DNA of 64,000 nucleotides from Planctomycetota bacterium (GTDB taxonomy: Bacteria > Planctomycetota > Phycisphaerae > UBA1845 > PWPN01): the NCBI GenBank assembly GCA_022711465.1, contig JAKLEZ010000015.1, positions 1 through 64,000 of the forward strand, read 5' to 3'. Position numbers and translations under genes: made by a program. This document shows, piece by piece, positions 1 through 64,000 of this stretch; the first letter of the stretch is position 1, and each line of letters starts with the position of its first letter. The notes under the pieces are model-generated. The model saw only the letters and a program-made list of their open reading frames with translations. It had not been told where the DNA came from and made no database searches.

Positions 1-391
1 GCAGCAAGTCATCACCACCATCGCCATCGACAAAACCCCCTCTAGCGCTGCCGATAACCGCGGTTTCGTCGATGGCGATGCTGTCGATGAGCTCGAAACG
101 CTGCGTCGGCCGGCCACCGACGGCGTCGCCGCATAACAGGTCGTCACCGCCGAAAACGTCACCGAAAACCTCATTTTTCATAGCGCCACGGGGGGTTCTG
201 GTGTCATCGCCACCGACGCCAACCTCGGAACATGGAGGGTACCGGCCGTCGTCGACTTCGTCACGCAGCAAGTCATCACCACCATCGCCATCGACAAAAC
301 CCCCTCTAGCGCTGCCGATAACCGCGGTTTCGTCGATGGCGATGCTGTCGATGAGCTCGAAACGCTGCGTCGGCCGGCCACCGACGGCGTC
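1..391. repeat. 264-bp in-frame tandem repeat in the tail of the primase gene
   Basis: Bases 1-127 are identical by eye to bases 265-391, giving a period of 264 bp (exactly 88 codons). The outer copy is cut by the window edge. The repeated protein segment starts DAVGGRPTQRFELIDS and ends GFVDGDGGDDLL, so the end of the winged-helix-like domain itself is duplicated. The spacer ends in a related GGDDLL sequence, so smaller and older duplications may lie within the unit. Confidence 0.9.
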
Positions 392-2704
392 CGGTGCCGG
401 TCGAACCCAGTGACCCAGGCCAGCCTCCTGCAGCTGCTCAAGGGCTGCCCGGGCCCCGTCGGGAGAGCCGCGGTACCGCCATAGGCCGCGGGTTAACTCA
501 CGGACCGTCACGGCGCCTCCGTGGCTCGCAATCCACTCGACGAGCCGCCGTCGATCCCGGTCGACCTCTGACTCCGCCATGATTGCATAGACCCGTCGCG
601 CCTCGACGCCAAACCACCGGGACAGCTTGACGCCCGCCATGACGCTCACTTCGTCGACCAGCTCAGGGTGACAGCTGGGGTCCCCAGCGGCCCACCGGAT
701 GAAATGCACCACAAGCGCCAGCCTCGCGGCGTAACCTTCCAGCTTGGACCAGACCGCAGACAGGTCTCCGGTCAGGTCCGCGTGCTCGGCCGCGTGGGCG
801 TTGTAAAAGCTGACCCAAACCGCCTTGCCTGCGGGGGTCATCTTTACCAAGCGGGGCCTCGGCTCGCCCTCTTCGTCGGCGTCGGGCTGGAGCTCATAGA
901 GCCGCTCGAAGAGCCGCTCGAGCTGCGCTTCGGCGGCCTCGTCGATTTCTGCCTCAGTCCACCGCTTCGCCCGCCGCGGCGGGCAGCTCAAAAGTAGTCG
1001 CGCGGCCAGACCGTTCTCCCTGTGTTCCACCCCCAGCGCCCGTCGCAACGTCTCGGGTTGAATGCCGCCGGCAATACTCACCGCCGCTTGCGGTATATAA
1101 ATGGTTCGCGAATTGCCGCCCTTGCGGTCGACCACCACCGGGCGCCCGCCGAACATCTCGAGCCACTTCGCCGCGTCGCCCCCTTTCCCCTGTGCGTAGC
1201 GATCGAAGCCACCCAGCCAGCCAGCCAGCTCGTCGCGGGCCAATAGTAGGCCACGAGGCCGGTTCATCAGCAACGTCGCCAACGCCTCGATCGTGATATC
1301 GTCGCAGAAACAACGTTCCGCAGCTGGCTCCGCAGGTTTTCGCGGCGGGTCGGCGGCACTGGCGCCGCGCTTCCATTCCGCGAGCGCCCGTTCGTAGAAA
1401 GCGAGCTCGGTAGCATACGCCTCTATTGCAGCGGAGTGCCGCTGCATGTTTTTTTGTTGCCGCTTCCGGATTGGCCGCAACGCCAGCTCGAGCGCCGGAC
1501 TTTTCAGGGTGCCGGAGTCTCCCACGATGGCTGCCCATATGATGGCCGGCTCGGTCCAACCGCGCTTGAGCTGGATACGCCGGGTGTTGCCGATCGCCGC
1601 CGCCAGAGCAGATAGCAACGGCAACGCCACGAAGGATGAATCACAGCCGATCGCTTTCGAGCTACTTACCACGAAACCCCGCACGGGTTCAGGTAGCACG
1701 TCCACGGGGAGAGGTTCAAATCGCTCGACCAGGCGAGCCGGGCCAGCGGGAGTCGGGGGCGCGCTCTCCTGACGCGGCCGTGTCACCGACCCACTGTATG
1801 TCGAAACGACGTGTGGGCTCCGGGGCACGCCATTCGTCATCGCTGACCTTACCGCCGCGCGCAGCTCGCGATCGGCGAGAGGCGGTTGATTCCGTTCGTT
1901 CCAGAGGCACATCACCTTCGCAATCTGTGTCTCCGCAAGCCGGCAACCGCCATCCGTTGTGAACGCTGCCAGATGACCCGCCAAGTTAAACGCGGCAGAG
2001 TTTCGGGCCCCTTTGGCAACCGGGGTCGCACCGAGGGCGTATCGCTCGGCCGCAGCCAGGAGCGGGCTCAAATCGCCGAAGCGTCGCAGTATCGGCCGCG
2101 CAGCCTCCTCTTGTCGCCGGACGCAGTCATTCCGTTCGGTAAGTAGCTCCAGAAGCCACCTAGGCAGCGAAGCGGGCTCAATCTCCCCCGGCGCGTGCCC
2201 CGACAGCCACGAATACGCCCCACCGCTTACGTGAACCGACGGCGCGACGACGACATATCCCCCGTCGCCCCGCACGTCGATGCCAGGCTGAATATTCGCG
2301 CGGTTGCGGATGGGCTCGCCGGGATGCATAAAGAATAGATGCTGCCCTCCGCCGCCAGTCGCCGCCTCTACGGTCTCAGGCAGTTCGCCGTGGAGCCAGG
2401 TCAATTCGGTCAGCGATTTATCCCCGCCGTGCCGCGGGTCAATGTCCAGCACAACGAGCCCAGAGCCCGCGCCGGTCACCACACCAACGTTGGCTGCCGG
2501 CCACTTTCGCCACCACGACGCGATGATATCAGGGTCAACGCTCGCGTCCTTCAAACCGTGGGGGGTTCTAGGGTGCTTGCCCGGGGAAGCGCAGTCCTCG
2601 CGCCCACAGGTGCACGAACCCCCGAAAATGGCGTGAAGCGGAATGACAGGCCACCCCAACCCTGCGTAATAGCGGGCAGCGTCTGCGAGAGCAGTAGGCG
2701 TCAT
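1..2704 (-). CDS. Primase-polymerase (AEP fold) with DUF3987 helicase-like region, 3' end missing
   Basis: The frame is open from the ATG at 2704 to the left edge, so at least 901 codons are present and the stop is outside the window. Residues about 5-210 match the bifunctional primase/polymerase N-terminal domain. I can see the acidic pair VLDIDPRHGG, the GQH motif (GGGQHLFF) and the GIDVRGDGGYVV signature. Around residue 395 there is a Walker-A-like VGDSGTLKS followed by a DUF3987-type region, ending in a winged-helix-like GRPTQRFELI. Such proteins prime replication of plasmids and integrated elements. After that point the tail becomes Gly/Asp-rich and contains an exact repeat. The start overlaps the stop of the upstream HTH gene as ATGA, suggesting translational coupling. 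Confidence 0.85.
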   Translation of the reverse strand, partial: MTPTALADAARYYAGLGWPVIPLHAIFGGSCTCGREDCASPGKHPRTPHGLKDASVDPDIIASWWRKWPAANVGVVTGAGSGLVVLDIDPRHGGDKSLTELTWLHGELPETVEAATGGGGQHLFFMHPGEPIRNRANIQPGIDVRGDGGYVVVAPSVHVSGGAYSWLSGHAPGEIEPASLPRWLLELLTERNDCVRRQEEAARPILRRFGDLSPLLAAAERYALGATPVAKGARNSAAFNLAGHLAAFTTDGGCRLAETQIAKVMCLWNERNQPPLADRELRAAVRSAMTNGVPRSPHVVSTYSGSVTRPRQESAPPTPAGPARLVERFEPLPVDVLPEPVRGFVVSSSKAIGCDSSFVALPLLSALAAAIGNTRRIQLKRGWTEPAIIWAAIVGDSGTLKSPALELALRPIRKRQQKNMQRHSAAIEAYATELAFYERALAEWKRGASAADPPRKPAEPAAERCFCDDITIEALATLLMNRPRGLLLARDELAGWLGGFDRYAQGKGGDAAKWLEMFGGRPVVVDRKGGNSRTIYIPQAAVSIAGGIQPETLRRALGVEHRENGLAARLLLSCPPRRAKRWTEAEIDEAAEAQLERLFERLYELQPDADEEGEPRPRLVKMTPAGKAVWVSFYNAHAAEHADLTGDLSAVWSKLEGYAARLALVVHFIRWAAGDPSCHPELVDEVSVMAGVKLSRWFGVEARRVYAIMAESEVDRDRRRLVEWIASHGGAVTVRELTRGLWRYRGSPDGARAALEQLQEAGLGHWVRPAPDAVGGRPTQRFELIDSIAIDETAVIGSARGGFVDGDGGDDLLRDEVDDGRYPPCSEVGVGGDDTRTPRGAMKNEVFGDVFGGDDLLCGDAVGGRPTQRFELIDSIAIDETAVIGSARGGFVDGDGGDDLL

Positions 2705-2916
2705 GGCTGACTCCCCTGCGTGTTATCGCGAAGCCAGTCGGCTAAGGCAGCGACAGAATAAACCCGGCATCGGCCGATCCTGATCGACGGGATTTGCCCA
2801 CTGTTGGTGAGGCTCCAGAGGAGGCGAACCCCGATACCAAGGGCTCGCGCAGCCTCCCTGGGACGCAAGGCCAAGCGCGTTTGACTTGGACTGTTTTTTA
2901 TGGTACTTTTTTGCAT
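2701..2916 (-). CDS. Small helix-turn-helix (excisionase/AlpA-like) protein
   Basis: This 71-residue protein contains a MerR-type winged HTH (HTH_17 family) at about residues 17-65. Visible elements are LRPREAARALGIG, the turn, GQIPSIRIGRCRVYS and ALADWLRD. Such proteins act as excisionases or activators for integrated elements. A purine-rich ribosome site (GGAAGGGGA) precedes the ATG. The TGA overlaps the ATG of the primase gene, so the two are probably co-translated. DNA binding is inferred from the fold alone. Confidence 0.75.
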   Translation of the reverse strand: MQKSTIKNSPSQTRLALRPREAARALGIGVRLLWSLTNSGQIPSIRIGRCRVYSVAALADWLRDNTQGSQP

Positions 2917-2928
2917 CGCTATCCCCTT

Positions 2929-2966
2929 CCGCCGGTCACCGACGAGCGGTCGCCGGCGGTTTTTTT
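2929..2966 (+). terminator. GC-rich hairpin with a T run
   Basis: Arms at 2929-2941 and 2947-2959 pair with two mismatched positions around a short loop and are followed on the plus strand by seven T. It has the form of a Rho-independent terminator for plus-strand transcription, yet both flanking genes are on the minus strand. It could block antisense readthrough or be a processing hairpin between the two HTH genes. Confidence 0.35.
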
Positions 2967-3164
2967 CTAGCTGACTGGCCCTAAGAGATCACGATGCTTT
3001 GTTGTCGCGCCGACCGCTCGTCGAATCTCGGGCAACCGCTCCGCCCGCCACACGAGGGCATGCCCACGACGAGCGTCGGCCCGCACGCCACAACTCCGTA
3101 AGGCGCGCAGTAGCCGACTCCGGTTTAATCCGATACGAACACACAACTCGTTCAAAGTCAACAT
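2967..3164 (-). CDS. Small putative DNA-binding protein
   Basis: The protein has 65 residues and begins MLTLNELCVRIGLNRSRLLR, a helix-turn-helix-like opening. An AGGAGG ribosome site at 3175-3180 lies 10 bases before the ATG at 3164. That site falls inside the coding sequence of the longer possible start (3188), so the shorter start is preferred. It sits directly before the excisionase-like gene, separated by a hairpin. A regulatory role in the element is plausible, but I do not recognise a named family. Confidence 0.55.
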   Translation of the reverse strand: MLTLNELCVRIGLNRSRLLRALRSCGVRADARRGHALVWRAERLPEIRRAVGATTKHRDLLGPVS

Positions 3165-3376
3165 TCGAGAAAAACCTCCTCGGTTCACGTACTGTTCTCT
3201 CTGGGATAGTATGCTATATGGGGACGGGGGTGCGGCGTGTGCAGGGCAGCAGGCTGTGAGTTTTCGCCGTCGGACCAGGTTTGCCCGCCTGGCAGAGGAG
3301 GGGCGGGGCGCATTGAAGGCCCGAACCCTATAGCAGTAGTTAGTTGGTTACCATTCGCGCTCGGCGGTCGGTGGAA

Positions 3377-3781
3377 CTAGGCCCCGTCGGGGCTGAAGGT
3401 GTCGCCCACGACCAGGAACTCAATTGCCGATGGTGTGGGGGCCGGGGGTGCGGCGATTTCGACCGCGCCGGTCATCGCGGCAATGCCTCGCAGCGCTTTT
3501 ACCTCGGCCGACAGGTTGCCAGCCGCTCGACAACGCTGGAGGCAATCGCGGTACAGGTCGGGCAATTCCGTAGCCAGATCTCGGAGTTTTTCTATATTAC
3601 CTTCGGCCATTCGGCTACGTGTTCGTGCGAGAATGTTCTGGGCCACGCGTCGGGACATCCCGAAGTGCTCGCGAAGCGCCGTGTTGAGCTGGTATGCGGT
3701 CAGACCGGGCGACGACCGGATAAGCTCGGCCGCCCATTCAATCTTCGCTTCAGTCGATAAATGCGCGCCGGAGCTACTCAC
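3377..3781 (-). CDS. Hypothetical element protein, possible small-terminase-like HTH
   Basis: I place the start at the GTG at 3781, which overlaps the end of the upstream gene by eight bases; the protein then has 134 residues. The longer open frame upstream is only the shadow of the neighbouring gene. Residues about 5-50 (STEAKIEWAAELIRSS, then ALREHFGMSRRVAQNIL) look like a helix-turn-helix, and the remainder is helical up to an Ala/Pro linker. The tail is acidic and hydrophobic. The order of small genes recalls phage packaging or regulatory proteins, but there is no firm homology, and no large terminase subunit is visible. Confidence 0.5.
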   Translation of the reverse strand: MSSSGAHLSTEAKIEWAAELIRSSPGLTAYQLNTALREHFGMSRRVAQNILARTRSRMAEGNIEKLRDLATELPDLYRDCLQRCRAAGNLSAEVKALRGIAAMTGAVEIAAPPAPTPSAIEFLVVGDTFSPDGA

Positions 3782-4130
3782 GGCGTTGCTCCAGTTTCTC
3801 CGCTCGCCGCAGGCACGCTGCCCACCCCTCGCGTAGGTCGTCGACAAGCCCTTCGAGCTCGGCCCTGCCCGGCCATGCGCGATCGTGTTCGATAAGCTCA
3901 AGGGCTCGTAAGCCCAAGCTGCGGAAGGTCGCCGCAAGCTGCCTAAGCTCCCACGGCGCCAGTTTTTGCGGCACGCCGTGGTCGCTGGTGGCCACCGCCC
4001 GTAAGGCCGCGAGCCGCGAATCAAACGATTCGATGGGCCGCATCGCCCGCACAAAACGCCAGCCCCGCAGCCCGCGAGCCCGGAGCAATAACCGGACAGC
4101 GGCGGTTAACGTGTTAACGTGAAGGTCCAT
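3774..4130 (-). CDS. Hypothetical alpha-helical element protein
   Basis: The protein has 118 residues from the ATG at 4130 (MDLHVNTLTAAVRLLL). It is rich in Leu, Ala and Arg, appears wholly helical, has no membrane segment, and ends in a charged EKLEQRRE tail. The longer start at 4241 would run through a GC-rich inverted repeat and is not favoured. The first codons overlap two GTTAAC palindromes spaced 8 bp apart. I do not recognise a family. Confidence 0.5.
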   Translation of the reverse strand: MDLHVNTLTAAVRLLLRARGLRGWRFVRAMRPIESFDSRLAALRAVATSDHGVPQKLAPWELRQLAATFRSLGLRALELIEHDRAWPGRAELEGLVDDLREGWAACLRRAEKLEQRRE

Positions 4131-4197
4131 GTTTTGCACCGTTAATATATGGGGCAGGGCGGGCGGAGAATCGGACCCGCCCCGCCCGAGGTGGGCG

Positions 4198-4380
4198 TCA
4201 TGCCGCCTGATAGGGGTGCTCCTTCGCCCCCTCGCGAACAATGGGCCAGTCCCCGATTCTCCAGCCAGCCTCCTGGAGCCAGCGGCCGGCGTCGGCTATG
4301 CTCGTTTGGGTGTCATTGATCCAATCCGAGAAATCGTCCCAAACAGTCACAAACGCTTTCGCTTTCTCGTCTTCGGGCAT
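4198..4380 (-). CDS. Short acidic hypothetical protein
   Basis: The protein has 60 residues (MPEDEKAKAFVTVWDDFSDW...). An AGGAG ribosome site lies nine bases before the ATG. It is rich in Trp, Asp and Glu and has no obvious motif. It sits between the coiled-coil gene and the helical gene in the same orientation. Small acidic proteins of this kind are typical of accessory elements; no function can be assigned. Confidence 0.5.
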   Translation of the reverse strand: MPEDEKAKAFVTVWDDFSDWINDTQTSIADAGRWLQEAGWRIGDWPIVREGAKEHPYQAA

Positions 4381-4395
4381 GTTTTTTCTCCTATA

Positions 4396-4878
4396 TCAAT
4401 GGAACGCAGTCCACTTCCGGCCATCGCCACGTTTCAACTTTTTTTCTTTCTCGGCTAAGAATTTCTCCCAGGCCGCCTTGTTGCTGGCAAGGTCGGCATT
4501 CTTCCATTCCAGATCGTACGCCATATCCGTGGTCGCCTTCTGGATGTCCCAGCCGGCGGCCGTGGCCGGCCGATCCGTCGCCCGCTCCAGCCGCGCGCGC
4601 GCCGTGGTCAAGAGGAACGCGCCCCGCCCCTCAAGGTGGGCCTCGGCAATCGCAACGGCCCCAACGGCACCGCCCATCCGGGGGGTTCCGTCAGGTAGGA
4701 GCTCCGCTGATCGGGCCAGGCCCTCGGCCACCTCGACGGCCGCCGGGCCGTGAATCCCACGGGCCATGAAGGCTGCCGCGATCGCCGTTCCTGCCGCATG
4801 ACGCCGGCTCTCTTCAGCGAGCCGATCCCGCTCGGCGCGGGCGTTTGCGAGCTCGTTCTCCAGATCTAAATCGCCCAT
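4396..4878 (-). CDS. Hypothetical coiled-coil element protein
   Basis: From the ATG at 4878 the protein has 160 residues and begins with a charged heptad-like helix (residues about 3-30, ENELANARAERDRLAEES). A small-residue-rich middle and a Lys-rich C terminus (EKKLKRGDGRKW) follow. The ATG has a good AAGGATG ribosome site. A GTG at 5046 would add 56 low-complexity residues but lacks a ribosome site. The composition resembles phage scaffold or head-assembly proteins; that is only a compositional resemblance. Confidence 0.5.
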   Translation of the reverse strand: MGDLDLENELANARAERDRLAEESRRHAAGTAIAAAFMARGIHGPAAVEVAEGLARSAELLPDGTPRMGGAVGAVAIAEAHLEGRGAFLLTTARARLERATDRPATAAGWDIQKATTDMAYDLEWKNADLASNKAAWEKFLAEKEKKLKRGDGRKWTAFH

Positions 4879-5067
4879 TTTAACATCCTTATCACCGGCC
4901 AACCTAATCGCGCTACCCTGCCCGGCCGGGGGGCAGGGGGCGTCCGCATCACTCGGGGCGTCGACAGAAACCAAGAAGGACGGCACAGTGCCACCAAACC
5001 CCCCTCGTGTCGCTAGCGCCGGCGGGGGTTCTGGTGACGGTGACACTGGCGACTTGCCGTAAAACGT

Positions 5068-5361
5068 TCACTGCTGGCCCCTTCGATCCGCCTTGTTCGC
5101 CATCGCCAGAATCTCCCGCCGGGCGGCCTCAGGCAGTGACGCCCAGCCGTCAGCCAGGGCTTTCAGGTCATCGCACAGCTTCGGCGGGCCGCCATTCGCC
5201 GGAGGGCTGGATGGAGCATTTTCGGGGGCTGGTGCGCCGGATTCTGCGCCGCCCGTCTCAAGAAAGTGCGTTTTTGGGGCGTTTTTAGGGGGTGTTCGAT
5301 TCTGACATCCCCCAATACTAGCGGAAGGGCTTGAGCTCGACAACGCCGCAGGGGATCTCAT
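5068..5361 (-). CDS. Hypothetical protein, possibly the C-terminal remnant of a tyrosine recombinase
   Basis: The frame gives 97 residues from the ATG at 5361: a Ser/Pro/Asn-rich linker followed by a helix (LADGWASLPEAARREILAM). The frame stays open 57 bases further upstream (giving ITLYRLSDRG just before the ATG) until a stop at 5419-5421. Planctomycete tyrosine recombinases often end in a similar basic stretch, a low-complexity linker and a short helix, so this may be the tail of a truncated integrase. That is inference from composition; no catalytic Arg, His or Tyr is present. It could equally be an independent small gene. Confidence 0.4.
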   Translation of the reverse strand: MRSPAALSSSSPSASIGGCQNRTPPKNAPKTHFLETGGAESGAPAPENAPSSPPANGGPPKLCDDLKALADGWASLPEAARREILAMANKADRRGQQ

Positions 5362-5392
5362 CGTCCCCCGGTCTGAGAGCCGATAAAGCGTA

Positions 5393-6460
5393 ATGATGAT
5401 GCCCAGCCCTCCTCTCGATCAGCCCGCCCGCGGCAGATCCACCCGCCGACTATTCCTCCGCCAAGCGGGGGGCGCAGGCCTGGCCCTGCTGGCCGCTCAG
5501 CCGAGGGGGATCGGCCAGTCACTGCCAGCCGCGCAGCCGACCGGCACCTCACCCGCTCCGGTGGTCGATCCGCCCGCCACCACCCGGGCAACCACCAAGT
5601 CGTCCGGAGCGGTCAGCAAGTCGATCGTTGCCGACCTGATCAACCCGATGATCATCTCCCAGTACAAGATCCACGAACCTGCCCTGGCAGACATGATCCG
5701 GATAGGCGTCTGCCTGGCCACCGGCCAAGACTCCTCCGCCACCGCATGGCGGAGCCTGCTCCGCCCGGAAGACGTGGTCGGCATCAAGTTCGATGAGGTT
5801 GGCCAGGAGGAACTGGGAACGACCGAGGTGTTTGCCGGACAGTTGATCCAGTCTCTCGAAACCGCGGGCGTCGAGCGGAAGCGCATCGTCTTGATCGACG
5901 TGCCCAACCTGCTGGTAAAGAAGCTCGGCACCCAACCGCGTCGTTTCGGCTGGCGGACCGCCGAGACGCCGCTGGGCAACGACAAGGAACGACTGGCGGC
6001 GGTTCTCGACCAGGTCACCGCGATCGTCAACGTGCCCTTCCTGAAGACCCACAATCTCTGCGGAATCAGCGGGTGTCTGCTCAACGCCTCCATCCCCTTT
6101 GTTCGGAGGCAGACCCTCTACCTCCGCGACGGTGGGGCACCCCACATCGCGGACATCATCTCCCTTGCCGAGATCCTGCCCAAACTCCGCCTGCACATCG
6201 TTAATGGCTTGCGAGGTGTGTTCGACAAGGGCCCGGAAGCTCGCCCGGAAGGAATGTGGCCGCACACCGGAGTTCTCGTCAGCAAGGACCCCGTGGCGGC
6301 GGACCAGATGAGCGTCGACATCATCAACGAGCGCCGACTCCAGGCCAAACTCCGCCCAATCGGCGACTTCCTGGGTCGCGTCGCCCACATACGAGCCGCG
6401 GCCGAACGCGGTCTGGGCACCGATGACCAGGACTACATCACTCGCATTCGGCCGTCCTGA
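5393..6460 (+). CDS. Tat-exported DUF362 domain protein
   Basis: The protein has 355 residues. The N terminus carries a twin-arginine signal (STRRLFLRQ, about residues 16-24) followed by a hydrophobic stretch, so folded export, perhaps with a cofactor, is likely. The rest matches DUF362, a family often linked to iron-sulfur proteins and annotated as uncharacterised. Visible blocks include GIKFDEVGQEE, VNVPFLKTHNLCGISGCLLNASI and KDPVAADQMSVDII. Three ATG codons in a row occur at 5393, 5396 and 5399, so the exact start is uncertain. It is monocistronic, pointing away from the mobile element, and followed by a strong terminator at 6767. Confidence 0.8.
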   Translation: MMMPSPPLDQPARGRSTRRLFLRQAGGAGLALLAAQPRGIGQSLPAAQPTGTSPAPVVDPPATTRATTKSSGAVSKSIVADLINPMIISQYKIHEPALADMIRIGVCLATGQDSSATAWRSLLRPEDVVGIKFDEVGQEELGTTEVFAGQLIQSLETAGVERKRIVLIDVPNLLVKKLGTQPRRFGWRTAETPLGNDKERLAAVLDQVTAIVNVPFLKTHNLCGISGCLLNASIPFVRRQTLYLRDGGAPHIADIISLAEILPKLRLHIVNGLRGVFDKGPEARPEGMWPHTGVLVSKDPVAADQMSVDIINERRLQAKLRPIGDFLGRVAHIRAAAERGLGTDDQDYITRIRPS

Positions 6461-6968
6461 TCGTGCCCTCAGGAGCCTGTGATATCCCCCCTGCGGCGAA
6501 GTCCAACACCAGCGGAGGCACCGCTCCCACACGCCGCGGATCAAGGTGGGGGGCCCCGAGCCCCTCGCTCCGCCCGATAAGCGGCCGGAGCGTCCGATAG
6601 GACACTGCGACGACGAGAGCCAGGCCAACTACAACCCTGAACCTAAAGGCTCCCACCCAGGGATTCGATAGAGCCGTAGAGGCTGTAGGTCTTCCGCTCA
6701 GAGGAGCGGACAGCCTGGCTTGGAGGGTCCGGGTCACGGCGAGCCCGGATCCTCACTTAAACATGAGAAGGCCGACGCAAGCACACGGGGTGGGCGTCGG
6801 CCTTCTTCTTTGGCCTCGTGTCTCCGTTCTCCTTCCCCGGGTGAACGACCAGCCGAAAAACAGTTCACACGCTGCCGGGCCGCAGCCCAACGGGACGGGC
6901 CAGCCACGTCGTCCGTCGACGACTTGGCCGGCCCGTTCGAATCGTGTCGCACAAATTCTTTCCAGAAG
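6461..6968. other. Intergenic region between convergent genes
   Basis: It contains no convincing gene. It holds the terminator at 6767-6811 and a second long imperfect inverted repeat at about 6893-6938 (two mismatches in a 17-bp stem) without a T tract. A TTCGAATC stretch near 6944 recalls a tRNA T-loop, but no tRNA can be folded around it. Confidence 0.6.
6767..6811 (+). terminator. Rho-independent terminator
   Basis: A perfect 12-bp stem (6767-6778 with 6794-6805) closes a 15-base loop and is followed by TTCTTT on the plus strand. It lies between the converging DUF362 and BY-kinase genes and most clearly terminates plus-strand transcription from the DUF362 gene. Confidence 0.8.
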
Positions 6969-9248
6969 CTACAGCTTCTGCGGCCCCTTGGATTCGCCCG
7001 GCAGGGCCTTGGGAGTCGGGCCGGCGAGATGCTCCGCGGCCGGCTGGTACTCGTAGTAGCTGCGGATCTGCTCGCGGAAGTAGCCACCCCGGAATCCGCT
7101 GGCTCCATTCAGCACTCCACCGAAGATGCGAATGCCGGCTCGCTCGAACTGTTCCCTGGCCCGCAGGAGCACTCCGCGGGAGGTGCTGTTCGCCCGGCAC
7201 ACGAGGATCACGCCGTCCAGCGAACCGGCCAGGACCATCGCGTCACTGACCAGCAGAGCGGGTGGGCCATCGAAAACCACCTGGTCGTACGTGTCGGTGG
7301 CCTGGGACAGCAACTGCCGCATGTAAGTGCTGGTCATCAGCTCGGACGGATTGGGCGGGATGGGGCCACTTCCGACCACGTCCAGGTTTGGCAGGTTCGT
7401 CTTGACGACCACATCGGTCAGCTTCGATTGGCCAATGAGCACGTTGCTCAAGCCCTCGGTGGGAATGTTGGCGAAGAACTGCCGCAACGCGGGGCGGTGG
7501 AAGTTGGCGTCGATGAGCAGCACCCGGCGATTGTTCTGGGCAATGGCAATGGCCAGATTCACCGCCACCGTGGTCTTCCCCTCTCCCGGCTGAGCACTTG
7601 TCACCAGGATGGACCTCTGGCGCTCCGCGGGCGCGGTGAGGGTGAGGTTGGCCCGGACCGTCCGGAACGCCTCCGCGATCATCGAACGCGGGGCGGCATG
7701 GAGGGCGAGCTCGATGGTCTCGATGGGGATCTCCTCGAAGTCCAGGTCGGGTATCGTCCCGAGGATGGGGATGTGGGCATGCCGGGCCACGTCACGGCTG
7801 GTCCGCACCGAGGTGTCCATGAGTTCGAGTAGCATGGCCACGCCGAAGCTCAGCAGGATGCCAAGCAGGACCCCCACCGGCACGTTGACCAGATACTTCG
7901 GTGAACTGGGCTTCTTGGCTTCCCTCGGCATCTGAAGAATGCTGACCTTCGCTCGCTGGTCCTCATTCTCGATGATCAGATCGAGCTGGTTGATGTGTTC
8001 GTTCAGCTTGGCGAGCTCCTCTTCCAGAGCTTTCTGCTGCTCGAGTAGCTGTTGGTACTTCAGGAGGATCTTATCGGCATCTTTGGCCTTGGCTCTCTCC
8101 TCGAGGATCTGCTCCTGAATCGCCAAGGCCGTCTTGAAGGCAGCGTCGTAAGCTCTCTCCGCCTGGCGACGCTGGAGCTCCATGCCCTGGTTCTGCCTCT
8201 GGGCAATCAGTCCTTCCAGTTCCTTCTCAAGAGACGTCATCTGCGAGAGCCGAGCCAACACCGACTTGTGGTTCGGGCCCAGTCGCCTCAAGAGCTCGTC
8301 CAGATCCTGCCTGCCGAAGAAGAGAGCCTGTTTGAGCTGGAAGATCTGGGGGTCACTGTCCAGGGCGGCCATCACCTCGGGGGTAGGCTCGAGCTGGGAA
8401 GGATCGATGATGCGGAGGAAATCCCACTGGGCCTTGACCAGCGCCTTGTCCGCCTCGGCGTGGGCGGACTCGATCAGCAAGCCCCTGAGCTTCTCGCTCT
8501 CGAGGTTCTTGTTTTCAGCCAACCCTGCCACGCTGCCCTGTTGCACGACGAGACTCTCTATCTGAGTCGTGACGTCCTTCAGTTGGGTCTTCAACTCGGC
8601 TTGCTGCTTCAGGAAGACGAGGGTCTTCTCATCGACGTACTTGGTCCTGGACTCGCTGGCAGCGAACTGACCATAAATCTGCATGAGTTGCTTAACGATG
8701 ACCACGGCGTCGCTCGGCTTGCGGGTCTCGAAGATGACGAGGAACGCGCTGACATCCGGGGCCTGGCGGACTTCCAGGTCCTTCTGCAAGGCCACCAGCA
8801 ACTTGTCCTTATCCGTCTCTTTCTTGTACCAGTCGGTTTGCATGACCTGGCTGTCACCGAGAACTCTGGAGAGGATATCCGGCTGTCTGATGCGGAATAT
8901 CTCGTTGGCGATGCTCCGATTGATGGCATCGACAGTCTCGCGGCCTTCTCCGAACTCCATCGGCTTGAGGCGAGGGGCTTGCACGCCGACCACCCCAACA
9001 GCCTCAAATCTCGGATACTCGCCCAAGATCGGAAGCGTGGCCCCGCGAAGAAGCAGGTACGTTGCCAGCGTGAACAGGCCCGGCACGATGATCAGGATGG
9101 GGAGCATCGGCCAGAGGAACCGCTGCTTGATCACCCGCCAGATGTCCGGCAGGCTCATGCCCATGGCCATGGGCACTTGAGCCGGGCGAACCGGCACGCT
9201 CATGGGTACTGGAATCCGATCTTGAGTGGTGACCGGTACCGTGGTCAT
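6969..9248 (-). CDS. Polysaccharide chain-length/BY-kinase fusion (Wzc/GumC-like)
   Basis: The 759-residue inner-membrane protein has a Wzz-like N terminus (TM about residues 47-68), a long periplasmic coiled coil (about 200-430) and a second TM near 455-475. A cytoplasmic tyrosine-kinase domain follows, with Walker A GEGKT near 550, Walker A' LLIDANFHRP near 576 and Walker B VVFDGPP near 657. The Walker A' motif has Asn where the usual second Asp is. The C-terminal tail contains a tyrosine cluster (YF, YYEY) that may be autophosphorylated. The protein should control export and length of an exopolysaccharide. The start overlaps the exosortase stop (ATGA), placing it last in an operon with the export lipoprotein. 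Confidence 0.88.
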   Translation of the reverse strand: MTTVPVTTQDRIPVPMSVPVRPAQVPMAMGMSLPDIWRVIKQRFLWPMLPILIIVPGLFTLATYLLLRGATLPILGEYPRFEAVGVVGVQAPRLKPMEFGEGRETVDAINRSIANEIFRIRQPDILSRVLGDSQVMQTDWYKKETDKDKLLVALQKDLEVRQAPDVSAFLVIFETRKPSDAVVIVKQLMQIYGQFAASESRTKYVDEKTLVFLKQQAELKTQLKDVTTQIESLVVQQGSVAGLAENKNLESEKLRGLLIESAHAEADKALVKAQWDFLRIIDPSQLEPTPEVMAALDSDPQIFQLKQALFFGRQDLDELLRRLGPNHKSVLARLSQMTSLEKELEGLIAQRQNQGMELQRRQAERAYDAAFKTALAIQEQILEERAKAKDADKILLKYQQLLEQQKALEEELAKLNEHINQLDLIIENEDQRAKVSILQMPREAKKPSSPKYLVNVPVGVLLGILLSFGVAMLLELMDTSVRTSRDVARHAHIPILGTIPDLDFEEIPIETIELALHAAPRSMIAEAFRTVRANLTLTAPAERQRSILVTSAQPGEGKTTVAVNLAIAIAQNNRRVLLIDANFHRPALRQFFANIPTEGLSNVLIGQSKLTDVVVKTNLPNLDVVGSGPIPPNPSELMTSTYMRQLLSQATDTYDQVVFDGPPALLVSDAMVLAGSLDGVILVCRANSTSRGVLLRAREQFERAGIRIFGGVLNGASGFRGGYFREQIRSYYEYQPAAEHLAGPTPKALPGESKGPQKL

Positions 9249-10213
9249 GCTGAGGAACCTCCCGTGACGAACGATCCCCTGTCGTCACCTTCATCCTCGA
9301 CGAACAGGTGGTTGAGAACATACGAAATCGAGCCAAACAGAGAGAACGCGATGAAGAGCATTCCCATCCCGAGCAGCGTATGGGCAAAGCCTCGGGCCAG
9401 ATCATCCCTGCCGAAGACCACCATGAAACCGGTCGTGGTCACCCGGATGATGTTACAGAATATGGAGATGGGGATGCAGGCCAGGATCATCACCTGCCGG
9501 TGCCAGAGGGGACGATCGCTCACGAACGCCATGGCCACACCCAGGGCCATCATGGTCATGAGCAGCCGGATCCCGCTGCAGGCCTGCTCGATGTCCAGCG
9601 AACCGGACTTGCCCTCGTAGGAATACTCCACCAGGGCCCCCTTGGACACCGCGTCCATGTCCTGGAGCGCCGCGTTGAGCACGGACGCCGAGACGTCGGC
9701 GGCGATATAGCGCAGGGGCATGGTCAACTGGACATAGAGTCGCTGGGGAACGGGAAGGGCGAAGAACAGAAAGAGAATCGCGAACCAGCTCCACCGGGTC
9801 CACACCCAGCCGCAGACCATCAGCACGACGCCGAGGATGCTCAGCACCAGGGAGACGCTCTTGGGGTAATCGATCCGAGCCAGCGTACAACCCACATACA
9901 TGGCGAAGGCAAGCACCAGAAAGGCCGCTCCCAGCAGTCTGGCCGCCACCCGCCGATCGACAAGCCCCAGCGGCATCCGATCTCGCTGCAGGTACAGGTA
10001 ATACAGACTGAACAAGGGTATCAGAAAGCCGTGCGACCAGTCGCCATCATTCTGCCACTTGTAGACCAGGCTGTACAGGACGTTGCGGTAGTAGATGACC
10101 AGCACGACCGCAAGCAGGGCCGCTTGAATGCTCATCACCGGCGTCCACCAGGCCTTGCCTGCCGACGAGGAGCGCCGAGGCGGGAAGACAGATTGTGGTG
10201 CGGCCTCAACCAT
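9245..10213 (-). CDS. Exosortase
   Basis: This 322-residue polytopic membrane protein has about eight hydrophobic segments. The exosortase catalytic triad is visible: Cys212 in EQACSGIRLL, Arg257 in CNIIRVTTTG and His278 in FAHTLLGMGM. Exosortases process proteins with short C-terminal sorting signals such as PEP-CTERM in biofilm-forming bacteria. The fused EpsI/DUF3485 domain found in some family members is absent. No PEP-CTERM substrate is obvious in this window, so substrates must be elsewhere. It lies between the export lipoprotein (90-bp gap) and the BY-kinase (4-bp overlap), the usual exopolysaccharide context. Confidence 0.88.
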   Translation of the reverse strand: MVEAAPQSVFPPRRSSSAGKAWWTPVMSIQAALLAVVLVIYYRNVLYSLVYKWQNDGDWSHGFLIPLFSLYYLYLQRDRMPLGLVDRRVAARLLGAAFLVLAFAMYVGCTLARIDYPKSVSLVLSILGVVLMVCGWVWTRWSWFAILFLFFALPVPQRLYVQLTMPLRYIAADVSASVLNAALQDMDAVSKGALVEYSYEGKSGSLDIEQACSGIRLLMTMMALGVAMAFVSDRPLWHRQVMILACIPISIFCNIIRVTTTGFMVVFGRDDLARGFAHTLLGMGMLFIAFSLFGSISYVLNHLFVEDEGDDRGSFVTGGSSA

Positions 10214-10302
10214 ACGCTACCCTACGCCCGTCCCAAGGAACGGACCCGAACAGGGACCCATCACCTCCAGGAACAGCAAGCTCCCGACGCCGATACCCGG
10301 CC

Positions 10303-11943
10303 CTAGTTCAACAGGCCGCGCGCCGCCCGCTCCGCCCTGTGCCGATCGTTGGCGTTGACCTGCGGGGCATACGCATCGATGTCGGCAAAGTTCCGGTCGT
10401 AAACGAATCCGAAACCGTACGTGAACCGGAACGCGCTGCGAATCGTGGCCAGCAGCGGAGCGATCGCATGGGTGCCGACATTGATCACGTCATCCTTCTT
10501 GATGAACAGATCGGGGTCCTGGCCGTCCACGATCCGCGAGAGGTCCCACTGGGTCGTCTCTTCGCGATCTCCGTCGATCCGCCTGCGAATCTCGCAACGG
10601 GTGGGCCACGCCAGCTGGTCAAGTCCGCCCGCAGAGGCGATGGCCTGTGTCAGAGTGATCTCGTTTCCGCTCAAGCTGTAGACGCCCGGCCGATTGACAT
10701 GGCCGGCCATGTAGAAGACGCCGACCGAACCCGGGTCCAGCTCGATCCAATCCTGATGATGGATCACCACGTTGTAGTTGGCGTCGCCGGAGCGGAGCCG
10801 ATCTGCGGGAACGCGGATGACCCGTTGCTGGCCCTCGGCGGCCAGGGACTCCCAGTCCACGGTCTCGGCGGCCGGAGCAGAGGCTCGCGGCGGCGCGACC
10901 TGCTCCGGGCCCGGCAGAGGCTTGGTGGCCGGCGGTGTTGAAGCCGTGCTCCCTGGAGCCGGCGCAGGACCCGCCACGAAGCCGTCGTTGACATAGATAA
11001 TCGTCGGCGGCGCGGCGGGGGCGGTGGTTCGCGGTTCCGACGGGCCGGCCGCTTTCGGCGTACCGACCGGCGTGGTTCCAGGGGCGAGGGCCTCCCGAAG
11101 CTCACGCTCGGCATCGTTCTGGGCCGCGGCCACGCGCATGGCCGGCCGGGCCTGACCCGCGGCAGCCGGGGGAGGAGGACTCCCCGCCGCACTCATGTCC
11201 GACATGGCCGTCGGCGTCACCGGAGGTGCGGGCGGAGTCTGTTCTCGGCCATTGACCGGCCGATCCTTGGCCGGGGTTGAGCTGTATTTCTTGGGTCGCG
11301 GCTCGTTTCGGAAGATGTAGACGTAGCGGATGTTCGGATCGAAGTTGCCCGCCTGGTTGATGGCCTCACGAAGCCGAAAATCGGGGCGGATGATCGGGAA
11401 AGTGCCCGGAACACCAATGGCCCCGGAGATGTTGTACAGCCGTTGCTGACGGGTCAGGGTCTGCACCACCATGGTGGGTTCGGCTTCGGCCGCGTAGATG
11501 CCCTTCTCCTTGCCCTTGCGGATCAGCTCCTCCTGGAGTTGCCGAAGGGTCAGGCCCTCGACATGCATCCAGTCCAGCTGCGGTACGTGAATGTAACCAC
11601 GCTCGTCGACAATCGGAGTCAGTTCGGTCTCCACTCCGAGCTGGAGGAAGTCCATCAGACGAATCGAGAGCATGTCCCCCGCTCCGATCATGTACTCCTC
11701 CACCGAGGCGACGAGATCCTCGGGCGTCGGATCCACGGCCCCGGCGATTCCCAGGGGCTTGTCCCTGAAACTGATCGCACGCTGGATCTCGTTCACCTGG
11801 TTGTCCCGGAAGTTGCCGAGCTCCTGTGGCGTCAGAAAACCGTTCCACCAGGGAGACACGCACCCTGTGCCCGCCGCACAGGCCGCCGACACCAGGAATG
11901 CTGCCGACAACCGATGCACTAACCTCGGTTCGTGGTATCGCAT
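10303..11943 (-). CDS. Polysaccharide export outer-membrane lipoprotein (Wza-like) with SLBB domains
   Basis: From the ATG at 11943 the protein has 546 residues. A lipoprotein signal ends in ACAAGTGC near residue 27. A Poly_export domain follows (EYMIGAGDMLSIRLMDF onwards), then SLBB-type repeats (ISGAIGVPGTFPI and MAGHVNRPGVYSLSG). Between the two SLBB parts is a disordered Pro/Ala/Thr-rich insert of about 150 residues, longer than in model Wza proteins. It is expected to form the outer-membrane pore for the polysaccharide whose export the BY-kinase controls. It is the first gene of the three-gene operon. The longer start at 12006 would precede the signal peptide and is rejected. Confidence 0.87.
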   Translation of the reverse strand: MRYHEPRLVHRLSAAFLVSAACAAGTGCVSPWWNGFLTPQELGNFRDNQVNEIQRAISFRDKPLGIAGAVDPTPEDLVASVEEYMIGAGDMLSIRLMDFLQLGVETELTPIVDERGYIHVPQLDWMHVEGLTLRQLQEELIRKGKEKGIYAAEAEPTMVVQTLTRQQRLYNISGAIGVPGTFPIIRPDFRLREAINQAGNFDPNIRYVYIFRNEPRPKKYSSTPAKDRPVNGREQTPPAPPVTPTAMSDMSAAGSPPPPAAAGQARPAMRVAAAQNDAERELREALAPGTTPVGTPKAAGPSEPRTTAPAAPPTIIYVNDGFVAGPAPAPGSTASTPPATKPLPGPEQVAPPRASAPAAETVDWESLAAEGQQRVIRVPADRLRSGDANYNVVIHHQDWIELDPGSVGVFYMAGHVNRPGVYSLSGNEITLTQAIASAGGLDQLAWPTRCEIRRRIDGDREETTQWDLSRIVDGQDPDLFIKKDDVINVGTHAIAPLLATIRSAFRFTYGFGFVYDRNFADIDAYAPQVNANDRHRAERAARGLLN

Positions 11944-12273
11944 GGGTACCTGTTCTGTAAACGTCGGTTTCAGACCGACACCGGACACTATTTGGATCCA
12001 CACCAAGCCCGAGCCACGCCCTGGGCATCGCGCCGATTTACACCCCGGGCGCAGGGCTCGCCACTGGCGCCCCCCACCATCTGCCTTTCGCCGCCTATCC
12101 GACGGATGCCAGGCATCCTGCGCGATAGTCGCCTAGTTATCGGCATTCGTCATGAAGGCGGTTGAGGTTCAGCTCGTCTGACTTGTATGCGATCGGAGAC
12201 GGCTCGTCAACCGCTTGCGGAGGACCTCCACCCGTTCGAGAATCGCCCACGGCCTGATCCAACCTCTGCTGAA
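11944..12273. other. Intergenic region upstream of the exopolysaccharide operon
   Basis: This 330-base region should contain the promoter of the export-exosortase-kinase operon and the 3' end of the HAD transcript. I see no consensus sigma-70 boxes, strong hairpin or gene remnant. Confidence 0.4.
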
Positions 12274-12963
12274 CTAGAAGGTTACCTCAACAAGATCAAG
12301 CGCTGACACCGACTGCTCGGCTTCGGCACCCGCAACCGCCGGCAGGTGCGCGTAGACACCCTCAGCACGACAAACCCGCAGCGTCCGCCAACCAAGACGC
12401 CGCGGAGCGAGAAAGTCCTTCGAGGGATTGTCGGCAATATAGAGCAACGATCCTCCATGCCAACCCCAGTACTCCTCCATCGCCAGAAAGGCCCGAGGGT
12501 GAGGTTTCCAGTACTCCCGACCCCATTCATCCGTCAGAATGATGCGATCGATCCGACTCGCCACACCCAGAACCTCCACCTTCCGCTGCTGGGCTCCCAC
12601 CGGTCCATCACTGATCAAGCCCAGCCGAAAGCGACCTGACCACCGGTCCAGGGCCGCATCCGCGTCCGGGTAAAGCCCAATCACTGGCCTGTGCGAACGG
12701 TAGCATTCGACCATCTGAGAAACCAAGCCGGCCGAAGGGCTCAGTCCCATCTCAACGAGAAGACGATCGAATACCCGTGGACGATATTCCGTCTCGTAGA
12801 GGGCTCTCATCCGCTGTTCCAGGTCAAGTGGGCAGGTATATCGAGCTTGCAGCCAACGGGCGACGGCCGCGAAGCCGCTGTGGGCATACGCCCGCTCCGC
12901 GTAGAGCGTGTCATCGAGATCGAAAACCACCGCACGAATGCCGGAGAATCGGATCGGATCCAT
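12274..12963 (-). CDS. HAD-superfamily phosphatase
   Basis: The 229-residue protein has the HAD motifs in order: DLDDTLY (nucleophile and acid Asp, about residues 15-21), the ISDG motif II, WKPHPRAF (motif III Lys) and IADNPSKDF (motif IV acidic pair). The helical cap between motifs I and II fits subfamily I. The substrate is unknown. It lies 111 bp downstream of an ATP-grasp gene, and ATP-grasp/HAD pairs of this kind often occur near polysaccharide or amino-sugar loci. A joint pathway with that gene is inference. Confidence 0.8.
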   Translation of the reverse strand: MDPIRFSGIRAVVFDLDDTLYAERAYAHSGFAAVARWLQARYTCPLDLEQRMRALYETEYRPRVFDRLLVEMGLSPSAGLVSQMVECYRSHRPVIGLYPDADAALDRWSGRFRLGLISDGPVGAQQRKVEVLGVASRIDRIILTDEWGREYWKPHPRAFLAMEEYWGWHGGSLLYIADNPSKDFLAPRRLGWRTLRVCRAEGVYAHLPAVAGAEAEQSVSALDLVEVTF

Positions 12964-13074
12964 GGGTCAGGAGCCAGGGACCGCGACCTGCGGGGCCGCA
13001 GGCCAAACACCGTTACCAGAGGCTGCACCGCCTCACCAACAGAACGTCGCAGGTGGGGTATCGGGCTGCCGCGA

Positions 13075-14100
13075 TCAGTCCGCGCCGCTCGTCTTCTCGA
13101 AGAACGATTGGTGATACCGCAACATCATGAGGCCGTCCTCGAACTGGTCCGCCCGGATGCGTGGCCTCCGTCCGAGCCACTCGGCCAGCAACCACCTCGG
13201 GAAATCCGCCCCTGCCCGTATGGCGAGGGGGGCCCCTCCGCCAAAGCGGGGATTGACCTCGATGACCCGGATACGGCCGCTCGAGGCGAGGATCAACTGG
13301 ATGGTGATGAGTCCCACGCAACCCGCCAACGCCCGGGCAACCTGAGTTCCAACCGCCATGATCTGGGCGTGTTTGCGGGTGCGTGACTTGGTCACTTCGC
13401 CGCCACGGACTTCGATGCGCTGCCTGGGCACGACGCAGCGCGGTTGGCCATCATATCCAGTGTAGACGTCCAGCGTGTACTCGACTCCGGGCACATACTC
13501 CTGGATGATGGCCTCGGGTACCAACGGCACCAGGGCCTTGAGAGCCTTCCGATCGCGAACGATGAAGTTGCCCTTGCTCGCACTGCCAAAACAGGGCTTG
13601 AGGAACACGGGGAAGCGGATACCGCGGAGATTCGCAAGTTCTGCTCCTGCCCAGGTTTGGGGCGTGTCGATCCCCTGCCGGCTCAGAAAACGGAACATCC
13701 GCAGCTTGTCCCGACAAGTAGCGACAACTTCAGGCGACGAGATGAGGACCCCGCATCTGAGGCGGGCGAAATGCGGCCTCGCCTCGGCCAGCTTCACCAG
13801 ATCGCTGTCGATCAGCGGGACCAACAGATCGATCTTCTCTCGGCGGACGATCCTCAGCAAGGCCCCGATGTAGCCCGGTGACGCGATACGGGGAACCCGG
13901 TGAGCGTGATCGGCCATACAGGCCGCAGCGTAGTGAGCCTCGACGTCGACCACGTGCCAGGATGCGGCCAGATGGAGGGTTCGTGCGGCTCGGGCAAACG
14001 CCTGCATCAGCTCGATCCGCCGGCCACCGCTGGTGAACAGGACGCGGACGTCGCTTCTGCCCGCCCCCGACCCAATCATCCATTCCGCACCATGTGACAT
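13075..14100 (-). CDS. ATP-grasp ligase (carbamoyl-phosphate-synthase-like)
   Basis: The protein has 341 residues. A Rossmann-like preATP-grasp region starts at RVLFTSGGRRIELM. ATP-grasp elements follow: FPVFLKPCFGSASKGNFIV (phosphate-binding loop), EAIIQEYVPGVEYTLDVY, and the Mg-binding IRVIEVNPRFGGGAPLAI. It should join an acid to an amine or similar group using ATP; the substrates are not predictable. A second Met at residue 8 is an alternative start. The gene pairs with the downstream HAD phosphatase on the same strand. Confidence 0.8.
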   Translation of the reverse strand: MSHGAEWMIGSGAGRSDVRVLFTSGGRRIELMQAFARAARTLHLAASWHVVDVEAHYAAACMADHAHRVPRIASPGYIGALLRIVRREKIDLLVPLIDSDLVKLAEARPHFARLRCGVLISSPEVVATCRDKLRMFRFLSRQGIDTPQTWAGAELANLRGIRFPVFLKPCFGSASKGNFIVRDRKALKALVPLVPEAIIQEYVPGVEYTLDVYTGYDGQPRCVVPRQRIEVRGGEVTKSRTRKHAQIMAVGTQVARALAGCVGLITIQLILASSGRIRVIEVNPRFGGGAPLAIRAGADFPRWLLAEWLGRRPRIRADQFEDGLMMLRYHQSFFEKTSGAD

Positions 14101-14230
14101 GGACTACTCGCCGCCTTGGACTACCCCGACCCGTCGATCGGGGCGACCCAGCCGTCTCAGGCCCTTCTTTAGGGCCTGAACCGCTGTTTCGCGGATATTA
14201 TCGACACCCGACCCCAGCCACAATAGAGAC

Positions 14231-14273
14231 ACAAACAAAAGCGGCGAACATGAACGGGGTTCACGTTCGCCGC
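14231..14273 (-). terminator. Rho-independent terminator
   Basis: The arms at 14241-14255 and 14259-14273 form a 15-position stem with one mismatch. Read on the minus strand the hairpin is followed by TTTTGTTTGT. It lies downstream of the small coiled-coil gene that ends at 14378. Confidence 0.75.
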
Positions 14274-14377
14274 CCAGCCCTCTTGAGATCTCGCTCTCAA
14301 TACCTCAGAGGGATACCTCCCATTCCCCCACCGAACTTACCATCCGGGCCAGACGCTCTCTCCTCGCTTGGCCACCC

Positions 14378-14641
14378 TCAGGATCCGGCCTGCTCCTCCA
14401 GCATCTTCCGCAGGTAGCCGTTCTCCCGACGAGTCGCCTCAAGATCAAACAGAAGGTACTTGATGGACAACCGGAGGAAATCGATGCTCTCGTGCAGATT
14501 GTTGACCGTTTTCTTCAGTTCCTGGTGCCGCTGCTTGGTTTCCTCGGCCAGCAGAGCCAGCTTGTCGCGATCCGGCTTCGGCAGCGCCTTGATCTCGTCC
14601 ACCAATTCACCCAACCTCTTCTGAAACGCGCCTTCGTCCAT
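14378..14641 (-). CDS. Small coiled-coil protein, conserved-hypothetical type
   Basis: From the ATG at 14641 the protein has 87 residues and is almost entirely helical. It includes ELVDEIKALPKPDRDKLALL, a heptad stretch EETKQRHQELKKTV, and the motif LRLSIKYLLFDLEATRRE. A strong ribosome site (GGAGGATGAGAAG) directly precedes this ATG. An upstream ATG at 14821 would add a hydrophobic N-terminal segment of about 20 residues, which would make it a membrane protein; the ribosome site argues for the short form. I recall similar small proteins in planctomycete genomes, but the function is unknown. Confidence 0.65.
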   Translation of the reverse strand: MDEGAFQKRLGELVDEIKALPKPDRDKLALLAEETKQRHQELKKTVNNLHESIDFLRLSIKYLLFDLEATRRENGYLRKMLEEQAGS

Positions 14642-15098
14642 CTTCTCATCCTCCGGCCGGCCTCGTCGGGAGAGCTTGCCCTCCAGCGGCGTGGCCATCA
14701 CCCCTGCCTCATCCCCCACCCATCCCTTCTGCACGGCCGAGGAATGAAGCCCTGGCAGCCAGGAGACAGCAACGACGATGCCAAGACCGACAAGAAACCA
14801 CAACACCTCCCGGCATGACATAAGACCATGAAAGAAAACAAGTTACCGATACGCCGTCCAAGGCCGGCGGTTGGTCAGTGAGTTCCGGCCTATGCGGCAC
14901 TGTTGATTTGCGGCAACATGGCACCACCCTCCCGACGATCCCGGAGCGTACAAGCCCCTGTTTGGCAGCCCTTTGCGCTTCGGTGGGGCCAGGCAACGCC
15001 AGGAATCGCTCCGCTCCGCGCCCTTCCAGCGTCTGGTCGATCTCGTATGCACCCGCCGGGCGAGTACAATGACCCTGGCGCGACTGGAGAAGAGCCGC
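14642..15098. other. Region between divergent genes
   Basis: Using the preferred starts, about 457 bases lie between the coiled-coil gene and the hybrid kinase. The region must hold two divergent promoters. The minus-strand frame here stays open and could encode an N-terminal membrane segment if the start at 14821 is used. Nothing else is evident. Confidence 0.4.
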
Positions 15099-17441
15099 AT
15101 GGACCGACGCGAAGACTGTGGTCTCAGCCCCAAGGAGATGGACCTCATCCGGCAGCAGGCCATGGACCTCGCTGGAATCGGCCTTCTCCGAGAGAGACTC
15201 GACGGGACCATCCTCTGCTGCGACTGTGGCGCCCTGCGGATCCTCGATCTCCAGGACCGGTTCAAGGCTCCGGGCGAGGTGGTCGGTCTGAACATCGCCG
15301 AGCTCATCTCCTACCTCGAGCCGCCCGAACGTCTCCGGGCCACCCTCCGCGAGCATCAACGAGTCCGGAATCTCGAATGCCCTTTCCGGACGCTCAAAGG
15401 GGAGCTGAGTTGGGCACTCTTCGACGCATACCTGTTGAAGGACGGCGAGACCGGCGAGGAGGCCATCCAGTTCCTCTGCCGCGATATCACCCAGGTCAGA
15501 GAAGTGGAAGAGCGACTTCAACGCAGCGAGCAGCTCTACCGCGCACTGGCCGAAGGCGCCGAAGACTTCATTTTCGTCATCGACCGGGAAGATCGCGTTC
15601 GGTATGTCAACTCCTACGCCGCGGCCAGCCTCCACTGCACCCCCCAGGAAATCATCGGCTGCAAACGCGAGGTGTTGTTCCCTCCGGATATCGCCCACCA
15701 ACAGGGCCAACACCTCCAGCAGGTGTTCCGGACCGGCCAGAAACTATCGGTGGTGGATCGACTCGTCATTCCCGGCAGAAGCGTGTGGCTGGATACCACG
15801 CTGACGCCGGCGGACCGCAAGGACGGCGTGGTTGAGACGGTGATGGGCATCTCCCGCGACATCACCAGTCTCAAGCAAGCTGAAGAGAAGCTGCTGCACA
15901 GCGAATTGCGGTATCGAACGCTGTTCGAGACATCCACGGACGCCATTCTCCTGGCGACGCCGGAGGGGCGCGTTCTGGACTGCAACGACTCGGCTTGCCG
16001 CATGTACGGCTATGTACGGGAGGAGCTTCTGAAGCTGGAGGTCAGTGATCTCGCGCCGCCCGATGTGGCGGCGATGATCCCCCAGCTCATCAGCGAGAAC
16101 ATCGGAAAGGGCGAACTCCACATTGAACTGGTAGGCAAGCGCCGCGACGGCGCTGTCTTCCCCACCGAGGTCAATGCTCGGGCGGTCAGGATCCGCGAGG
16201 AGACCCTCGGTATCGTGTATGTCCGCGATATCACCGAGCGGCAGCGCGATGCCCGCGAGCGCGAGCAGCTGGAGAACGATCTCCGCCACGCCCAGAAAAT
16301 GGAGGCCCTGGGCCAACTGGCCGGGGGCGTGGCCCACGATTTCAATAACCTCCTGACCGCAATCATCGGATCGGTGGACGTTGCCCTGGATCGACTTCCG
16401 GGGATTCCTGCGCTGGAGGCAGCGGCAACCGTGCGCTCCTGCCTGGAGGAAATCGAGGAGGCCGGCCAGCGAGCGGCGTCACTCACCCGGCAACTGCTCA
16501 CCTTCAGCCGCAAGCAGGTCCTCAAAGTCCAGGTGGCCGATCCGAACCAGATCGTGGCGGATCTGGAACGACTCCTCCGACGTCTGATCGGCGAACATGT
16601 CGTCCTCAAAATCATCCTGACACCCGGCATCGGACGAATCCGCACCGATGTGGGCCAGATGGAGCAGGTACTGATGAACCTCGCCCTCAACGCCCGCGAT
16701 GCCATGCCACAGGGCGGCACGCTGACCATTCAGACCGGACACCTGGACCTCACTCGAGCCTACCGCCGCCGTCATGTCGGCGCTCAAACCGGCCCTCACG
16801 TGGTCTTCACCATCACCGATACCGGCACCGGCATGGACCAGTATACCCTCGACCACATCTTCGAACCTTTCTTCACGACCAAGGCGGCTGGCAGGGGAAC
16901 CGGACTTGGACTGGCTTCGGTGTATGGAATCATCACCCAGGCTGGCGGCCACATCACCGTGGAGAGCACGCCCGGGGGACCGACGACGTTCAGGATACAT
17001 GTGCCGGCCGTCTCCGAGCCCGAAGACACGGCAACCGAGTTGGCCGACCGACCGGAGGCGCGGGGCAAGGAAACCGTGCTCATTTGCGAAGATGAGGGGT
17101 TGGTCCTGCGACTGGCAAGCCGAGTCCTCAGCGACGCCGGCTACACCGTCCTCGAAGCCCAGGCCGGCAGCCAAGCCATTCAGGCGGCGGCCAGCTACCC
17201 CGGACCCATCCACCTCCTGGTCACCGATGTGGTCATGCCCGGCCTGAACGGTCGCCAGCTCGCGGATGCCTTGCGCGCCACCCGCCCGGACCTCCGAGTC
17301 CTCTTCGTCTCCGGCTACACCTCGGACCTGATCAGCACCCAAGGTGTCCTCGACAACGGATTGGAGTTCCTGCCCAAGCCGTTCGACTCGGGACAACTCC
17401 TGCAGCGCGTTCGCGAAGTGCTTGATCGCACGGGTTGCTAG
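15099..17441 (+). CDS. Hybrid PAS-domain sensor histidine kinase with receiver domain
   Basis: The ATG at 15099 has a GGAGAAG ribosome site and gives 780 residues. The order is: a degenerate PAS region, two clear PAS domains each ending in a PAC block (GISRDITSLKQAEEKLL and VYVRDITERQRDARER), and a histidine-kinase core. The H box is GGVAHDFNNLL (His near 414), the N box NLALNARDAMP, the G1 box DTGTGM and the G2 box GTGLGLASVYG. A C-terminal receiver carries the phosphoacceptor in LLVTDVVMPG (near 708) and LPKPF. There is no membrane segment, so it is likely a cytosolic sensor. No cognate output regulator is adjacent. Confidence 0.88.
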   Translation: MDRREDCGLSPKEMDLIRQQAMDLAGIGLLRERLDGTILCCDCGALRILDLQDRFKAPGEVVGLNIAELISYLEPPERLRATLREHQRVRNLECPFRTLKGELSWALFDAYLLKDGETGEEAIQFLCRDITQVREVEERLQRSEQLYRALAEGAEDFIFVIDREDRVRYVNSYAAASLHCTPQEIIGCKREVLFPPDIAHQQGQHLQQVFRTGQKLSVVDRLVIPGRSVWLDTTLTPADRKDGVVETVMGISRDITSLKQAEEKLLHSELRYRTLFETSTDAILLATPEGRVLDCNDSACRMYGYVREELLKLEVSDLAPPDVAAMIPQLISENIGKGELHIELVGKRRDGAVFPTEVNARAVRIREETLGIVYVRDITERQRDAREREQLENDLRHAQKMEALGQLAGGVAHDFNNLLTAIIGSVDVALDRLPGIPALEAAATVRSCLEEIEEAGQRAASLTRQLLTFSRKQVLKVQVADPNQIVADLERLLRRLIGEHVVLKIILTPGIGRIRTDVGQMEQVLMNLALNARDAMPQGGTLTIQTGHLDLTRAYRRRHVGAQTGPHVVFTITDTGTGMDQYTLDHIFEPFFTTKAAGRGTGLGLASVYGIITQAGGHITVESTPGGPTTFRIHVPAVSEPEDTATELADRPEARGKETVLICEDEGLVLRLASRVLSDAGYTVLEAQAGSQAIQAAASYPGPIHLLVTDVVMPGLNGRQLADALRATRPDLRVLFVSGYTSDLISTQGVLDNGLEFLPKPFDSGQLLQRVREVLDRTGC

Positions 17442-17451
17442 CCGCCGAGTT

Positions 17452-17592
17452 CAGCTCGGATGGAGCCCGTCTCACTACGCGGGCGGGGGTGCCGGCCACA
17501 AAACAGTCCGACTCAACGTCTCTGTGGACCACCGCGTTGGCCCCGATGGCGACGGAGTCCATCGTCACCATCGGCTTGGGATGATCGGAGGT
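17452..17592 (-). pseudogene. C-terminal remnant of a hexapeptide-repeat acyltransferase
   Basis: About 40 residues on the minus strand read VTMDSVAIGANAVVHRDVE and then CFVAGTPARVVRR. This is the typical last turn and tail of left-handed beta-helix acetyltransferases of the serine acetyltransferase type. A stop codon lies directly upstream (17593-17595), and no earlier hexapeptide turns are present. The rest of the gene has therefore been lost. It is wedged between the hybrid kinase stop and the DUF6485 gene. Confidence 0.65.
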
Positions 17593-17628
17593 TCATGACC
17601 CGCCGGGCGGGGCCCAGTTGTCGGTCGC

Positions 17629-17823
17629 TCACAGCTTCCAAGCCTTGGCAAATGCCTCGAAACTGCGATCATATGTCCGCTCGGCCTCGGGCGGAAAGCA
17701 GCAGCCGGGCAGCTGCCGGCTCGCCAGGTGATACTGCAGGCAGTCGCAGCAGACCGCCCGCCTGCCGCAGGACGAGTACGTGCACTTGCAGAACTCCTCG
17801 TTCCGTTCCTTCTTGCACTCCAT
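17629..17823 (-). CDS. Cysteine-rich DUF6485 family protein
   Basis: The protein has 64 residues and begins MECKKERNEEFCKCTYSSC. It contains eight Cys in CxC, C-x4-C, CCxC and GCC arrangements and ends in the family-like EAERTYDRSFEAF. This matches my memory of the small DUF6485 family, presumably a metal-binding protein of unknown function. The ATG at 17823 has a GGGAG ribosome site. The much longer open frame extending to 18771 is only a shadow of the methyltransferase. It is divergent from the methyltransferase gene, with 93 bases between the two starts. Confidence 0.75.
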   Translation of the reverse strand: MECKKERNEEFCKCTYSSCGRRAVCCDCLQYHLASRQLPGCCFPPEAERTYDRSFEAFAKAWKL

Positions 17824-17916
17824 ACGCCGGTCTCCCACGTGGGCTTGCATGCCGTCTCTCGACCAGAATCCCAGTATAATCCGGCTCGCGATTGCCCGCC
17901 AAGGAGAAGCAGCAAC

Positions 17917-18804
17917 GTGGCCGAACAGAACCTGCGACCGCCTCGCCGCCACTGGCTTCGCCTCACCGCCCGGACCCTCGGACTCATGCTCGGTCAGCCG
18001 CAACGGACGGCTCAGCTGGTCCGGCAGAGCTACGACCGAATCGCCGCCGGATACGACCAGGCCTGGACGCATCACATGCGCGACCTGTCCGCCAACCTGC
18101 TCGACCGCCTCGCCCCGCCCGCGGGCGCTACCTGCCTCGATCTCACCTGCGGCACCGGCTACGTCACCGGCGAACTCGCCCGCCGAACCGGCGGCCGAGT
18201 GACCGGCGTGGACCGATCGGCCGGCATGCTCGAGATCGCGCAATGCCGGCACCGCCACAGTTGCACCTTCGTTCAGGCCGACATTCTCGAACACTTGCGC
18301 TCGCTGCCACCGTCCGGCTTCGACGTCGTCACCTGCGCCTGGGGTCTGGGCTACAGCCGACCGTTCAAGGTGGTTCGCCAGATCGCCCGCGTGCTCCGGC
18401 CGGGAGGACGGCTCGGTATCATCGACAACTCGCTGTTCTCCCTTTCCGAGATCCTCTGGGCTTCCATGTGCGCGTTCGCCGAACGACCCGAGGCCCTGAC
18501 CCACGCCATGCGTGTCCACTTCCTGCCGTCGCCCGGAATGCTCGGCCTCGCCATGCGAACGGCCGGACTCGCCGTCAAGGCCTCCTGGCAGGGCCGTCAG
18601 AGCTACCTGGTCCCCGACGGCTCGGCGGCCATCGCCCGACTCACCGCGACCGGGGCGGCAGCCGGTTTCGAGTTTGCCTCGAACGAGCGGTATCGGGAAC
18701 AGGTCTTCGACCGCTTCGCCCGAATCCTCGAACGACAGCGCCAAAACCAGGACGGCATCGCCATCACTCACCGCTATCTGGCCGCCATCGGAGCGAAACC
18801 ATGA
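17917..18804 (+). CDS. SAM-dependent methyltransferase (class I)
   Basis: I start it at the GTG at 17917 with ribosome site AAGGAGAAG; the protein has 295 residues. The SAM-binding motif is CLDLTCGTGYVTGELA, followed by the acidic VTGVDRSAGML and a post-I block FDVVTCAWGLGY and VLRPGGRLGII, as in UbiE/MenG-like enzymes. The stop overlaps the start of the UbiA gene (ATGA), so the pair is translationally coupled. A quinone or prenyl-lipid methylation step is plausible. The C-terminal part after residue 170 diverges from quinone methyltransferases. Confidence 0.8.
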   Translation: MAEQNLRPPRRHWLRLTARTLGLMLGQPQRTAQLVRQSYDRIAAGYDQAWTHHMRDLSANLLDRLAPPAGATCLDLTCGTGYVTGELARRTGGRVTGVDRSAGMLEIAQCRHRHSCTFVQADILEHLRSLPPSGFDVVTCAWGLGYSRPFKVVRQIARVLRPGGRLGIIDNSLFSLSEILWASMCAFAERPEALTHAMRVHFLPSPGMLGLAMRTAGLAVKASWQGRQSYLVPDGSAAIARLTATGAAAGFEFASNERYREQVFDRFARILERQRQNQDGIAITHRYLAAIGAKP

Positions 18805-19628
18805 TCGAACTGCTCCGCCTCTGCCGCCTCTACTACGCGGTGCCGATGGGCCTGACCTTCACGCTCACGGTCTGCTATGCCCAGGGTCTCGCGCAGGCCA
18901 TGGCATCCGCGGGCACGATCCTGGCCACGCTCGCCCTGATGCTCGTCCTGGCCGGGGCTTACATCATCAACGACGTGTGCGACTTGCCCGTGGATCGCAT
19001 CAACGCCCCGCATCGATCCTTGGCGTCAGGGAAGGTGAAGCCCCGGACCGCGGCAAAGCTGGCGGTTGCCTTGCTCGCCGCCGCCATGCTCTCGGCCGCC
19101 TTCTGTCGCCCGCCGTTCATGCTCGCCCTCGGTGTCGTGGCCATCGGCCTGGTCGTCTACAACCTGTGGTCCAAGCGACTCGGCATCGGCAAGCAATTGC
19201 TGGTCGCGTCGCTCATGACCTGCATCTATCCGCTCTCACTCGCTCAGGCGGGCGGAGCGACGAGTAGCCGGGCCTGGACACTGGCGGTGTTCCCGGTGTG
19301 GATGTTCCTTTCGAGCTTCGGCTACGAGATCCTGAAGGACCTTCGCGATCTGGAGGGCGATCTGGCCATCCACATCCCCACCTGGCTGAGCCGCCGCCCG
19401 CGACTCGCACGCCGCGTGGCCCAAATCGCCCTGCTGGCCGGTGCGGCCGTCCTGCCCGCCCCCTACCGCCTCGGATGCGGCGGAATCTACCTCGCAGTCG
19501 TAACCCTCGCCATCGCCGCAGCGATCGCAGCCACCCAGCTTCCCGTCCGCCGGGCGATCAACGCGGTATACCTCGAGTTCGTCATCGTGGGCATCGCGGC
19601 CACGGCGGACCTGGTCGCGGGCCAATAG
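18801..19628 (+). CDS. UbiA-family prenyltransferase
   Basis: The protein has 275 residues and about nine membrane helices. Both Asp-rich Mg-diphosphate motifs are visible: NDVCDLPVDRINAPHRSLASG (start about residue 54) and DLRDLEGD (about 180). The family transfers prenyl chains to aromatic rings, haem, chlorophyll or sugar/glycerol acceptors. The ATG at 18801 overlaps the methyltransferase stop. With that partner it may make a methylated prenyl lipid; the acceptor cannot be told from sequence. Confidence 0.85.
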   Translation: MIELLRLCRLYYAVPMGLTFTLTVCYAQGLAQAMASAGTILATLALMLVLAGAYIINDVCDLPVDRINAPHRSLASGKVKPRTAAKLAVALLAAAMLSAAFCRPPFMLALGVVAIGLVVYNLWSKRLGIGKQLLVASLMTCIYPLSLAQAGGATSSRAWTLAVFPVWMFLSSFGYEILKDLRDLEGDLAIHIPTWLSRRPRLARRVAQIALLAGAAVLPAPYRLGCGGIYLAVVTLAIAAAIAATQLPVRRAINAVYLEFVIVGIAATADLVAGQ

Positions 19629-19682
19629 CAGGGGCACGCCTCAACGTCAACGTGTGGGCCAACCATCACGCCCTTCACCACA

Positions 19683-21986
19683 TCATGGACTTGCCACCGC
19701 CGCCCGGGGCCCGAGGTCGAGCCGCTTGCCCGCCAGAAAGAGACCAACCACGTCGCAGTACTGATCGGTCCAGATCCGGATGCCCGGCCGGGCGCTCGGC
19801 GCGTGCCAGCCCGGTCTGGCAGCCAACCCCCCCAGGTCTTCGGCATGGCGGGCCATCACCACGCAGTGTGAACTGAGCTTGCCCTCCGCTTGCTGCTCAC
19901 GCGTCAGGATGGCATCGAATTTCGCCAGGCACGCCAGGCCCAGGTCATCCGCCGCCCGGGCCAGCAGAGGCTCGAAATCAAAAAACCGATTGCTGACGTG
20001 AAAGGCCAGCACGCCGTGATCACACAGCTTGGCCAGATACAACTCCACCGCTTCACGAGCCAACAGGTGAGTGGGCACCGAGTCGGAACTGAAGGCATCG
20101 AGCAGGAAGAGCTGGAACTCGCCCGGCAACGCCGTGGCCACGGCCAGCCGGCCGTCGCCCAGAACGATGTCGCAGCGGCCGCGACAACCAGATAGAAAGC
20201 TGAAATAGCGAGAATCACAGGCGATCCGCTCGACCGCGGGATCGATCTCGTAGAAGGTGAAATGTTGGCCCGGACGGGCGTAGGCGGCCGCTGCGCCCGC
20301 CCCCAGTCCGATCACGCCCACCCGCCAGCCGCGCCCGCCCTCGTTCAATGCGGCAAACAGGTCGCCGATCGGCCCGCTGCGATGATAGTAGGAGCTCGGC
20401 TCGCGGGCCCGCACCGGATCGACCGACTGACAACCATGGCTGGTCGTTCCGTGAACCAGTAACCGCAGCCGCCCGCTCGGATCGAGCACCACTCTCTTGA
20501 CACCGAAAAAATTGCGCTCGGCGTGCAGAGAGTCACCGGTTCTCAGATCGCCCAGCAAGCCCAACGTCACCAGCATGACCGCGTAACTCAGACCAAACCG
20601 AACCGACCGGGCTTTGAATGTGAAGCAGACCAGCACCAGAACGGCGAAGGTGATCATCAGCGTCGCTCCCGCCCGATCAAGCGAGGTCGCGTGCAGAATC
20701 CCCAGCCCGAGAGCGACCAGAACGGCCAGGACCGCCGGCACCGCGATGTCGCGCCGCCGCTCGCCAGGCGCATCCACGCCACTCGCCGAACGCGGGAGCA
20801 CAAAGCAGACCAGGACCATCACCAGGGGATACTCGATGATCCCCGAGAAGAGCCGCGGGGCCAGCATGGCGTTCAACAAACCACCGAGCACGCCGCCGAT
20901 CGACATCATCAGGTAGAACTCGGTCAACCGCTCGGCCGGCGGCCGGCGCCGTACCAGCTCGCCATGGCAGACCATCGTCGCCACAAAGAAGGTGAAAAGA
21001 TGGGCCGGAATGATCAGCCACTCCATCCGCTCCGGCCGACCGAAAAAGAGGATGGCCATGGGCAACAGCAGATAGGGCAGCAGCTTGACCATCAGGCCGT
21101 GCGGCAACCATCGCCGCCGGGCAAAAACCAGGACAAAGGTCAATAGATAGAACGTCAGCGGCAGAACCCACATCAGCGGGATGGCCGCCAGGTCGGTAGT
21201 GATGTGCGTGGTCACGCCGAGCATCAGGCTCGAGGGAATGGCCGACAACAGAACCCACGTGACCCGGCCGGCACAGGGGGAACCCGCCGCGGACGCAACC
21301 GGTCGATGACGGCAGCTCTGCCCCTGGTCACGGCCGGACGAACAGGCTTTGACCTCACCCGCGGTCGCACGGACCGCCGGTCCGCACGGCCGGTGCGATG
21401 ATCGCCGCATCGCGACCGCGCACACGCCCACCAGGACAACGAGACCAACGTAGCCGAAGGCCCATACTCGACTCTGATCGGCCAGCTGAAGACGCGGTTC
21501 AACCAGCAGCGGGTAGCCCAGCAGGGCGAGCAGGCTGCCCGCATTGCTGGCGGCATACAGGAAGTACGGATCCCGCGATTCGCCGTGCCCCGCGACAGCG
21601 AACCACTTCTGCAACACCGGGGCACTGCTCGACACGACAAAGAACGGCAGGCCGACACCAAGGAGCAATTGCCACAGCAGCCAGCCGATCGGCTCATCCG
21701 TCGAGGGTGGATTCGATGCGGCCGCCACGGCGATTGGCAATACCGCCAGCGGGGCGAGCATGAGCAGGAAGTGCAGCACCATCTGCCGCCGAACACTCAA
21801 AGCGGCCAACGCACCGTGCGCGTAGGCATAGCCAACGAGAAGCATGGCCTGGAAAAAGACCATGCAGGTGTTCCATACCGCCGGCGTGCCTCCAAGCTTG
21901 GGCAGTACCATCTTGCCGACCATCGGCTGCACCAGAAACAACAGCAGCGCGCTGATGAAGAGCGTGGTGGCATACAACGGGACCAT
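19683..21986 (-). CDS. Membrane-bound spermidine-synthase-like protein
   Basis: From the ATG at 21986 (GGAG ribosome site) the protein has 767 residues. The N-terminal ~500 residues form about a dozen membrane helices and include the family-typical FLVQPMVGKMVLPKLGG. The C-terminal ~230 residues are a Rossmann SAM-type domain with VGVIGLGAGAAAAYARPG, YEIDPAV and a DIVLGDGRLAV block, as in spermidine synthase. Fused proteins of this kind are widespread in environmental bacteria and biochemically unproven. Whether it transfers aminopropyl groups or does something else at the membrane is open. Confidence 0.8.
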   Translation of the reverse strand: MVPLYATTLFISALLLFLVQPMVGKMVLPKLGGTPAVWNTCMVFFQAMLLVGYAYAHGALAALSVRRQMVLHFLLMLAPLAVLPIAVAAASNPPSTDEPIGWLLWQLLLGVGLPFFVVSSSAPVLQKWFAVAGHGESRDPYFLYAASNAGSLLALLGYPLLVEPRLQLADQSRVWAFGYVGLVVLVGVCAVAMRRSSHRPCGPAVRATAGEVKACSSGRDQGQSCRHRPVASAAGSPCAGRVTWVLLSAIPSSLMLGVTTHITTDLAAIPLMWVLPLTFYLLTFVLVFARRRWLPHGLMVKLLPYLLLPMAILFFGRPERMEWLIIPAHLFTFFVATMVCHGELVRRRPPAERLTEFYLMMSIGGVLGGLLNAMLAPRLFSGIIEYPLVMVLVCFVLPRSASGVDAPGERRRDIAVPAVLAVLVALGLGILHATSLDRAGATLMITFAVLVLVCFTFKARSVRFGLSYAVMLVTLGLLGDLRTGDSLHAERNFFGVKRVVLDPSGRLRLLVHGTTSHGCQSVDPVRAREPSSYYHRSGPIGDLFAALNEGGRGWRVGVIGLGAGAAAAYARPGQHFTFYEIDPAVERIACDSRYFSFLSGCRGRCDIVLGDGRLAVATALPGEFQLFLLDAFSSDSVPTHLLAREAVELYLAKLCDHGVLAFHVSNRFFDFEPLLARAADDLGLACLAKFDAILTREQQAEGKLSSHCVVMARHAEDLGGLAARPGWHAPSARPGIRIWTDQYCDVVGLFLAGKRLDLGPRAAVASP

Positions 21987-22356
21987 TCCGCAACTCCGAT
22001 GGATTATCCGGACCCGACGCATCCTGGCCACGGCCCAGGTCGTGCGTCGAAGCCGCCCAGCCAAACCCTCGACCCTGACCTGCTATCTTCAACGGTCCGA
22101 ATGAGAAGAGACTTGATCGTTCATGCCCGCCCTAACCGGCTGGCCCTCGTCGAACGCCGAACCGAGGTCCGAGGTCACGGTCACCCCGCCGAGAAAACCC
22201 GGACAGTCCCATAATAGCCGGTCATTGAAATGCATGGTGTCGGCCGGCCCCGCTTCCGGGAACCTCGCAGGGCAACAGCAGCGACCTGACCCGCGAGCTG
22301 CACCCCCCTGACCGATGGCCTTCGTGCGTCCGCTTCGTTTGGCCCCCGGTTTGAGC
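21987..22356. other. Intergenic region
   Basis: About 370 bases between two minus-strand genes. A TATTAT near 22212-22217 on the minus strand could be a -10 box for the downstream membrane gene, but no matching -35 is evident. No gene or strong hairpin is seen. Confidence 0.35.
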
Positions 22357-23235
22357 CTAGGGCTTCCTCGGCTGCATCAGGTCATCAATGGCTTGCGCCA
22401 GCTCGACCAGGTAGTCGTCGCCCCTGGGGTGGCGAGTGAGTGCCACCAGGAGGTAGTGGCGGCCCGGGCCGGTGATGACCGCGGCATCATGGTTCCAGTC
22501 CTCCCACGAGCCCCACTTGCGGATGATCTCCAGGTGCCGATCAGCAAGCCCTTTGACGAACTTGATGTCATCATGCGGGATCTCGGGGGAGGCGAATATT
22601 TCACGCATCGTCCGCGAGGCCTCAGACGAGACGAGCTTGCCCTGTTCGAGCAGCAGGAAGTAACGGAGCAGCTGGCGAACCGTGGCAGCGTGGGAGTGAT
22701 CGCCGACCGGGTCAGGGTACCGCTCGTCACCCTTGCCGTAATGCTTCCCTAACCAGATGCCTCCGCCGCGAGCCTGATCGTAGAAGCCGCCGTCGTTGAG
22801 CAGGCCCTGGATGACCTGGAGACCCAGCTCCCGCGAGTACTTGGCGGCCATCTCGTTGCTGCTGGCCTTGACCATGAGGCCCAGTTCGTGTCGCGTGACC
22901 GCGTCCAGGCGGGTCGCGGCCTCGGGATGCACCTGGAAGTACGCAAGCAGGATCCCGATCTTCGGTACGCTGGCGGCGTATTCGATCCGATCCGGGTGAA
23001 TCAGGGCCAGGCGCAGCACCCTGAGGTCCAGCACGCCGACGGCGGTCTGCTCCGTCGTCATGCCGTACCGCCGGCGCAGCGAGGCGTCAATCTCCTCGAC
23101 CTTGGCCTGCAGGGCTACGTCAACCGGCGACTCATACTTGAGCACGTATCGCTCGAAGGACCGGCCCGGCTGCCCGGCCGCGCAAGAGCAGAGGCCGACC
23201 AGGGCCAACCTGGCAAGAGTCAACAGAGGCCGCAC
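22357..23235 (-). CDS. Class A beta-lactamase-fold serine hydrolase, exported
   Basis: The 292-residue protein starts at a GTG with an AAAGGAAG ribosome site and has an N-terminal signal ending near residue 20 (LVGLCSCAAG, possibly a lipobox). Catalytic elements of the penicillin-recognising fold are visible: SVPK (Ser89, Lys92), KASSNEM in the SDN position, and KWGSWEDW where KTG would be. The altered third motif (KWG) suggests a peptidase/esterase-type relative rather than an antibiotic-hydrolysing lactamase. It stands alone. Confidence 0.75.
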   Translation of the reverse strand: MRPLLTLARLALVGLCSCAAGQPGRSFERYVLKYESPVDVALQAKVEEIDASLRRRYGMTTEQTAVGVLDLRVLRLALIHPDRIEYAASVPKIGILLAYFQVHPEAATRLDAVTRHELGLMVKASSNEMAAKYSRELGLQVIQGLLNDGGFYDQARGGGIWLGKHYGKGDERYPDPVGDHSHAATVRQLLRYFLLLEQGKLVSSEASRTMREIFASPEIPHDDIKFVKGLADRHLEIIRKWGSWEDWNHDAAVITGPGRHYLLVALTRHPRGDDYLVELAQAIDDLMQPRKP

Positions 23236-23406
23236 CTGTGAGACTTCCTTTCGTGAGATTCACGTTTCATCGAGACAGACAACCTCCGGCTCCGTGAAGA
23301 TCGCGAGTCGTTGGGGCACTGGCAGCGCATCCGTCACCAAGGGCACAGAAAGCCGAGTGCCATGAACGGAGAGGAGACGTACCGGGACACCATCTCGTCT
23401 CCACGC

Positions 23407-24627
23407 TCACCTCGTACCGCCGACACCCCCGCCGCCACCCCGCGAGGCCGGAGTCAACAGCCGTCGGTATCCTTCGGGCAGAGCCGTCGGACCACAAGAC
23501 GCACAGAGGGACTCGCTCTGTTCGCGCGGCAAGGGAAGGTCGGCGGCGGGATCCAAACGGCCGGCCAGGACAGCCATGAGGCAGCCACGACGCGGGCGGG
23601 GGAAAAACTGCTCCATCCGTCGCCAAATGTCGGCCAGCGGCTCGGCAGTCACGTCGCCGAAGCTCAGCGGCGTCAGATCGCACGGACAGACCTGCCCGGC
23701 GGCGTCGATGTACAGGTGGTGATAGCCCGCCCCGCAACCGAACAACTCATCCGACTCCAGATACGCGAAGGAGTTCACCGCCGGCCCGTCACCCCGGCGA
23801 TTGTGCTCGACGTGGAAATCGAACAACGCCCGTCGCTCGTTCGGACCCAGCATCGCGGCCCTACAGCCGCGCAAACGCCCGGTCGCCACCGGCGCGAGCA
23901 GCCGAAACTCGCCCACGCCCCACCGGCGGCCGAGGTCGTACATGGCCCCCAGTTCACCGCCCGCGATCCGCTCACGCGTGCCCACGGTCGAGATGGCCGT
24001 ATAGAGGCCGGCATCCTGGCAGACCCGCACCGCTGCCTCCGCCTCGGCAAACGAACCCGCCTTGCCGCGGACGCGATCATGAGCCCCTGCGTTCGCCGAC
24101 TCGATGCCGATGGTCACACAGGACACGCCCGCAGCAGCAAGCTTGCCAGCCCGCGAATCGTCAAGCCCATGCCCGGTGGTGAAGACAATCGTGGCCATCT
24201 CTGGAGCCGCTGCCGCCACCAGGTCTTCCAGTTGATCACACAGCATCGGCTCGCCACCCGTGAAGCCGAGCGTGCACGTGCCCAGCAACTTCATCTGCCG
24301 CACCGCGTCGAGGAGTTGCTCACGCGACATCCGGCCGTTGGCTCGCCCGGCGTAGCTGCAGTGCGGGCAGTGAAACGGGCAGGCCCCGGTGACGGCCAGA
24401 TAGACCGAGAACGGCACGCGCCGTCGGGCAATGACGGCCGCACAGAATCGGTCGAACGCCGCGGATGGGTAGGGCGGGAAGAACGTATTGATCCGCGTCT
24501 GGCCGTTGAACCGGTGCGGCCTCTCGTTGGCCATGCGGCGGAAGAGATACCACAGGTGCCCGGCCGGCACGCGACCCGTGAGCCGGGCGAACATCCGAAC
24601 TACCTGCAGGGCCGTGGCGATCCCCAT
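23407..24627 (-). CDS. Radical SAM protein with SPASM-like C terminus
   Basis: The 406-residue protein has the radical SAM cluster motif CPFHCPHC (CxxxCxxC, about residues 82-89) and GFTGGEPML for SAM binding. The C-terminal part has clustered Cys residues (FGCGAGYHHLYI, QVCPCD, ESLCASCGP) typical of a SPASM or twitch region holding extra Fe-S clusters. Members modify peptides, mature enzymes or act in cofactor and lipid synthesis. No precursor-peptide gene is seen beside it. Two small membrane-protein genes lie directly upstream on the same strand. Confidence 0.85.
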   Translation of the reverse strand: MGIATALQVVRMFARLTGRVPAGHLWYLFRRMANERPHRFNGQTRINTFFPPYPSAAFDRFCAAVIARRRVPFSVYLAVTGACPFHCPHCSYAGRANGRMSREQLLDAVRQMKLLGTCTLGFTGGEPMLCDQLEDLVAAAAPEMATIVFTTGHGLDDSRAGKLAAAGVSCVTIGIESANAGAHDRVRGKAGSFAEAEAAVRVCQDAGLYTAISTVGTRERIAGGELGAMYDLGRRWGVGEFRLLAPVATGRLRGCRAAMLGPNERRALFDFHVEHNRRGDGPAVNSFAYLESDELFGCGAGYHHLYIDAAGQVCPCDLTPLSFGDVTAEPLADIWRRMEQFFPRPRRGCLMAVLAGRLDPAADLPLPREQSESLCASCGPTALPEGYRRLLTPASRGGGGGVGGTR

Positions 24628-24630
24628 AGG

Positions 24631-25164
24631 TCACTCCGAGACGGGCGGCAGGACGTCAATCGGGAAGCCGTGCGAGCTCGCCCGCCTGACCAGCCAGCCG
24701 CACACCGCGCCGCTCAGAAGCCCGAAGATGCCCCCGGCCACAACACCGCAGGCCAGGCCGATGACGATCAGCAACATGACGTCCGCCGCCGCAGGCAGCA
24801 AGGCCACTCCGATCAGCGTCATGAGAAGCACGACATGCAAGGTCACGGTCGTCGCGACACCCACGAGCAGCCCCCATTTCCCGCCCGCCATGATCAGCTT
24901 CCCGCCGGACACGCCGCTCAGTACCTTCCGGAACATCACCCGACACCAGATCAGTCCCGCGAGTACCCCGCCGATTCCACCCGTCCCGCTGCCCGTGGCA
25001 AGGAGGATCTGCACCGAAGCCCGCATGCCGGGGGTCTCACCGTGCCAGATCAGGTACCCGGCCCCGGCCAGAAAGCCAGAAAACGCGCCGATGAGAAGGC
25101 TGACCAGACAAACCGCAACCCTGAAGATGACCGGCAGTCTCATACGACTCCCCGCGGCTTCCAT
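24631..25164 (-). CDS. Hypothetical polytopic membrane protein
   Basis: The protein has 177 residues and four to five Gly/Ala/Val-rich hydrophobic helices; no motif is recognised. The ATG at 25164 has a GAGGTG ribosome site, and an alternative ATG at 25143 also has one (GGGGAG). It lies 3 bp before the radical SAM gene and 9 bp after the DUF2721 gene, so the three probably share a transcript. Confidence 0.65.
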   Translation of the reverse strand: MEAAGSRMRLPVIFRVAVCLVSLLIGAFSGFLAGAGYLIWHGETPGMRASVQILLATGSGTGGIGGVLAGLIWCRVMFRKVLSGVSGGKLIMAGGKWGLLVGVATTVTLHVVLLMTLIGVALLPAAADVMLLIVIGLACGVVAGGIFGLLSGAVCGWLVRRASSHGFPIDVLPPVSE

Positions 25165-25173
25165 GTCGGCACC

Positions 25174-25737
25174 TCACCCAACCGGCTTCTCCTCGGGGCG
25201 TGGACTCTGCTTCCGCACATCCTTGACCAGCTCCAACGACATCCTGCTGACGAAGCGGCTCTCAAGCTCCAGCGGCTTGAGCGCAAACGACATCTCGATG
25301 GCCGCGAGGATGACGCCGCCCAGCAGAAAAAGCGCTCCCACAACGAACGTCGCGAGCGAGACGTAGACCACTTCCCGGTACAGCGTCGCCAGGCCCATGG
25401 ACAGCGAGCAGATCGTCAGGCAAGCGATGGTCATGAGCAGGCAGAGCAGGTTGCCGCGAATGAGCTGGGCCCGCCGGTAAACCCATTCGGTCTGAACCTC
25501 GAGCATCCGAATGACCTCCCGGTGACGGTGCGTGGTGATTTCGTCGGTCGGATCAGCGGCCAGGTCCTTGGTGTACTCCTCCTGCTCGGTCAAGAGTTCG
25601 CGATGAAAGGACCGAAGCCGAGCGACGATGTAGGCCAGCCGGTTGTAGAACGCCAGGCACAGCAGACCGCAGGCCGAGATGATGACCACAGGAACGACCG
25701 ATGCGGAAATGAAGCTGTACAGTTCCGGGGCTGGCAT
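25174..25737 (-). CDS. DUF2721 family membrane protein
   Basis: The 187-residue protein has an N-terminal helix (SASVVPVVIISACGLLCLAFYNRL) followed by the DUF2721 signature RLAYIVARLRSFHREL. A charged cytoplasmic helix and two C-terminal membrane helices follow. The family is conserved and uncharacterised. It is the first gene of a likely three-gene unit ending with the radical SAM protein. Confidence 0.75.
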   Translation of the reverse strand: MPAPELYSFISASVVPVVIISACGLLCLAFYNRLAYIVARLRSFHRELLTEQEEYTKDLAADPTDEITTHRHREVIRMLEVQTEWVYRRAQLIRGNLLCLLMTIACLTICSLSMGLATLYREVVYVSLATFVVGALFLLGGVILAAIEMSFALKPLELESRFVSRMSLELVKDVRKQSPRPEEKPVG

Positions 25738-25791
25738 CGAATGAGTTTAACAAAGACGGACGCTCGACCGCAAGCGGCCCTGCAGCTCGCG

Positions 25792-26577
25792 TCAGACCTT
25801 GCGATGCTCCGTCCGGGCCGCCTGCGTGCCGTCGGGAAGATCCACGAGTTCATAATCGCCAAACAGATGCGGGGCCTCCTTCTGCAGGACCCTCAGTACC
25901 TGCCCGGACACCTTGCGGATCTCGACTTCCGCATGCTCGCTGCAGCGAAGTTCGATGAAATGCCGAAGGGCCCGGGCATTGGCGGTGATGAAGATCTTGG
26001 TCTCCGTCGCGTTGGGCAGAACCGAGCGAGCCGCCTGGCGGGCAATCTTCCGCCGCAGCGTCTTGTCCGCGATGCCCGCGTGCCGGTCGGCCAGACCGTC
26101 AACCAGCTGGCAATAGGCCTCGTGGGCGTGCCGGATGGCCGCCATCCAGACCTCATGCAGAGCCGGATCCTCGGCAATGCAGTCCGGCTCGACGAAGTCG
26201 GCCGTGGATTCGTCCACATACCGCTGCGACAGCTGGGAGTAGCCGAAGCCCGCCCGGTGCCGGATCAGCTCGTGGGTGAAGCTGCGGGACACGCCGGTGA
26301 TCAGCAGGTTGAAAACCGCATGCTCCAGCACACTGCCATGCCCGACTTCGAGGATGTGGTCCAGGTAGGCCTTGTTGCCCCCCGGCCGGGGCCGGGCAAA
26401 GCTCATGTAGCACAGCCGCCCGGCCATCTCGCACAGCTTCTCCCCGGTCACCTCGGTGTCAGTGGTCCACTGCGAGACGTCATGGTCGGCCAGGAAACGC
26501 TCGATCTCGGCGGCGTCAACCGACTGCCGGCCGACGAGATAGACCTGCGGATCACGCACAATCTTCAAGACAAACAC
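25792..26577 (-). CDS. thyX: FAD-dependent thymidylate synthase
   Basis: The protein has about 260 residues. It carries the ThyX signature RHRAGFGYSQLSQRY and blocks HGSVLEHAVFNLLITG and LPNATETKIFITAN. ThyX methylates dUMP to dTMP using methylenetetrahydrofolate and FAD. The start is uncertain: GTG at 26577, GTG at 26583 or TTG at 26568 are all near a GGGAG ribosome site, while the far upstream ATG at 26679 would add an Arg/Pro-rich piece unlike the family. It is divergent from the homocysteine methyltransferase, another folate/one-carbon enzyme. Confidence 0.88.
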   Translation of the reverse strand: MFVLKIVRDPQVYLVGRQSVDAAEIERFLADHDVSQWTTDTEVTGEKLCEMAGRLCYMSFARPRPGGNKAYLDHILEVGHGSVLEHAVFNLLITGVSRSFTHELIRHRAGFGYSQLSQRYVDESTADFVEPDCIAEDPALHEVWMAAIRHAHEAYCQLVDGLADRHAGIADKTLRRKIARQAARSVLPNATETKIFITANARALRHFIELRCSEHAEVEIRKVSGQVLRVLQKEAPHLFGDYELVDLPDGTQAARTEHRKV

Positions 26578-26685
26578 TCCCACAGCGGTGCGCCCTGAGC
26601 CCTCGAAGGCCCACCGGCCGATTGCCGGTGCCGTCCGGCGCTCGGGACGCGGTCTGCGACCCGGGCATTGTAGCCGCACCCGGGT

Positions 26686-26691
26686 TATAAT
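26686..26691 (+). promoter_or_regulatory. Candidate -10 box of the homocysteine methyltransferase gene
   Basis: A perfect TATAAT lies 37 bases before the ATG at 26729. The -35 region (around 26663-26668) is weak. Position and orientation fit a sigma-70-type promoter for the downstream gene. Confidence 0.5.
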
Positions 26692-26728
26692 GCCCCCCGC
26701 CTTCTCAGGCTTTCGCGCGAGGTGGGAT

Positions 26729-27595
26729 ATGGCGGTGCAGGCGAGTGACTACGCGGGCAAAGTGACCGTGGCCGACGGTGCCTGGGGTACCGAACTGGAC
26801 AAGCTGGGTTGTCCGGCCGGCTTCTGCCGCGAGGAATGGAACATCACCAGGCCGGAACTGGTCGAGCAGGTGGCCGCCTCCTATGTCGCCGCCGGCTCGA
26901 AGATCATTCTGTCCAACACCTTCGGCGCCAACAGGTTCGTCCTGGGCCGCCATGGCCGCGAGGAAAAGACCGCCGAGTTCAACAAGGCCGGGGCCCGGCT
27001 CAGCAAAAAGGCCGCCGGCGAGAAGGCCAAGGTCTTCGCCTCGATCGGGCCAAGCGGGCGAATGGTGATGACCGGCGAGGTCACCGAACAGGAGTTGTTC
27101 GATGCCTTCAAGGACCAGGCGATGGCCCTGGCCGAGGGCGGCGCCGACGCCCTGGTGGTCGAGACCATGACCGAGCTGGCCGAGATCACCGCCGCGGTGC
27201 GGGCCGCCAAAACCACCGGCCTGGTCGTGGCCGCCTGCATGACCTACGACTCCGGACGCGACCGGACCCGCACCATGATGGGCGTCTCCCCGGAACAGGC
27301 CGCCAAGGCCCTGACCGACGCCGGAGCCGACATCATCGGCTGCAACTGCGGCATCGGCATCGAGAACTACATCAAGGTGGCCGCCATGCTCAAGGCGGCA
27401 TGCGACAAGCCCATCTGGGTCAAGGCCAACGCCGGCATGCCCGAAATCGAGAACGGCAAGGTCGTCTACCGCATGCAACCCGACGAGTTCGCCAAGCAGG
27501 TCAAGCATCTGGTCATCGCCGGGGCGAACATCATCGGCGGCTGCTGCGGCACCAGCCCCGAGTTCATCGCCGCCATCTGCAACGCGCCGAAATAG
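26729..27595 (+). CDS. Homocysteine S-methyltransferase family protein (MetH N-terminal/BHMT-like)
   Basis: From the ATG at 26729 (GAGGTGGGAT ribosome site) the protein has 288 residues forming one TIM barrel. The zinc ligands are visible as GCNCG near residue 206 and GGCCGT near 272. ADGAWGTELDKLG near the N terminus matches the DGAMGT motif of the family. It should transfer a methyl group to homocysteine. The cobalamin-binding and folate-binding domains of full MetH are absent, so the donor could be betaine, S-methylmethionine or a separate corrinoid protein. Confidence 0.87.
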   Translation: MAVQASDYAGKVTVADGAWGTELDKLGCPAGFCREEWNITRPELVEQVAASYVAAGSKIILSNTFGANRFVLGRHGREEKTAEFNKAGARLSKKAAGEKAKVFASIGPSGRMVMTGEVTEQELFDAFKDQAMALAEGGADALVVETMTELAEITAAVRAAKTTGLVVAACMTYDSGRDRTRTMMGVSPEQAAKALTDAGADIIGCNCGIGIENYIKVAAMLKAACDKPIWVKANAGMPEIENGKVVYRMQPDEFAKQVKHLVIAGANIIGGCCGTSPEFIAAICNAPK

Positions 27596-27661
27596 ACCGC
27601 CACCCGAGGCGAGGGCCCCGGCCGGCTCCAATCCGCCCAATGCGGCCCGGACCGGGCGGAC

Positions 27662-28321
27662 CTATGCAACCCCCACCGTCAGCAGCAGCGGGAACCAGAA
27701 GTTGAACTTGCGGCGCCGGATCTGGCTGAAGCCCGCCTCCTCGAAGTAACCGTGAATCGTCGACCACGGGGCATGGAACACGTGCTTCTCGACCGCGGCA
27801 ATGATCACATCGAAAACCACCCAGCCGACCACGTTGTCGCGAAAGCCGTCGATGAGCAGGAGCCGTCCGCCCGGACGAAGCACGCGATGCATGTCCCGGA
27901 TAACCGCCTGCTGGCCCGGATAGTGGTGAAATGAGTTGCTGCAGGTCAACAGGTCGAACGAGTGATCGGCAAACGGAAGATGCTCACTGTCGCCGGTGAC
28001 GAATCCCATCCGGTCGGACACGCCGGCACGGGCGGCCTTGCGCCCGGCCACCTTGCACATCCCATGGGCGTAATCGAGCCCGGTCACCCGGGCCGATGAA
28101 AACGAAACCGCCAGCATCGCCCCGAACTGGCCGGTGCCGCAGCCAATGTCCAGCACGTCGAACCGCTCGCGGCTTGATCCCCGCCAGACGTAAACCTCCT
28201 CAAGAAACACGCGGTAGGCCGGCCGGAACATGAACCGGTGGAGCCTGGACTCGTCATACGTCTCCGCCCAGGCCTCGAATTCGTTCTTGGCCTGGGCCTT
28301 CATGCTCTGCAGCGCGGGCAT
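27662..28321 (-). CDS. SAM-dependent methyltransferase (methyltransferase 11 type)
   Basis: From the ATG at 28321, with GGAAGAGACGAG before it, the protein has 219 residues. Motif I is FDVLDIGCGTGQFGAML, followed by VTGLDYAHGM, the acidic GDSEHLPFADHSFDLLTCSN and VLRPGGRLLLIDGF. The C-terminal region is hydrophobic and basic (VVFDVIIAAVEKHVF, FNFWFPLLL), suggesting membrane-lipid association. The substrate is unknown. It diverges from the S41 protease gene with about 127 bases between starts. Confidence 0.8.
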   Translation of the reverse strand: MPALQSMKAQAKNEFEAWAETYDESRLHRFMFRPAYRVFLEEVYVWRGSSRERFDVLDIGCGTGQFGAMLAVSFSSARVTGLDYAHGMCKVAGRKAARAGVSDRMGFVTGDSEHLPFADHSFDLLTCSNSFHHYPGQQAVIRDMHRVLRPGGRLLLIDGFRDNVVGWVVFDVIIAAVEKHVFHAPWSTIHGYFEEAGFSQIRRRKFNFWFPLLLTVGVA

Positions 28322-28448
28322 CTCGTCTCTTCCAGCACTCTGCCGTCGGCAACCGGCAGGAAACCACCGGTCTCGCCGGCCTCTGACCATACTCGATTCT
28401 CGGCCCTCCCTCCATCCCGGCCACACACCTCAGGGCCCTCGAATTGAC

Positions 28449-29918
28449 ATGCCCAGCGGACAGGGCGACAATACCCCCCTTACGCCACCGGACCGGGAGT
28501 ACGCCCGCGACATGCCCAAACGCAACATTGTCTGGATTATCATCGCCGTCACCGTGGCCGTGCTGCTGTGGAAGGGACCGGAAAGCCGCATCCGGCGAGA
28601 CGCACTCTACAACCAGTTCAGCCCCCTGCTCGACGTCCGCCTTCAGATCCAGAAACACTACGTCGAGCAGGTCAAGGAGGACGACCTGCTGCACGGGGCC
28701 ATCGACGGCATGCTCAGCCGGCTCGACCCCTACAGCACCTTCTACACCGAAGGCGAATACGCGGAATTCCAGAAACGAACCGAGGGCCAGTTCCCAGGCA
28801 TCGGCGTTCATGTCGGCACCCACACCGACGGCGGACTGCTGGTCGTGAGTCCGATCGAGGGCAGCCCCGCCTTCCGCGCCCGCATCCGGTCCGGCGACCG
28901 CATCACCCACATCGACGGCGAGGAAACCCGCGGCAAGTCGGTGGAACAGTGCGTCAAGCTCATCTCCGGCGAGGCCGGCACGCGCGTGACCTTGACCATC
29001 GAACGCACCGGCATCCGCGAGCCCTTCAAGATCACAATCACCCGGGCAATCGTCAACGTGCCCACCGTGCGCGGATGGGCCCGCACCGAGGACTGGAAGT
29101 GGGAATACGTCATCGATCGGGCCGCGGGAATCGGTTACGTCCGCATCCTCAGCTTCGAAGGCCACACCGACGAACAATTCCGCCAGATCGTGGACGACCT
29201 CTTCAACGGCGAGCAGATCCGCGGCCTGATCATCGACGTGCGCGACAATCCCGGCGGCTTGCTCGACGTCGTCGTCGCGATCGCCAACTACTTCATCCCC
29301 GAAGGAGTCATCGTCAGTACCAAGAGCCGCCTCGCACCACCCAAACCCTACATCGCAACCCGCGACGGTACCTATCCGCCCATTCCCCTGGCCATCCTGG
29401 TCAACGGCGGATCCGCCAGCGCCTCGGAAATCCTCGCCGGGGCACTCAAGGACCACCAACGCGCCGCCGTGATCGGCGAGAAGACCTTCGGCAAAGGCTC
29501 GGTCCAGACCATCCTCGAGGTCGAAAACGATAACGGCTGGGTCAAGCTGACCACCGCATACTACTACCTGCCCAACGGCGAACGCATCCACGGCAAGGGC
29601 GTCCAGCCCGATCGGGCCGTCATCCTCACCGCGGACGAACGCGCCCAGTTGCTCGATTCCTGGCTCTCGGTCTACGCGGCCGGCGATTACCCGACCACCA
29701 CCCAGGCAGTCACTACCCCGACCACTGCCACCGCCCCAGCCCAGAGTCGACCGGCTTCTTCTCAGCAGGCCCCAACCGCGACCCCGGCCGCGTCCGCACC
29801 CGCCACGACCACCGCCCCCACCGGCGAACGCAAACCACGACGGTTCGAGATCATCATCGATCGGCAGCTGCGCGCCGCGATCGATACCATTCGCAGCCAA
29901 CTCGCCGAAAAGAGCTGA
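28449..29918 (+). CDS. Carboxy-terminal processing peptidase (S41, CtpA-like)
   Basis: The protein has 489 residues. It has one N-terminal membrane anchor (IVWIIIAVTVAVLLW), a PDZ domain (FPGIGVHVGTHTDGG to about residue 215), and the S41 core. The catalytic Ser lies in NGGSASASEI near 322 and the Lys in GEKTFGKGS near 345. A Thr/Ala/Pro-rich disordered linker precedes a basic C-terminal helix. The protease degrades or trims periplasmic proteins. An ATG at 28512 is an equally possible start, immediately before the membrane segment. It is followed 2 bp later by the YkgJ-like gene. Confidence 0.88.
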   Translation: MPSGQGDNTPLTPPDREYARDMPKRNIVWIIIAVTVAVLLWKGPESRIRRDALYNQFSPLLDVRLQIQKHYVEQVKEDDLLHGAIDGMLSRLDPYSTFYTEGEYAEFQKRTEGQFPGIGVHVGTHTDGGLLVVSPIEGSPAFRARIRSGDRITHIDGEETRGKSVEQCVKLISGEAGTRVTLTIERTGIREPFKITITRAIVNVPTVRGWARTEDWKWEYVIDRAAGIGYVRILSFEGHTDEQFRQIVDDLFNGEQIRGLIIDVRDNPGGLLDVVVAIANYFIPEGVIVSTKSRLAPPKPYIATRDGTYPPIPLAILVNGGSASASEILAGALKDHQRAAVIGEKTFGKGSVQTILEVENDNGWVKLTTAYYYLPNGERIHGKGVQPDRAVILTADERAQLLDSWLSVYAAGDYPTTTQAVTTPTTATAPAQSRPASSQQAPTATPAASAPATTTAPTGERKPRRFEIIIDRQLRAAIDTIRSQLAEKS

Positions 29919-29920
29919 CC

Positions 29921-30451
29921 ATGGAAATAGACCCCGAAATCGTGGCTCGCCGGGCCCGCGAGCGAGCAGACGAAAACTGGGGCTTCCGCACATTCCTCAA
30001 GGCGTACTCGAAACTCCCCGAACGCCGAGTGGATGCCCTGGCCGAGCAGTTCGCTCGCCAGGCCGAGGCCCAGATCAACTGCACGACCTGCGCCGCCTGC
30101 TGCCGAGACAACTACATCCCGGTCAACAATCAGGAAATCGCACGCCTCGCCAAGCGCCTCAACCTCACCCCCGGCGAGTTCGCCAGCCGCTATGTCCAAC
30201 CCGAGACCAGCGAGCACGACGCCGGTATCGACGCCCGGCCATGCCCGTTCCTCGAGGACAACCTCTGCTCGGTCTACGAGGACCGACCCGAGGTCTGCCA
30301 GGGTTACCCGTACATCGGCGGCAACATCGCGTCGCGGACCGTCGGTATCATCGAACGGGCCGGAACCTGCCCGATCATCTTCGACATGCTCGAACGTCTG
30401 AAAGACGAACTCGGATACAACTACTACCGAAGAGGCCGGCGAAGACGATGA
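29921..30451 (+). CDS. YkgJ family cysteine-cluster protein
   Basis: The 176-residue protein has the cysteine pattern of the YkgJ/Fe-S-cluster oxidoreductase-like family: CTTCAACCRDNYIPV near residues 54-68, CPFLEDNLCSVYEDRPEVC further on, and GTCP. The Cys residues are expected to bind zinc or an Fe-S cluster. Function is unknown. It lies between the S41 protease and a hypothetical gene that it overlaps by four bases. Confidence 0.8.
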   Translation: MEIDPEIVARRARERADENWGFRTFLKAYSKLPERRVDALAEQFARQAEAQINCTTCAACCRDNYIPVNNQEIARLAKRLNLTPGEFASRYVQPETSEHDAGIDARPCPFLEDNLCSVYEDRPEVCQGYPYIGGNIASRTVGIIERAGTCPIIFDMLERLKDELGYNYYRRGRRRR

Positions 30452-30990
30452 AACACATCACCCTGCGAGCCCAGAAGGCGACGCCCGAATTGATGGAAAA
30501 CCTGGAAAGACGCGGGTTACTCCGCAGACTTGTGCCGTCGGAGAAGGCCCGCACGGTCAGCGAAAATGACCAGTTCGTTGAGCGAGTCGAGCTGGCCGCC
30601 GAAGACACCGGCCCTTGGCAGATGCTCGTCGTGGCATGCAACCGTACGAAGCTGGATCACCTCGCCGCCCACGGCGACGCCGAGAGCTGGCTGTTCTTCG
30701 CCGATCCGGCCAGCAAGCCGCTCCTCTATGTGCTGGGCACTTGCCCGGCCGCCGAGTTCCAGGCCAAGGCCGCGGAAGGTGACCTGACCGCCGGCGATTT
30801 CTTCATCCTCGAATTGCAGCCCAACGATCCTGAAACCAGCTACTTCACCGTGCCCGGCGGCGTACTGCACGATGAACTGACCTACCCCGGTCCCGGCCTC
30901 GGACCGATCTTCTACGTCCCCGAGCCCAGCCGCATGGGGCATACCCGCATCCCGCTCGATGCGTATGACTTCGAGATCCTCCGGCCCTGA
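30448..30990 (+). CDS. Hypothetical protein
   Basis: The 180-residue protein (start MKHITLRAQKATPELMENLE) overlaps the YkgJ-like stop as ATGA. It looks soluble, acidic and mixed alpha/beta, with a Pro-rich GPIFYVPEPSRMGH near the end. No known motif is recognised. The tight coupling suggests a job shared with the cysteine-cluster protein. The open frame upstream of 30448 belongs to a shadow. Confidence 0.65.
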   Translation: MKHITLRAQKATPELMENLERRGLLRRLVPSEKARTVSENDQFVERVELAAEDTGPWQMLVVACNRTKLDHLAAHGDAESWLFFADPASKPLLYVLGTCPAAEFQAKAAEGDLTAGDFFILELQPNDPETSYFTVPGGVLHDELTYPGPGLGPIFYVPEPSRMGHTRIPLDAYDFEILRP

Positions 30991-31007
30991 GAAGCACGTC
31001 GGTGGCC

Positions 31008-32075
31008 TCAGCCACACTTGCGCACGCATTCCAGCAGGAAACGGTACGAATCCAGCGAGACAGTCGGCGGCACGGAGTGGTCAATGTGGTAGATGTACCC
31101 GCCGCCTTGGGCGGCCACTGGGATCTTCTCGACCACCTCACGCTCAATCGCCCCCCGGTCGCCCGAGGCCACGATATCGGCATTGATGTTGCCGATCAGG
31201 CAGATCCGGTCGCCGAACTGCCCCTTGTACTCTCGCACGTCGTTGCCCGCCCGGGCCTCGAGCGGATGAATCGCATCGCAGCCGGCTTCAATCAACAAAG
31301 GAATGAACCGCCCGACGTTGCCGTCGCAGTGAAAGATGAACGGCATCCCACGATCGTGAGCCCATCGACCAAGCCGCTTCCAGTGATCGAGCACCAGCCG
31401 GCGGGCGGCCGCGGGCGAGAAGAGCATTCCCCCCCGGTAACACAGATCACTCCAGAACCAGAGAGCATCAAAGCGATACCCGCGCTCCCAGGACAAATCC
31501 ATCATGCCCAGCAAGTAGTCGGTATACGTGCCCACCATGTCCGCAATCAGCTCGGGCTGCTCGGCAATGGCCAACAGACCCTGCTCATAGCCCATGACCG
31601 ATTGGATCGCGAACCACATCGGCTCGGCCGGCGTCATGGACAGAAAATGACCGCCCGCTCGACCGTCCCGGTAAAGCCGCTCGGCTTGCGGGTTGTTGAA
31701 CTTCTCTTCAGAGGGTCTAAGGGTCGGCTGGAGCCGCCGCCACCCGTCCCAGGTGGTCAGGGCGGGTTCGAGAATGCTGGGCGTGTGAGAGGAATGCAGC
31801 CAGGCCTTGACCGTCTTGCCGTAACCGTCGCGATAAACGCGGTATTCGTCGGTCTGCTCCAGCGTCTGCTCCGGAAGCCCGAACGCAGGCTCGAACAGAT
31901 CGTTGGCGAAGGCCATGCGATCAAGGCCAAAATAGTCGACCGGATCACCATCGGCGGGAAAACCCTCACCTCGCCATCGATCGAGCGTCTCCGGCCAGAA
32001 GCCGGTCTCACACACCGCCAGCCGATCGGTCGGCCGTCGCTGAAGCGCCGCCAGGATGCGTTCCCGCGAAGTCAT
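31008..32075 (-). CDS. Uroporphyrinogen-decarboxylase-like (UroD superfamily) protein
   Basis: The 355-residue TIM-barrel protein begins TSRERILAALQRRPTDR, the family-typical opening, and has MPFIFHCDGNVGRFIPLL and DAIHPLEARAGNDVREYK. These match the UroD/cobamide-methyltransferase superfamily, where the H-C pair can bind metal. Relatives in environmental planctomycetes are numerous and mostly of unknown function, and haem synthesis is unlikely here. The ATG overlaps the stop of the upstream beta-helix gene. Confidence 0.8.
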   Translation of the reverse strand: MTSRERILAALQRRPTDRLAVCETGFWPETLDRWRGEGFPADGDPVDYFGLDRMAFANDLFEPAFGLPEQTLEQTDEYRVYRDGYGKTVKAWLHSSHTPSILEPALTTWDGWRRLQPTLRPSEEKFNNPQAERLYRDGRAGGHFLSMTPAEPMWFAIQSVMGYEQGLLAIAEQPELIADMVGTYTDYLLGMMDLSWERGYRFDALWFWSDLCYRGGMLFSPAAARRLVLDHWKRLGRWAHDRGMPFIFHCDGNVGRFIPLLIEAGCDAIHPLEARAGNDVREYKGQFGDRICLIGNINADIVASGDRGAIEREVVEKIPVAAQGGGYIYHIDHSVPPTVSLDSYRFLLECVRKCG

Positions 32076-34219
32076 GGCTGGTCCAGCTTCTGCCACCCGA
32101 AATCCAGAGTCGACGCACCATCCTCCTGGCAGTAGTGCACGACGAACTCGTGCACACCCTCGGCCACATCGACTTCGGTCGCGTCTGACATGGTCCCATG
32201 ATGGTTCCAGCGCGAGATCACTTCCTTGCCGTCGAGAAACACGCGAATGCCGTCGTCCGACAGGGTGGACAGTCGGTACCGGCCGGCCGGCATCCAAACC
32301 TGGGTCGTGGCCAGGATGGCAAAGTCGTTGTGCGGAACACCCGGCGGGAAACCCTGCCGCCAGAGCCTGGTACTGAGCTCGCGGGTGCGTTGCTCATGGA
32401 GCGGCGGAGACGCGAATAGCCTCGCCCAGCCCGCGGCGTCGTCGTAGGCGAGCTTGGTCGGCTTGCCCCAGCCAAACCAGCGGGTATTCCACTCGGCCGT
32501 CAGAAATGCACCTTCGACCTTCTGCGGTTCGCCGGCATGCGTCGAAGTCACCGTCAACATGTACCGCTTCCATTCACCAGGTCCCGGCGTCGATCTGGCG
32601 GACGCGACGTACACCCCCGCCTTCTCGTCTCGCGTCACCTGGATCCAATCCGGCCCCTGAAACCTCAACTCCTCCTTCACCAGCGGGAAGAGCTCCAGCG
32701 TCGCGGCGTCACGCGGGCGCCAGGTAGCCAGCTTGCCCCGCGAATCGCGAGGCGCAAAATCGTCCGGTTGAAGCCACTCGATGCCCTTCGGACCGCTGCC
32801 CTCCCGGTACATCCTGAAACCCGGCGGGCAGGCATCGAGGATCCGCTTGAGGCGCAGAAACCGAGGGCCGCTCTCGAACTTGGCCAGGACCCGCGGCGCC
32901 GCCCGCTTCGCATACACGTAGTTGTCCTCAGGGGTATTCTGAACCGTATTGCCACCGACGGAAACCAGGTCACAGTTGTCCAGGCGAAAACCTCGCCCGC
33001 AGCGATCGATGACATTGTCGCGGATGTCGATGTCCTTCGACGGGCACAGGCTCCGCAGCCATTCCGGACCGCTGGCCCATAGCCCAATCGCCGCGCCTCG
33101 GTTGCCCGCCAGCGTGTTCGCCTCGATCCGCGTGCCGTGCCCGTGCTCGATGGCAATCCCGTCGTTGCGGTTGTCCCGGATCTCATTCCTCAGCAGAATC
33201 GAGTCGTTGGAGAAACCCAGCCAGAAACCGAAGCTGGAGTCGTTGGCCCGGTTCTCGTAGTAGACGTTGGCGAACGAGAAGGTGCCTTCGAAGGCGTTCG
33301 CCGTGGACCATGAACCGTCGTTCCGGGCAATGATGTTGTTGTTGCAGTTGCCTTTGAAATGGCAGGTCCTGGTCTGCTCGTTCAGCCCGCCGTTCAATTC
33401 GTCGGTCAGAAACAAGCCGTCGCCGCTGTGCGTCATCGAATTGCCGACCAGATAGTTGTCGTGCGAGCCGCCAACCACGACCAGGGCCGCCGAGTCGCCA
33501 CCCCAGCCTCCACCCCACGGCCGGTTCACGAAGTCGATCAGGTTCCAGGAAACTTCGTTGCGGCACGAGCCCCACAGACCGATGCCGAAACCCGAGTTGT
33601 ACGAGAAGTCGCATTCGCTGACCTTGCACTCCGCCGAGTGCACCAGCAACAAGCCGTTCTGCGTCCCCGTACCCCGGCACCGGCTGACGTTGCTGGGGCT
33701 GCACGATTCAAGCCACAGGCCCGCCCCGTAGCTCCGCCAGGCATCAAGGGAACGAAGAACAAGCCAGATCTCGATCGGCCGGCCGCCAGCCGCGATCCGC
33801 TGGGCCTTGGCGTAACTGACATCACAACCTTCAAGCTTGAGCCCCGGCGAGTCCACCGCCCGGATGTTGAAGGCAAAGCCGTGCACCTTGGCATTGCGAA
33901 TGGTGACGTTCTTGACCCCGCTGACCGAGAGACCGACACCCTCAGCCTTGCTCAGATCGGCGCCTTCGATGTCCATACCCGCAAGGATCGCGCCCCGGAA
34001 GTCCACCACCACGTCGTCGGCCTTGACCTGCAGAACGCCGTTGCCGTCCGCGTCCCGGACCCGATACCGGCCGGGCTTGATGCTCACCGACCGGGTGATG
34101 ACCAGATTGTCCCGGTCGATCACCAGCTCCTCGTCCGCCCGGGCAGGATTCGCACCCGCCCCAAGCACGCCGAACATCAGCAAGACATACGTCAATCGGC
34201 AGGCCGCACCACCCGTCAT
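32072..34219 (-). CDS. Secreted right-handed beta-helix protein with PA14-like C terminus
   Basis: The 715-residue protein starts at the ATG at 34219 with a GGAGGAG ribosome site and has a signal peptide ending about residue 28 (GANPARA-DE). Residues about 70-430 form parallel beta-helix repeats with recurring N, G and I/V rungs (for example NDGIAIEHGHGTRIEANTL). The last ~110 residues look PA14/GLEYA-like (RLSTLSDDGIRVFLDGKEVI and a final TLDFGWQKL). Such proteins bind or cleave polysaccharides at the cell surface. The coupling to a UroD-like gene is unusual. Confidence 0.8.
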   Translation of the reverse strand: MTGGAACRLTYVLLMFGVLGAGANPARADEELVIDRDNLVITRSVSIKPGRYRVRDADGNGVLQVKADDVVVDFRGAILAGMDIEGADLSKAEGVGLSVSGVKNVTIRNAKVHGFAFNIRAVDSPGLKLEGCDVSYAKAQRIAAGGRPIEIWLVLRSLDAWRSYGAGLWLESCSPSNVSRCRGTGTQNGLLLVHSAECKVSECDFSYNSGFGIGLWGSCRNEVSWNLIDFVNRPWGGGWGGDSAALVVVGGSHDNYLVGNSMTHSGDGLFLTDELNGGLNEQTRTCHFKGNCNNNIIARNDGSWSTANAFEGTFSFANVYYENRANDSSFGFWLGFSNDSILLRNEIRDNRNDGIAIEHGHGTRIEANTLAGNRGAAIGLWASGPEWLRSLCPSKDIDIRDNVIDRCGRGFRLDNCDLVSVGGNTVQNTPEDNYVYAKRAAPRVLAKFESGPRFLRLKRILDACPPGFRMYREGSGPKGIEWLQPDDFAPRDSRGKLATWRPRDAATLELFPLVKEELRFQGPDWIQVTRDEKAGVYVASARSTPGPGEWKRYMLTVTSTHAGEPQKVEGAFLTAEWNTRWFGWGKPTKLAYDDAAGWARLFASPPLHEQRTRELSTRLWRQGFPPGVPHNDFAILATTQVWMPAGRYRLSTLSDDGIRVFLDGKEVISRWNHHGTMSDATEVDVAEGVHEFVVHYCQEDGASTLDFGWQKLDQP

Positions 34220-34621
34220 CACACTCCTCCCGAAGAATGATCCCGGTCCGGAACACGATCATTGTAGCGGAACGATGCAGACGCAAAAGCCCGAGAAGCA
34301 GTAACCCGAGAAGATGAGGAGTACCGCCACGACTGAAGGCTACCCCACCGGCCTGATCGACCAGGGCGGAGAATCAGCCCGACATGGCCGATCAGCCGGA
34401 CCCTCGCAGCATGACACATCCTCAGATGGAGATCCGCAAAACGCCCGACTCGGACGCCTCCGCCGGAAGGAGACAACACCGCTGACTGACCCGCCATCCT
34501 GCTGAGAAACCGGGATCGTCGACACGCCGGCAAGATACCCGACCGTCGGGCCGCTTGGCAGAAGAAGCCCACACGCCAAAGGTCCGACCAGGCCGGGCGA
34601 CCACTGAACAGGGCGACCCAA
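34220..34621. other. Intergenic region
   Basis: About 402 bases between the beta-helix gene and the pseudopilin gene, both on the minus strand. I see no conserved gene, clear terminator or promoter boxes; the open frames are shadows without coding character. Confidence 0.4.
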
Positions 34622-35458
34622 TCAGTTCGATATGCGGCGGAGCTGCGGATCCCAGTATTGGAGGAACTCGTTGGAGAGCTTCTTCTTGGGATTGATCGTG
34701 CCCGCCCTTCGCGTCTCGCAGTGACCGTCGTTGAATACGACGTTGCCCATCTTCAGGTGCCTGGTGACATTCACACCTTCCCCCGTCCCGCCCGTCGACC
34801 TCTCCGTGGCATCGCCCTCGATGTAGGGCCACCAGAGCTGCCCGCCGAACTGCATGTCAATCTTGGGATTGGCGTCGGCGAAGAGAATGTTGGACGACGG
34901 CCGCTTCACTCGGCTCTCGGGAAACCACGGCGTGCTCTTGATCACGCCATAGTCCTCGGTGGTGTGATTCCACAAACCAAGGAACCACGCATTGTAGCCG
35001 TAGCCGATCTCCAGCCGGCTATACTCCCAATTCCAGGTCACGCCGGCATCATGCTGGGTCGAGGTGCCCAGCGTCGGACAATGCGGTATCTCCGGCGATT
35101 TGGTGTACTTCTCCAGCTGCCTGAACCACGCCCACTCACCCAGATCGTCGCGACCCTTCGTGCCAACGGCCACCGCCGTGCGGTGGGGCGGGAAAATGCC
35201 CTTGAAGTCCGATTGATAGAAGACCGTCGCCTTCTGCAGCTGGGTCAGATTGCTCTCGCAGACCACACGACGGGCATTCTCCCGAGCCCGTGTCAGCGAT
35301 GGAAGCAGAACCGCAATCAGCAGCGCGATAATCGCTACCACCACCAGAACCTCGATCAGCGTGAACCCCGAACGGCGAAGCCGAGCCTTCGACCGACGCC
35401 CGCGGGCCAGTCCACCTTCCCGAGAGTTCACGCCTGCGGTCACGCTTGTCGGACACAT
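34622..35458 (-). CDS. Type II secretion/pilin-like protein with H-X9-DG motif
   Basis: From the ATG at 35458 (GGAGGT ribosome site) the protein has 278 residues. A basic leader is followed by the prepilin peptidase site and helix [20 protein letters not shown] single globular domain follows, ending in [14 protein letters not shown], the H-X9-DG motif typical of planctomycete and verrucomicrobial pilin-like proteins. Such genes occur in many copies per genome. This copy is monocistronic and not next to secretion machinery. Confidence 0.88.
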
Positions 35459-35690
35459 CGCTGGGACCTCCGTCTCGATCTGACTACCCCCCCTCGGCAA
35501 CCGCGACGGTACCGCCGCCGAGGGTGCGGCCAGGCGGACCATCACCTACCCGAGTATATCGGCCATATTACCACCGGGCCCGCTTCCCATGACAACGCCG
35601 CATTGCGTAAATGACTTGTCCTTTTGCGACAAAGGCCCGGCCCCCCGGCACCCCCGCGATCCGCACCGGCCACAATTCGGACCACCCCAT

Positions 35691-37589
35691 CTACCCACGC
35701 CGGCCGTCGGTCAGTTCCCGGAGACACCACTGAATCAGCCTCTTCTCCCGTTCGCTCGACACCCTCTGCAGGGCGATCTCAACTTGGCTTCGGGCAGCAT
35801 CAGCCGACGGACCCATGAAACCCAGAGCCACCACCGCGCGCTCACGCATCACCTTGTCGCTGTCGGTCAGCAGCGGCAGCAAAACGCCAAGAGCTTCGTC
35901 CCGGCCGCAGGACAGAATCTTGTATCCCCAGTCGGGAACGTCACCCGCAGTCCCGTCCGCGATCTTCTGGGCAAGCAGCCGGGCCGCCGGACGAAGCCGA
36001 TCGCCCAACTCGGCCACGTAGGCTTCGTAGATATAAATGGCAAAGTCAGGCCCGCCTCCGCCACCACCCATGCCCGGAGGACCCCCCGGACCGCCCGGGC
36101 CGCCACGCCCCCCGCCCAACCATGGAAAACTCCTGTCCGACTCGATCGCCCAGCAGGTCGCCGACGGGAGCACCGGATTCTTGATCCGAACGCTGCGAAT
36201 CGTCGGAATCGCATCCTTGGCCGCCGGTCCCAGCAGTGCCAGGTAGATCATCATGTTGTAGCCTTCCACCTCGGTCGCGCTGGGCAGCTTCTTGACCATG
36301 AAGTCGACGGCCGGATGGGCCTCCTCGCCGCCGATCTGCGACATCGCCCGCACTGCCGCCCACTGGACCGCCGGTTGATCGCTGGTCAGCATCTGAGCCA
36401 GTCGCCTGAGCGTCGGCCGGGCCGTGGCACCGATCCGGCCCAGCGCGTCCGCGGCATCGATCATCAACTCCGGGTCGTCCAGCAGGCGGGTGACGGCCCC
36501 AGCTTGAGCCGCCGCCACCGGGCCCAGCATCGAGATGGCCTGAAGAGCCGCAATCCGCGTCGGTTCGTCTCCGTCCTTCAACAAGCCGCCCAACACATCA
36601 ACGAGTGGAGCGGCCGCTGAACCCACCAGGCCGACGCCCTTCACCGCCTGGAGGCGGGTGGCGTGGTCGGAGCTCACCAACGCTTGCTTCAGGACGACCA
36701 GGGCCTCCGCATGCTTCGCGTCAATACGCAGCAGCGCCGTCGCCGCCGATACCCTTACCCGCGGCGCAGAATCCGTCAGCAGAGCCGTCAGCGGTTCCTC
36801 CGCCTTGGCACCCTTGGCGGCCAACCACCCGAGATCGTCGGCGGAGTCGGCCCGCACCGCGGCGTCGGCCGCTTTGAGCTTCTCGATCAGCGCCGGAAGA
36901 TCCGCTTCGTCCACCGGCCCCTGCCCAATCAGATAGGCAGGATTGGCCGAGGCGGCCAACACCATCGGCGGCATCTTCAGATTGGCCCGGATGCGCTCGA
37001 CCTTGACCAGTCCCGGCAGGTTGGCACGGTTGAGCGCCAGGTCAAAACTGGCCGCAATCTCGTCGGCACCGTGGGCCACTGTCGAAAGCACCGCGTCCTT
37101 GCCGGCAAGCATGCTCTCGATACCGTCAGCCAGGCGCGAAACCGGACCATAGTAGGCCAGCGGCAGATCCGGTCGCTCGACTCCCAGTTTCCATGCATCC
37201 GTCCCGGCCGAGCGAACCTGATACCATCCCTGGCCGACGCAGACCAACCCGGTGTTGCGAGACACGAACAGAACGGCCTGAGAACCGGGATCCGCCCACT
37301 GCATGATGTGCCGCGGAATGGCCGCGCCTTGGGAGACTGCCACTTCATGCTTGACCACCCCGGTGATCGCATCACCCTTCAACTTGCGCACCAGCTTCAA
37401 TGTCACCGTGCGCTTCTCGCGATTGAACTCCACAACCTCTACCACCGCAATCTGCTTCGAATCGCCGACCACCTTCGAAAGCGTCGGGGCCAGATCCACG
37501 TATCCCTGCACCGGCGTCGCCAGACACAGAAGCAGGAACGGCAGAGCCACAAAAGTGCCCTTCAGGAACGTGCGTTTCATGCACCACAT
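35691..37589 (-). CDS. Exported HEAT-repeat protein
   Basis: The 632-residue protein starts at 37589, where GGAG is spaced eight bases from the ATG; the signal peptide is KRTFLKGTFVALPFLLLCLATPVQG. Residues about 250-470 and 560-630 are HEAT-like helical repeats (for example SAPRVRVSAATALLRID, QPAVQWAAVRAMSQIG). The two blocks are separated by a Gly/Pro-rich loop (GGGRGGPGGPGG...). Similar loops occur in the neighbouring genes. It is the last gene of the minus-strand envelope cluster. Confidence 0.75.
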   Translation of the reverse strand: MWCMKRTFLKGTFVALPFLLLCLATPVQGYVDLAPTLSKVVGDSKQIAVVEVVEFNREKRTVTLKLVRKLKGDAITGVVKHEVAVSQGAAIPRHIMQWADPGSQAVLFVSRNTGLVCVGQGWYQVRSAGTDAWKLGVERPDLPLAYYGPVSRLADGIESMLAGKDAVLSTVAHGADEIAASFDLALNRANLPGLVKVERIRANLKMPPMVLAASANPAYLIGQGPVDEADLPALIEKLKAADAAVRADSADDLGWLAAKGAKAEEPLTALLTDSAPRVRVSAATALLRIDAKHAEALVVLKQALVSSDHATRLQAVKGVGLVGSAAAPLVDVLGGLLKDGDEPTRIAALQAISMLGPVAAAQAGAVTRLLDDPELMIDAADALGRIGATARPTLRRLAQMLTSDQPAVQWAAVRAMSQIGGEEAHPAVDFMVKKLPSATEVEGYNMMIYLALLGPAAKDAIPTIRSVRIKNPVLPSATCWAIESDRSFPWLGGGRGGPGGPGGPPGMGGGGGGPDFAIYIYEAYVAELGDRLRPAARLLAQKIADGTAGDVPDWGYKILSCGRDEALGVLLPLLTDSDKVMRERAVVALGFMGPSADAARSQVEIALQRVSSEREKRLIQWCLRELTDGRRG

Positions 37590-37649
37590 CGCGAACACTC
37601 CACAGAACGAGGCAGTCGACCGTCATCCAGTACCACCCCGAGTAGGTCA

Positions 37650-38642
37650 TCAGTCCAGGTAACCCAGCTCCGTCAGCACCGCCACTTGATCGAGAGTCAG
37701 CAGCAGCAGGAGGTCCTTCTCCGCCTCCTCGAACTCAATCCGAGCCTTGCGGCGGGCCTCGCGAACAGCCGCTACCTTCTCCTCGATCTGCTCCGCGGTC
37801 GACTTCGAGTCCGCCAGCACCGCCTGCAGTTCGAACAAGGCCTGCATCACCACCATGTTGCGCCCACCGAAACCCGGAGGTCCGCCACCCGGCGGCCCGC
37901 CCGGTCCACCACCCCCAGGACCACCACCCGGGCCAAACCGACCAAAGCCACGAGCACCACGACCGCCGAACGCCGGTTGGCTTGCGGCTCCGGGCCGTGT
38001 TGCCGCCGCATCACCCCGACCTCGCTCATCCGGCGGGCCAAAACCCCCCGGGCCGCGACCGCCCGGAGCGAGGCCAGCCGGAGACCCAAAACCATCCGGC
38101 GGACCAAAACCACCCGGAGGCCCGAAACCGCCGGGCCCCGGACCTCCCGGTCCAAAACCCCCAGGACCACGACCGCCAGGCCCACGGCCCCCGGGACCAC
38201 CAGGACCCCCCGGACCGAACCCTCCAGGACCCTGGAAGCTGCTGTCGTCACCGAAACCCGGCCCGCCCGGTGGACCAAAGCCGCCACCACCCCGCCCCCC
38301 TCGGCCCATCGGGCCGCCCAACAGGCCACTGTTCTCGTCCGGGCCGGCCGGCATCAGCATCGCTTCCGTCGCCTGCCGAGCTGACATCACCCGCCGCAAC
38401 TTGGGACCAATCACTTTCCACTCCTCGTCCGAAGCCCGTAGCCGCGTCTTGATCTCTCCAAACGCCGTCATCTCCCCGAAGCCGGGGAAAAAGGGCAAGA
38501 AACCACCCCCAAACGGCCCGCGATCGGGCGTGGGCTGCGACGCCGGCACCCCCGCGTTACTCCGCGGCGCTTGAGCGACGCCAACGATCGGGACACCCAG
38601 CGCCAGGACGATACCTAAAGACCCTGTGATGCTCTTAAACAC
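37650..38642 (-). CDS. Gly/Pro-rich secreted protein, paralogue of the protein at 39421
   Basis: A GTG at 38642 with an AGAGGG ribosome site gives 330 residues and puts a clean signal peptide at the N terminus (SLGIVLALGVPIVGVAQA). A short domain contains LRASDEEWKVIGPKLRRVM. About 170 residues of GFGPPGG-type low complexity follow, then a C-terminal helical pair (AEQIEEKVAAVREARRKARI). The SDEEWKV..PK motif and the C-terminal helix also occur in the paralogue. The layout recalls periplasmic stress chaperones of the CpxP/Spy type, but the LTxxQ motif is absent, so this is only an analogy. A candidate operator lies 98 bp upstream. Confidence 0.7.
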   Translation of the reverse strand: MFKSITGSLGIVLALGVPIVGVAQAPRSNAGVPASQPTPDRGPFGGGFLPFFPGFGEMTAFGEIKTRLRASDEEWKVIGPKLRRVMSARQATEAMLMPAGPDENSGLLGGPMGRGGRGGGGFGPPGGPGFGDDSSFQGPGGFGPGGPGGPGGRGPGGRGPGGFGPGGPGPGGFGPPGGFGPPDGFGSPAGLAPGGRGPGGFGPPDERGRGDAAATRPGAASQPAFGGRGARGFGRFGPGGGPGGGGPGGPPGGGPPGFGGRNMVVMQALFELQAVLADSKSTAEQIEEKVAAVREARRKARIEFEEAEKDLLLLLTLDQVAVLTELGYLD

Positions 38643-38739
38643 AGCTCGGCCCTCTCTGCAGGCTCTCCCGCCCGTCACCCTCATCTCCGAAATCACGCGG
38701 GCGGATCCGATCCTGACATGACTCAACATAGCCGGGTGA

Positions 38740-38757
38740 ACCTTAACGTCACGTGAA
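38740..38757 (-). promoter_or_regulatory. Candidate response-regulator operator (site A)
   Basis: On the minus strand the site reads TTCAC-N6-TTAAGGT. TTCACG and TTAAGG are offset by 11 bp, the spacing of OmpR-family direct-repeat sites. It overlaps the stop codon of the sigma-factor gene and lies about 100 bp before the Gly/Pro-rich protein start at 38642. The same motif occurs at 48170 and, with two changes, at 40187. Confidence 0.6.
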
Positions 38758-39324
38758 GACAGGCTGTCGACCGGCGGGAAGATCCCCTAAAGTGGCCAGC
38801 ACCCGCTTCGATAACGCCTCCCGGGCTTCACGAAGACGGGCCTCCACGGTCGCCTGCGGAACCTCCAGGGTGCAGGCCATCTCCTGGTACGTCATCCCTG
38901 CCAGCTCCCGGAGAACGATGACGATGCGATGCTCCATCGCCAGGTCGCGAAGGACCGCCGACAAACCGGGCCGAGGCTCGGCGACAACTGTCCCGGCACA
39001 TTCCGCGGCTTGACCCCCGGGTACACGGGCCACCCCCTTCGCCAGACCGGTTGAAGGTACGCAACGGGATACAGCCGGGCGAGTCTGGCACGCCTCGCGC
39101 ACCAATGCAGCCAGTAGCGATGTCCGAACCGAAACCCCCGGGCGGAAACCGCCTTCCAGGTAACGGGCCAGCGCCCCCTCCACCAGCTCCTCGGCATCCG
39201 CGGCATCGACGGCCAGCGCCCGGGCGATGCCAAACAGATAGTCGGCGTGAAACTCGATCAGAGCGAGAATCGTCGCTCGCCCGCCTCGACCAAGCATGCG
39301 CGTTGTGTCGGTCCAGTCAGTCAT
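38749..39324 (-). CDS. Sigma-70 family RNA polymerase sigma factor (ECF-like)
   Basis: From the ATG at 39324 the protein has 191 residues. The region-2-like part (LIEFHADYLFGIARALAVDAADAEELVEGAL) and region-4 helix-turn-helix (MTYQEMACTLEVPQATVEARLREAREAL) are separated by a Gly/Ala/Pro linker. No anti-sigma gene is adjacent. It sits between the two paralogous Gly/Pro-rich secreted protein genes, so a role in the same envelope response is likely. Confidence 0.8.
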   Translation of the reverse strand: MTDWTDTTRMLGRGGRATILALIEFHADYLFGIARALAVDAADAEELVEGALARYLEGGFRPGVSVRTSLLAALVREACQTRPAVSRCVPSTGLAKGVARVPGGQAAECAGTVVAEPRPGLSAVLRDLAMEHRIVIVLRELAGMTYQEMACTLEVPQATVEARLREAREALSKRVLATLGDLPAGRQPVFT

Positions 39325-39420
39325 CAACCCATCTCGCAGGACAAGCGGCGCGCACCCCACACTTCCCAAGCCGCGCTTCGGAACACGGCTCGCCTTCAAC
39401 CCATCCCGCCGAGCGTCGAG

Positions 39421-40011
39421 TTACTCCAGAACACCCATCAGCACGAGAGAGGCTTCCTGACGCTGCGTCACAAGCTCCTTCAGGCTCTTCTGAGCGGCTT
39501 GTACTTCCGTGCGCGCCTTCTCGCGGGCCTCGCGATAGGCGGCCAGCTTGCCGGCAATGTCCGTCGCGCTGGCATCCTTCTTCTCCAGCAGCGCCCGCAG
39601 GTCCGTCTGAGCCTGGGCCACCTTGCTAAGCTGCTGGTTGCCCATGCCACCAGGTCCACCGGGCCCCCCACCAGGCCCGCCGGGGCCGCCGCCAGGACGG
39701 CGACCGAAACCCATCATCCCAAAACCACTGAAAGACTCTCGCTGGGCCGTCTGAACCTTCTCAATCTTGGGATACAACACTTTCCACTCATCGTCGCTGG
39801 CCCCCAGCTGATCCTGCATCATCTTCGACATTCGCTCACGCCACTGCGCAGGGTCAAAACCCCCGAAAGGCGGCGGCTGACCCTGACCTGGAGCGGCTCC
39901 CGCACCACCACCAGGACCGGGGCCGCCTCGCCCGGAATCCTGGGCCAGAGCCAGCGAAAAAACCATCAACGCACCCACCGGAATCGCGAGCCACCACTTT
40001 CGATTCGACAT
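39421..40011 (-). CDS. Gly/Pro-rich secreted protein, paralogue of the protein at 37650
   Basis: The ATG at 40011 has the strong ribosome site AAAGGAGAAG; the protein has 196 residues. It comprises a signal peptide (KWWLAIPVGALMVFSLALAQ), a Gly/Pro-rich segment, a helical block MMQDQLGASDDEWKVLYPK, another Gly-rich stretch and a charged C-terminal coiled coil (LAAYREAREKARTEVQAAQ). It has the same architecture as its larger paralogue. It could be a periplasmic binding partner or accessory sensor for the histidine kinase encoded just upstream; that is inference. Confidence 0.7.
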   Translation of the reverse strand: MSNRKWWLAIPVGALMVFSLALAQDSGRGGPGPGGGAGAAPGQGQPPPFGGFDPAQWRERMSKMMQDQLGASDDEWKVLYPKIEKVQTAQRESFSGFGMMGFGRRPGGGPGGPGGGPGGPGGMGNQQLSKVAQAQTDLRALLEKKDASATDIAGKLAAYREAREKARTEVQAAQKSLKELVTQRQEASLVLMGVLE

Positions 40012-40186
40012 CGGCCTTCTCCTTTCGTGATCGGGCGAACCACGGCACTCATCGAACGCCACGCGAGCCGCCGCCCTCTCACCAATACCAGCCTGGCAGC
40101 CGACCAGGCCAACCGCCCCGCAACTACCCCTTCGCCATCGGCAACCAGGGCAACATCGGACATCGCTCCCCAGCTTACCAAACCCC

Positions 40187-40204
40187 ACCTGAAGACAAGA
40201 TGAA
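40187..40204 (-). promoter_or_regulatory. Candidate response-regulator operator (site B, variant)
   Basis: On the minus strand the site reads TTCAT-N6-TTCAGGT, differing at two positions from sites A and C. It lies 176 bp before the Gly/Pro-rich protein gene at 40011, in the 228-bp gap after the histidine-kinase gene. Confidence 0.45.
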
Positions 40205-40239
40205 GAACATGACGCCGCCAGCCGAGGCCGAGTACCCCG

Positions 40240-41913
40240 CTACCCACACGCCGACGGACCGTTTTCCGTCGGAAGAGAGTCCGCAGGACATCCGCCATCC
40301 GCCCCCCCCCGGGGCAGCCTAACCAGGAAAACCGCTCCCTTGCCCGCCTCACTGCAAAAGGTGATCGTCCCCCCGTGAGCCTCGGCAATGCTCTTGCAGA
40401 TCGCCAGGCCCAGACCGCTGCCCCCCTCCTCCCGGTTGCGGGCCGCATCCACCCGGTAAAACCGCTCGAACAGGTGTGGCTGGCTCTCCGCCGGAATGCC
40501 CACCCCCGTATCCGTGACGCTGAGCAACGCATCACTGCCACTGGCACCAACGTGGACTTGCACCCGCCCCCCCTCGCGGTTGTAGCGAATCGCGTTCGTC
40601 AGCAGATTGGTCGCTACCTGGGCAACCCGGGTCCCATCCGCGAGCAGCGTCACAGACTCCAGATCCGATTCAACCGTCACTCCCTTCTTGGCAGCCAGGG
40701 GAGACACCATCTCGACACACTCCGCAACGAGATCGCGAAGGTCCAACTCGGTACGGTTGAGCGAGAGCCGGCCGGCATCCGCCCGGGCCAACAGAAGCAG
40801 CGAGTCCACCAGGTTCTTCATCCGGTCGGAGGCCCTCAGGCACGTCTCGAACATCCGCCGATACTCCTCCGCCGATCGCTGCCGCGACAAGGCCAACTGG
40901 GCATGCGTGTGAATGACCGCCAGGGGAGTACGCAACTCGTGCGATGCGTCCGCAGTGAACCGAACCTGCTGCTGGAACGCCGCTTCCAGGCGAGCGAAGG
41001 TGTCATTCAGTACCGCCGCCAGCGTCCCCAGCTCGCTCTGGGTCCCGGCCAGATCGATCCGCCTGGACAAATTCGAGGCCGAGATCTCCTGAGCCACCGC
41101 CGTGATCGCTTCGATCGGCCGCACCGCGCGCAAGGATACGAGCCACCCGCCCGCCAGCCCGATCACCAGTACGCCGGCTCCAACCGCGACCAGCAGAAAC
41201 GCCAGGCGGTGCAGGGCCGCTTGATCCGGGCGCATCGAACGCCCAACCAGGCCGCGCAAACCAAATGGCCCATAAACGTAAGCCTCGCGCACCTCACCTC
41301 GCTGACGTATCTGCGGCGGCCCCGGCTTCGGAGGACTCGACAACGTCGATCCGGGATCAGGAACCTCCCCGGCGTTCGCCGAGGACTTGAGCACACGACC
41401 ATCGAAACCCCAGATCACGTAGTACAGCTCGCCTGTCGCCGCCCGTCGATCTAGTTCCACGGGCGCTTCGAACTCCAGCCAGGGCGGAAACGACCGCTCC
41501 CGGGCATGCGGCCCGTCCGGCGGCCGGCCCACCGGTCGCTCCAACGGGCCCGGACCACGCCAGTCAGGCGGCTCCGGCCTCGGCCCGGTGTCACCCTCCG
41601 GCCAGGTCGGACGCGGATCCATCGGAGGGACTCCGGGGGGTCCTTCGCCAGTTGGTCGTCCCGGCATTTTCGGCCGGAGACCCACCACCAAGCCCTGCAC
41701 CGATCGCTCCAAATCGGTGTCCACCTCCTGGTACCGCATCCGACTGATGCCCACGTACGACATCGAGCCAAACGCCGTCAGCACTACCGCGAGCAGACCA
41801 GCATGCCACAGTTGCAGCGTCCAGCGAATCGACTTGAAGCCAGCACCAGAAGACCGCTGACCGCGCGGTGCGGCGAGCGAGCACCCCGGATCTGGCGAGA
41901 GGCTCTCAGCCAT
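40240..41913 (-). CDS. Membrane sensor histidine kinase
   Basis: The 557-residue protein has TM1 at about 35-57, a periplasmic sensor region (about 60-235), TM2 at about 237-260 and a HAMP domain (LRAVRPIEAITAVAQ). The kinase core has DASHELRTPLAVI (His325), NLLTNAIRYN, DTGVGI and GGSGLGLAI. The periplasmic region carries an unusual Pro/Gly-rich insert at about 82-137 resembling the low-complexity parts of the neighbouring secreted proteins. The gene overlaps the response-regulator stop by eight bases, so the two form a cognate pair. Confidence 0.9.
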   Translation of the reverse strand: MAESLSPDPGCSLAAPRGQRSSGAGFKSIRWTLQLWHAGLLAVVLTAFGSMSYVGISRMRYQEVDTDLERSVQGLVVGLRPKMPGRPTGEGPPGVPPMDPRPTWPEGDTGPRPEPPDWRGPGPLERPVGRPPDGPHARERSFPPWLEFEAPVELDRRAATGELYYVIWGFDGRVLKSSANAGEVPDPGSTLSSPPKPGPPQIRQRGEVREAYVYGPFGLRGLVGRSMRPDQAALHRLAFLLVAVGAGVLVIGLAGGWLVSLRAVRPIEAITAVAQEISASNLSRRIDLAGTQSELGTLAAVLNDTFARLEAAFQQQVRFTADASHELRTPLAVIHTHAQLALSRQRSAEEYRRMFETCLRASDRMKNLVDSLLLLARADAGRLSLNRTELDLRDLVAECVEMVSPLAAKKGVTVESDLESVTLLADGTRVAQVATNLLTNAIRYNREGGRVQVHVGASGSDALLSVTDTGVGIPAESQPHLFERFYRVDAARNREEGGSGLGLAICKSIAEAHGGTITFCSEAGKGAVFLVRLPRGGADGGCPADSLPTENGPSACG

Positions 41914-42559
41914 GGACTTGGTACCCCTCGCCGCGCCGAGTCATGATGAAATCCTTGCCCAGCTTCTTCCGGACGTTGGCGACGTGAACGTCCACCAGGT
42001 TCGACAGGCTGTCGTCGGCCTCGTCGAACAGATGATCGTAGATCATCGTCCGGGTCACCAGTCTGCCTTTGTGCAGGGCAAGCAACTCGACAAGGGCATA
42101 CTCTCTCGGCGTGAGCGCAACCGGCTGCCCCGCCTTGCGCACGGTACGCTCAGCCGTGTCAATTTCGACGTCGTCCACCTCCAGAGTGGCCTTGGTCTGA
42201 CCCGCGGATCGGCGAATCAGGGCCCGCAGCCGAGCCTGCAGCTCCGGCAACTCGAACGGCTTGGTCAGGTAATCATCAGCCCCGGCATCGAGACCCTTGA
42301 CTCGATCGGGAATCGTATCGCGGGCGGTCAGAATGAGAACCGGCGTTGCCTTCGTCTTCCTCAGCTCACGGAGCAGATCCCACCCGCTCATGCCCGGCAA
42401 CATCAGATCCAGAACGACAGCATCGTAGTCCGCACCCGCCGCCTTGTACAATCCGGTCGGCCCATCGGACGCCTCGTCCACCGCATATCCGGCCTCGCGG
42501 AGCGATTGAGCCAACACCTCCAGCAGATCCGGCTCGTCCTCAATCACCAGGAGCCTCAT
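41906..42559 (-). CDS. OmpR/PhoB-family response regulator
   Basis: From the ATG at 42559 (GAGGGG ribosome site) the protein has 217 residues. The receiver has the acidic pair EDE near residue 8, phosphoacceptor Asp51 (VVLDLMLPG) and LTKPFE near 101. A C-terminal winged helix follows (ALTPREYALVELLALHKG, then LVDVHVANVRKKLG, ending TRRGEGYQVHG). OmpR-family proteins bind as dimers to direct repeats 11 bp apart; three such candidate sites are in this cluster. It lies 75 bp after the PEP-synthase/DUF106 fusion gene. Confidence 0.92.
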   Translation of the reverse strand: MRLLVIEDEPDLLEVLAQSLREAGYAVDEASDGPTGLYKAAGADYDAVVLDLMLPGMSGWDLLRELRKTKATPVLILTARDTIPDRVKGLDAGADDYLTKPFELPELQARLRALIRRSAGQTKATLEVDDVEIDTAERTVRKAGQPVALTPREYALVELLALHKGRLVTRTMIYDHLFDEADDSLSNLVDVHVANVRKKLGKDFIMTRRGEGYQVHG

Positions 42560-42634
42560 CGGGCACCCCTCAACAGCATCATCCGCATCCGTTCGCACAC
42601 CAGTGTACCGCCTCAAGGCCGCCATGACTCGCCA

Positions 42635-45600
42635 TCACGCGACTTTCATCACCGCCCGAGCCGTCAGCAACGTCGGCAGATAGACGATGATGTACAACCA
42701 CAGCCAACCAACGTCGACCGCCGCCAGCCTCCCGACAACCGGCCGACTGCCCTCACCCGCCACGGCCGCATCCGGCGACAGAGACCCAAACGCCGCAAAA
42801 GGCCGCCAGAAACAAGGCGCCTGCTTGGGCCGCGGGTAGACCACACGCAGCTCCCGCACCGGCGAGCCCCGGTCACCCGTCACCAGCGAGGGAGCGGGGG
42901 CACACCTGTCGCCAACCACCGCCTGGATCGTCACCGGACGATGACCCCCGGTCGCCACCGTCACCGGGAATCGACCGTCCAGGTCCGCCGGCGGGCGAAT
43001 TATCCAGGTCATGCCTCGCGGCGGCAGACCCGCCTCGAGATAGGCCTGCAGGTCCTTGGCCGCCTGCTCACGCGTCAGATCCGGACCCACCTTCAGTTCC
43101 CACGCCTCCCTAGACTCCTCCTGCGGCTGGCGGTACAGGCTCAGCAGTCGCTCCAACGTCTTGCGCAGCGGCGGCAGCATCCGTGTCGACGGCGTGCTGT
43201 CGTCCACCTGGATCGCCGGCGGCGTCTCGATCCGAACCGGATCCAGCCAGTCCCCGTCGACCAGCGCAACGACCTGTACCGGCGAGCCCGCTGGCGCATT
43301 GCCGGCCGCCGGATCCACGCGATCCTTGAACCAGACGAAGGGCATGACCATCGGCCCCAGCAAGACGCCCACCGGAACCAGCGCGGCCATCAGCGTGCGG
43401 TACTGGACACCCGCCGCCAGCCGGGTCAGTGTTCGGCGCCTCGGCGAGCCCTCCGGCAGACCGTCAGCCTGAATCCTCAGCACCGCGGCTCGACGCTTGG
43501 CCTCCAAAAGACGTCTATTGTCGGTGAGATACTTCTGGATCAGGAGCGTCAGCAACGCCAGGCCCACAGCAACCACCACCACGACCCCAGGCTTGCCCAA
43601 AAACCGGACAATCGGCCACAGCACCCAATCCATGGCCGCCAGCGATGGCTGATGAACCCAGGACTCGGGCAGAAGGAAAAAACCGAGCAGAAAGACCGTC
43701 CACGCGAGGGCCAGGACGTTTCGCATCCTCGCCGCCCTGCGATCCTTCCGGCCAAACGGCGGCGGAACCGCGTCCCGCGAGACGCATACGTCGTCGGGGC
43801 CGGGCAACCCTCGATCAGCCCCCCCCGAACCACCCAACACATCACAGGTCGCCGACGCCGACACCCCACACGGCGCCTCTCCCTCGCGGACAACCCGCCC
43901 GCGGCGACCGTCCACGCGAAGCACCTCACCCTCCGCAAACAACCGCGCGGCATCAGGCAGGACGACGGCCGGCAAACCCATCTCCCGAGCCACCACCGCC
44001 CCGTGCGACAAGGTGCCGCCACGTTCCAGCACCAGTCCCGCGGCGTTGACGAACAGCGGCGTCCAGGACGGATCCGTGCTCGGGCAAACCAGGACGTAGC
44101 CGCGACCGAGATCCGACCTCTCCGCGGGCGACTGGAGAATCCTCGCCGGCCCCACGGCCTCGCCCGACGAAATCCCCAAGGCCTGGTAGCTGCCAGTGTG
44201 AGCCTCCTCCACCCCCGTCTCGCCCAGCACCTCGATCATCGCTCCCTCGATCACCCGCGGCAGGTCGATCCGGATCTCGGCCTCGTAATCCGCCTTCCGT
44301 TGATCGATCACTTGACGCGGAGCGGATCCGGCACGCAGCCCGTCGAAGAGCTCCTCCCGTGTCAGGTAGAAGACCTCCTCGCCGACATTCAGCCGTCGCC
44401 CGGCCTCGAGAGCCAGGTCACGCAGCAGATCGTAACCCAGCATCAGGAAGTCCTTGCTGTCCTCACGAAAGGCCATGTACCGGCGGACGAGATCCAAACG
44501 ACGATCAAACTCCCTGCGATCGCGGCCCGACAGCCGGGCACGGAGTGACTCGACCCGGCAACCCACCTCCCCAACGGTGCGATCGTGTCGATCCAGCGGT
44601 CCGACGCCGGCGGCCAGGCGGGCCGCCAGATCGCTGACCGCCGCCGGCTGCTCTCGCCGGCGCGGAGCCGCCAGATCGAATTCGCCCACCGCTCGATGAC
44701 CGTGATCGGCCATCCACCTCTCCAGTGGGCGGGAACCCTTCCCCACTTCATACAACTCGACGTCAGTGGTCAGCGTCCGGTTCAGCGCACCACCGGCCGA
44801 GATGAACCCGGCCAGATCATCGGCGTCTTCTTCCCAGAAGCACTCCTGGAGAAACTCCCGAAGCTCCGCCATGGCCATCTCGCAGATCAGGCTCGGCATC
44901 AGCGAGTGCGGACCGAACGTATCCAGCACCTGCCTCTCGTGCTCCTGCCATAGACCAATCAGACGATCGGCGGAGACCAGCCGCAAGTCGATCTGCTTGG
45001 CCAGATCGACGTAGCACGCCAGACGCGGACACAGGTTGCGGCAGAGCCGGCGATCAAAATCCGCGGACAGGGCATGCAGATTCCTCTGCACCGCCGCCAG
45101 GCGCCGCCGGGCAACCATACGCGATGAGAACGAGCCTCGCGGCAGGGTCGGCGGCGTCTGCGACGCATCCGGGCTTCGGCGGAGCACTTCCAGGTCGTAT
45201 GCGAAAGGAAACCCCTCAAAAAACATCTCCGGGGCACGCGATACGTCCATGTATACCCGACCGGCGATGAGTTCCAGAAACCCCTCGCGATCGACGACCG
45301 GCGAAGGCCGAAAACCCGCCTGCCGGTACATGGCACCGAAACCGCCGGATCCGGACATGAATCGCCGAATGACGCTCCAGGTCAACGGCGTCGGATGGGG
45401 CAACGTCTCGGCCAGATTGTGCAGCACCCACGGACCACGCCCCGCCGACAGCTCATTGTTCAGCCGCTGACGCACCGCCATCAGCACGGCTTCATCCCCC
45501 TCCGCAGCCCGCAGCGTCGTGATCGGGCGGGCCTGCAGCAGATACAGCTCGCCCCCATGGATCGCCCATTCCATATCCTGGGGCGAGCCGAGATGCTCGG

Positions 45601-46366
45601 CCAGACGCCTGCCCAATCGCCAGAGCCGCTGAATATCCCGCCCACTCAGGCAGGCCGTCTTGCGCCGGGCCTCGTCGACCGGCTGCTCCCCCCGCCCCCC
45701 GGCGGAAAGGTACACCTGCTTGTCCGAAATCGTCGCGGCCAGAACACGTCCCGATTCATACTCCAGCCGGAGAACATCCGGCTGAACCCGCCCGGAAACA
45801 ACCGACTCGCCCAGCCCCCAGCTCGCCTCAACCAGCATCTCGCGGCGGCCGTCACCGTGGGGATTGGCGGTGAAAAGCACCCCCGCCGCATCCGCGGGAA
45901 TCAGACGCTGAACGATGATCGCCATCGACACGTGCACAGGATCAATTCCCTGCTCGCAGAGATAGGCCCGAACCCGGGGAGTATCCAGGCTCGCCCAGCA
46001 TTCCCGCACCGCCTTGAGCACCTCAGCCTCGCCCTCCACGTTCAGGAAGGTCTCATACTGCCCGGCCATGGAGGCGGTCGGCGTATCCTCCGCCGTGGCC
46101 GACGATCGAACCGCCACCGCCCCGCCACCCATCGCTCGATACCCCAGTCGAATCTCCTCCGCGACCTCGTCCGGCAACCCGCCCGGCACGCCCACCGCAA
46201 ACGATCGACCTCTGGCACGTTCGAACGCCCGAGTGTTGATGACGAACCCGCCGGGAACCGGGAATCCCGCTCGGACAAGCCGACCGAGACTGGCCGCCTT
46301 GCCTCCCACCTGCGACGCGTCGCGGCATTCGGACAAATCCTGAGTGTAGGCCGATACCCGGTTCAT
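42635..46366 (-). CDS. Fusion of PEP-synthase/Rph-like phosphotransferase with a DUF106 (EMC3/TMCO1/YidC-like) membrane module
   Basis: This is one continuous frame of 1243 residues. Residues 1-290 are a PPDK/PEP-synthase ATP-grasp domain (VGGKAASLGRLVRAGFPVP, VRSSATAEDTPTASMAGQYE, LLQARPITT). The middle carries an Rph-like LAETLPHPTPLTWSV. Residues about 750-830 are the swivelling phosphohistidine domain with GGTLSHGAVVARE (His near 787). After a linker, residues about 880-1243 form a membrane module: two hydrophobic segments, a basic coiled coil (LTDNRRLLEAKRRAAVLR), LVPVGVLLGPMVMPFVWF, a soluble insert of roughly 150 residues, and GWLWLYIIVYLPTLLTARAVM. That topology fits DUF106/EMC3-type insertases. 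The start overlaps the upstream PQQ gene by four bases. Confidence 0.8.
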   Translation of the reverse strand: MNRVSAYTQDLSECRDASQVGGKAASLGRLVRAGFPVPGGFVINTRAFERARGRSFAVGVPGGLPDEVAEEIRLGYRAMGGGAVAVRSSATAEDTPTASMAGQYETFLNVEGEAEVLKAVRECWASLDTPRVRAYLCEQGIDPVHVSMAIIVQRLIPADAAGVLFTANPHGDGRREMLVEASWGLGESVVSGRVQPDVLRLEYESGRVLAATISDKQVYLSAGGRGEQPVDEARRKTACLSGRDIQRLWRLGRRLAEHLGSPQDMEWAIHGGELYLLQARPITTLRAAEGDEAVLMAVRQRLNNELSAGRGPWVLHNLAETLPHPTPLTWSVIRRFMSGSGGFGAMYRQAGFRPSPVVDREGFLELIAGRVYMDVSRAPEMFFEGFPFAYDLEVLRRSPDASQTPPTLPRGSFSSRMVARRRLAAVQRNLHALSADFDRRLCRNLCPRLACYVDLAKQIDLRLVSADRLIGLWQEHERQVLDTFGPHSLMPSLICEMAMAELREFLQECFWEEDADDLAGFISAGGALNRTLTTDVELYEVGKGSRPLERWMADHGHRAVGEFDLAAPRRREQPAAVSDLAARLAAGVGPLDRHDRTVGEVGCRVESLRARLSGRDRREFDRRLDLVRRYMAFREDSKDFLMLGYDLLRDLALEAGRRLNVGEEVFYLTREELFDGLRAGSAPRQVIDQRKADYEAEIRIDLPRVIEGAMIEVLGETGVEEAHTGSYQALGISSGEAVGPARILQSPAERSDLGRGYVLVCPSTDPSWTPLFVNAAGLVLERGGTLSHGAVVAREMGLPAVVLPDAARLFAEGEVLRVDGRRGRVVREGEAPCGVSASATCDVLGGSGGADRGLPGPDDVCVSRDAVPPPFGRKDRRAARMRNVLALAWTVFLLGFFLLPESWVHQPSLAAMDWVLWPIVRFLGKPGVVVVVAVGLALLTLLIQKYLTDNRRLLEAKRRAAVLRIQADGLPEGSPRRRTLTRLAAGVQYRTLMAALVPVGVLLGPMVMPFVWFKDRVDPAAGNAPAGSPVQVVALVDGDWLDPVRIETPPAIQVDDSTPSTRMLPPLRKTLERLLSLYRQPQEESREAWELKVGPDLTREQAAKDLQAYLEAGLPPRGMTWIIRPPADLDGRFPVTVATGGHRPVTIQAVVGDRCAPAPSLVTGDRGSPVRELRVVYPRPKQAPCFWRPFAAFGSLSPDAAVAGEGSRPVVGRLAAVDVGWLWLYIIVYLPTLLTARAVMKVA

Positions 46367-48027
46367 TCATTGCCCTCCGAGCCAACCAGGCAATGCAGCC
46401 CCCCCGTTTCGCTTCCCGCAACCACCCGCCCTCCGCAAACCTGCGGCAAGCACATCGCCAGGCCGGTACCCGGTCTGGCCTGGTCGTTCAGGTAGACTCT
46501 CTCCACAACCCGGCCATCCCTGGAATCCAGAACCGCCAGGTAACCGTCGCTGCTCACCGCGTAAACCCGCTGCCCGGTGAACGCGCACCCCGCAATCACC
46601 GGGGCCTGACTGCTGATCGCCGCACGCCATAGAACCCGACCGTCCTTCAGCGACAGCGCGGCCACCTCGCCTGTACGGACCGGACACACCAGCCGGTCCT
46701 CGCGACACGCAGACCCACCCAGTACCGAGTCCTCAAACAACGTCTGCCAGCGAATCCGGCCCGTCTTGCGGTCCAGGGCGACCACCATGCCCTGCGCATT
46801 CCGGTTCGAATGAACCGCGTCGCTGTTGCCTCCGCCCGCAATCACCAGGTCACCGGCCAGGGCAATCGCGCTGACCACCGGATGAGCAACCGCCGTACGC
46901 CACAGAATCCGATCAAGCTCGCCAGCCCGCAACTGCTCCTCCGGCTCGCTACGCAGCGCCACCACGGCCGAACCGTTGAATCCGCTCCCGATGTACACCG
47001 TGCCGTTCTCATCAATCGCCGGCGCGCTCTCGGGATCGTTGACCGCTTGACGCCACAGCTCTCTGCCGTCGGAGATACGCACCGCCAGCACAAAACCAGG
47101 GTCGCCCGTGGCCTTGCCGTCCCGACCCTCGATCGCCCCGGCTCCCACCACGGCCATATCACCATGAATCGCAGGAGACGACTCGATGTGAAGCCCGGTC
47201 TTCACTTCCCAGTGCAGCTTCCCGGTCGCCGCCTCAAAGCAGAGCAGCGAGCACTCGCGGTCCGCGTGCAGACCCTGCCCGATCACCAGGTACTTGCCAT
47301 CCTGAGTCAATGCCGGCGAACTGAAGAACGGCCGCAGCACGTCATCGCCCTTCTGCGTCACCTCCCAGATCGGCTTGCCAGTCTCGGCGTCCAGGCACGC
47401 GAGCAGACCGGTGTACCCGCCCAAGTCGCTCTGGCACCCGGCGGCAAAGACCCGATTGCCGGCCACCAGGGGCCCGGAAAGAAACATCGTCTCCTCCGGC
47501 ACATAACGCCAGAACGTGCTCAGCCGCACGGGCGACGGACCCGTCCCGTAGCTGCATCGCGAGGCATCACGCCCCAGAATCAGAGGACCACCTGCACTCC
47601 CATGGCTCGGCAGGGAAACGGAACCCGCCGGGGAGCCGCCCCCTCCTTGCCCAGCCCCGGTCGCTTGGCCTGGAGCCGCCGTCGGCAACCCGGCTGGCGC
47701 CCGAGCCGTGAGCACCCCGGCGGCACGCTCCCTGGCGATGATGTCCTCCGCAACACGGGCCCAGTCATGATGCGCCGCCGCCCGAGCTTCCCCCCGCCCC
47801 GATGTCGCCGCCCGCGTGTCAGACGTCCGCCACCAGGTGGCGGCCACCACGCCCAGCGCAATCACACCCAACGACACCCCGACCGCAGCCGGCCGCCTCC
47901 GACAGAGCCGCAGCAGCTCACGCGGCCTGACCGCAAGAGCCACCACACTGGTCACCGCCGCAACGACCGCAGGCAAGACCGCAGCACCAGCACTCATGAA
48001 AATCGGAACGACCGCCAGGGTTCCCAT
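46363..48027 (-). CDS. Membrane-anchored PQQ-like beta-propeller protein
   Basis: The 554-residue protein has two or three N-terminal hydrophobic segments (to about residue 66), an Ala/Gly-rich linker and a C-terminal propeller. The propeller blades show repeats such as LLACLDAETGKPIWEV, SLLCFEAATGKLHWEV and MVVALDRKTGRIRWQT. Such WD-like quinoprotein folds often serve as scaffolds (as in BamB) rather than enzymes. It is translationally coupled to the PEP-synthase/DUF106 fusion and is the first gene of the cluster, behind candidate operator site C. Confidence 0.82.
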   Translation of the reverse strand: MGTLAVVPIFMSAGAAVLPAVVAAVTSVVALAVRPRELLRLCRRRPAAVGVSLGVIALGVVAATWWRTSDTRAATSGRGEARAAAHHDWARVAEDIIARERAAGVLTARAPAGLPTAAPGQATGAGQGGGGSPAGSVSLPSHGSAGGPLILGRDASRCSYGTGPSPVRLSTFWRYVPEETMFLSGPLVAGNRVFAAGCQSDLGGYTGLLACLDAETGKPIWEVTQKGDDVLRPFFSSPALTQDGKYLVIGQGLHADRECSLLCFEAATGKLHWEVKTGLHIESSPAIHGDMAVVGAGAIEGRDGKATGDPGFVLAVRISDGRELWRQAVNDPESAPAIDENGTVYIGSGFNGSAVVALRSEPEEQLRAGELDRILWRTAVAHPVVSAIALAGDLVIAGGGNSDAVHSNRNAQGMVVALDRKTGRIRWQTLFEDSVLGGSACREDRLVCPVRTGEVAALSLKDGRVLWRAAISSQAPVIAGCAFTGQRVYAVSSDGYLAVLDSRDGRVVERVYLNDQARPGTGLAMCLPQVCGGRVVAGSETGGLHCLVGSEGNE

Positions 48028-48169
48028 GCTACGATCTCACCTCCACGGCCGGCCCTGCCCCTCGGTCTCAAGGCCACAGGAACACAGCCGACACCCTCGC
48101 CATCGACCACGACCACCAAGCCGCCCGCGAGACCCGCCACGCGAGGCTCTGCTCAGCTTAGGGCAGCGT

Positions 48170-48187
48170 ACCTTAAGGGAATGTGAA
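48170..48187 (-). promoter_or_regulatory. Candidate response-regulator operator (site C)
   Basis: On the minus strand the site reads TTCAC-N6-TTAAGGT, identical at all 12 fixed positions to site A. It lies 143 bp before the start of the PQQ-propeller gene that heads the cluster. It stands in a gene-free stretch of 263 bases (48028-48290). Confidence 0.6.
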
Positions 48188-48290
48188 GAATCGTCAGCAA
48201 AAAGGCGGGCAAGAGCCGGTAAACACCCTACAGGCAGAAGTCCCTGACCCCTGACCATGACAAGGAGCAAGCGGCCGCTCGGACAAGTCT

Positions 48291-49922
48291 CTACTCCTTG
48301 TCCAGCTTCCGGTAGTTCCAGTCCAGGATGTCCAGCCGCTTGAGATCCTGAGCCAGGCGGACCAGAAACGCGGTGTAGTCCTTCCGCTCAGCCGGTGACC
48401 ATAACACCTCCGACATGGCCGCCGCCCGCGGAAAGGCCATGTACTCAACCTGCCGCGTGGTCGGCAGATACTCCGCCCACAGCTGGCACTGGGCCCCGAG
48501 AATGTGCTTGGCCTCCTCCGGCTTCATCTCCTTCGGAATCGGCTCGTACTCGTACACCTTCTTCAGCGGAAGGTTGCCTCCGATGGCCAGCGGTTCCTTT
48601 TCTGGAGGACCCTGGTAGTAGTCGAAGTAGGTCCACCCCGTCGGGGCCATGACCACGTCGTGCCCCTCCTTGGCCGCGGCGATGCCCCCTCGCTCCCCTC
48701 GCCAGGACATGACCACGGCGCCGGGAGCCAGACCACCCTCGAGAATCTCGTCCCACCCGATGAGCCGCCGCCCTTTCTGGGCGAGAAACGTGTCCATCTG
48801 CTTGATGAACCAGCTCTGCATCTGGTCCTCGTCCTTCAGGCCAAGCTCCTTGATGCGGGCCTGCACCACCGGGCTTGCCTTCCACTGCTCCTTCGTCGCC
48901 TCGTCGCCGCCAATGTGAATGATCTTGCTCGGGAACAGCGCCAGAACCTCAGTCAGCACGTCCTGCACAAACCCGATCGTCTTGTCCGTCGGAATGTAAA
49001 TGTCCGGGCAGACCCCCCAGACCGTCCACGGCTTCAGCGGCTGGTCCGGGTGGCAGCCCAACTCCGGATACGCAGCGATCGCCGCCCGGGCGTGACCCGG
49101 CATCTCGATCTCCGGAACCACGTTGATGTGCCGGTCGGCCGCATAGCCCACAATCTCCCGGAGGTCGTCCTGCGTGTAAAAGCCACCGTGCGGGCGGCCG
49201 TCAAACTTCCACGGCTTCTTGCCGGCATGCCCGACAACCGTCTCGTCACGCCAGGCCCCGACTTCGGTCAGCTTCGGGTACTTCTTGATCTCGATCCGCC
49301 AGCCCTGATCGTCGGTCAGGTGAAGCTGCAGACTGTTGAACTTGTGCAGGGCCAGAACGTCGATGAGCTTGAGCACAAACGTCTTCGGCATGAAGTGCCG
49401 CGAGGTGTCGAGCATCAGGCCACGCCAACCGAACCGCGGATAGTCGGTGATCGACACGCAAGGCACCACCCAGCTCGCCCCCACCACCGGAGCCTGCCGG
49501 AAGACCGCCGGGGGCAACATCTGAAGCAGCGACTGGATCCCGTAGAACAGACCCGCCGGCTTGGGCCCGGTGATCAGAACGCGATTCACCGCCACATCCA
49601 GCTGATAGCCCTCGTCGCCAAGCTGCCGGAGCGATTCGTCGATCCGCAACACGATCGCGCCGTCCCGAGGTTCGCCACCGTCGGCGAGCTGCAGACGACA
49701 ACCCATCGCTGGGGCAAGCCCGTCCACCAGTTTGCGGGCTTCGGCCACCGCAGGACCGCTCGCCACCACCACCGTCCCGGAGGTGATCGTGAATCCACCC
49801 GAACCCGCCTTCATCTCCACCGGTATCGGAACAAGCATCGTCGTCCCTCCGCCCAATTGGTTTCCCGAATCAGTGGCCGCACCCACGCACACCAGAAACG
49901 AGACCAACATCGCTTGGCACAT
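48291..49922 (-). CDS. GH20 beta-N-acetylhexosaminidase, exported
   Basis: The 543-residue protein starts at the ATG at 49922 (GGGAGA ribosome site) with a short signal peptide. An N-terminal GH20b-type domain is followed by the GH20 barrel. Signatures are RGLMLDTSRHFMPK, LHLTDDQGWRIEIK, EIEMPGHARAAI and the catalytic Asp-Glu pair in HIGGDEATKEQW. It should cleave terminal GlcNAc or GalNAc from chitin-like, mucin-type or peptidoglycan-derived glycans. It is a single gene beside the envelope cluster. Confidence 0.92.
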   Translation of the reverse strand: MCQAMLVSFLVCVGAATDSGNQLGGGTTMLVPIPVEMKAGSGGFTITSGTVVVASGPAVAEARKLVDGLAPAMGCRLQLADGGEPRDGAIVLRIDESLRQLGDEGYQLDVAVNRVLITGPKPAGLFYGIQSLLQMLPPAVFRQAPVVGASWVVPCVSITDYPRFGWRGLMLDTSRHFMPKTFVLKLIDVLALHKFNSLQLHLTDDQGWRIEIKKYPKLTEVGAWRDETVVGHAGKKPWKFDGRPHGGFYTQDDLREIVGYAADRHINVVPEIEMPGHARAAIAAYPELGCHPDQPLKPWTVWGVCPDIYIPTDKTIGFVQDVLTEVLALFPSKIIHIGGDEATKEQWKASPVVQARIKELGLKDEDQMQSWFIKQMDTFLAQKGRRLIGWDEILEGGLAPGAVVMSWRGERGGIAAAKEGHDVVMAPTGWTYFDYYQGPPEKEPLAIGGNLPLKKVYEYEPIPKEMKPEEAKHILGAQCQLWAEYLPTTRQVEYMAFPRAAAMSEVLWSPAERKDYTAFLVRLAQDLKRLDILDWNYRKLDKE

Positions 49923-50378
49923 CACCAGTCTCCCTGCAGCTAAGGCCCTCGAGAGCGAACGGCTCCCACTGAATCGCAGACGGCCCTATCGTATCCCCAG
50001 ATCGTTCAAGATCCACCCCCTTCACCCACCGCCGCCGAGCGCCGGCGCTGGAGCACCTCCGCGATGGCAGGTAACATACCCTGCACCGGAAAAGACGCAC
50101 CCCCTGCATCCGGTTTCCGGGACGCGTGGAATGCCCGCTCGCCGCCATGTGCCCAACAGCATCTGCTGACTGAAACCGACGCCCATGCCGTTCCGCGGCG
50201 GTCCGGAACCACCCACCACCAGGCACCCCCCTCCCGGCCGAGCCACGCCCGTCCCAGGGCCGAGACAGAACGCCGCTTGTCGCCACCGGACACCGCTCCA
50301 CCTCGAAAACGAGGTCGCCGGATAACACCACGTCGGTTATGCTGGAGATACCTTGTGCTTCGAGCCACGGAGACGCTT
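49923..50378. other. Region between divergent GH20 and PQQ-propeller genes
   Basis: About 456 bases containing two divergent promoters that I cannot pinpoint. The open frames here lack coding character, and no hairpin or remnant is apparent. Confidence 0.4.
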
Positions 50379-51899
50379 ATGAACGCAACAGGCAGTCGAT
50401 CGGCACTCTGGCTCTGTGTTCTGGGTTCAGCCATCGTCACCGCGGCCGCTCTGGCCGCCGATCAGCCCCAGTGGGGTGAGCGATTCTCCCGCAGCATGAT
50501 CTCCCATGAGAAAAACCTGCCCGACGCGTTCGATCTCAAGACCGACCGCAATGTCAAATGGTCGGCCGCGCTCGGCACGGAAACCAACTCCAGCCCGGTG
50601 GTCGCGGGCGGCAGAGTCTTCATCGGCACCAACAACGCCAAGCCGCGCGATCCCCAGCATCAGGGCGATTGCGGCGTGGTCCTGTGCCTCGACGAGGGCG
50701 ACGGGCGGCTGGTGTGGCAGCTCGTCGTGCCCAAGAAGGGTCCCAACCCATTCATGGACTGGCCTAACACCGGCATGGTCTCGCCGGTCACCGTCGAAGA
50801 CCGCCGCGTCTATCTGGTCTCCAACCGCAACGAGGTCATGTGCCTCGACCTGGACGGCATGGCCAACGGCAACGACGGACCCTACAAGGACGAAGGTCGA
50901 CACATGGCGGCGCCCGACGCCCCACCGGCCCCGGTCAATCCCACCGACGCCGACATCCTCTGGCTGTACGACATGGAGAAGCTGGGCGTCCACTCGCATG
51001 ACGCCGCCCACGCCTCCATCCTCGTATATGGCGATTGCCTCTATCTGTGTACCTCCAACGGCGTGGCCGACGATCACCTCAGCATCCCCTCGCCCGACGC
51101 GCCCAGCCTGGTCGTCTTCAACAAGGACACCGGCAAACTCGTGGCCCGCGACAACGAGCATATGGCCCCCCGAACCATCCACAACACCTGGTCCTCACCC
51201 TCCCTCGGCGAGGTCGACGGCCGGCCACTGATCTTCTTCGCCGGCGGTGATGGCATCGTGTACGCGTTCGAACCCGTCTCCTCGCCTCCGCCCGGCGACT
51301 CAGTCCACAACCTCAAACGCGTCTGGAGCTTCGACTGCGACCCGGCCGCCCCCAAGGAGGATGTCTTCAAGTACCAGGACAACCGCACCGAAAGCCCCAG
51401 CAACATCACCGGCATGCCCGTGTTCCACAACAACCGCGTTTACGTCGAGGCCGGCGGTGACTACTGGCATGGAAAGCCCCAGACCTGGCTGAAGTGCATC
51501 GACGCCACCGGGACCGGGGACATCACCCGCAGCGGCAAACTCTGGTCCTACCCCCTGAACCGCTTCTGCATGAGCACACCCTCCGTCATGGGCGATCTGG
51601 TCTTCATCGGCGACTGCGGACGCGAGGTCCACTGCGTCGATGCCCACACCGGCCGGCCTTACTGGACCCACCGCGTCCGCGGTGAAATCTGGGCCTCGCT
51701 GCTCGTCGCCGACGGCAAGGTCTACGCCGCCAGCCGCAGCGGCGAGCTCTCCATCCTCGCCGCCCAACGCGAAAAAAAGGTCATCCGAACCATCAACCTC
51801 GGCGGACCCGTCCACGCCACGCCCATCGCCGCCAACGGCACCCTCTACCTGGCCACCATGACCCGACTCTACGCCATCCAGCAGCCGCCGAACCCCTGA
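50379..51899 (+). CDS. Exported PQQ-like beta-propeller protein
   Basis: From the ATG at 50379 the protein has 506 residues, with a signal peptide (LWLCVLGSAIVTAAALAADQ). Propeller blades recur as WSAALGTETNSSPVVAGGRVFIGT, VVLCLDEGDGRLVWQL and REVHCVDAHTGRPYWTHR. The family in planctomycetes is large and mostly uncharacterised; true quinoprotein cofactor binding cannot be asserted. It reads towards the MacB permease gene and is monocistronic. Confidence 0.83.
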   Translation: MNATGSRSALWLCVLGSAIVTAAALAADQPQWGERFSRSMISHEKNLPDAFDLKTDRNVKWSAALGTETNSSPVVAGGRVFIGTNNAKPRDPQHQGDCGVVLCLDEGDGRLVWQLVVPKKGPNPFMDWPNTGMVSPVTVEDRRVYLVSNRNEVMCLDLDGMANGNDGPYKDEGRHMAAPDAPPAPVNPTDADILWLYDMEKLGVHSHDAAHASILVYGDCLYLCTSNGVADDHLSIPSPDAPSLVVFNKDTGKLVARDNEHMAPRTIHNTWSSPSLGEVDGRPLIFFAGGDGIVYAFEPVSSPPPGDSVHNLKRVWSFDCDPAAPKEDVFKYQDNRTESPSNITGMPVFHNNRVYVEAGGDYWHGKPQTWLKCIDATGTGDITRSGKLWSYPLNRFCMSTPSVMGDLVFIGDCGREVHCVDAHTGRPYWTHRVRGEIWASLLVADGKVYAASRSGELSILAAQREKKVIRTINLGGPVHATPIAANGTLYLATMTRLYAIQQPPNP

Positions 51900-51919
51900 A
51901 CGCCCACCACCCCCCGGCC

Positions 51920-53307
51920 CTATTCGTACCTCAACGCCTCAATCGGATCCAGCCGCGAGGCCTTCCACGCCGGGTAGTAACCGAAAATCACCCCCACGGT
52001 CACCGAGACCGCTACCGACGCCACAATCGCCCCAACCGACAGCTCCGTCGGCCACTGCATGAACGCCCGAACCAGCAGCGAACTGCCCCGGCCCAGCAGG
52101 ATCCCAATCACCCCGCCAAGCATGCACAAAACCACGGCCTCAACCAGAAACTGTCGGAGAATGTCCCGGGCCCTCGCCCCCACCGCCATCCGCAGGCCGA
52201 TCTCCCGGGTCCGCTCCGTCACCGAGACCATCATGATGTTCATGATGCCCACCCCACCCACAATCAACGAGATGAACGCCACGCACAACAACAGGTTGGT
52301 GATTCGACTGGTCGTCGAGGAAAACATCTTGGTCATCTCGGTCATGTCCCGGATGTTGAAATCGTCCAGCTCGCCCTCGCCGATCCGGTGACGCTCACGC
52401 AACAGCTGCGTGATCTGACGTATCGCCTGCTCCAGTTCGTTGGGCGACGCGGCCGCAACCATGATCTGATCCACGTTCGTGAATCGTACCAACGTGGGCG
52501 TGTTCGCCAGCTCGGTCTGCGACGGAACCGGATACAGGTTCTCCTTGCCGGGATACAGCTCGCTCAGCGTGTTGACCGAGCTCGAACCCGAAGAGCTCGC
52601 GGCACTCTGATTCACGCTGGCCAGGTTCGTGCCGGCCACACGACGCTTGATCGTCGTCCACGGGGCCAGCAGCACATCGTCCTGATCCATGCCCATGAGG
52701 TTCGCCCCCTTGGGGGCCAGCACCCCCACAACCTTGAAGGCCACATTCTGAACCCGGACTTCCTGCCCGATCGGCGACTGGCCCAGGAAAAGCTCGCGAA
52801 CCAACGTCTGGCCAAGCAGGCATACCTTGCTCGCGTTGCGCACATCCTGGTCCGTGAACGGCTCACCCTCGGCCAGGTTGCCCCAGTTGCGAACCTCAAG
52901 AAACGAGGGCGTCGTACCCCAGATGAACGTCGGCACCCAGTTCCGGTTACCGTAAATCACCTGTGTGCGCGCCCGTACCACCGGCGCCGTCGCCCTCACC
53001 GCCGGACACTCTCGAAAAATGGCATCCGCGTCTTCCGGCGTCAGGGTCATGACACTGCCGGCACCAAAGGTCACCCCCCCGCTCGCCGCCGACCCGGGAG
53101 CCACCAGCAGGTTGTCTACCCCCATGCTGGTGATCGACTTCTTGATGAACGACGAGGTGCCGTTGCCAATCTCCATCATCGCGATCACCGCAGATACGCC
53201 GATGATGATGCCCAGCGTCGTCAGGGCGCTGCGCATGACATTGCGCCGCAGGGCCCGAAAAGCCGTCCGCAGTATTCGGGCATGCAGTCGCGCCGACAGC
53301 CAGGCGG

Positions 53308-53311
<4 letters not shown>
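51920..53311 (-). CDS. MacB/FtsX-type ABC transporter permease
   Basis: The 463-residue protein has an N-terminal helix (TTLGIIIGVSAVIAMMEIGNG), a large MacB-PCD periplasmic domain (about 45-330) and three C-terminal helices of the FtsX domain (LLLCVAFISLIVGGVGIMNIMMVSVTERTREIG). The periplasmic domain has a Ser-rich insertion. The start overlaps the ATPase gene stop (ATGA). Together with the ATPase and the MacA-like protein it forms a tripartite efflux or lipoprotein-release pump. Confidence 0.9.
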
Positions 53312-54036
<725 letters not shown>

Positions 54037-54057
54037 GCTCTCCGATTTCCAACCTGC

Positions 54058-55425
54058 CTACTGCGGCCGACGCTGACTCCTGATCTGCGGCGTGAACGGA
54101 CTCCGGGTCCCGCCTCCGTCAATCTTGATGACTTCCCCGATCACGACCTCCATCCCTTCATTGAGCACACCCCCCGGCACTTCAGTCATCGATCCGTCGG
54201 TCAAACCGGTGTCAACCGCCACCGGGCGAACCAACAAACCATCTTGAACCCATACCGTACCCTTGTTCTGTGACCTCTTGACACCCGGAGGCCCTGAACC
54301 CGCCGGCTTCGATGAGACCGGCCTGGAAACCGCCCAACCCGAGGGTGAGGCCGCCATGCCCCGGCTGCCCATGCCGCCAGACTCCGCTCGAGCCTCCGGA
54401 ACAACCTGCTCCGGCGCGGGTACATACCGCAGGGCGGCGTTCGCCACCATCAACACATCTTTGCGGCGGGTCACTTCAAACTGCACATTGGCCGTCAGGT
54501 AAGGAAGCAGCCGACCGTTCGAGTTGTCGGTCGTGATCTCCACCGTATAGGTGACCACGTTCTGGGTCATGCTTGCATTCAGCCGGATCTTGCTGACCTC
54601 ACCGTGAAAAACCTCGCCCGGATGAGCATCAACCGTGAAGCTGACCGGCTGGCCAACCGTGATCCGCCCAATGTCCGCCTCGTTCACCGACGCCCAGACC
54701 TGCATCCGGGTCAGGTCCTTCGCAATCAGGAACAGACTCGGTGCGTTCAAACTGGCCACCACCGTCTGGCCAATGTTGACCCGCCGGGCAATGATGATCC
54801 CCTTGACCGGCGACTTGATCGTGCAGTAGCCGAGGTTGGTGCGAAAACGCCGCAGGCTCGCTTCCGACTGAAGCACCGCCTTCTGTGCCTGGACAATCGT
54901 GGCTTCGCCGACACCCACCGTGGCTTTGGCCGTCTCGTACGCGGCCTCGTAGGAATCGAAGTCCGTGGCCGACAGGGCCCGGGAAATGCCCAGCTCTTTG
55001 GCCCTGGTCCAGTTTTTCTCCGCCTGGTGAAGCTTGGCTTTCATCTGCTCGAGATCAGCCTGGGCCTTCAGCACACTGGCCTTGGCCTGCTCCAGCTGAG
55101 CCTCCGCCTGGGCCACATCGGCCGCATACAGCGAATCGTCAATGTGGGCCAGAACCGTGCCAACCTCCACCGGAGAACTGTAGTCCACCGTCTCGCCCCG
55201 GGGATCCTGGCCAAACATCTCGATCCTGCCCGCCACCTGGGCACCCACGTCAATGACCTCTTCCGGCTCCACCGTCCCGGTGGCGCTGATGCTCACCAGC
55301 AGATCGCCACGCTGAACTACGGCGGTGCGGTACGAAGGCGGTTCACCCTCCGAGTAATGCCAGTACGCATACCCTCCGCCCGCCGCTGCCGCCAAAACCA
55401 CAATGACGACCAGTAGTCCTCTCAT
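54058..55425 (-). CDS. MacA/HlyD-type periplasmic adaptor
   Basis: From the ATG at 55425 (GGGGAG ribosome site) the protein has 455 residues. It comprises an N-terminal anchor (LLVVIVVLAAAAGGGYAYW), split biotinyl-lipoyl halves (GTVEPEEVIDVGAQVAGRI and YCTIKSPVKGIIIARRVNIG), a central coiled-coil hairpin (AEAQLEQAKASVLKAQADLEQMKAKL), and a beta-barrel end with a Ser/Pro/Gly-rich insertion. It connects the ABC pump to an outer-membrane channel, which is not encoded nearby. Confidence 0.88.
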   Translation of the reverse strand: MRGLLVVIVVLAAAAGGGYAYWHYSEGEPPSYRTAVVQRGDLLVSISATGTVEPEEVIDVGAQVAGRIEMFGQDPRGETVDYSSPVEVGTVLAHIDDSLYAADVAQAEAQLEQAKASVLKAQADLEQMKAKLHQAEKNWTRAKELGISRALSATDFDSYEAAYETAKATVGVGEATIVQAQKAVLQSEASLRRFRTNLGYCTIKSPVKGIIIARRVNIGQTVVASLNAPSLFLIAKDLTRMQVWASVNEADIGRITVGQPVSFTVDAHPGEVFHGEVSKIRLNASMTQNVVTYTVEITTDNSNGRLLPYLTANVQFEVTRRKDVLMVANAALRYVPAPEQVVPEARAESGGMGSRGMAASPSGWAVSRPVSSKPAGSGPPGVKRSQNKGTVWVQDGLLVRPVAVDTGLTDGSMTEVPGGVLNEGMEVVIGEVIKIDGGGTRSPFTPQIRSQRRPQ

Positions 55426-55679
55426 GTCCAGTCTCCCCAGGAGTGCATCATCAGCGACGGCACTTGGGCTCGCCTCTCGCTTGCTCGCGACCCGCGGATG
55501 CAGCCCCGCACCGACAGGTCGATCCCTCGGGAGCGGCCGTCGCACCCGGACCTCAGAGTCTACCCGATCCGACGCTCCAGTGCGCTGCCGGCGGCATTGA
55601 CCCCAAAACCCAAATCCTGAACCATCCCCACTGTAACACCCCGACGCCGGCCGGCGTCCAACCGGTAGGAGAGTGCTCC

Positions 55680-56210
55680 GTGAACCAAGACGCACGATTC
55701 AAGGCCCTGATCGAAGCCCACCAGGACCGGATCTACCGCATCTGCTGCTGCTACATCCGCGACCAGCACGAGCGTCAGGATGCCTGTCAGGAGGTCTTGG
55801 TCCGCATCTGGCGAAGCCTGCCCGGCTTCGAGGGCCGATCCGACCTGAGCACGTGGATCCACCGCGTCACGGTCAACACCTGTCTCAGCCAGCTCCGCGC
55901 GGTCCAGCGCAGCAACCGCCTGATCGACAATCGGCCGCTGGATGATCCCGACATCCCTCCCCAAGCCGCACCTCCAGCCGATGCCGCCCTGGAAGACGAG
56001 GTCCGGCGTCTCCACGAGTGCATTCGCCGGCTTTCTCCACTCGAAAAAACACTCATCGCCCTCTACCTGGAAGATGTCGATGCCCGCGAAATGAGCGAAA
56101 TCCTCGGCATCTCCGAGGGCAATCTGCGCGTGCGACTGCACCGTACAAAACTGAAACTGAAGGACCTCTGGGAGTGCAACGATCATGAACCTCGACGGCA
56201 TCAAGGATAA
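55680..56210 (+). CDS. ECF-type RNA polymerase sigma factor
   Basis: A GTG at 55680 with TAGGAGAG upstream gives 176 residues. Region 2 reads DRIYRICCCYIRDQHERQDACQEVLVRIWRS (the acidic QDACQEV helix) and region 4 is DVDAREMSEILGISEGNLRVRLHRTKLKLK. Cys residues cluster in region 2 (RICCCY). The gene overlaps the next one by 26 bases, so the latter is a likely regulator of it. Confidence 0.88.
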   Translation: MNQDARFKALIEAHQDRIYRICCCYIRDQHERQDACQEVLVRIWRSLPGFEGRSDLSTWIHRVTVNTCLSQLRAVQRSNRLIDNRPLDDPDIPPQAAPPADAALEDEVRRLHECIRRLSPLEKTLIALYLEDVDAREMSEILGISEGNLRVRLHRTKLKLKDLWECNDHEPRRHQG

Positions 56211-56961
56211 GGTCCGGCAAGTCAAGGCTCCACCCGTCGGCCGGGCTGATCAGGAAAACGGATCCCGGTCGCTGGCCGATCTCATCGTCCGATTGCGCGC
56301 CGCCGACGACCGGATGCGCGGGGGGATGCGGAAAGCACTCCCCCTGTACGCCATTGCCGTGCTCTGTTGGCTCCTGGTGCTCGTCGTCATGACCTGGTTC
56401 CCGCCAAGACCTCGACCGGCCAGCGAAGTGCTGTTCTGGATCGTCCTCACTGCAATCTACTTCCTGCTGACCACCGCACTCCTCCGCCGGCTCCGCCGGA
56501 TGGCGAAGATCGATTACACCTCCCCGACGCGACAGTTCCTGGCGGCCGCCGAACAACGCTACGCTTTCATGCGGCCAGAAGACTACTGGGTCGCCGGCGT
56601 CGGCTGCCTGCTGCTCGGAGTGGTCGCCGGAACCTTCGTGGTCAACCTCATGACCCGTCGCTACTTCGGACCGGAACACCACACACTGATCATGGTGCTG
56701 TATGCCGTCTCCTACCTCGGCCTCTGTGCGATCGGCTTCACGTTCACCTACCGCAACTGGAAGCAAAGTCAGCGAGCACTCTGGTTCGAACTCCGACAGA
56801 TGCTCGCCGAGTTCGACCAAGAGGAAGCGGCCGCCACCCAGGGCCCCGTCAACCCCGTGGCCGCGGAAGGGCAGGATCACCCGGACCACCCCCCTCCCTG
56901 CAAGGCTGCCCGCCCAGAAACGCAGCCTCCTTGTCAGGATCGACCCCCGCCCAGCCAATGA
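56185..56961 (+). CDS. Membrane protein, possible anti-sigma factor
   Basis: The 258-residue protein has a charged N-terminal cytoplasmic segment, four hydrophobic helices (for example LPLYAIAVLCWLLVLVVMTWF, VLFWIVLTAIYFLLTTALL) and a disordered Pro-rich tail. No zinc-binding anti-sigma motif (HxxxCxxC) is present. The 26-base overlap with the ECF sigma gene is the main argument for a regulatory role; without it the protein would be called hypothetical. Confidence 0.6.
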   Translation: MNLDGIKDKVRQVKAPPVGRADQENGSRSLADLIVRLRAADDRMRGGMRKALPLYAIAVLCWLLVLVVMTWFPPRPRPASEVLFWIVLTAIYFLLTTALLRRLRRMAKIDYTSPTRQFLAAAEQRYAFMRPEDYWVAGVGCLLLGVVAGTFVVNLMTRRYFGPEHHTLIMVLYAVSYLGLCAIGFTFTYRNWKQSQRALWFELRQMLAEFDQEEAAATQGPVNPVAAEGQDHPDHPPPCKAARPETQPPCQDRPPPSQ

Positions 56962-57077
56962 CAGTGGGCGCACGTCTCCGTCGGAAGTCCGGGGACGGCC
57001 GCCCGTCGGTCATCGGGGCGGCAGGACACCCGTCCCACACCTGACAGGGCAGATTCCAAAGGAGCCAGAGGCTGACC

Positions 57078-58931
57078 ATGGCAAACCCGGGCGAACTGGC
57101 GGAAGACGAAGCCCAGCCCGGCGGCATCCTCGCTCGCCTGCAACAACCCATCATCACCCATGCCCGATGGCCGTGGGTGGTCGCACTCGCCGCCCTCCTC
57201 CTCACCCTCCCCTCCGTCGGCTCCGGACTGAGTTTCGATGACTACCACGCCAAGATCTTCTTCCTCCGGCCGGATAGCCCAGCCCGCCTGATGCCCTCCG
57301 CCCTCGACCTGTTCAGCTTCTTCAGGAGCCCCGATCAACTCGCCCAGCTTCGAGACATGGGCGCACCCTGGTGGACGTCCGGGCACATTCGGGCCGGCTT
57401 CTGGCGACCGCTGGCTTCGGCAACACACTGCCTCGACTATGCCCTCTGGCCGCATTCCCCATCCCTGATGCACCTCCACAGTGTCTTGTGGTACGCGGCC
57501 ACCGCGGCCATGGTCGCGGTCCTGTACCGCCGGCTCATGGGTCCGACCGTCGCCGCCGGCTTGGCCGCACTGCTCTACGCCATCGATGACACCCATGGCA
57601 ACGTGGCCGGCTTCGTGTGTAATCGCAGCGACCTGCCGGCCCTGCTGTGCGGGGCATTGTGCCTGCTCGCACACCATCGCTGGCGGCGCGAAGGCCGGTG
57701 GCCGTGGGCCGTCGCCGCCCCCATCAGCTTGCTCCTGAGCCTCCTGTTCAAAGAGGCGGGCATCGCCACCTGTGCTTACCTGGCCGCCTATGAACTGTCT
57801 CTCCGCAAGGATCCATGGCCTCAGCGACTCCTCGCCCTCGCCCCCTACGCGGCCGTGGTACTCGCCTGGCGACTGGTCTGGTCCGGACTGGGATACGGCA
57901 TCGTCGGGGTCCCGCTCTACGTGGACCCCCTCACCGAGCCCCTGCGGTTCGCTCGCGAGTTCATCGAGCGCGCCCCGCTGCTGCTGTTGGCCCAATGGAC
58001 ATTCGCGCCCTGCGAGGTCAGCTCTGCCCTCGCCCGGGGCTTGCCCGCCGTGTGGTGGGCGGCCGTCGCATGCCTGACCGTGATCGCATTCATCCTCGCG
58101 CCGCTCCTGCGGCAGGACCGCACCGCCCGGTTCTGGGCGACCGGCATGCTGCTGTCCGTTCTCCCCGCATGCGCGGCCTTTCCCATGGACCGCATGCTGG
58201 TGTGGATCGGGATCGGAACCATGGCCCTGGCGGCTCAGTTCCTCGTGCGGGTCGGTGATGCGATCCGGGGACCGGCCGACGATGCTTTCCGCCGGTCTCC
58301 CGCACGAGTGCTGGGCTGGCTCCTCGTGGCAGCCCACCTGATCATCGCCCCGCTGATCATGCCGATCCGGGCGGCATGGTTCATGGGACCACCCGGCCTC
58401 CTCGACCAGCTCCGCCCAGCCGAGCCAATGGACCCGTCGATCACCGGCCAGACGCTGATCGTCGTCAATCCCCCCGAGGCCCTGGTCCTGATGGAGTCCG
58501 TCCTGAAGTGGTCCGCCGACGGACAACCCCTGCCCCGGCGCTTGCGAGCCCTGACCTCGAGCCGCCTGCAACCGGTCGAGGTGCAACGCCTCGACGAACA
58601 GACCCTCACCCTCCGCCCCAAGGCGGGCTTCCTGAACGGCCTGGCCGATCCACTGGTTCGCGGACCAGACCGGCCCCTGGCCGTCGGTCAACGCATCGAG
58701 CTCTCCGGCATGACCGTCGAGATCACTCAACTCGGACCGGATCAACGCCCGACCGAGGCCCTGTTCCGCTTCCATGTGCCCCTGGAAGACAAGTCGCTGC
58801 GCTGGCTGCAGTGGCGCGACGGCCGGTTCGAGACCTTCATCCCTCCGCCGGTCGGCCGGAAAGTCCGGCTCCCAGGCGGCAGATTCGGCCTGCACGGCTT
58901 CCGCGCCCAAGGCCGCCAGGCCCAGGAATGA
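57078..58931 (+). CDS. Polytopic GT-C-like membrane protein
   Basis: The 617-residue protein has an acidic FDDYHAKIFFLR near the first membrane segment, FWRPLASATHCLDYALWP, and about ten membrane helices followed by a C-terminal soluble part. This resembles GT-C/TMTC-type glycosyltransferases or their relatives, in which an Asp in the first loop is catalytic. The C-terminal ~150 residues are a beta-rich domain of unknown fold. It is related in style to the partial gene at the right edge. Confidence 0.65.
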   Translation: MANPGELAEDEAQPGGILARLQQPIITHARWPWVVALAALLLTLPSVGSGLSFDDYHAKIFFLRPDSPARLMPSALDLFSFFRSPDQLAQLRDMGAPWWTSGHIRAGFWRPLASATHCLDYALWPHSPSLMHLHSVLWYAATAAMVAVLYRRLMGPTVAAGLAALLYAIDDTHGNVAGFVCNRSDLPALLCGALCLLAHHRWRREGRWPWAVAAPISLLLSLLFKEAGIATCAYLAAYELSLRKDPWPQRLLALAPYAAVVLAWRLVWSGLGYGIVGVPLYVDPLTEPLRFAREFIERAPLLLLAQWTFAPCEVSSALARGLPAVWWAAVACLTVIAFILAPLLRQDRTARFWATGMLLSVLPACAAFPMDRMLVWIGIGTMALAAQFLVRVGDAIRGPADDAFRRSPARVLGWLLVAAHLIIAPLIMPIRAAWFMGPPGLLDQLRPAEPMDPSITGQTLIVVNPPEALVLMESVLKWSADGQPLPRRLRALTSSRLQPVEVQRLDEQTLTLRPKAGFLNGLADPLVRGPDRPLAVGQRIELSGMTVEITQLGPDQRPTEALFRFHVPLEDKSLRWLQWRDGRFETFIPPPVGRKVRLPGGRFGLHGFRAQGRQAQE

Positions 58932-59020
58932 TGAACGCCGCGCCGTCTTGCCTTTATATAGAGGTCAAAAACGGTGGCGGCATGGCCGACCGCTCAGTGC
59001 CGCCAGCTGACCACCGCTCC

Positions 59021-60349
59021 TCACTTCACCTTGAGCTTCTCCCATAAGGCCTGCTCAGCCTTCTGGAAGTCGACGAAAACCTCCTGGAGTTGGTAGCGAA
59101 TCTCGGCCAGCCGCGGATCCTTGGCCGGAACAGCCCCATCCAGAGCCTGCAGGCGGGCAGCGGTATCGTTGAGACGCGTGGCGGCACGGGAGAAGGTCCG
59201 GGCAACGTCCAGCGTCTGGGCCTCGGCGCTCTCCTGGGCCGTCGGCCTGTAGAATAGGCGCCATGGGCTGGCTCGGACCTCCTCGGCGGTCGCATTGAGG
59301 TGGTCACTGGTCTCCTTGAGATTGCCGATCATCGCCGTGATCTGCTCGCGATTCAGGACCACTATCTCTCGGGTCGTGCCGGTAATGCTGTTGATGTCCT
59401 TCAGCGACATTTCCAGCCGCTCAACCACCGTATGAACCCTGGCCATCAGGCTGGTGGCCGTCGCAGGGTCCAGCTGCTCAGCGATCCGGGCGGCAATCTG
59501 CTTGTCCACGATCTCGCTGGTCTCGCGAACGTTGGCCACCGTCTGTGTGATCGGCTCGCGATTGTCGCGCAGCATGTCCGCGACAGTCTGGATCCCCTCC
59601 TGGAGCTTGTCCAGCGTGTTGTGCAGCTTGTTCAGCATGGACAGGTTGGCCGACCGGTCCATCTGCTCACGAAGCGAACCGGTGGTCTGATTGAAGTTGT
59701 CCATGACCACGTGCAGCTTGGCCAGCAAGGCCGACTTCTGCTGCGGGTCAAAGTCATTGCTGATGTTCCGGGTGACCGCATTGATGTCATCGAGCGATTT
59801 GTGGATCTTGCCGAGCAGGCTCTTGGCGTCGGAGGCGTCCAGCTGGCTCTTGGCCATGGCCAGCAGGCTGGTCGGGTCCTTGGGGTCAAGCTGGCCCGAC
59901 AGAGTCTGCATCAGGCTGCTGAGATCCGCGACCGGCGTCCCGCGGACCGTGCTCCCCGCGGCCAGCTCCCGGCCCACCCCGCGGTCCTGGATCACCAGCG
60001 AGCCGCCCTCGCCCAGCAGCAGGCCAACCGGCACGATCCTGCAGTCGTCGCGCAGCCCGAGGCTGGACTGCACCTTGAACGTGATCACCGTGAAGAGAGA
60101 CTTGTGCCCGTTCTGGGGATCGGCCACCTCGTCGATGGCAACCTTGGTGATCGTGCCTACCTTGAGACCGCCACACTGCACCTGCCCGCCCGGCTTGAGC
60201 ACCGTGCTCAGCTTGCTCACCGGGTAACGCACCTTGAACACCATGTCCCCCGCCCCCCGCGGCGCCAGAAAAATCAATACCGCCAGCAGCAGGGCAAGGA
60301 AGATCATCATGGTCAGGCCCAGCTTGAAAGCGTCACGTGACACAGGCAT
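59021..60349 (-). CDS. MlaD-type MCE-domain protein
   Basis: The 442-residue protein has an N-terminal membrane anchor (LTMMIFLALLLAVLIFLAPR), then an MCE domain (YPVSKLSTVLKPGGQVQCGGLKVGTI... to about residue 130). A very long C-terminal helical region (about 150-430) follows with repeats such as LLGKIHKSLDDINAVTRNISND and LLAKLHVVMDNFNQTTGSL. That tail is far longer than in E. coli MlaD and may form a needle or tunnel across the periplasm, as suggested for PqiB/YebT-like proteins. It is the last gene of the Mla operon. Confidence 0.88.
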   Translation of the reverse strand: MPVSRDAFKLGLTMMIFLALLLAVLIFLAPRGAGDMVFKVRYPVSKLSTVLKPGGQVQCGGLKVGTITKVAIDEVADPQNGHKSLFTVITFKVQSSLGLRDDCRIVPVGLLLGEGGSLVIQDRGVGRELAAGSTVRGTPVADLSSLMQTLSGQLDPKDPTSLLAMAKSQLDASDAKSLLGKIHKSLDDINAVTRNISNDFDPQQKSALLAKLHVVMDNFNQTTGSLREQMDRSANLSMLNKLHNTLDKLQEGIQTVADMLRDNREPITQTVANVRETSEIVDKQIAARIAEQLDPATATSLMARVHTVVERLEMSLKDINSITGTTREIVVLNREQITAMIGNLKETSDHLNATAEEVRASPWRLFYRPTAQESAEAQTLDVARTFSRAATRLNDTAARLQALDGAVPAKDPRLAEIRYQLQEVFVDFQKAEQALWEKLKVK

Positions 60350-60364
60350 GTCGGCTCCCCGTTA

Positions 60365-61237
60365 CTATCCCTGTACGATCCACTTCTCGTACTCGCTCAG
60401 ACCTTCGGCATCGGTCAGCGGTCCTTCCGTCTCGCCGTTGAGGAACTGGTGAATGATCCGCTGGCTCTCGTCGGTCAGATCGGCCGGCGGTGTTATCCGG
60501 ATCCTCTCGAAGTCCGCCCGCGAGCCAATCTTGAGAACCCGCCCGCGATCCAGCATCACCATGCGATCGGCAATCCGGAAAGCCGAGTCCATCTCGTGGG
60601 TCACCACAATGCTGGTCACCCGCAGCTTCTTGGACAGATCGATGATCAGGTCGTCGATCGCGGCGCTGGTGACCGGGTCGAGCCCGGCCGACGGCTCGTC
60701 GTAAAAGAGAATCTCCGGATCCAGGGCCGTCGCCCGGGCCAGGCCGGCCCGCTTCTTCTGCCCGCCGGACAGCTGGGCGGGCATCTTGTCACGGTGCGGC
60801 AGCATGTGAACCTGCTGCAGCTTCAACGTCACCACGATGTCGATGATCGACGGGTCAACGTAGGAATGCTCCCGGAGCGGCAGGGCAACGTTGTCGGCGA
60901 CGCTCATGGAGTTGAACAGGGCCCCGCTCTGAAACAGGATCCCAAAATGCATCCGCAGGGCGTTGAGATCCTCCTCGCCCATCGCCCCCATGTCCGCCGG
61001 GGCGGCCATCGCCCGGGTGCGATAGAGGATGTGGCCGTCGTCGGGCGACAGCTCGCCGATCAGACAGTTGAGCAGCGTGCTCTTGCCGCAGCCCGACCCG
61101 CCCATGACCACCAGGGTCTCGCCCGGCAGAACGTCGAAGCTGATGTCGTCCAGCACCCGAACCGGGCGGCCTTCCCGGTCGGGGAAGACCTTGGCAAGCT
61201 GGCGAATCGAGATGACAAAACCGTCCTCCACGTGCAT
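60365..61237 (-). CDS. MlaF-type ABC ATPase for phospholipid transport
   Basis: The 290-residue protein has Walker A GGSGCGKSTLL, signature LSGGQKKRAGLARAT, Walker B EILFYDEPSAGLDPVT and H-loop VVTHEMDSAF. The RKKRAGLARA-type signature and SAGLDPVTS are typical of MlaF. It powers lipid movement through the MlaE permease. It is followed 15 bp later by the MlaD gene. Confidence 0.9.
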   Translation of the reverse strand: MHVEDGFVISIRQLAKVFPDREGRPVRVLDDISFDVLPGETLVVMGGSGCGKSTLLNCLIGELSPDDGHILYRTRAMAAPADMGAMGEEDLNALRMHFGILFQSGALFNSMSVADNVALPLREHSYVDPSIIDIVVTLKLQQVHMLPHRDKMPAQLSGGQKKRAGLARATALDPEILFYDEPSAGLDPVTSAAIDDLIIDLSKKLRVTSIVVTHEMDSAFRIADRMVMLDRGRVLKIGSRADFERIRITPPADLTDESQRIIHQFLNGETEGPLTDAEGLSEYEKWIVQG

Positions 61238-61257
61238 CCCTCACCACGCCCAATCGA

Positions 61258-62115
61258 TCACAGGCCGAACATGAAGAAAACGGCCGTGAACAGGCAATCA
61301 GTCGCAATCAAGGCCACAATCGACTTGACCACCGTCGAGGTCGTCGCCCGGCCCACACCTTCGGCCCCGCCCTGAACCGTCAGCCCTTCGTAGCAGGCAA
61401 TCATCGAGATCAGCATCCCGAAGACCGCAGCCTTGCTCAACCCGGTAAAGAAATCACGATACACCAGGGCCATGCGGGTGTTGTCCAGATACTGGGCCGG
61501 CTCAATGCCCAGCACCCACCAGGAGATCATCATCCCGCCGCACACCCCCACGACATCCGCAATGATCGCCAGGCCGGTGAGCATGATGATCGTGGCCAGC
61601 GTCCGGGGCACAACCAGAAAACGGATCGGATTCAGGGCGTGGGCCCGAAGGGCCTTGATCTCCTCGGACTCGACCATGGCTCCAATCTCGGCGGCGATCG
61701 ATGCCCCGGCAAAACCGCTGAGCACCACCGCCGACAGCAGCGGCCCAAGTTCGCGGAACATGGCGATGCCAATGATGTTCGCGATCTTGTCGGTCGAACC
61801 GTACTGCTCGAGCGTCGGCTGAAGCTGCAGGGCAAGAATGATGCCGATGAAAGTCTGAACCAAGACAATGATCGGGATGCTCTGGACACCCACCCGGACC
61901 ATCTGGCTGAACAGCGCGGACCAGCCGAACCGGGCGCTGCGCAGGCACAACCCGCGGAACGTCCACAGGGCGGTATCGACCAGCAGATAACCGATGCCGC
62001 CCGCATACCGCACGCCCTCAACCACTCGACCCCGGGCGCGAAAACCGGCTCGCCCCAGGGCGGTAATGCCCCCGACGACAAAACCCGCCCGAGGTTCGGT
62101 CGCGGTGTCACTCAT
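61258..62115 (-). CDS. MlaE-type ABC transporter permease
   Basis: The 285-residue protein has an N-terminal amphipathic/TM region and the MlaE core: VQTFIGIILALQLQPTLEQYG, FRELGPLLSAVVLSGFAGASIAAEIGAM and the family tail FFTGLSKAAVFGMLISMIACYEGL. It is the inner-membrane channel of the lipid transporter. The start overlaps the STAS gene stop by four bases (ATGA). Confidence 0.92.
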   Translation of the reverse strand: MSDTATEPRAGFVVGGITALGRAGFRARGRVVEGVRYAGGIGYLLVDTALWTFRGLCLRSARFGWSALFSQMVRVGVQSIPIIVLVQTFIGIILALQLQPTLEQYGSTDKIANIIGIAMFRELGPLLSAVVLSGFAGASIAAEIGAMVESEEIKALRAHALNPIRFLVVPRTLATIIMLTGLAIIADVVGVCGGMMISWWVLGIEPAQYLDNTRMALVYRDFFTGLSKAAVFGMLISMIACYEGLTVQGGAEGVGRATTSTVVKSIVALIATDCLFTAVFFMFGL

Positions 62116-62459
62116 GCGGCCAGAGCCTCCTCCTCGGTCTCGCAGATCTTGAAGAACTTGTCCAGCCGGGTGATTTCGAACACGCTGTACACCCGCTCAC
62201 TCAGCCCGCATAGCACGAGCTTGCCGCCAAAACCCTTCACCCGGCGGAATATCTCCACCAGCGTGCCGATCCCCGACGAGTCCATGTAGCCCACCTCGCT
62301 CAGGTTGATCACCAGCCGCTCGGGCCGCTGCTGACAAGCCCCGACCAGGGCCTTGTGAACCTCGGGCGTGTGGTGTAGATCCACCTCGCCAGACAGAACG
62401 ACAATGGTCGCTCCGCCTTGCTGCCGTATCTCTCGCACCACGTTGCGCGCCTCCGCCAT
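62112..62459 (-). CDS. STAS-domain anti-sigma-factor-antagonist-like protein
   Basis: The 115-residue protein shows the SpoIIAA pattern: ATIVVLSGEVDLHHTPEVHKAL and YMDSSGIGTLVEIFRRVKGFGG, in which the first Ser of DSSG is the usual phosphorylation site. In Mla systems the STAS protein MlaB binds the ATPase. Here a phosphorylatable SpoIIAA-like version sits between an RsbW-type kinase gene (1-bp gap) and the permease gene (4-bp overlap). It could serve either the transporter or partner switching, or both. Confidence 0.85.
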   Translation of the reverse strand: MAEARNVVREIRQQGGATIVVLSGEVDLHHTPEVHKALVGACQQRPERLVINLSEVGYMDSSGIGTLVEIFRRVKGFGGKLVLCGLSERVYSVFEITRLDKFFKICETEEEALAA

Positions 62460-62460
62460 C

Positions 62461-62958
62461 TCAGGACTTCTCCCTCGTGGGATCCGATCCGCCCACCCGG
62501 GGCCCGGTACCACCCTCGCCCAGCATCTTCAACAGCCGCAAACGCATGCCCGCCGGTTCGCGCTTCGTGTATTCCACCTCGTCCATGACCGTCCGAATGA
62601 TGTGCGTGCCCAGTCCGCCCGGCCGAACATCCCCCAGATCACGACCCATGATCGTGGCCGGATCCACCTGCGGGCAGCAATCGCAGATCGTCACCTCGAT
62701 ACCACACCCCTCGCCCCGCCGGACCGGCTGAATGGTCACTTGAATGGGTCGCCCCGACTGCCCCCGATATCCGTGCCGGATCACGTTGGTCAGAGCCTCA
62801 TCAATCGCCAGGGCAATGCCCGACAGCTGCGGCTCGACGAAGCCCACCGCCTGGGCCGCACCGAGCACCGCCACCCGGACACCGGCCAGATGCCGGGTGT
62901 CGCTGGTGATCTCCAGCACGAGCGGCTGATCCACAGGCTGCGCCCCGCTCGTCCTCAT
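62461..62958 (-). CDS. RsbW/SpoIIAB-type anti-sigma serine kinase
   Basis: The 165-residue protein has the GHKL ATPase N box (IALAIDEALTNVIRHGY) and a G2-like PGGLGTHIIRTVMDEVEY. The G1 region is replaced by a Cys-rich ICDCCPQVDP. It should phosphorylate a SpoIIAA-like STAS protein, and the next gene encodes one. A C-terminal Gly/Arg-rich tail is present. No dedicated sigma factor is adjacent. Confidence 0.85.
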   Translation of the reverse strand: MRTSGAQPVDQPLVLEITSDTRHLAGVRVAVLGAAQAVGFVEPQLSGIALAIDEALTNVIRHGYRGQSGRPIQVTIQPVRRGEGCGIEVTICDCCPQVDPATIMGRDLGDVRPGGLGTHIIRTVMDEVEYTKREPAGMRLRLLKMLGEGGTGPRVGGSDPTREKS

Positions 62959-63338
62959 CCACCCTCACCTCCCGCTCGCCCGGTGCCGACCTTCACCTGC
63001 TCGGCCAGGTACCGCCGCCATTCCTGCACCGCACGCCGCCGCTGGCTCCACCCCACCCGGTAATCATACCCCATCCGGGTGCCGGTCAGCCTCTCCAAAG
63101 CAAGGATCGCGTAGAACCGAACGCCTTCGTCAGGGTCCTCCAACCGATCCACGAGAATCCCGATCACGTCACGGTCGCCAGTCTCCGCGGCGCGGATGGC
63201 CGCCCGAGCCCGCTCGTCCGGACGCGGCGAATTCAACGCCCCAGGATAAGGCGTCCGCTCAGAACAGCCCCCTGCCCAAAGGCCAAGCCCAAAGGCCGCT
63301 CCCAGCATCAGTACCAGACATCGATGACCCGTGGACAT
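62955..63338 (-). CDS. HEAT-repeat lipoprotein
   Basis: From the ATG at 63338 the protein has 127 residues with a lipobox (LWAGGC-SE, Cys near 22). Two short HEAT-like helical repeats follow (DERARAAIRAAETGDRDVI, DEGVRFYAILALERLTG). The stop overlaps the start of the kinase gene. The ORF upstream of 63338 has no signal peptide and is discarded. The function is unknown; an envelope sensor for the downstream switch is conceivable. Confidence 0.65.
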   Translation of the reverse strand: MSTGHRCLVLMLGAAFGLGLWAGGCSERTPYPGALNSPRPDERARAAIRAAETGDRDVIGILVDRLEDPDEGVRFYAILALERLTGTRMGYDYRVGWSQRRRAVQEWRRYLAEQVKVGTGRAGGEGG

Positions 63339-63471
63339 GCGTATTCTTCGCCATCCGACCGGCCGGACACCCCTCGGCCCGGCGCCCGACAGCTGGGGGC
63401 AAAAGCCGTCTGCACGCCGAACAGACAACCCCGGCGGGTCCGATTATAGGGACCAGACCAAATCGATGCCA

Positions 63472-64000
63472 TCAACGGCCGGAAGCCTCCGAAGCCGCCG
63501 GCCGGGAGCTCGCCCGGGTAATCAACGCCAGGGCCCGCCGCCGCTCCTCGGTCAGACGCGGAGCCGGGAGATGAGCCCGCATCGCTTCGTATGTGTCCAA
63601 GGCCTCCAGAGCCCGGGCTCCGTCACCCAGCGCCAGGTAGCTCTTGAGCAGAACCCAGTAGGGCTCCTCGACCGGCTTGAACCTCGGCCCATGGCTCGCC
63701 CGGCCGTTGAACCGCTCAATGCACTCCCGGGCCGCCTGAATCGCCTCCTCGTATCGCTCCGCCTCGTAAAGCGCCAGGGCGAGATTCCGGCGGCCCTGGA
63801 AGCTGTCCGGCTGGCGGAGGATCACCTCCCGGTTCATTGCCAGATCACTGGCAAAAACTGGGCAATACTGCCACGAAGATGGCAACAGGAGAAACGCCAG
63901 GGATATCCCGAGCCCGCAACCCGCCACCCCCAGACGGGCCAGGGCCACCCCCACAACCACCGCCGCAAAGACGCTCGGCAAGTACAACCATCGCTCCGCA
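63472..64000 (-). CDS. C-terminal part of a TMTC-like membrane/TPR protein, 5' end missing
   Basis: The frame is open to the right edge (reading AERWLYLPS at the limit), so the gene continues outside. The visible 176 residues contain the ERWLYLPS element typical of TMTC-type GT-C/TPR proteins. Two membrane helices follow, then TPR-like helices (RRNLALALYEAERYEEAIQAARE and WVLLKSYLALGDGARALEAL). It may be related to the GT-C-like protein at 57078. It is the most upstream visible gene of the Mla-containing run, 133 bp before the HEAT lipoprotein. Confidence 0.65.
   Translation of the reverse strand, partial: AERWLYLPSVFAAVVVGVALARLGVAGCGLGISLAFLLLPSSWQYCPVFASDLAMNREVILRQPDSFQGRRNLALALYEAERYEEAIQAARECIERFNGRASHGPRFKPVEEPYWVLLKSYLALGDGARALEALDTYEAMRAHLPAPRLTEERRRALALITRASSRPAASEASGR

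Follow-up and report, generated by a model that had tools for sequence, protein, structure and literature searches.

The window, a 64,000-nucleotide stretch of planctomycete DNA, encodes a protein in which an RPH-type dikinase is fused to an EMC3/DUF106-type membrane module. The gene (42635..46366) is a single open frame of 1243 residues whose coding sequence runs from 46366 to 42638 on the minus strand, with the stop codon at 42635-42637; all features described below lie on this strand. The enzyme type, the catalytic residues, the homology of the module and the linkage to neighboring genes are established from sequence and structural models. Our preferred explanation, to which we give about an even chance, is that of an inner-membrane-tethered RPH-type dikinase acting in a dedicated envelope complex. 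The families of the two halves are both known; what appears to be new is their combination, together with the propeller partners and the distribution over Planctomycetota and related phyla, none of which we found in the open-licence literature. The arrangement had originally been described as non-standard, and our search of that literature returned no match to a dikinase combined with DUF106.

The N-terminal part of the protein is an ATP-grasp domain (residues 1-292; 45491..46366), with a Pfam PPDK_N (PF01326) match over residues 64-292 at an E-value of 3e-77. It is followed by an RPH-type acceptor-binding domain (residues 293-735; 44162..45490), assigned by a model match to RPH-Lm (PDB 5fbt) and a check of key residues, and by a phosphohistidine swivel domain (residues 736-835; 43862..44161) with an invariant catalytic histidine, H788. 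Pfam PEP-utilizers (PF00391) matches this last domain over residues 755-823 (E 8.5e-21), and the motif from which it had been proposed, GGTLSHGAVVARE, corresponds to residues 783-795. The Pfam HMM search thus found both of the domains originally read from the sequence, ATP-grasp and swivelling phosphohistidine. A model of residues 276-1243 has a mean pLDDT of 84.5 and aligns with RPH-Lm 5fbt with a Z-score of 32.7 over 471 residues of the acceptor and swivel domains. Residues K23, R87 and T106 in the ATP-grasp domain are equivalent to RPH Lys22, Arg117 and Thr136, R634-E635 and K638 in the acceptor domain to Arg666-Glu667 and Lys670, and H788 to His825. In RPH, the first half-reaction needs Lys22, Arg117, Thr136 and His825, and the second Arg666 and Glu667 (PMC4844700). 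With a single exception, a Thr-to-Ser change in L066, all RPH residues tested are invariant across the complete dikinases of both the fused and the split form. Because the residues of both half-reactions are kept in the complete proteins, the protein is likely to be an active dikinase.

Of the label "PEP-synthase/Rph-type" in the original prediction, the second part holds, since the domain order and the acceptor-domain fold match RPH, while the PEP-synthase part does not. The best-scoring NCBIfam models are of PRK06241-type, RPH and RedH/PigC enzymes. Scores to every named equivalog nevertheless fall far under the cut-off: 383.5 bits against 999 for RPH (NF041857), 315 against 1350 for RedH/PigC, and 287.9 against 739.75 for PEP synthase (TIGR01418). 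The acceptor is therefore not predictable from these scores and rifamycin is not implied, so that on present evidence the fusion would not be called a rifamycin-resistance enzyme.

Homologues in one frame, substitution rates and counts in genome samples together lead us to regard the fusion as real, selected and rare. A congeneric genome carries an unbroken frame of identical length with 91% identity, and full-length homologues in a single frame occur at more than 20 other loci in Planctomycetota, Verrucomicrobiota and Kiritimatiellota, one of them within a 1.28-Mb contig. By comparison with these homologues the gene has no frameshift, and this covers 43720-43900, a region raised as a concern at the outset. 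This region includes the variable linker (residues 836-880; 43727..43861), the stretch flagged earlier, which is poorly conserved and yet in frame in all homologues. Relative to the congener, dN/dS is ~0.25 over the fusion, with values of 0.20 in the membrane core, 0.51 in the linker and 0.47 in the periplasmic insert, as for a protein under purifying selection. A contig scan returned ten relatives, seven of which align nearly end-to-end in one frame at 38-59% identity; these seven belong to MAGs of Planctomycetota, Verrucomicrobiota and Kiritimatiellota. Of the other three, two run off the end of their contig and one (L030) is without the membrane module. When whole genomes were sampled with a profile of the module, strong matches were present in 6 of 392 Planctomycetota and in 6 of 289 genomes from the phylum of L024. 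Rfam had no match anywhere in the window.

The membrane module begins, after the linker, with an extra N-terminal transmembrane (TM) helix (residues ~882-899; 43670..43723), an AlphaFold2 (AF2) helix found only in the fused form. The DUF106 core (43319..43591) consists of TM1 (926-947), a coiled coil (948-991, predicted to be cytosolic) and TM2 (992-1016), and matches residues 9-117 of MJ0480 by profile as well as being helical in the AF2 model. Between TM2 and TM3 lies a predicted periplasmic insert (residues 1017-1218; 42713..43318), modeled as a β-sandwich plus helices; pLDDT is ~90 over the folded part, and its strands match Ig-like β-sandwiches with Z-scores of 6-7. TM3 (residues 1219-1240; 42647..42712) contains a W-x3-Y motif with invariant W and Y and aligns with the 150-197 stretch of MJ0480, a match that is weak on its own. 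Mean pLDDT over the AF2 model of the module is 86.5. The three-TM core, with its coiled coil between TM1 and TM2, is seen both by hydropathy and in the AF2 helices, while its sidedness is a prediction. The layout of TM, coiled coil, TM, insert and TM was therefore correctly read at first, but the additional N-terminal TM had been missed.

The C-terminal third of the fusion has no Pfam match by itself. For the window protein alone this includes PF01956, whose gathering score is a database threshold and not a biological trait, and its DUF106 homology becomes visible only through a family profile. A profile built from the modules of fused proteins only reached MJ0480 at an E-value of 9e-6. With profile A3, which combines fused and split homologues, MJ0480 was found at 2.2e-13, the next PDB sequence being at 0.06, and the alignment covers TM1, the coiled coil and TM2 plus a weaker TM3 stretch. 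PF01956 itself matches 12 of 27 family members (best 1.8e-9), and the split homologues L045 and L046 pass its cut-off of 27.1 bits with 39.7 and 35.8. The profile homology thus bears out the DUF106 identity first suggested for the C-terminus, and on these sequence comparisons the module is a true DUF106/EMC3/TMCO1-type module. In a VIA comparison of the module, 7tut_8 ranked first with a Z-score of 7.8 (under 8) over 144 residues and an rmsd of 4.1, whereas Foldseek gave no significant match (E 0.71); this comparison of a model with 7tut is supportive but not decisive. PDB entry 7tut contains TMCO1.

Both halves also occur as separate, adjacent genes, at L054/L055, L064-L068, L093 and L094, the adjacency at L068 resting on out-of-frame upstream sequence. 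It had been proposed that reads showing two separate genes would refute the fusion. This does not apply to the fused gene itself, but the split state does exist, as a conserved operon in a sister clade, and such an operon strengthens the functional link between the two halves. A PF01956 search of the planctomycete sample matched nine genomes. The matches in G079 and G299 were rejected as ordinary YidC on reading their sequences, and the remaining DUF106-type genes, seven out of seven, adjoin a gene for an RPH-type dikinase. In a tree of the dikinases, fused and split proteins form two clades, each supported at 100/99; the outgroup branch is long, and the tree does not fix the direction of change between split and fused. 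By hydropathy, the extra N-terminal TM is present in 20 of 21 fused modules and in none of the six split DUF106 proteins aligned. Archaeal DUF106 proteins begin outside the cell, so an enzyme joined in front and residing in the cytosol needs one more membrane crossing. The extra TM would thus fit a real functional fusion in which the enzyme is cytosolic and the module keeps the archaeal topology. An ordinary YidC is encoded separately in all 12 genomes checked, which argues that the module is not a housekeeping insertase. The window genome has one copy of the module, and a plasmid search returned no match to it.

Directly upstream of the fusion, and overlapping it by a 4-base stop/start, is a gene for a PQQ/BamB-type β-propeller with two N-terminal hydrophobic segments (46363..48027; PF13360, E 1.4e-35). 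Counting the window, there are 22 fused loci for which upstream DNA is available, and every one has a PQQ propeller gene directly before the dikinase gene; most split loci also have one upstream. An FG-GAP propeller with a signal-peptide-like start is encoded at the majority of both fused and split loci, in variable positions; a search of the window genome gave no specific homologue of it. Another secreted protein, whose core has no Pfam match, recurs at about nine loci. Carbohydrate-related genes (GH20, GH123, pectate-lyase-like and melibiase) also recur nearby and differ from locus to locus. No conserved neighbor names a pathway, and no biosynthetic cluster is conserved nearby. About 10 bp downstream of the fusion, Pfam identifies an OmpR-type response regulator (41906..42625), in the same order in L063, and its paired sensor histidine kinase (40240..41913), also seen in L063. 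The response regulator is a possible regulator of the fusion; it is conserved in the congener only, and the pair is not seen at loci outside the genus. We claim no kinship of the PQQ protein with EMC1, as PF25293 scores 24 bits against a cut-off of 34 and BamB/PQQ_2 is far stronger. A "PLuB" system was discarded: its NCBIfam match is weak (E 0.002-0.004, where the cut-off is 250 bits) and falls on PQQ repeats of a generic kind, and our literature search found no paper on it. A defence system was also discarded, with no PADLOC matches.

One homologue departs from this pattern. L092, from the Verrucomicrobiota sample, keeps the acceptor domain, the membrane module and the PQQ neighbor and is without the ATP-grasp domain, the swivel domain and the R-E pair. 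Judged by its sequence, and if L092 is not a decaying gene, the membrane part seems to be useful without phosphotransfer in at least one lineage.

In the explanation we prefer, the ATP-grasp domain would phosphorylate H788 from ATP in the cytosol, with release of AMP and Pi. The swivel domain would then ferry this phosphate across to the acceptor domain; there, R634-E635 may help to hand it on to an acceptor hydroxyl. The DUF106 bundle, open to lipid, would hold or present a hydrophobic or membrane-bound acceptor, candidates being a lipid-linked glycan intermediate, a lipid or a membrane peptide; at the outset it had been suggested that the substrate might be membrane-embedded or exported. The periplasmic insert would serve as docking site for the PQQ propeller, itself anchored in the membrane, and in most lineages for the secreted FG-GAP propeller as well. 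The cytosolic enzyme, the insert and the propellers would make up one complex. Against this explanation we counted the lack of both catalytic domains in L092, the FG-GAP partner not found in the window genome, and the absence of a neighbor that names a pathway.

The main rival is a phosphorylation-gated insertase or translocase. A dedicated client, for which the propeller or the FG-GAP surface proteins are candidates, would be inserted or exported by the DUF106 module, with the dikinase cycle as driving force or gate. We consider this reading unlikely, and keep it in this place because the characterized eukaryotic relatives of the module act in protein insertion and because the membrane part persists in L092 after the loss of catalysis. 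The characterized eukaryotic family members EMC3, TMCO1 and GET1 function in membrane-protein insertion (PMC8887752, PMC8675477). The top VIA row, 7tut, holds TMCO1 of the multipass translocon, and the partners are extracytoplasmic propellers; by analogy this recalls the EMC, where EMC3 forms the core and EMC1 is a propeller subunit on the luminal side. However, the acceptor domain is of the RPH type that serves small molecules, the second-half residues are intact, and a DUF106 fold by itself does not demonstrate insertase activity. We know of no insertase that uses a dikinase. The full form of this idea, a bacterial EMC-like machine in which a phosphohistidine dikinase, as part of the same protein, powers or gates an EMC3-type insertase with extracytoplasmic propeller partners, strikes us as rather improbable.

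Distinctly unlikely is a dikinase whose acceptor is a small, soluble compound, serving drug inactivation or secondary-metabolite ligation as RPH, RedH and PigC do, with DUF106 merely as an anchor. The identity of the top NCBIfam models speaks for it, but every score falls far short of its equivalog cut-off (for RPH, 383 bits where 999 are required), and no conserved biosynthetic cluster accompanies the gene. Nor would one expect a plain anchor to be DUF106 in every case, whether split or fused, and to combine conservation of its core with a PQQ partner. We hold it very doubtful that the protein is a sensory or regulatory device, in which the periplasmic propellers would detect a ligand (a glycan, perhaps) and the phosphohistidine domain would pass the signal on to the two-component pair beside it. 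In the window genus that pair does follow the fusion at a distance of ~10 bp, and glycan-related genes recur nearby, but the pair is not seen outside the genus and the carbohydrate genes vary between loci. An artefact of assembly or frameshift that merged two distinct genes has virtually no chance of being correct, for although the split arrangement is known from a sister clade, homologues in several phyla share the same single frame, which rules it out, and the extra TM of the fused form is absent from every split protein.

The EMC3/DUF106 branch of the Oxa1 superfamily has been treated as archaeal and eukaryotic (PMC8887752, PMC8675477), and our literature search, of open-licence papers, found nothing on DUF106 or EMC3 in Planctomycetes. 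Here the branch appears in bacteria, where its conserved partner is a phosphotransferase that depends on ATP; it does not act as the housekeeping insertase. Either the DUF106 fold has the task of offering substrates in the membrane to a kinase, or phosphohistidine chemistry and protein insertion can be coupled to each other; an EMC-like machine, if true, would be without precedent as an insertase tied to dikinase chemistry and would place an EMC3-type insertase in bacteria. The split forms, the fused forms and the degenerate L092 offer a natural set in which the role of each part can be tested.

Among known systems, RPH-Lm (PDB 5fbt and 5hv1; PMC4844700) resembles the fusion in its order of ATP-grasp, acceptor domain and C-terminal His swivel domain, in all seven residue equivalents including Lys670, and in the fold of the acceptor and swivel domains. 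It differs in that the acceptor-domain sequence of the fusion has mostly diverged, and in that a membrane module follows in the fusion. In PEP synthase the His domain is central (PMC4844700), whereas in the fusion it comes after the acceptor domain. PEP synthase and the RedH/PigC prodigiosin ligases share the ATP-grasp and phosphohistidine domains with the fusion. To our knowledge, none of these enzymes has a DUF106 module. YidC/Oxa1 (PF02096) belongs to the same superfamily as the module (PMC8887752), but the module is of the archaeal and eukaryotic three-TM form. MJ0480 (PDB 5c8j) and EMC3/TMCO1 (PF01956) share with it TM1, the cytosolic coiled coil, TM2 and TM3. Unlike these archaeal and eukaryotic proteins, the module is bacterial, carries a predicted periplasmic insert of ~200 residues, gains an extra TM when fused, and is tied to a dikinase gene at every locus seen here.

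A relative of the fusion in L092, a locus from a Verrucomicrobiota sample, has lost both catalytic domains and retains the acceptor domain, the DUF106 module and the PQQ neighbour (L092:4469-6931). Near the fusion at other loci, a secreted protein of about 480-550 residues recurs (L024:9716-11185, L088:517-2178 and L060:3940-5511); its core had no Pfam match, and judged by eye its sequence looks G8/beta-helix-like.

In the window, the PQQ gene is directly preceded upstream by a GH20 beta-hexosaminidase gene (48291-49925, minus strand), also present in the congener genome and oriented divergently from the gene for a second PQQ/BamB-type propeller protein (50064-51899, plus strand). Two Gly/Pro-rich proteins, probably secreted, are encoded at 37650-40188 (minus strand), one on each side of an ECF-type sigma factor gene (38749-39399). 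A MacB-type permease, assigned by Pfam, is encoded with an ABC ATPase and a MacA-like adaptor, both recognized by eye, at 51920-55695 (minus strand), and the cluster at 59021-62115 (minus strand) looks, by eye, like MlaD/MlaF/MlaE lipid transport.
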